A stretch of DNA of 18,074 bases from a bacterium UBA6115 (GTDB lineage Bacteria; Bacillota_A; Clostridia; Christensenellales; Aristaeellaceae). A program made the position numbers and the translations under genes. A model generated the notes under the pieces. It was not told where the DNA came from. It saw only the letters and a list, made by a program, of their open reading frames with translations, and did not search any database. This document shows positions 1 to 18,074 of the stretch, piece after piece (within the stretch, counting starts at the first letter, position 1; every line of letters starts with the position of its first letter). The stretch spans positions 1-18,074 of the forward strand of contig DIWD01000035.1 of the NCBI GenBank assembly GCA_002428405.1, in the 5' to 3' direction.

Positions 1-48
1 TCCCCGCTGCCCTCCGGCATCTTCGTTGTTGAGGGCGACAAACCATGA
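1..48 (+). CDS. 3' end of an upstream gene (partial)
   Basis: An open frame enters from the window edge and ends at TGA 46-48, giving the 15-residue tail SPLPSGIFVVEGDKP. A good intrinsic terminator begins 16 bases later, which fits the end of a plus-strand transcription unit. The piece is too short to assign a family or function. Confidence 0.5.
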   Translation, partial: SPLPSGIFVVEGDKP

Positions 49-64
49 CGCGTAAAGAAGAAAC

Positions 65-98
65 AAGGCTGCCAGCTCAATGGCGGCCTTACTTTTTC
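65..98 (+). terminator. Intrinsic terminator of the upstream gene
   Basis: A 10-bp stem (AAGGCTGCCA / TGGCGGCCTT, one G-T wobble) with a 6-base loop is followed by ACTTTTT. It separates the upstream gene from the decarboxylase promoter. Confidence 0.8.
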
Positions 99-126
99 GG
101 GTAATCCGAACCTGATAAATATCTTC

Positions 127-155
127 TTGCACATCAAACATTGCGTGCGTATAAT
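127..155 (+). promoter_or_regulatory. Sigma-A-type promoter for the decarboxylase gene
   Basis: The -35 box TTGCAC (127-132) and the -10 box TATAAT (150-155) are separated by exactly 17 bases. This places the start of transcription near 162, about 60 bases before the coding start. Confidence 0.7.
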
Positions 156-223
156 GCACACCAGCATTAAGCCAAAGGGGATGCCTCCGCGGCTTGCTGA
201 CAAACTGATGAATGAGGTTGAGA

Positions 224-1657
224 ATGGCGGATTCTTTGCTTGAACTCCTGCAGCAATCCTGCCCGGTCACGCTGCCGATGCACATGCCCGGGCATAAGCG
301 GAATACTCTTCTTGCACCCTACCTGAAGACACTGGCGGCGGACCTGGATATCACGGAGATCAAAGGATTTGACCACCTGCACGCTGCCGGGGGGATCCTC
401 AGGGATGGCATGGAGCAGGCGGCGGAGGTCTTTGGAGCCAGACACAGTTTTTTTCTGATCAATGGCAGTACGGTGGGCATCCTGGCGGCGATCCGTGCTG
501 TGACTTCTCCCGGAGACAGCGTACTCATGTCGCGAAACTGCCACCGCTCGGTGTATCACGCGCTTGCCATCAACAACCTCAGGCCTTATTTTATTTATCC
601 GCAGACCAACCTGCGCTACCAGATCATGGCCTCGCTGAGCGTCAAGAAAATCGAAGACACCATTGCCCGGCACAGTGACGCGCGGGTGCTCATCATCACC
701 TGTCCCACCTATGAAGGCGTGATGAGCAACCTGTCTGAAATCATCCACGCCGCCCACCGCCATGGACTGACAGTCATCGTGGATGAGGCACATGGCGCCC
801 ATCTCGGCTTTTCATCCTATTTTCCTTCCGGAGCAGTCAGCGCGGGGGCGGACATTGTCATCCAGAGCCTGCACAAGACCATGCCTTCTCTGACCCAGAC
901 AGCCCTGGCCCATGTGCGGACCCCCTCCCTCGCGCATGAAATGCGCAGGCAGCTGTCGGTTTTTGAGACCACCAGCCCCTCTTTTCTTCTTCTGGCCAGC
1001 ATCGATTCCTGCGTCAGGCTGATCAAGGAAAAAGGGCCTGAACTGTTTGAGAATTGGGCACAGGCGCTTGAGGCATTTCAGCAAAAAACGCTGGGGCTCA
1101 AGCATCTTCGCGTGCTGGGCTACGGGAAAGAGCGCGGCAAGTCGCTGGACAACATCTTTGCGCTGGATCCGAGCAAGGTATTTATCTCTACCCTTAACAG
1201 CAACATCAACGGGCATGAGCTGGCGGAAATTATGCGCAACGAGCACTCCACAGAGCCTGAGATGATCAACCCCCAGGGGGTGCTGGCGATGACGGGCATG
1301 GGGGACACCGTGGAGACGATGGAGCGTTTCGGCGACAGTCTGCTTTTAATTGATAAAAAACTCACTCCCGCGAAATCCGTCAAGGTGCCACTGATGGCGC
1401 CACAGGTGCAAAGCGCGGTGCCGCTGGCCACAGCGGAGCGGGCGCCGTTCATCTGTATGCCCATTGAGGAATCCGAAGGCTACGTGCTGGCGGAGAACAT
1501 CACGGTATATCCCCCCGGCATCCCGGTCGTGATACCCGGTGAAGTGATGAATGCCGAGGCGGTGCGCTACCTTTTGGCCGCGCAGGCGACTGGAAATACC
1601 ATTCTCCGTTCCCGCTCGGACCTGGACGGTCAGCTGGCGGTGATGAGGGATTCCTGA
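224..1657 (+). CDS. Orn/Lys/Arg decarboxylase family protein (PLP-dependent)
   Basis: Fold-type I PLP enzyme of the ornithine/lysine/arginine decarboxylase family, which makes polyamine precursors in the cytosol. The N-terminus has the family motif PMHMPGHKR (about residues 18-26). The cofactor site is clear: DEAH at 187-190 (Asp for the PLP ring nitrogen) and SLHKT, where Lys218 would form the Schiff base. At about 477 residues it matches the short Gram-positive type (Bacillus SpeA/YaaO-like) rather than the 700-residue inducible enzymes. I chose ATG 224 because GAGG lies 6 bases before it; ATG 212 is in frame but has no ribosome binding site. It is transcribed alone from its own promoter. 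Which amino acid is decarboxylated cannot be told from the sequence. Confidence 0.9.
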   Translation: MADSLLELLQQSCPVTLPMHMPGHKRNTLLAPYLKTLAADLDITEIKGFDHLHAAGGILRDGMEQAAEVFGARHSFFLINGSTVGILAAIRAVTSPGDSVLMSRNCHRSVYHALAINNLRPYFIYPQTNLRYQIMASLSVKKIEDTIARHSDARVLIITCPTYEGVMSNLSEIIHAAHRHGLTVIVDEAHGAHLGFSSYFPSGAVSAGADIVIQSLHKTMPSLTQTALAHVRTPSLAHEMRRQLSVFETTSPSFLLLASIDSCVRLIKEKGPELFENWAQALEAFQQKTLGLKHLRVLGYGKERGKSLDNIFALDPSKVFISTLNSNINGHELAEIMRNEHSTEPEMINPQGVLAMTGMGDTVETMERFGDSLLLIDKKLTPAKSVKVPLMAPQVQSAVPLATAERAPFICMPIEESEGYVLAENITVYPPGIPVVIPGEVMNAEAVRYLLAAQATGNTILRSRSDLDGQLAVMRDS

Positions 1658-1700
1658 GAAGAGCATATGTGAACAAGCTGTAACACATCTGCCCCTTTGC

Positions 1701-1730
1701 TTGCGGCGACGGGATTTGATATGCCATAAT
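1701..1730 (+). promoter_or_regulatory. Candidate promoter for the secreted foldase gene
   Basis: TTGCGG (1701-1706) and CATAAT (1725-1730) are spaced by 18 bases, 36 bases before the ATG. The match is moderate. No terminator is seen between the decarboxylase and this gene, so read-through is also possible. Confidence 0.45.
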
Positions 1731-1765
1731 GAACAGAACTGATCAGACGGAAAGGAACGAATTGA

Positions 1766-3112
1766 ATGAAAAAGAACCGAATCGCCCTTCTATTGGCCCT
1801 CGTGATGACATTGAGCATGTTTTCTGCTTTTGGTGAGGCCGTCAAAACCGGGGATCCTGCCCTGGCCACCGTGAATGGCGTGGACATCCTCAAAAGTGAA
1901 GCTGACGCGCTGATCCCTTTGTTTATCGATAATCAGTACATTGCCGACGCCACAGATTACGGCACAGTGCTGGAGGCTTTGATCCAGCGGAAAATCATTC
2001 TGAAAAAGGCATCCGACCTCGGATTTGACCAATTCACGCAGGAAGAACTGGACGCCTTTGAACAAGATGCGATCACCCAGTGGGACGAAGCGCTGGCCAG
2101 TTACGCGGACTATTATCAGAGCGAGGACACTGAGGAAGCCCGCGAGGCCGCGCTGAAGCTGGCAGAGGACACCTTTCTTGCTGAAGGCATGTCAAAGGAG
2201 ACCCTGGTGGAAAATCTGCGTGACACCGCTGCCATGGACCGCCTGACTCAATACCTGATTGGAGATTATCTTCCCAGCGAGGAAGAGGTCCAGGCTGTTT
2301 TCAATCAGTATGGGCCGATGTACCAGGAAACCTACCAGAACGATATCGCGCAGTATGAGTACATGACCCGGTATGCCGGACAAACCAGCTGGTACACGCC
2401 GGAAGGTTACCGCAGCATCATTCATATCCTGCTGAAGGCTGATGAAACGCTGATGCAGGATTACAATTCCCTGAGCGCCCGATTTGAAGAACAGCAGGGA
2501 GAAGCGGATACCCAGGTGGTTGAAGGCGCGGAGAATGCGCCGGAGAATGATGCGGCCGCACAGCAGCCTGTTACCCAGGAGATGCTGGATGCCGCCCGCC
2601 AGGCAGTGATGGATTCCCGCAAGGACGACATCGGCGCGATCACCCAGCGCCTGGGAAGCGGAGAGAACTTCACTGCTCTGATCAAGGATTACGGGGAGGA
2701 TCCCGGGATGCTGGATGAGACAACACTGAGCGAAGGCTATCCGGTTCACGTTCAGTCTGTTATCTGGGACCCTGTGTTTACTGCCGCAGCGTTCTCTGAA
2801 AAGATGAAACAGCCCGGCGACATCAGCGACCCTGTTGTGGGCAGCAATGGCATCCACATCCTCATGTACCTTCGCGATCTTCCCTCCGGGCTCATCATGA
2901 CGGACGCCATCCGCCTGGAGATTGAGGATTATCTGTTGGCCAGCAAGAAAAACGAGGCTTTCAGCGTGGCATATACGGAATGGCTGACGCAGGAGCAAGT
3001 GATTTACCACCAGGAGGAAATCGATAAAGCTGTTGCAGAGGCGTCCCAAAACGTCATCTCTCCGGAGGAGCAGCCGCTTGAAGCCGTGACGGACGCTGAA
3101 GACAGCGATTAA
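1766..3112 (+). CDS. Secreted parvulin-type peptidyl-prolyl isomerase (SurA/PrsA-like)
   Basis: Predicted exported foldase that would help proteins fold outside the membrane. The N-terminus is a signal peptide (MKKNRIALLLALVMTLSMFS, likely cut after the AFGEA region) with no lipobox cysteine, so it looks secreted rather than lipid-anchored. Residues about 30-180 are a SurA-N-like helical part (ATVNGVDILKSEADAL). The parvulin domain runs from about 214 (YRSIIHILLKAD) to 385 and ends with the typical PGDISDPVVGSNGIHILMYL pattern. It is split by an acidic insert of about 40 residues, and the C-terminus is also acidic. AAAGGA precedes the ATG. The promoter of infC begins right behind its stop codon. 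The family is clear; its clients are unknown. Confidence 0.85.
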   Translation: MKKNRIALLLALVMTLSMFSAFGEAVKTGDPALATVNGVDILKSEADALIPLFIDNQYIADATDYGTVLEALIQRKIILKKASDLGFDQFTQEELDAFEQDAITQWDEALASYADYYQSEDTEEAREAALKLAEDTFLAEGMSKETLVENLRDTAAMDRLTQYLIGDYLPSEEEVQAVFNQYGPMYQETYQNDIAQYEYMTRYAGQTSWYTPEGYRSIIHILLKADETLMQDYNSLSARFEEQQGEADTQVVEGAENAPENDAAAQQPVTQEMLDAARQAVMDSRKDDIGAITQRLGSGENFTALIKDYGEDPGMLDETTLSEGYPVHVQSVIWDPVFTAAAFSEKMKQPGDISDPVVGSNGIHILMYLRDLPSGLIMTDAIRLEIEDYLLASKKNEAFSVAYTEWLTQEQVIYHQEEIDKAVAEASQNVISPEEQPLEAVTDAEDSD

Positions 3113-3116
3113 GTGC

Positions 3117-3145
3117 TTGACAACCATCAGGATGCGCAGTAAGAT
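3117..3145 (+). promoter_or_regulatory. Promoter of the infC-rpmI-rplT operon
   Basis: A perfect -35 TTGACA (3117-3122) and a -10 TAAGAT (3140-3145) are spaced by 17 bases. It starts 5 bases after the stop of the foldase gene and would give a leader of about 120 nt before infC. Confidence 0.7.
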
Positions 3146-3151
3146 AATCAA

Positions 3152-3256
3152 TGCGATAAGCAGAAGCAGCCCGCTTCTCACCTGACGAACACGGTTTGTC
3201 TGGTGCAGGGATACGAATCATTTCGGATTGGCGGGTTTTTGCCCGCCAATTTTCTA
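3152..3256 (+). promoter_or_regulatory. Structured leader with attenuator before infC (L20-leader-like candidate)
   Basis: The leader holds three hairpins: AGAAGC/GCTTCT (3162-3178); a long one from 3179 to 3205 (CACC, a T-T mismatch, then a 7-bp stem capped by ACG); and a perfect 9-bp terminator stem ATTGGCGGG/CCCGCCAAT (3227-3250) followed by TTTTCT. The terminator ends about 10 bases before the infC ribosome binding site, where it would stop transcription of the operon. CCCGC at 3170-3174 could pair with GCGGG at 3231-3235 and so act as an antiterminator. In Bacillus the same operon is controlled by ribosomal protein L20 binding its leader. That L20 acts here is inference from position and structure. 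Confidence 0.6.
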
Positions 3257-3269
3257 TTATCGGAGGTGG

Positions 3270-3821
3270 ATGCAAATCAACACGGAACTGATGATCAACG
3301 AAGGGATCCGCGACCGCGAAGTCCGCGTCATCGGCGCTGACGGCGCTCAACTGGGCATTATGCCCACAGAGCGCGCCATGCAGCTGGCTGATGAGGCGCA
3401 CCTGGACCTGGTCAAGATTGTGCCCAAGGCACAGCCGCCGGTCTGCAAACTGATGAACTTTGACAAGCACCGTTTTGAGCAGGCCAAGCGCGAGAGGGAA
3501 ATGCGCAAGAACCAGAAGACCGTTTCGCTCAAGGAAGTGCAGCTTTCTGCCACGATTGAGGAGAACGATATCCAGACCAAGGCCAAGAACGCAGTCAAAT
3601 TCCTAAAAGCCGGGGACAAGGTCAAGGTCACCATCCGTTTCCGCGGCCGTCAGATCACCCACAGCGAGATTGGCTACCGTGTCATGAAGGAATTCGCTGA
3701 CCGCATCAGCGACGTGGCAGTCATAGAGCGGCCGCCGAACCTGGAAGGCCGCCATATGATCATGATCCTTGTCCCCAAACAGGAAAAACCCGCAAAGACA
3801 GACAAAGAGCTTCAGCCTTAA
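3270..3821 (+). CDS. infC: Translation initiation factor IF-3
   Basis: IF-3 binds the 30S ribosomal subunit, prevents early joining of 50S and checks the start codon and initiator tRNA. The 183-residue protein has the N-terminal domain (MINEGIRDREVRVIG, then PPVCKLMNFDKHRFE), the lysine-rich linker, and the C-terminal domain (VTIRFRGRQITHSEIGY through PPNLEGRHMIMILVPK). Length and motifs are normal. It is the first gene of infC-rpmI-rplT. The start is slightly uncertain: GGAGG lies only 3 bases before ATG 3270, an unusually short gap. The in-frame ATC at 3276 would have a 9-base gap, and infC is known to use rare start codons in other bacteria. The open frame extends upstream into the terminator, which cannot be coding. 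Confidence 0.95.
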   Translation: MQINTELMINEGIRDREVRVIGADGAQLGIMPTERAMQLADEAHLDLVKIVPKAQPPVCKLMNFDKHRFEQAKREREMRKNQKTVSLKEVQLSATIEENDIQTKAKNAVKFLKAGDKVKVTIRFRGRQITHSEIGYRVMKEFADRISDVAVIERPPNLEGRHMIMILVPKQEKPAKTDKELQP

Positions 3822-3869
3822 GACCGCAGACGCGGCTGGCCTGCTGCCCAATTGAAGGAGGACAAACCA

Positions 3870-4067
3870 ATGCCCAAGATGAAATCCCACCGCGGCGCGG
3901 TCAAACGTTTCCGCGTAACGAAAAGCGGCCTTGTCAAGCACAAGAGCATGAACCTGGACCATATCATGACCAAGAAGAAAACCAAGCGCACCCGCCATCT
4001 GCGCGCAGGCGGATTCCTGATGAATAAAAAGGAAGCCGCAACCATCCGCAGGCTGATCCAGCAATAA
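3870..4067 (+). CDS. rpmI: Large ribosomal subunit protein bL35
   Basis: A 65-residue basic ribosomal protein. The sequence [20 protein letters not shown] at the N-terminus and the [10 protein letters not shown] stretch are hallmarks of bL35. The start at 3870 is fixed by AAGGAGG at 3855-3861 and by the conserved MPKMK beginning; an in-frame ATG at 3852 lies before the ribosome binding site and is not used. It lies 48 bases after infC and 30 bases before rplT, in one operon. Confidence 0.97.
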
Positions 4068-4097
4068 TTTCAACGCTTTTTAAGGAGGAAACCCAAC

Positions 4098-4448
4098 ATG
4101 GCTCGAATCAAACGGGCAGTGAATGCTAAAAAAAAGCGTCGGAAGATGCTCAAACTGGCCAAGGGATATTACGGCGCAAAATCAAGGCAGTATCGTGCGG
4201 CAAGCGAGCAGGTCCGCCGCTCGCTCCGCTATGCATATATCGGCCGCAAGCACAGGAAGCGCGATTTCCGCCGCCTGTGGATCATTCGCATCAACGCGGC
4301 GGCACGGCTCAACGGCATGAATTATTCAGCTTTCATCAACGGCCTGAAGCGCAAGGGCATTGTGATCAACCGCAAGATGCTGGCGGACCTGGCAGTCAAT
4401 GACGCCCTGGCTTTCACACACCTGGCCGAACAGATTAAAAGCGCCTGA
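4098..4448 (+). CDS. rplT: Large ribosomal subunit protein bL20
   Basis: A 116-residue protein with the bL20 signature: [20 protein letters not shown], then [19 protein letters not shown], the helical [18 protein letters not shown] and [14 protein letters not shown]. It is needed early in 50S assembly and, in Bacillus, also represses its own operon by binding the infC leader. AAGGAGG lies at the usual distance from ATG 4098. It is the last gene of the operon, and a terminator follows 17 bases after the stop. Confidence 0.97.
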
Positions 4449-4465
4449 GGCATACGCAGCGCAGC

Positions 4466-4498
4466 AGACCGCGGCATTGTATAACCGCGGTCTTTCTT
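4466..4498 (+). terminator. Intrinsic terminator of the infC-rpmI-rplT operon
   Basis: A perfect 9-bp stem AGACCGCGG (4466-4474) / CCGCGGTCT (4485-4493) with a 10-base loop is followed by TTCTTGT. Confidence 0.85.
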
Positions 4499-4525
4499 GT
4501 GAAGAGAGAGACGCTGTGGTATAAT
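4497..4525 (+). promoter_or_regulatory. Promoter of aroK
   Basis: TTGTGA (4497-4502) and a consensus TATAAT (4520-4525) are separated by 17 bases. The -35 box overlaps the T tract of the preceding terminator, a compact arrangement. Confidence 0.6.
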
Positions 4526-4571
4526 TCCGCCATCTGGGATATGCGTTAAAAGCCTGATGGGGGAAATCTCT

Positions 4572-5087
4572 GTGTTGCGTATGCATGTATTCCTGGTCGG
4601 AATGTCAGGTGGCGGGAAAACCAGCCTTGGCAGGAAGGCGGCGGCCAATTTGAATGTCCGCTTTTTGGATACCGACCAGCGCGTCAGCGAAATGATGGGG
4701 ATGAGCGTCAATGAGATTTACGCCGCTTTTGGCGAGGATTTTTTCCGCAATGCCGAGTCCGGCGTGCTCATTGAGCTGGCAGGGGAACCGCCCTGCATCG
4801 TTTCAACCGGCGGCGGGCTCCCCACCTTAAGGGAGAATGTGCAGCTGATGCAGAACCATGGCGTCATTATCCATATCGACCGCCCGCTGGATCAGATTTT
4901 GTCGGATATCAAGCTTGACCGGCGTCCCACGCTCAGGGATGGCTCCTATGAGGATGTCATCCATGAATACAGCAAGCACATTGGCTTCTACCACGCTTGC
5001 GCAGACTATACGCTGGATAATTCTCTCGGCTTTACCGTCGGCGTAAACAACCTGACTGCACTCATCCAAAAACTGAACCAGGAGTGA
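4572..5087 (+). CDS. aroK: Shikimate kinase
   Basis: It phosphorylates shikimate at the 3-hydroxyl with ATP, a step on the way to chorismate and the aromatic amino acids. The P-loop is GMSGGGKTS (about residues 10-18). The shikimate- and Mg-binding D-x-D is LDTD (33-35), STGGG is the substrate-binding GGG motif, and DRRPTLRDGS is the lid with its arginines. The length of about 171 residues is normal. The start is uncertain: GGGGGA at 4558-4563 favours GTG 4572 or TTG 4575; ATG 4581 is farther away, and ATG 4557 overlaps the ribosome binding site. The gene stands alone, without other aromatic pathway genes nearby, and is the last intact chromosomal gene before the island. Confidence 0.9.
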   Translation: MLRMHVFLVGMSGGGKTSLGRKAAANLNVRFLDTDQRVSEMMGMSVNEIYAAFGEDFFRNAESGVLIELAGEPPCIVSTGGGLPTLRENVQLMQNHGVIIHIDRPLDQILSDIKLDRRPTLRDGSYEDVIHEYSKHIGFYHACADYTLDNSLGFTVGVNNLTALIQKLNQE

Positions 5088-5161
5088 CTGCGGAGTATTA
5101 GCACACTCCCTCCTGCCTTCTTATCTTATGCTTGATTCTGCCGGCATATGTGAAACCCTGA

Positions 5162-5185
5162 AACGTTCCCGTTTCAGGGCTTTCA
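5162..5185 (-). terminator. Displaced terminator of the original tRNA-Thr gene
   Basis: A hairpin whose arms include CTGAAAC and GTTTCAG with loop GTTCCC lies directly downstream (in minus-strand sense) of the displaced tRNA 3' fragment. On the minus strand it is followed by GGGTTTCAC, a weak T tract. Its place suggests that it ended tRNA-Thr transcription before the island was inserted. Confidence 0.5.
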
Positions 5186-5231
5186 TTGGAGCTGATGATG
5201 GGACTCGGACCCATGACCTCATCCTTACCAA
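5186..5231. repeat. Left attachment repeat: displaced tRNA-Thr 3' fragment
   Basis: It is identical over 46 bases to 15516-15561. On the minus strand it reads from the end of the anticodon loop through the T arm, the 3' acceptor strand and CCA. The match stops at 5232, and what follows cannot complete a tRNA. It is most likely the original chromosomal 3' end of the tRNA gene, pushed away by integration. Confidence 0.9.
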
Positions 5232-5596
5232 TGCGGTTTAGGCTGTTTATGTAGGTTGAAGAAAGTGGAATTAAATAAGTGAAATCAACGCTTTTCATGA
5301 TCTCTCGTATCATTAGGTGCTAACGAGTGATAAGCGCGTAGGGGTAAAAGTAGGGGTCAAAACATATTAGGAAAAATTGGTTTATAGTCAATTGTGTAGT
5401 GCACTATTCAACAAACACTGGATACGGAAATTGAAATTCCAGAATCAGAAACCCGAGCATTGTGTACGCTCCACCGCCACCCTTGACAGAACCTTGAGAA
5501 ACGCTGTTCATGTATCGCCGAAGGCGAAGAACTCATCAGCAAGTCACGAAAGCGGTCGCCGCCGGAAGCGCAAGCATAGCTTTTCCCAAGCACCTG
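5232..5596. other. Non-coding left end of the island
   Basis: No convincing gene is seen on either strand. Besides the arm-type repeat it holds short nested palindromes near 5301-5335 (CTCGT/ACGAG and TATCA/TGATA). The open frames across 5377-5896 have no family resemblance and run against the transposase relic. Confidence 0.5.
5338..5360 (+). repeat. Left candidate integrase arm site (two GTAGGGGT units)
   Basis: Two units GTAGGGGT are separated by three A's and followed by CA. The same arrangement with GTAAGGGT units occurs at 15424-15446 near the other end, in the same orientation. The position about 110 bases inside the left attachment repeat suggests an arm-type integrase binding site; this role is inferred. 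Confidence 0.5.
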
Positions 5597-6559
5597 TCAA
5601 GGGTAAGCCGCCCTCGGCGGTGGTTGCGCCGCGGGACCCGTAACATCGCCTCCGGCTCTGAATCTATCAGCAAAGGCAGGCGGCGCATGGCGAGCCCTGT
5701 ATTGCGGCGCCGGCGTCAAGTAATTCAAGGAGTAGGCAGGCCGCTGTTCGTTGAAGAAATGGATGTAGTCCTCGACTTCCCGGCCAATGGATTCATTTCC
5801 AGTCACATGGAAATCCGAAAACATCTCAGCCTTGATCCAGCTGTTGATGACTTCCATGGCGGCGTTGTCCGTCGGTGTTCCTGCACGGGACATTGAATGG
5901 ACAATGTTGTACATCGGGAGCAGCTCATTGAAGCTTTTTGAAGCGTAAACCGAGCCCTGGTCCGAATGCAGAATCGTCTTGTACTGCGGATACTGCTTCT
6001 TCACCGTCAGCAGGTCTTCCAGTCCGCTGAGGTACGTCATCCGGTCGCCGCGCTTGGACGACAGTGAATGGCTGATGATTTCGTTTTTCCAGAGATTCAT
6101 GTACAGCGTCAGCTCATAGTAGATCCCCTTGACCTTGAAGACCGTCATGTCGCTGACGAAGCATTGCAGCGGCGCATCGACGCTCATTTCTGACAGGACA
6201 AGGTTCGGGAACACCTTGTGCGACTCGCCGGATTTCCTGTAGCACTTGTGCGCGTAAGGATCCGAGAGGATTAGGCCGGTATCCAGTCAGATTTTCGCGT
6301 TCAGCCACCGGTACCCATGAGACGGATACCTCAGATGGTATTCCTGAAACAGCAGGATGGCGCTCACCAGACTCTTGATGCGACGACAAGGATGTGACAG
6401 GTGTTTCTTCCAGTTGTAGAAACTGCTCCGCCTGATTCCCATTGTCTCACAAAGCAGCTTCACGGCAAACGCGCCGGACAGCTCCAAGATCACTTGGTAT
6501 TCTCCTTGCCGAAAGGTATAAATTCCTTCTGCGCACCATCTCCCTTCACGCTGAGGCAA
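5597..6559 (-). pseudogene. IS3-family (IS150-type) transposase OrfB, inactivated
   Basis: The minus-strand frame reads through the helix-turn-helix part (VKLLCETMGIRRSSFYNWKK), the YPSHGYRWLNAKI segment and the whole DDE catalytic domain: Asp in CFVSDMT, Asp in ILHSDQGSVYAS, Glu in NAAMEVINSWIKAE, then FFNEQRPAYSLNYLTP. A TGA at 6287-6289 interrupts the frame just after LNAKI, where relatives usually have Arg, so it is probably a CGA-to-TGA change. The frame then continues without a shift (LDTGLILSDPYAHKC). About 15-20 residues usually found between YAHKC and FPNL seem to be missing. No orfA and no clear terminal inverted repeats are seen, so this is a remnant of an IS inside the island. The C-terminal tail after about 5690 is not part of the family. 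Confidence 0.85.
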
Positions 6560-6620
6560 TAACGGACAGAACCGGTATGTAGGAAAGAAGCATCGCCAAA
6601 AACAACATCATCGTTTTCAT
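6546..6620 (-). pseudogene. Orphan signal-peptide reading frame next to the IS relic
   Basis: A 24-codon minus-strand frame starts at ATG 6620 behind a GGAGAAT ribosome binding site. It encodes a classic signal-peptide start (MKTMMLFLAMLL) ending in SVIASA, an A-x-A signal-peptidase motif, and then stops at once at TGA. Its end overlaps the first bases of the transposase relic. The simplest reading is the 5' stump of an exported-protein gene cut off by the IS insertion. A genuine 24-residue hydrophobic peptide is the alternative, less likely because only one basic residue and a cleavage motif are present. Confidence 0.55.
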
Positions 6621-6793
6621 GACCATTCTCCATTCACAAGGTCAGACGTATGGGGAAACGGCTCAAGTAGCAAGCACAGTGGTAAATCACAGCTAAATAA
6701 AGTTCAACTGAACAATACTACTTAAAGAGCAATGTAGCAATCCTGTTTGCCTGTGAGCCAATCAAAACGCATCTTATGAGAAAGTGCATCGGT

Positions 6794-6823
6794 TTGACAT
6801 CAAAGAAAGCATTGTGTTATATA
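6794..6823 (+). promoter_or_regulatory. Promoter of the 220-residue secreted protein gene
   Basis: A perfect TTGACA (6794-6799) and TATATA (6818-6823) are spaced by 18 bases, 46 bases before the ATG. The region 6621-6793 before it holds no other feature that I can see. Confidence 0.6.
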
Positions 6824-6869
6824 TTGGTTAAAAATCAGGAATTAACCGTGGGAGGGGGATGAAAACAAC

Positions 6870-7532
6870 ATGCGGAAAGGTTCCTTTGGAATCGCGCATT
6901 TCCTGCTCCAGTTTCTCATTGCATGCCTTGGACTTGGCGTCGTCCTGGCCGAACAAGTAACGGTTCCTCCTAGGGACATATTGCAAAGCTATCAAGACGT
7001 CTTGCTGGGCAAACGAAGCTACCTGCAGTGTAACTATTATGACGATATCTATCACGAGACGTATATACCGAGTGATATTCTCGAGTGGTATGGTTTTGAG
7101 TTTGAGCTTCCGTTGCGATTTGTAGAATTCACTGTCACCGATCTGGATGCGGATGGCTTTCCGGATCTCATCCTGCGGCTTTCGGAGGACTTCGGCTTTG
7201 AGTTGTTGCGGTATGAGAACGGACAGGTCTACGGTTTTCCCTTTGTCTCTCGAGCAATGGAAGAAATCACGACCAGTGGTGATATCCACGGCTCCAGCGG
7301 TGCGGATGACTTTGGGTGGTATCAGGTACGCTTTTATACCGAAAAGATGGAAACATTTGAAACATGCTGGAAACATGCTGCTGAGAATGGCCGCTATCAA
7401 TATGTTATATGTAATGAGGAAGTATCCGAAAGTGACTTCACGGAATTCTGTGACGGGCTTTGGAGAAAAGACCATGTCTGTTGGGTAGAATACACGCCTG
7501 AAAACCTTAATGCACTCATACCAGACTATTGA
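6870..7532 (+). CDS. Secreted protein with a Ca-binding-like D-x-D-x-D-G motif, unknown function
   Basis: A 220-residue protein with a hydrophobic N-terminus (FLLQFLIACLGLGVVLA), read as a signal peptide cut near residue 28. At residues 88-102 it has TVTDLDADGFPDLIL, where Asp91, Asp93, Asp95 and Asp99 form the calcium-loop pattern of FG-GAP/VCBS and dockerin-like repeats. Only one such motif is present, so it is not a full propeller. GGGAGGGGG lies about 11 bases before ATG 6870. The gene has its own promoter and terminator, a single-gene unit. Similar small exported proteins with DLDGDG-type loops are common in Clostridia, but I do not recognise a named family. Confidence 0.75.
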   Translation: MRKGSFGIAHFLLQFLIACLGLGVVLAEQVTVPPRDILQSYQDVLLGKRSYLQCNYYDDIYHETYIPSDILEWYGFEFELPLRFVEFTVTDLDADGFPDLILRLSEDFGFELLRYENGQVYGFPFVSRAMEEITTSGDIHGSSGADDFGWYQVRFYTEKMETFETCWKHAAENGRYQYVICNEEVSESDFTEFCDGLWRKDHVCWVEYTPENLNALIPDY

Positions 7533-7540
7533 ATACCAGC

Positions 7541-7571
7541 AAAACAGCCGCTTGAAAGGCCGGCTGTTTTT
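7541..7571 (+). terminator. Intrinsic terminator after the D-x-D-x-D-G protein gene
   Basis: The stem AACAGCCG / CGGCTGTT with an inner loop CTTGAAAGGC is followed by a T tract (TTTTTG). It starts 9 bases after the stop codon. Confidence 0.85.
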
Positions 7572-7873
7572 GTTTTCGGTAACCGGGATGAGCCTGACAG
7601 GAATCAAAATGGTACTGCTTGAGTCAAGCGGAGCATGTTGGTCTGGATGAACAAATCCGCGCACATTTCCTGCTCTGTTGGCTGGTCCTGTTACTGGCAT
7701 GCATTGTTGAAGTCAGGGTGTGCGACACCTGAAGAAACATCCGCAGGGGAACGGACCATCTGCAAGTCGATTTCTTCGAATCCAGTCACGGCAGTTTCAG
7801 CCAGACAAACACTCTCACGGCGGGGCAGAAGAAAATCCTCAATGCGCTAGAGGTGAGCAATCCCCCTTGGATA
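7572..7873. other. Intergenic stretch without a credible gene
   Basis: About 300 bases with only short open frames and no ribosome binding sites. One frame around 7660-7730 reads a leucine-rich hydrophobic run (HFLLCWLVLLLACIV) resembling a signal peptide but has no start signal and ends soon after, so it may be the trace of another exported-protein gene. Confidence 0.4.
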
Positions 7874-7903
7874 CTGACACGCTCACTGACAAACGAATAC
7901 AAT
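7874..7903 (+). promoter_or_regulatory. Candidate promoter of the FxLYD-like protein gene
   Basis: CTGACA (7874-7879) and TACAAT (7898-7903) are separated by 18 bases, 55 bases before the ATG at 7959. Confidence 0.5.
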
Positions 7904-7958
7904 CGACAAACAAACCCTACTGACGACTATTATGAATAGATGCATGAAAGGAGGCTAC

Positions 7959-8681
7959 ATGAAACGTTTTCTTGGGATCATAACCTTTCTGACACTGCTG
8001 TTTGGCCTGGTGCTAACTTTTCCTACCCTAGCCGAGGGCAAACTAGCCCTCCGGGAGGAAAAACTGATCTACTATGATGACTTTGACAGGATAACACACT
8101 TCAAGTACTCGGCGATCGTCAAGAACACAGGCAAAGATACGACAACGATGCTGGAAAGTTCTTTCAGGCTGCTGGCAAAAGGGGGTGAAATCCTGTTTGA
8201 AACAAGCGGTCATCTGGACATGTACCCCCAGGCGCTTCATCCAGGGGAAACAGGCGTCATCTCACTTGACGGAACCCTGCCAGAAGGCAAAACGAAGAAA
8301 AACGTCACAGGCCACAAACTGCAGCTAAATTGGGCAGACGAAGCCTTTCCCGTCATTAGCCGCTTTCCGGCCACAGCGGAATATGTCGTTATAAATGAGG
8401 ATGACGCGGATATGCTGCTGGCAGGGATCCTTGCGGAAGTGACCAACAACACCGGCAGCACGGTCTTTGACCTGCGCTACACAGCTATCTTGAGGGATCA
8501 GAAGGGAAAGCTGCTGACCACGCTTTATGACGATGTGCTTGATGTGGGCGTCCCGGCCGGCGGAAAGCTGTTGATGCGCAACTATATCGACCATTATCTG
8601 GAAGCCTATATGCGTGAAAACAACATGACGCCAAGCATCGTTGAGGTCATTGCCTTCACGCAGATGTACGACGATTATTAA
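7959..8681 (+). CDS. Secreted protein with two FxLYD/Ig-like repeats
   Basis: The 240-residue protein starts at ATG 7959, fixed by AAAGGAGG at 7947-7954; an upstream in-frame ATG (7932) precedes that site. The signal peptide is MKRFLGIITFLTLLFGLVLT, cut near TLAEG. The mature part is two beta-sandwich-like repeats of the FxLYD type: one around FKYSAIVKNTGKDTTTMLESSFRL and one around LAGILAEVTNNTGSTVFDLR, each continuing with a hydrophilic turn and a PGET/PAGG-type segment. This pattern (N-T-G in a turn, then alternating hydrophobics) is typical of extracellular or lipoprotein modules of unknown binding role. No lipobox cysteine is present. The C-terminal domains of the island's C11 peptidase show a similar beta-rich pattern. 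Confidence 0.75.
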   Translation: MKRFLGIITFLTLLFGLVLTFPTLAEGKLALREEKLIYYDDFDRITHFKYSAIVKNTGKDTTTMLESSFRLLAKGGEILFETSGHLDMYPQALHPGETGVISLDGTLPEGKTKKNVTGHKLQLNWADEAFPVISRFPATAEYVVINEDDADMLLAGILAEVTNNTGSTVFDLRYTAILRDQKGKLLTTLYDDVLDVGVPAGGKLLMRNYIDHYLEAYMRENNMTPSIVEVIAFTQMYDDY

Positions 8682-8720
8682 CAAGGGAAGGATACCAACT
8701 GCCTACTTCTGCACTAGCTT

Positions 8721-8928
8721 TTAGCTTGCCACGGGATAACGGGCGCCTTTGACCTCGATTATCTCCAAGCGTACGCGGATATCTGCCAGCTCTTCGGAGG
8801 TGAAGCGGATGTCGGCGGCGCCAATGTTGTCCCGGATGTGCTCTACTTTCTTGGTGCCGGGGATAGGTACGATGAAGGGTTTTTGCGCTAGAAGCCAATG
8901 CCCAGCTCCTTCAGCACGTCGAGTAGGC
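8721..8928 (-). pseudogene. Aldo/keto reductase fragment with internal deletion
   Basis: The minus strand carries two pieces of one aldo/keto reductase. The first (8891-8928, LLDVLKELGIGF) matches the middle of the barrel, before the usual VPFSPLG stretch. The second (about 8721-8890, LLAQKPFIVPIPGTKKVEHI, then IGAADIRFTSEELADI, ending GARYPVAS and TAA) is the NADPH-binding C-terminus. The two are in different frames and lack about 60-70 residues between them. The 5' part of the gene is absent: homology stops at about 8930, exactly where the plus-strand propeller gene begins. It cannot make an active enzyme. Confidence 0.85.
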
Positions 8929-9000
8929 TCAATTATTACCGGGAAAAATGCGGGTAGGGATGAATCTTTGCTTGTCATAGTGAGCGAAGAGGGGGAAGTC

Positions 9001-9885
9001 ATGCAGGCCGTCATGTTTCCCAACAAAACAGACTGGCTGATCTACCACGCGGGCAGCTATTACGCTATTGGGACAATGTATCTGGATGTTCCTGACAGTG
9101 AGGTAGCATTGGCTGCGACACAGGGGATGCTGACAAGGCTGGATGGCGGGGGCAGCACGTTGTGGTCCAGTGCGTATACGAACGACTCCTATTCCGGCAT
9201 GACGTTCAGTAAAGGCGTGATGGCCGCTGATTCGCTCATTCTCATTGGAGATGGGTATGACACCGGGGCGAATTCCGTAGCCGGACTTATCCACCGTACG
9301 GACTTGAACGGTCAGGTCATGTGGACCACAGAAGTCGCGCTTGGAAGTGATACCATCATCAGCGATATTTGCTTATCCCCTTCAGGCCTGATAACTGGAA
9401 GTTTTGCAGACATCCGGTATGATGAGAAGCAAGGTTTCCTGGTGGGGCGTAAAGGCAGTGTGTTCTGCCTTGATATGGACGGCAGGCTACTGTGGGAATT
9501 TGCGCTGGACGATACGCTGATGGCCGATTACATTGTGCCCGTTGCGGGTGGTGTTCTCTTGGGCAACCGTAGTATGGACCTGGAATACGACCCATTGCAA
9601 GGCGAAGGCTGGCTTTTGCTGATGGACGAGGCGGGAAACGTGAAGGCGACTGACAGCGTGCCTGACATCAGCAGCGGAAAACTTGAGCTGATGGGCTTGA
9701 AAACGGACATATCAGGCGAACCCTTGCTGTACGGCGAACTGCTGGACGAGCCGGGTTCCGCGAGCCTGACCTTCCTGGCCTGGCAGGATTTACCGGCAAT
9801 CGAAAGACCGGAGTACGTGTCCGCGGCGGCATTCGAGATTGAGGACAAGATATTTGTGACAGCGCCGTGTTTAATGGCTCAATAA
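9001..9885 (+). CDS. Beta-propeller-like protein, 5'-truncated
   Basis: It contains repeated blades of about 40-50 residues with a turn of the type D-x-x-G followed by a hydrophobic strand: MLTRLDGGGSTLWSS, GLIHRTDLNGQVMWTTEV, GSVFCLDMDGRLLWEFAL, WLLLMDEAGNVKATDS. This resembles PQQ-like or quinoprotein-type propellers. The reading frame is open upstream to about 8931 and already shows a blade (LLVIVSEEGEVMQAVMF), but no signal peptide remains; the frame runs into the aldo/keto reductase relic. GAGGGGG lies 6 bases before ATG 9001, so a shortened protein of 294 residues could still be made. Related proteins are exported; without its leader this one would stay inside the cell or be non-functional. 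Confidence 0.6.
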   Translation: MQAVMFPNKTDWLIYHAGSYYAIGTMYLDVPDSEVALAATQGMLTRLDGGGSTLWSSAYTNDSYSGMTFSKGVMAADSLILIGDGYDTGANSVAGLIHRTDLNGQVMWTTEVALGSDTIISDICLSPSGLITGSFADIRYDEKQGFLVGRKGSVFCLDMDGRLLWEFALDDTLMADYIVPVAGGVLLGNRSMDLEYDPLQGEGWLLLMDEAGNVKATDSVPDISSGKLELMGLKTDISGEPLLYGELLDEPGSASLTFLAWQDLPAIERPEYVSAAAFEIEDKIFVTAPCLMAQ

Positions 9886-10051
9886 GTGTGTAGAATCACA
9901 AAATAAAGAACTACCATCGTTGTGTCCGCTTCACACCTCCGAGCGGATCCCTTCCTTGATTTATTGGGGCTTTTTCGGTCCAAACGGCCATGCCCGATTC
10001 GACCGCATCTCTCGACAGCCGCAAAACGCCGGAACCAATGAGGAACTGTAT

Positions 10052-13000
10052 ATGAAGAGAAAATATTTGTCCTATTTACTAGCCTTCATCGGCGTCGCCA
10101 TGCTTTCCTTACAGGGGGTGAAAGCGGAGCCGGTCCGGCAGGGATTTGAAACCCAGACTATCATGGTGTACATCATCGGCGCAGACCTTGAGTCCGAAGG
10201 CGGCATGGCGACCGCCGACATCCTAGAGATGCTGAAGGCAAAACCTGACAAGCAGCGCCTGAACGTGCTGGTGATGACGGGCGGCACCAAGCAGTGGAAG
10301 GCACGGACGATCCCCACGGACAAACTCAGTGTGTTCAAGATCGAGGGAGTGAACCCCAAGCTTCTCCATCAGTGGGAACGAGGGAGCATGGGCGAAAGCG
10401 CGTCGCTGACGCAGTTTTTGGACTATGGCGTGACCACCTATCAGGCGGATTCATATGGTCTGATCCTCTGGGACCATGGCGGCGGTCCGTTGGTTGGCTT
10501 TGGCATGGATACCGCGTACAACAATGACGGCCTGACCTTGCTTGAACTGCGTTCCGCACTGCAGGCAAGCAGCTTTGGCAAGGGCATGCGGCTGGAATGG
10601 CTGGCTTTTGACGCTTGCCTGATGGCCTCGCTGGAGGTCGCGTCCCTGCTGGCTGAGTTTGCAGACCACATGATCGCCTCTGAGGAAGCCCTGCCAGGCA
10701 GAGGGTTTGACTACACGTTCCTGTCGGACCTGGCCGGTACCGGGTTGACCGGGCCTGAAGTCGCACGGCCCATCATCGACCGTACCTATGCGTTCTACAA
10801 GGCGTATGCCGCAAAAAGTCCGGATAACCTTTACCCCGTGACCCTTTCGTTGATGGACCTCAACAAAGTGCGCCCTGTGCAGCAAAAGCTGGATCTGATG
10901 TTCACCAGCCTGGACAAGGGGCTTCAGGCGGGGATCTACTCAGATATCGCCCGCAACAGGGACAAGACAAAGGATTACGGCCGCAGCACGACGACAAATG
11001 ACTACGACCTAATCGACCTGGCCGACCTGAGCGACAACATGGCATCGCTCTATCCCGCGCAGGCTGATGAACTGAGGGCTGCCATCGGGGATATGGTGCT
11101 CTACAACAAATCCAATGCGCCCCGCACAAACGGCCTGTCCATTTATTTCCCCCTGCGCAACAAGCAGATGTTTTCAAAAGGGTGGGGAAAGCTGTATCAG
11201 GAGTTTGACATTGCCCCTGCCTACAGGCTCTTCATAGAGAAATTCGGGAACATCCTCCTGGCAGACAGCTTGAGCAAGTGGACAGGTGAAGACGCACCCG
11301 CCGTCTCTTTTGACGAAGTGACAGGCGAGTATTTCATCCAGCTGACCGCAGACCAGGTCAAGAACTATGAGCGTGGCGAATATTATATCCTGGCGCAGCT
11401 TGAAGGTGAGGAATTCCTGCTCAACTACATGTCAAGCGACGTCACGCTGGACGCGCAAAACCGCCTGAAGGCCAACTTCAACGGCAAGACCATGTTCCTA
11501 GAGGATCCTACCCTGCAAAACAGTGTGATTCCCTACATGGCGGAAAAAGAGAATATCCAGCAGATCGCACGCTATCAGATCCCCATCGTCGCTGCCCGGA
11601 CGAACAGCACGGGTCAGCTTGAGTCGATGCGCGCGCAGTTGCTGGCGGAAATCAACAAGGAAACCCAGGAAGCCCGTATCGTTGGTGCGATACGCGACGA
11701 CGAAAGCGTTAGCCTCTTGGGCAAACGCGACCTGGAGCTGTCCGAATGGGACAACATCTACCTTGTTTACAACAGTTCCTACCTCACCCGGGACGATCAG
11801 GGCAACATCCTGCCGCTGGGCGACTGGGCTTCCATCGACTTTCCCCGGGTGATCTCCTACGACCTGAAAAATGGGCTGAACGTCCGCTACGGCGCCCTTC
11901 GGGCGGATATGTACGACTTCTACGTCCTGATCTCCATCGTCGATACCCAGGGACATGCCTCCTCCTCGCAGCTCATGCCCCTGAAGTCCGGTGCTGTCCC
12001 TGTCGGTGACCTGCCGCCCGTGAAGAGACCGCAGGCAAAGGTCCTTGAGTATCCGGTAAGCGGCAATCAGCCTTTACTGCTGACGCAGCAGCAGGGCATC
12101 AAGGTCACGCTGGCTGGCATCGAGCAGATCCTCGATAACCCCCAGCACCCTGGCGCCTCCGCGACCCTGACGCTGAATTTCCTGCTTGAAAACGAGCTGG
12201 ACGAAGAGGAAGGCATCGAAGTGGACTGGGCAGCGGTAAACGGCATCATGATCAACGCGTCGAGCTATGCCACGATTCCCGCCCGCGGCAGCGCGATCAT
12301 GACGCTGAACTTTCCCCTTGACGGGTCACCCATCGGCTCAAGCCTACATGAGTCGGGGATCACGCGGGCTGAGGACATCCGTTTCCGCTTTGAGCTCAAC
12401 CGCAATCAGGTCAACTACTTCAATAGAATCTTCACGCAGGAGATTCAGCTCCTGACAGGCATCGATCTGCTCACGAAGGACAAACCGGTGCCGCAGATCA
12501 ATGAGGGATCCGGGCTGCTGGCGCAGGAAGGCGGCGTCAAGATCGAACAGCTGGCGGACCCATTGCTCGAAAATGATGCCCTGTATGTGCCGCTGAAGAT
12601 CACCAACACTTCCGACATCTATGACACTGTGCGCCTTTACCAAAGCTCCGTCAACAGCATCATGGCCCCGATAACAATGGACAATGATGTCCCGCCGGGC
12701 ACAGTGCTCTACACTTGCGCGCACATCGCCGCCAAGCGGACGGTCCTGCCGCCTGATCTGGCGCAATACCAATACATGTATGACGGCCTTGACAATCTTG
12801 AGGCGCTGGAGATCGATCAGGTCAAAGAAATGACCCTGCGCTTCGCCCTTGAACTCAACACCGGGGGAGACCGGCTTGCCGGAGGTGTCATCATGTATCT
12901 GATGCAGCCTGTCAGCATCCTTGTGCCGGGCATGGACAGCTTTGTTCAGCCGCTGGACACCGTTGGTGACGAACTGTTCAACCTTCAGGGCATCCGGATT

Positions 13001-13303
13001 GTCCGCCTGAAAAGCGACCCAGCCGGCAAGAAAATCTACATCCAAAACAGCAGCCCGTATGCCATCCACGTCTCTACCTTTGGCTATGTGAAGGCGGACG
13101 GGGAAGACTATGCCGGAAACACGCCCATCAATGCCACAGTCTCACCCGGCAAATCATCCTACGTCAAGCTGTTTGACTTCCTACCCGGCATTGAACCCCA
13201 GGCCAGCGAACTTACTTTCTACATCGACATCATCAACCTGGACAACAACACGCTGCTGGCGCAGTCCGACAAGGTTACCCTCCGCTTCCCCATGAGCGAA
13301 TAA
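10052..13303 (+). CDS. Secreted clostripain-family (C11) cysteine peptidase with long C-terminal beta domains
   Basis: A 1083-residue exported cysteine peptidase. The start is ATG 10052 (AGGAA before it, signal peptide MKRKYLSYLLAFIGVAMLSL cut near VKA); upstream in-frame codons are non-coding. The catalytic domain spans about residues 35-440: TIMVYIIGADLESEGG, then LILWDHGGG with His142, and LAFDACLMASLEVA with Cys189, the His/Cys pair of clan CD peptidase family C11. These enzymes usually cut after Arg or Lys. Residues about 450-1083 are beta-rich and contain Ig/FxLYD-like segments (VPLKITNTSDIYDTVRLYQS and others), probably for binding cell walls, substrates or partners. No sortase motif, transmembrane anchor or SLH domain is seen at the C-terminus, so it is probably released. 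The next gene follows after 35 bases and is probably co-transcribed. I found no clear promoter in 9886-10051. Confidence 0.88.
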   Translation: MKRKYLSYLLAFIGVAMLSLQGVKAEPVRQGFETQTIMVYIIGADLESEGGMATADILEMLKAKPDKQRLNVLVMTGGTKQWKARTIPTDKLSVFKIEGVNPKLLHQWERGSMGESASLTQFLDYGVTTYQADSYGLILWDHGGGPLVGFGMDTAYNNDGLTLLELRSALQASSFGKGMRLEWLAFDACLMASLEVASLLAEFADHMIASEEALPGRGFDYTFLSDLAGTGLTGPEVARPIIDRTYAFYKAYAAKSPDNLYPVTLSLMDLNKVRPVQQKLDLMFTSLDKGLQAGIYSDIARNRDKTKDYGRSTTTNDYDLIDLADLSDNMASLYPAQADELRAAIGDMVLYNKSNAPRTNGLSIYFPLRNKQMFSKGWGKLYQEFDIAPAYRLFIEKFGNILLADSLSKWTGEDAPAVSFDEVTGEYFIQLTADQVKNYERGEYYILAQLEGEEFLLNYMSSDVTLDAQNRLKANFNGKTMFLEDPTLQNSVIPYMAEKENIQQIARYQIPIVAARTNSTGQLESMRAQLLAEINKETQEARIVGAIRDDESVSLLGKRDLELSEWDNIYLVYNSSYLTRDDQGNILPLGDWASIDFPRVISYDLKNGLNVRYGALRADMYDFYVLISIVDTQGHASSSQLMPLKSGAVPVGDLPPVKRPQAKVLEYPVSGNQPLLLTQQQGIKVTLAGIEQILDNPQHPGASATLTLNFLLENELDEEEGIEVDWAAVNGIMINASSYATIPARGSAIMTLNFPLDGSPIGSSLHESGITRAEDIRFRFELNRNQVNYFNRIFTQEIQLLTGIDLLTKDKPVPQINEGSGLLAQEGGVKIEQLADPLLENDALYVPLKITNTSDIYDTVRLYQSSVNSIMAPITMDNDVPPGTVLYTCAHIAAKRTVLPPDLAQYQYMYDGLDNLEALEIDQVKEMTLRFALELNTGGDRLAGGVIMYLMQPVSILVPGMDSFVQPLDTVGDELFNLQGIRIVRLKSDPAGKKIYIQNSSPYAIHVSTFGYVKADGEDYAGNTPINATVSPGKSSYVKLFDFLPGIEPQASELTFYIDIINLDNNTLLAQSDKVTLRFPMSE

Positions 13304-13338
13304 GCCCTATCACATAATTATAGAAAAGGAGAAACAAA

Positions 13339-14004
13339 ATGAAAAAACTGTTCCCGCTTTTGCTGGCCATGGTACTGGTCTTCAACCTGACAAGCGTCTC
13401 CGCCGCGAACACGGCACCACTACCCGGTTCCCAACCCGCCGGCCTCAGCGTCAGGATACCCGCTGAGGTGAAGAAGGACCTCGCCGATTCGCGCGCGTCA
13501 TTCCCCAAGCCCAATGACACGGTTGCCATCAAGGACGGTGTCATCACCATCACCTCAAACAACGTCACAGTGGAATTCCAGGTACCCTTTGGCTGGATCG
13601 GCCTCACCCAGGATATCACAAAGCAGATGACCGACTACGCCATGATGACGGATCCGCTGGCTGTCCTCAACTCCCTGATCAACAACAATCTCAGCATTCT
13701 GGCGGTGGAGCCCCAGACCAACGCGCTCATGTTCGCCTTCTTTGTCGCGGACAACCTCAGCATACTGTTCAATGACCTGCAGAGCCAGGAAATGCTGGAT
13801 ATCGCGCTTACGACCTACGCGGGAACCGCGGTTGTCGCCGGCGATAGGAATTACGTCAGCGTCATAGAAGACGGCACCCTGATCTTCTTCACCTTCTACA
13901 ACGGTGTTCGCGTTGGGTTCCAGCTGATCCTGGCGGGCGCTGAGCCAACGTCTGATGAGATTGAGATCCTGACAGCCTTCGTTGAACCGACCAAGTACAT
14001 TTAG
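13339..14004 (+). CDS. Small secreted protein downstream of the C11 peptidase, unknown function
   Basis: A 221-residue protein with a clean signal peptide (MKKLFPLLLAMVLVFNLTSV, cut at SA/AN) and a Pro/Ser-rich start of the mature chain. The body, from about residue 55, is a compact alpha/beta domain (VAIKDGVITITSNNVTVEF, GWIGLTQDITKQMTDYA, GTLIFFTFYNGVRVGFQLIL). I do not recognise the family. AAAAGGAGA lies 6 bases before ATG 13339, and the gap to the peptidase gene is only 35 bases with no terminator, so the two form an operon. A secreted partner, substrate or inhibitor of the peptidase is a reasonable guess from position only. Confidence 0.7.
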   Translation: MKKLFPLLLAMVLVFNLTSVSAANTAPLPGSQPAGLSVRIPAEVKKDLADSRASFPKPNDTVAIKDGVITITSNNVTVEFQVPFGWIGLTQDITKQMTDYAMMTDPLAVLNSLINNNLSILAVEPQTNALMFAFFVADNLSILFNDLQSQEMLDIALTTYAGTAVVAGDRNYVSVIEDGTLIFFTFYNGVRVGFQLILAGAEPTSDEIEILTAFVEPTKYI

Positions 14005-14085
14005 CGCTTCGATGAACAGGCATATAACCTGAATGGCCAAAACATTTGACCTGTCAAAGACCACCTACGAATTTTGCTCAATCAG

Positions 14086-14388
14086 CTAATCGCTTGTAGA
14101 GAGCTTATATGGAATTTTGTTATCCTCTGCATATTTCTGTGAACAGGAACCTTTGTTGATTACTAGAAACAGATTAGGGCACTCCGCGAATGCGTCCTCC
14201 CCGATACTGGTCACGCTGTCTGAAATCTATGTGTTAGTCAGGTAGCCACTGAAGTAAAACGCGCGTTCTCCGATGGTTGTCACGCTGTCTGGAATCGATA
14301 TGATAGTCAGGCTGTCACAGAAGCTAAACGCACTTTCTCCGATGGTTGTCACGCTGTCTGGAATCAAGATGTTAGTTAGCAAATAGCA
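14086..14388 (-). pseudogene. C-terminal relic of a BspA-type leucine-rich-repeat protein
   Basis: On the minus strand the sequence reads three LRR_5/BspA repeats with the signature IPDSVTTIGESAFSFC, IPDSVTTIGERAFYFS and ISDSVTSIGEDAFAEC. The typical closing segment follows (INKGSCSQKYAEDNKIPYKL) and the frame ends at TAG 14086-14088. An in-frame TAG at 14227-14229 interrupts the repeats, and no N-terminal part is present: upstream of 14388 the sequence no longer fits the repeat. BspA-like proteins are large exported surface proteins that bind host or matrix ligands. It lies convergent to the C11 operon. Confidence 0.85.
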
Positions 14389-14614
14389 GCACTGTTCACG
14401 ACCCATATTCCTCTGTTCAGAATTCGCCTTTGTCGTGTCCGATTTGTACCCCCTCCGTGTCCAGTTTTATCTTTCAAGTTCATAGTTATTAAGTTGTCAA
14501 TAAGTTGTCAGTAGAAAAAGCTCGCCTGAATGTGGCGGGCTTTTCAATCTTGGTCATATCTAGACAGGAAAATGTGCAGAATACTATGTAACTTTCCCGC
14601 TGTTTTGGTGCATT
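14389..14614. other. Intergenic stretch between the LRR relic and the integrase
   Basis: No gene is seen. It holds two copies of AAGTTGTCA (14491-14499 and 14502-14510) and a terminator-like hairpin. The missing N-terminal part of the integrase should lie here but no related reading frame remains. Confidence 0.45.
14515..14545. terminator. Bidirectional terminator-like hairpin upstream of the integrase
   Basis: The stem AAAAGCTCGCC / GGCGGGCTTTT (11 bp, one wobble) with a 7-base loop has A and T tracts on both sides, so it could stop transcription in either direction. Confidence 0.7.
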
Positions 14615-15415
14615 TTGTATGGTTTAGCTCCATGCTTTACTTGGTCCGCCAGCATCAGGAAGCACATCGCGTCACTACAGGGAGCCGTCAAGCAGGCGGT
14701 TGAGAACGGCCTGCTCATGAGGAATGTAGTCGAGAATGTCAAGCTGCCCAAGCTTGAAGGGAAGGAGATTGCTTACCTCACGCCAGATGAGCAGCACACG
14801 CTGCTGGCGGCCCTGCCGGATAACACCCAAGGCAGGGCGATCCGCTTCATCCTGGGCTCAGGCCTGCGGGCTTCCGAACTCTGCGGCCTGCGCTGGTCTG
14901 ACATTGATGAGGATTCCTTCACCATTCGCAAGGGTGCACAGTATGTGAAGGAGGCTTCTGGCAAGACGCAGAAGTTGGTCCTCGCTCCACCTAAGACGAG
15001 GGCAGGTAAGCGGACCATCCCACTCACCAGTGTCATGTTGGAGCTTCTTGATCAGCAAAGAAAAGCTCAGATTGCCGCTCGTCTGGCTGCAGGGATTGAA
15101 TGGCAGGGAGGCACACCAGGGGAAAAGAACACGCCAGTATTTGCCACTGAAGTCGGGACGGTATATGATCGGACCAACCTTGACCGGACGCTGAGGATCT
15201 GCTTGAAGAAAGCAGGACTCCCCAGCAGAGGTCTCCACGCGCTGCGGCATACCTTTGCCACCAACTGGGTCCGATCCGGCGCAGACCTGCGAACCCTCGC
15301 GGAGATTATCGGGCACACCAATGTTGCCTTCACGATGCAGCAGTATGTGCACTCCGATATGACCACCAAAAGGGCAGGCATGCTGGCTGTTGAGCAAGGG
15401 CAAAAACAGGCATAA
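14615..15415 (+). pseudogene. Tyrosine recombinase (phage/ICE-type integrase), N-terminally truncated
   Basis: The catalytic domain is complete: Arg in GSGLRASELCGL, the H-x-x-R box in GLHALRHTFATNW, His in IIGHTNVAF and the nucleophile Tyr in MQQYVH. Before it lies the second half of the core-binding domain (SIRKHIASLQGAVKQAVENG). The arm-binding domain and the first part of the core-binding domain, about 110 residues in Tn916-type integrases, are missing. Family resemblance begins at about 14645 and only a TTG start without a ribosome binding site is available. The gene ends 100 bases from the tRNA-Thr attachment site, as expected for the recombinase that inserted this island. Without the arm-binding domain, regulated excision is unlikely. 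Confidence 0.85.
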
Positions 15416-15423
15416 AAATGCTG

Positions 15424-15446
15424 GTAAGGGTAAAAGTAAGGGTCAA
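15424..15446 (+). repeat. Right candidate integrase arm site (two GTAAGGGT units)
   Basis: Two GTAAGGGT units separated by three A's lie 9 bases after the integrase stop and about 70 bases inside the right attachment repeat. They match the pair at 5338-5360 except for one base in each unit. The paired position at both ends fits arm-type binding sites of the integrase. Confidence 0.5.
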
Positions 15447-15473
15447 TCAGAGAAAAGCGAAATAAATGATTAA

Positions 15474-15512
15474 AGAAAAACCCTCGATAAACTCAGTGTT
15501 ATCAAGGGGTTT
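15474..15512 (-). terminator. Terminator of tRNA-Thr, supplied by the island
   Basis: On the minus strand, just after the tRNA CCA, CCTTGATAA pairs with TTATCGAGG (one wobble) and is followed by GTTTTTCTTT. It lies on the island side of the attachment repeat, so it came with the island and replaces the original one at 5162-5185. Confidence 0.75.
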
Positions 15513-15515
15513 GAG

Positions 15516-15561
15516 TTGGAGCTGATGATGGGACTCGGACCCATGACCTCATCCTTACCAA
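15516..15561. repeat. Right attachment repeat within tRNA-Thr
   Basis: The 46 bases are identical to 5186-5231. They cover the tRNA from the anticodon loop to CCA, so the island restored the 3' part of the gene on integration. Confidence 0.9.
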
Positions 15562-15592
15562 GGATGTGCTCTACCGCCTGAGCTACATCAGC
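15517..15592 (-). tRNA. tRNA-Thr (anticodon GGU)
   Basis: On the minus strand a 76-base tRNA folds fully: acceptor GCTGATG/CATCAGC, D stem GCTC/GAGC, anticodon stem CATCC/GGATG around loop TTGGTAA (anticodon GGT), T stem ATGGG/CCCAT with loop TCCGAGT, discriminator T and an encoded CCA. It serves the threonine codons ACC and ACU. The gene is intact although it is the insertion site of the island. Confidence 0.97.
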
Positions 15593-15603
15593 GCGTGAAG
15601 TGG

Positions 15604-15632
15604 ATTATAGCCTATATCCTTGCGGTTTGCAA
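15604..15632 (-). promoter_or_regulatory. Promoter of tRNA-Thr
   Basis: On the minus strand TTGCAA (15627-15632) and a consensus TATAAT (15604-15609) are spaced by 17 bases. Transcription would begin near 15597, five bases before the mature 5' end. Confidence 0.85.
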
Positions 15633-15986
15633 GAAAAATATTCCTGAGGATATAGCCGCCCATTCAGACGTGTTTATTCAGAAAAACACAAAACGTCAAA
15701 TATCCTGTTGATTCATGCAATTCAGTCTTGCATGGAGGGGAAGCTTGTGATATTCTGAACATATATTCAACAAACAAGTGAGGAAATGTCAGTATCCGAA
15801 ACACATCGACGCGTAAACAGTTTCTCTTTTCCAACTCATCATCACTACAAACAGTGCCAACTTGATCGGACCTGAAAACCCTGCACGAACAGGGTAAATG
15901 GTACGTTAATAAGTTGTTTTAGAAGTCTGCACAATCAGTGCCGAAGCAGTTGTGTCGAAATGTACTGCTATGATGCGCCTGGATGA
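15633..15986. other. Intergenic stretch between tRNA-Thr and the rho promoter
   Basis: No protein gene is credible here. A second plus-strand promoter candidate is TTGCAT (15728-15733) with TATTCT (15751-15756) at 17 bases; it would give rho a leader of over 300 nt. A small hairpin ACCCTG/CAGGGT lies at 15878-15895 but has no T tract. Confidence 0.4.
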
Positions 15987-16015
15987 ATGACAGGAAAGCC
16001 ATCCTTGAATATTAT
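15987..16015 (+). promoter_or_regulatory. Candidate proximal promoter of rho
   Basis: ATGACA (15987-15992) and TATTAT (16010-16015) are separated by 17 bases, giving a leader of about 53 nt before the rho ATG. Confidence 0.5.
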
Positions 16016-16074
16016 ATCGATCAGAAGTCGAATACCCGGAACAACGTGTTATATCAATAAAACAGGAGGCCCAG

Positions 16075-18021
16075 ATGACGGACACGAATTCTCTCGCGGC
16101 GATGACTGTCGTGGAGCTGAGAAAATATGCAAGGGAGCAGGGCATCACGCTCTCAACGCTCACGACCAAGGCCGCGATTCTTGAACGCATCAATGAAGCG
16201 CTCAATGAAATCTCCATGAAAGCGGGAAAACCCGCATCAGCGGTAAAAACAGACAGGGAGGAAAAAGAGCCTCCTCGCCGGGCGATGATCATCATAGATG
16301 ATGGCGATGAGCCGCTCCGCACTGACGTTCCGCCGCAACCGCGCCCCCGTCCGGACAAAAACAAAACATCAACCGGAAAGGTAAAGCCTGCCTTTACGCT
16401 GCAGGGGTCCCGCGCCTGGCATAATCCACAGCCTTTCTCACAGAACCAGACGCAGCAGGGCAGATATGCCCCCCAGCAGGGCCAGTCCGGCACTTTTGTC
16501 CGGGACGCCGGTGAGACTGACTTTGGCGCATATCCGCCTGCCCGTTCACGGACCGCCCTGCCAAAGGTCTCCCGCTTTGGCCCTGAATCTACCTCCGATA
16601 TCCCCGAACCATCCATCGAAATGATGACTGCGGCTGTCCAGCCTCATGTTTTCCGCACCCCCGCACAGCAGACAACCAGACAGAATGCTTACGGAAGCGG
16701 AGCATTCCGCTCTATGCTGCCAGCCCAGGGGCCGGCATTGACACCTGATATGCCGTATGTGCCGGAATTGCCTATGCAAGAGGCGGACCTTATATCAACT
16801 GAAACCACAAAGGAAAACCGGCTGACCGCCGCAATCCCGGAATTGCTGGCCGCCGGGGAGCTGGGCGACGGGGCGGGCGTGCTTGAAATCCAGCCGGATG
16901 GCTATGGATTCCTGCGTTCCGGAAACCTCCTGCCGGGACGGAATGACGTATACATATCCGGCACCCAAATCCGTCGCTTTCACTTGCGCAATGGGGATTA
17001 TATCCTCGGCAAGACCCGCCCCCAGCGGGACAGCGACCGCTATGCCGCGATGCTCTACATCACGCACATCAACGACGCGGAAGCGGAGCAGACAGCCAAA
17101 TTTGGTTCGGCGTTGTCCGAGGCCAAGCAGCGGCGCGACTTTGATGATCTGACACCCGTTTATCCGAACCGGCGCATCCGGCTGTCCAGCCGGGATGAAA
17201 ATGACCTTGTGCTGAGGCTCATCGACCTGTTCGTGCCGGTTGGTTTTGGTCAGCGCGCCATGATTGTCGCCGCGCCAAAAACCGGGAAGACTACGATTCT
17301 TAAAAAAATCGCGCTTTCCCTGAAGCATAACCATCCCGACATCCATACCATCATGCTGCTGGTCGATGAGCGTCCGGAAGAGGTGACAGACCTGAAGGAC
17401 ACGGTCGGCGGGGACATTTTCTATTCAACATTTGACGAACCGGCGGAGAGCCACGCCAAAGTAAGCGAACTGACACTGGATCGCGCAATGCGGCTGGTGG
17501 AATCCGGGAAAGATGTCGTCATTCTGCTGGACAGCCTGACCCGCCTGTCCCGCGCCTATAACACGCTGATGCCAAATTCTGCGCGAGTAATGACCGGCGG
17601 CCTCGCGGCAGGTGCCATGAATAAGCCCAAGCGCTTTTTTGGCGCCGCGCGTAACCTGAGGGAGGGCGGCAGCCTGACCATCATCGCCACTGCCCTGGTG
17701 GATACAGGCAGCCGCATGGACGGCGTCATCTTTGAAGAGTTCAAAGGGACCGGCAACATGGAATTGACACTGGACCGCCTGCTCTCCGAGCGCCGGCTCT
17801 TTCCTGCTGTCAGCCTGCTGCGTAGCGGCACCCGCCATGAGGAACTCCTGCTGAGCCAAAAGGAGCTTGACATCACTGCCAAGGTCAGGGGGAACTCCTC
17901 AGCCGCAAGCGAGCAGGAGGCCATCTCCCTTCTGTTGTCTATGCTTGAAAAGACCAAGGATAACGATGAGTTCATCACCCGGTATGATGACTGGATGAAA
18001 ATGCTGCGCAGCAATAGCTGA
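16075..18021 (+). CDS. rho: Transcription termination factor Rho with a long disordered insertion
   Basis: A hexameric RNA-dependent ATPase that releases RNA polymerase from untranslated transcripts. The 648 residues contain the Rho_N helical domain (about 5-43), then some 200 low-complexity residues rich in Pro, Gln, Arg and Thr (about 50-250), the cold-shock-like primary RNA-binding domain (GAGVLEIQPDGYGFLRSGNL to about 330), and the RecA-type ATPase: Walker A APKTGKTT near 400-407, Walker B VVILLDSLTR at 481-490, and the Q-loop region TGGLAAGAMN. AGGAGG lies 8 bases before ATG 16075. The family norm is about 420 residues, so the excess is the insertion. Walker A has Thr where E. coli Rho has Ala (PPKAGKT). 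Confidence 0.95.
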   Translation: MTDTNSLAAMTVVELRKYAREQGITLSTLTTKAAILERINEALNEISMKAGKPASAVKTDREEKEPPRRAMIIIDDGDEPLRTDVPPQPRPRPDKNKTSTGKVKPAFTLQGSRAWHNPQPFSQNQTQQGRYAPQQGQSGTFVRDAGETDFGAYPPARSRTALPKVSRFGPESTSDIPEPSIEMMTAAVQPHVFRTPAQQTTRQNAYGSGAFRSMLPAQGPALTPDMPYVPELPMQEADLISTETTKENRLTAAIPELLAAGELGDGAGVLEIQPDGYGFLRSGNLLPGRNDVYISGTQIRRFHLRNGDYILGKTRPQRDSDRYAAMLYITHINDAEAEQTAKFGSALSEAKQRRDFDDLTPVYPNRRIRLSSRDENDLVLRLIDLFVPVGFGQRAMIVAAPKTGKTTILKKIALSLKHNHPDIHTIMLLVDERPEEVTDLKDTVGGDIFYSTFDEPAESHAKVSELTLDRAMRLVESGKDVVILLDSLTRLSRAYNTLMPNSARVMTGGLAAGAMNKPKRFFGAARNLREGGSLTIIATALVDTGSRMDGVIFEEFKGTGNMELTLDRLLSERRLFPAVSLLRSGTRHEELLLSQKELDITAKVRGNSSAASEQEAISLLLSMLEKTKDNDEFITRYDDWMKMLRSNS

Positions 18022-18036
18022 AACGGGGGATTCCTT

Positions 18037-18074
18037 ATGACGGTTCAACCTTTTAGCGGGGATCAACATGGCCG
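18037..18074 (+). CDS. Start of a downstream gene (partial)
   Basis: ATG 18037 lies 8 bases behind GGGGGA and opens a frame (MTVQPFSGDQHG) running off the window edge. It begins 15 bases after the rho stop, so it is probably co-transcribed with rho. Twelve residues are too few to identify it. Confidence 0.5.
   Translation, partial: MTVQPFSGDQHG

Follow-up and report, generated by a model that had tools for sequence, protein, structure and literature searches.

The window analyzed here, an 18,074-nucleotide stretch of bacterial DNA whose closest relatives found are metagenome-assembled Clostridia, contains a tyrosine recombinase gene beside a tRNA gene and, 10.3 kb away, a second copy of the tRNA's 3' end. 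This arrangement raises the question of whether the DNA in between is a live integrase-bearing element, as an initial annotation read it, or something that such an element left behind. The first reading needs correction: the window probably holds an ordinary, familiar kind of tRNA-gene island that has decayed and lost the ability to move itself.

The outline of the island is as originally described. A perfect 46-bp repeat occurs at 5186-5231 and 15516-15561, with a start-to-start spacing of 10,330 bp, and the repeated block comprises the 3' 45 nucleotides of the tRNA plus one base. ARAGORN (GGT anticodon) and Rfam (tRNA, 68.4 bits) both identified an intact tRNA-Thr(GGU) at 15517-15592 (minus strand), with a C in its T-loop that we take to be position 55. 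The copy at 5186-5231, likewise on the minus strand and in the same orientation, is a displaced 3' tRNA fragment that marks the far att site. The core genes aroK (4557-5087, SKI) and rho (16075-18021) both lie outside, again as first reported. The boundaries had been described as exact to the base, which is more than the repeat allows: they are fixed only to the 46-bp identity block, and a looser alignment of the repeat gives 93% identity over 55 bp. The G+C content is 52.5% between the repeat copies and 54.5 to 54.9% outside, so that composition alone would miss the island.

If the island was inserted, relatives lacking it should carry aroK, one intact tRNA-Thr, and rho, as the initial annotation had predicted. 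Such relatives exist, and their site is empty. Six relative loci span the region from aroK through the tRNA to rho; no large insertion is present in five, and in the sixth (L006) the 3' side of the tRNA is empty and about 8.5 kb lie between the tRNA and rho. When the flanks of the window were joined, they aligned continuously to the closest empty-site relative, L001 (75% identity over 431 columns). None of the island proteins submitted to tblastn matched any of 15 rho loci at an E value of 1e-4. The window thus shows an intact tRNA, a same-orientation fragment, an integrase ORF, and an empty site in relatives, the features that define a tDNA genomic island.

Comparison with L001 also bears on the tRNA terminator. 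A hairpin at 5150-5181 (minus strand; -21.3 kcal/mol, z -4.6), stranded beside the displaced fragment, lies within an 82-bp, 88% alignment to the tRNA side of L001 and is the ancestral terminator. On the right side, the alignment to L001 ends at the tRNA end, and the hairpin that now stands 3' of the tRNA (15475-15507, minus strand; -12.8 kcal/mol, z -3.3, then a T run) was supplied by the element. The sequence and the empty site together show a swap in which the tRNA acquired a new terminator and a 3' part that is presumably element-derived, while the old terminator was displaced.

Just inside each end is a tandem motif with a 12-bp period: GTAGGGGTAAAA-GTAGGGGTCAA on the left (5338-5360, plus strand), starting 107 bp from the repeat, and GTAAGGGTAAAA-GTAAGGGTCAA on the right (15424-15446, plus strand), starting 93 bp from the tRNA 3' end. 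The motif was present in 0 of 200 shuffles. A sister element in another genome, L072, carries a different 12-bp pair at similar offsets (approximately 93 and 107 bp), the distance range for this comparison having been set after the sites had been seen. Because L072 shares the geometry but not the motif, these pairs are probably arm sites of the integrase. A further pair, TGTCAATAAGTTGTCA, occurs with a hairpin at 14495-14545, and similar pairs are found in L072 and in a second related locus, L073. We considered this region as a second element end and did not adopt that reading, as nothing resembling a tRNA core was seen by eye at either distance (93 or 107 bp) from it.

The tyrosine recombinase itself accounts for much of our revised interpretation. 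The initial annotation correctly placed such a gene next to the tRNA: an ORF at 14615-15415 (plus strand) matches PF00589, retains the R, HxxR, H, and Y motifs, and runs toward the tRNA, with 101 bp between it and the tRNA 3' end, a convergent placement also seen in six related loci. The gene, however, is truncated at its N terminus. Its 266-amino-acid (aa) product is 75% identical to a full-length close relative of 387 aa (P0003), homology starts at 14621-14645, and about 130 N-terminal residues are missing; most of the relatives listed are 375 to 390 aa long and contain PF14659. Another relative, P0002, is closer (80%) at 327 aa and may itself be cut. No credible N-terminal part was detected when five relatives were compared with the window by tblastn. 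In such integrases the N-terminal region binds the arm sites; with this region absent, the window integrase is probably unable to excise the island unaided. The remaining frame is open for 266 codons and keeps its motifs, and its branch in a tree of the catalytic part (0.12) is not longer than those of P0002 (0.14) and P0003 (0.23). The truncation may therefore be recent, or the remaining part may still be under selection.

Homology also begins near residues 121 to 138 in L074, L075, P0007, and P0089, as in the window, and we considered whether this region is a breakpoint hotspot. The case is weak and we did not adopt it: L074 and L075 are sisters in the integrase tree, with P0089 apparently in the same group by eye, the integrase of L076 is cut at another point (near residue 245), and some divergent integrases, although full length, also give alignments that start in the same region.

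Related loci indicate what kind of element may have entered the tRNA. L072 is an intact sister element of about 10.6 kb in the tRNA-Thr(GGU) of another genome, and its identity block and that of the window stop at the same base of the tRNA. Backbone genes are present in three of eight related integrase loci (L070, L072, and L073; seven loci searched plus the query locus L072). In four others (L071, L075, L076, and L078) the contig stops on the element side; L074, covered for about 14 kb, shows no backbone. When the 13 L072 proteins were compared with the window at an E value of 1e-2, the integrase was the sole match; neither this search nor a Pfam scan of the main ORFs revealed a primase, helicase, repressor, or excisionase in the window. 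We take L072, and partly L070 and L073, to be phage satellites of the P4/PICI type. The window has the integrase family and the use of a tRNA in common with them, and with L072 also the geometry of the arm pairs and a terminator adjoining the tRNA. It shows no primase, DUF3987 protein, repressor, or excisionase, and its cargo consists of exported-type proteins, whereas that of L072 is a restriction-modification pair. By analogy with these relatives, the window element was probably also phage-satellite-like. Scanning viral contigs with P0003 gave four pattern matches and no confirmed relatives; among phage records, 2,530 of 50,697 matched P0003, every one at less than 60% identity, so these records contain no close phage relative.

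Other known systems resemble the island in part. The best solved relatives of P0003 are annotated "Int protein" (6en0, 6emy, and 6emz), presumably the Tn1549 integrase. The catalytic domain of Tn1549/Tn916-type integrases is common to the window copy, but the core-binding domain is found only in the full-length relatives, and the window contains neither the N-terminal part nor, among the genes found, any for conjugation. CIMEs are att-bounded, nonautonomous remnants of integrative elements; the island likewise has an att site and a probable arm site at each end but no complete recombination module. The Islander database catalogues islands of 2 to 200 kb with an intact tRNA, a displaced same-orientation fragment, and an integrase ORF between them, and calls them putatively active (PMC4383910). 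The window shares this layout, but its integrase is truncated, which a filter based on PF00589 only would miss. A literature search on Christensenellales genomic islands with an integrase and a tRNA returned no paper.

The cargo is a mixture of intact and broken genes. An IS3-family transposase remnant lies in two frames (5597-6214 and 6287-6559, minus strand), the first with rve domains, and both pieces score below the curated cutoff of NCBIfam transpos_IS3. An aldo/keto reductase is represented by a C-terminal fragment (8721-9026, minus strand; positions 244 to 287 of the 291 in PF00248). Just downstream, a beta-propeller-like ORF (8929-9885, plus strand; weak propeller matches) has relatives in 2 of 100 genomes, with frames of 397 and 446 aa, the latter containing one stop; given the reductase piece just upstream, it has probably lost its N terminus. 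A BspA-type leucine-rich repeat remnant (14189-14409, minus strand) has 69-bp repeats and an in-frame stop, and its stop-free piece (14230-14409) matches LRR_5 at an E value of 1.6e-13. All four are broken genes. Besides the integrase, four ORFs were judged intact, and all have signal-like N termini by a simple hydrophobicity measure: a 220-aa ORF (6870-7532, plus strand) with no family at an E value of 0.001, a 240-aa ORF (7959-8681, plus strand; 249 aa if read from 7932) with distant homologs in 19 of 100 relatives, a C11 peptidase, and its partner.

The C11 (clostripain-type) cysteine peptidase (10052-13303, plus strand; 1,083 aa) matches PF03415 at an E value of 1.8e-42. The conserved His and Cys of the C11 domain are both present: H142 and C189, which we take to be the catalytic pair, are invariant in 17 of 17 aligned sequences. 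Against NCBIfam clostripain itself, it scores 29 bits, far below the cutoff of 550. The partner gene (13339-14004, plus strand) encodes 221 aa whose predicted fold may be PsbP/Mog1/Tsi3-like; Foldseek gave no match to it at an E value of 0.001. Relatives carry the pair elsewhere, among nonshared chromosomal neighbors. Other contigs also encode both proteins, at 76 to 90% identity (P0121/P0243, P0122/P0242, and P0123/P0244).

The cargo had been described as almost wholly secreted or surface proteins, which fits the four intact ORFs, with their signal-like N termini, but not the transposase and reductase fragments. Its lack of defense and conjugation genes was borne out: PADLOC gave no defense match at an E value of 0.001 for seven island ORFs, and the Pfam scan of the main ORFs, a set without short and antisense ORFs, revealed no conjugation gene (relaxase or type IV secretion). 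We do not retain the suggestion that such cargo is unusual for an integrase-bearing element. With the integrase truncated, the backbone absent, and several genes in fragments, the element is decayed, and the secreted cargo is what remains of it rather than evidence of an unusual kind of element.

We weighed several accounts of this locus. The best supported, in which we have high confidence, is a decayed tDNA island left at tRNA-Thr(GGU) by an integrase element, probably satellite-like, that has lost its backbone and the N terminus of its integrase. Its absence of backbone is the one observation that would also suit chance, that is, an unrelated duplication of the tRNA end with the integrase a coincidental neighbor. 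Chance is extremely improbable, as it is contradicted by the empty-site alignment, by the arm pairs, which stand at both ends and are spaced as in an intact element, and by an integrase-tRNA convergence repeated in six related loci.

Two further accounts concern the cargo and mobility and are compatible with a decayed island. The cargo may have come from the chromosome, entering an already decayed, att-bounded scar through insertion sequences or recombination, in which case the element never carried the protease pair. This has somewhat less than an even chance. In relatives' chromosomes the pair has nonshared neighbors, eight of the nine fetched stretches with it contain no integrase of the window's family, an IS3 remnant lies inside the island, and the window C11 protein groups in the gene tree with close homologs (76 to 83% identity). 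In the ninth stretch (G008), however, a contig end carries an integrase fragment 66% identical to the integrase of the window, some 3.5 kb away from the pair, and the empty site makes the pair nonancestral here under either history. The trees of C11 and rho disagree in part, G008 sitting with G015 and G009 in the rho tree and with G004 in the C11 tree, but since sampling differs between them and several deep forks are open, we claim no transfer. It is also conceivable, though rather unlikely, that another element could supply a same-clade, full-length integrase able to excise and insert the island with its protease cargo. Both att cores and both pairs of probable arm sites are present and apparently intact, and P0003 provides a full-length relative, but no fetched locus has the same cargo at a tRNA site, and in G001, the closest genome, the full-length integrase falls in a clade that occurs at tRNA-Val. 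Less likely still, the island could persist as a cargo-only element that depends on full-length, same-clade integrases acting in trans, which would carry the secreted protease and its partner from one tRNA-Thr gene to another; its att cores and tandem arm sites would be preserved while its own integrase is reduced to the catalytic part. If that were true, recurrent loss of the integrase N terminus at nearly the same codon in several loci would be a regular route to giving up autonomy.

For the decayed island, we propose that an element with a tyrosine integrase, probably small and phage-satellite-like in its original form, inserted by recombination between its attP and the anticodon-loop region of tRNA-Thr(GGU). 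As the sequence and the empty site show, the tRNA thereby received a different 3' part and terminator, and the old ones ended up 10.3 kb away. Later, or partly before insertion, the element would have lost its backbone and the N terminus of its integrase, and broken genes would have accumulated. The result is a scar between two att sites that holds four ORFs with export signals, all apparently intact, among them the C11 protease and its partner. The truncation can be read directly; the former presence of the backbone and the order of losses we infer.

The locus offers an unusually clear anatomy of tRNA-gene integration, in which the core, both probable arm sites, the swapped terminators, and the empty site are all readable. 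Arm-site offsets of about 93 and 107 bp and a 12-bp period, common to two integrases with different motifs, could help locate element ends. The locus also illustrates how a filter that looks only for an integrase domain can list a truncated island as active.

The tRNA-Thr(GGU) gene occupies 15517-15592 on the minus strand, as ARAGORN and Rfam agree. A block of exactly 46 bp at its 3' end (15516-15561) is identical to 5186-5231: the right copy comprises one base plus the 3' 45 nt of tRNA-Thr(GGU), and the left copy, 10,330 bp away, is a displaced tRNA fragment that keeps the orientation of the tRNA. To the left of this fragment are genes for an Orn/Lys/Arg-type decarboxylase and a PpiC-like protein (Pfam score just below the cut-off), then three genes that, from their translations, we take to be infC, rpmI, and rplT, and then aroK; rho lies right of the tRNA. 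In both repeat copies, T-loop position 55 is C (GGTCCGAGTCC), at a site where the base is nearly universal in tRNAs. Because T was found there in all 12 pattern-matching relatives from a search of 300 genomes, the C looks like a derived change.

The initial annotation had predicted that relatives would have an empty aroK/tRNA-Thr/rho site. A rho protein scan gave 15 loci (L001 to L015), six of which span all three genes (L001, L002, L004, L005, L006, and L007, in which aroK is truncated by the contig end). Five of these six have no large insertion between the genes. With the island removed, the window flanks aligned to L001, from the closest relative, over 431 columns at 75%, unbroken through the tRNA, and none of the island proteins searched by tblastn matched any of the 15 loci at an E value of 1e-4. 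Together, these results bear out the predicted empty site. In L006, the interval from aroK to the tRNA is empty and ~8.5 kb separate the tRNA from rho; this insert (1521-10001) occupies the stretch from the 5' side of tRNA-Thr to rho and leaves the tRNA 3' end free. L003 shows only the tRNA and rho, and aroK had no match in the available stretches of L008 to L015.

The same comparison bears on the terminators. The hairpin beside the displaced fragment, on its left, falls within an 82-bp, 88% alignment to the tRNA side of L001, and both it and its L001 counterpart fold well; it is therefore the ancestral terminator. On the right, the L001 alignment ends at the tRNA end, so the hairpin at 15475-15507 was brought in by the element. 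Right-hand alignments to L002, L005, and L007 extend 14 to 18 bp beyond the core and reach one arm of this hairpin, so its source, copied by the element, may be a tRNA-Thr locus in a different lineage. Hairpin-like sequence was seen by eye between the integrase stop and the tRNA in the related integrase loci L071, L072, L074, L075, L076, and L078, and was folded only for L072.

Relatives of the integrase are mostly 375 to 390 aa long, with PF14659 and PF00589. The window's frame has 266 aa, its homology starts at about residue 131 of the full-length homologue P0003, and no credible N-terminal part was found elsewhere in the window. The motifs that we take to be catalytic are present. Also inside the island are an IS3 transposase split over two frames, a C-terminal fragment of an aldo/keto reductase, a beta-propeller ORF whose start is probably missing, and a BspA-type repeat remnant with a stop. 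Among truncated members of this integrase family (window 14621-14645, L074, L075, P0007, and P0089), homology to full-length proteins begins near the same codon, at about residues 121 to 138 of P0003, and the preceding sequence is unrelated.

An intact sister element, L072 in genome G113, carries its integrase (378 aa) next to tRNA-Thr(GGU) and has an 83-bp repeat with copies 10.6 kb apart; this repeat and that of the window share the tRNA base at which they end. It encodes a CI-like repressor, an excisionase-like protein, a CHC2 primase piece, a DUF3987 protein, a RusA-like resolvase, and a type II restriction-modification pair; its cargo at 10245-12418 is an EcoRI-type methylase and a GmrSD/HNH nuclease. 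The primase and DUF3987 protein are common to L072, L070 (in the closest relative's genome), and L073, and further matches are the repressor in L070 and the excisionase in L073. Apart from the integrase, none of the other 12 L072 proteins had a match in the window at an E value of 1e-2, and in the ~14 kb available for L074 the integrase was the only L072 protein matched. The element sides of L071, L075, L076, and L078 end at contig ends. The integrase tree, its deep forks open, places the window and L072 in different groups and joins L070, L071, and L076 at 100/100. L071 and L076 sit at tRNA-Val(GAC), L070 adjoins a tRNA-Val 3' piece (by eye), and L078 is a fourth, distant tRNA-Val user. tRNA-Thr(GGU) may thus have been adopted as a target on two occasions.

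Just inside each island end, a motif occurs twice in tandem with a period of 12 bp: GTAGGGGTAAAA-GTAGGGGTCAA at 5338-5360 and GTAAGGGTAAAA-GTAAGGGTCAA at 15424-15446. The motif was present in none of 200 shuffles. The position, orientation, and repetition of these pairs suggest putative arm-type sites of the integrase. The right pair starts 93 bp from the tRNA end, and a pair lies 85 to 97 bp from it in five of seven loci, window included, a range picked after the sites had been seen. Shuffled versions of the seven stretches had a pair there in 0 to 7 of 500 cases, and empty-site controls in 0 of 6 (one had a pair at 221). Among the five, the L078 pair has period 11; of the other two loci, L075 has its pair at 118-123 and L074 has none. 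The left pair is offset from the repeat by 106-107 in the window and 107 in L072, where the motif differs (TGCTGTCAA). At 14495-14545, TGTCAATAAGTTGTCA with period 11 (expected 0.04 per window; present in 8 of 200 shuffles) is followed by a strong hairpin. This stretch resembles the pair and terminator of L072 and L073 and may be what is left of a second element end, but no tRNA-like core was seen at the usual distance.

Judged by the published signature (PMC4383910), this is a tRNA-gene island of an ordinary kind, now decayed. The protease pair within it, a C11 peptidase (10052-13303) and its partner (13339-14004), may have arrived with the element or entered later. In genome G008, an integrase fragment with 66% identity to the window's (L034, 15008-15406) lies at a contig end, ~3.5 kb from that genome's C11 pair, with a masked stretch in between. 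The boldest reading is that a related integrase could move the island in trans via the preserved att and putative arm sites.
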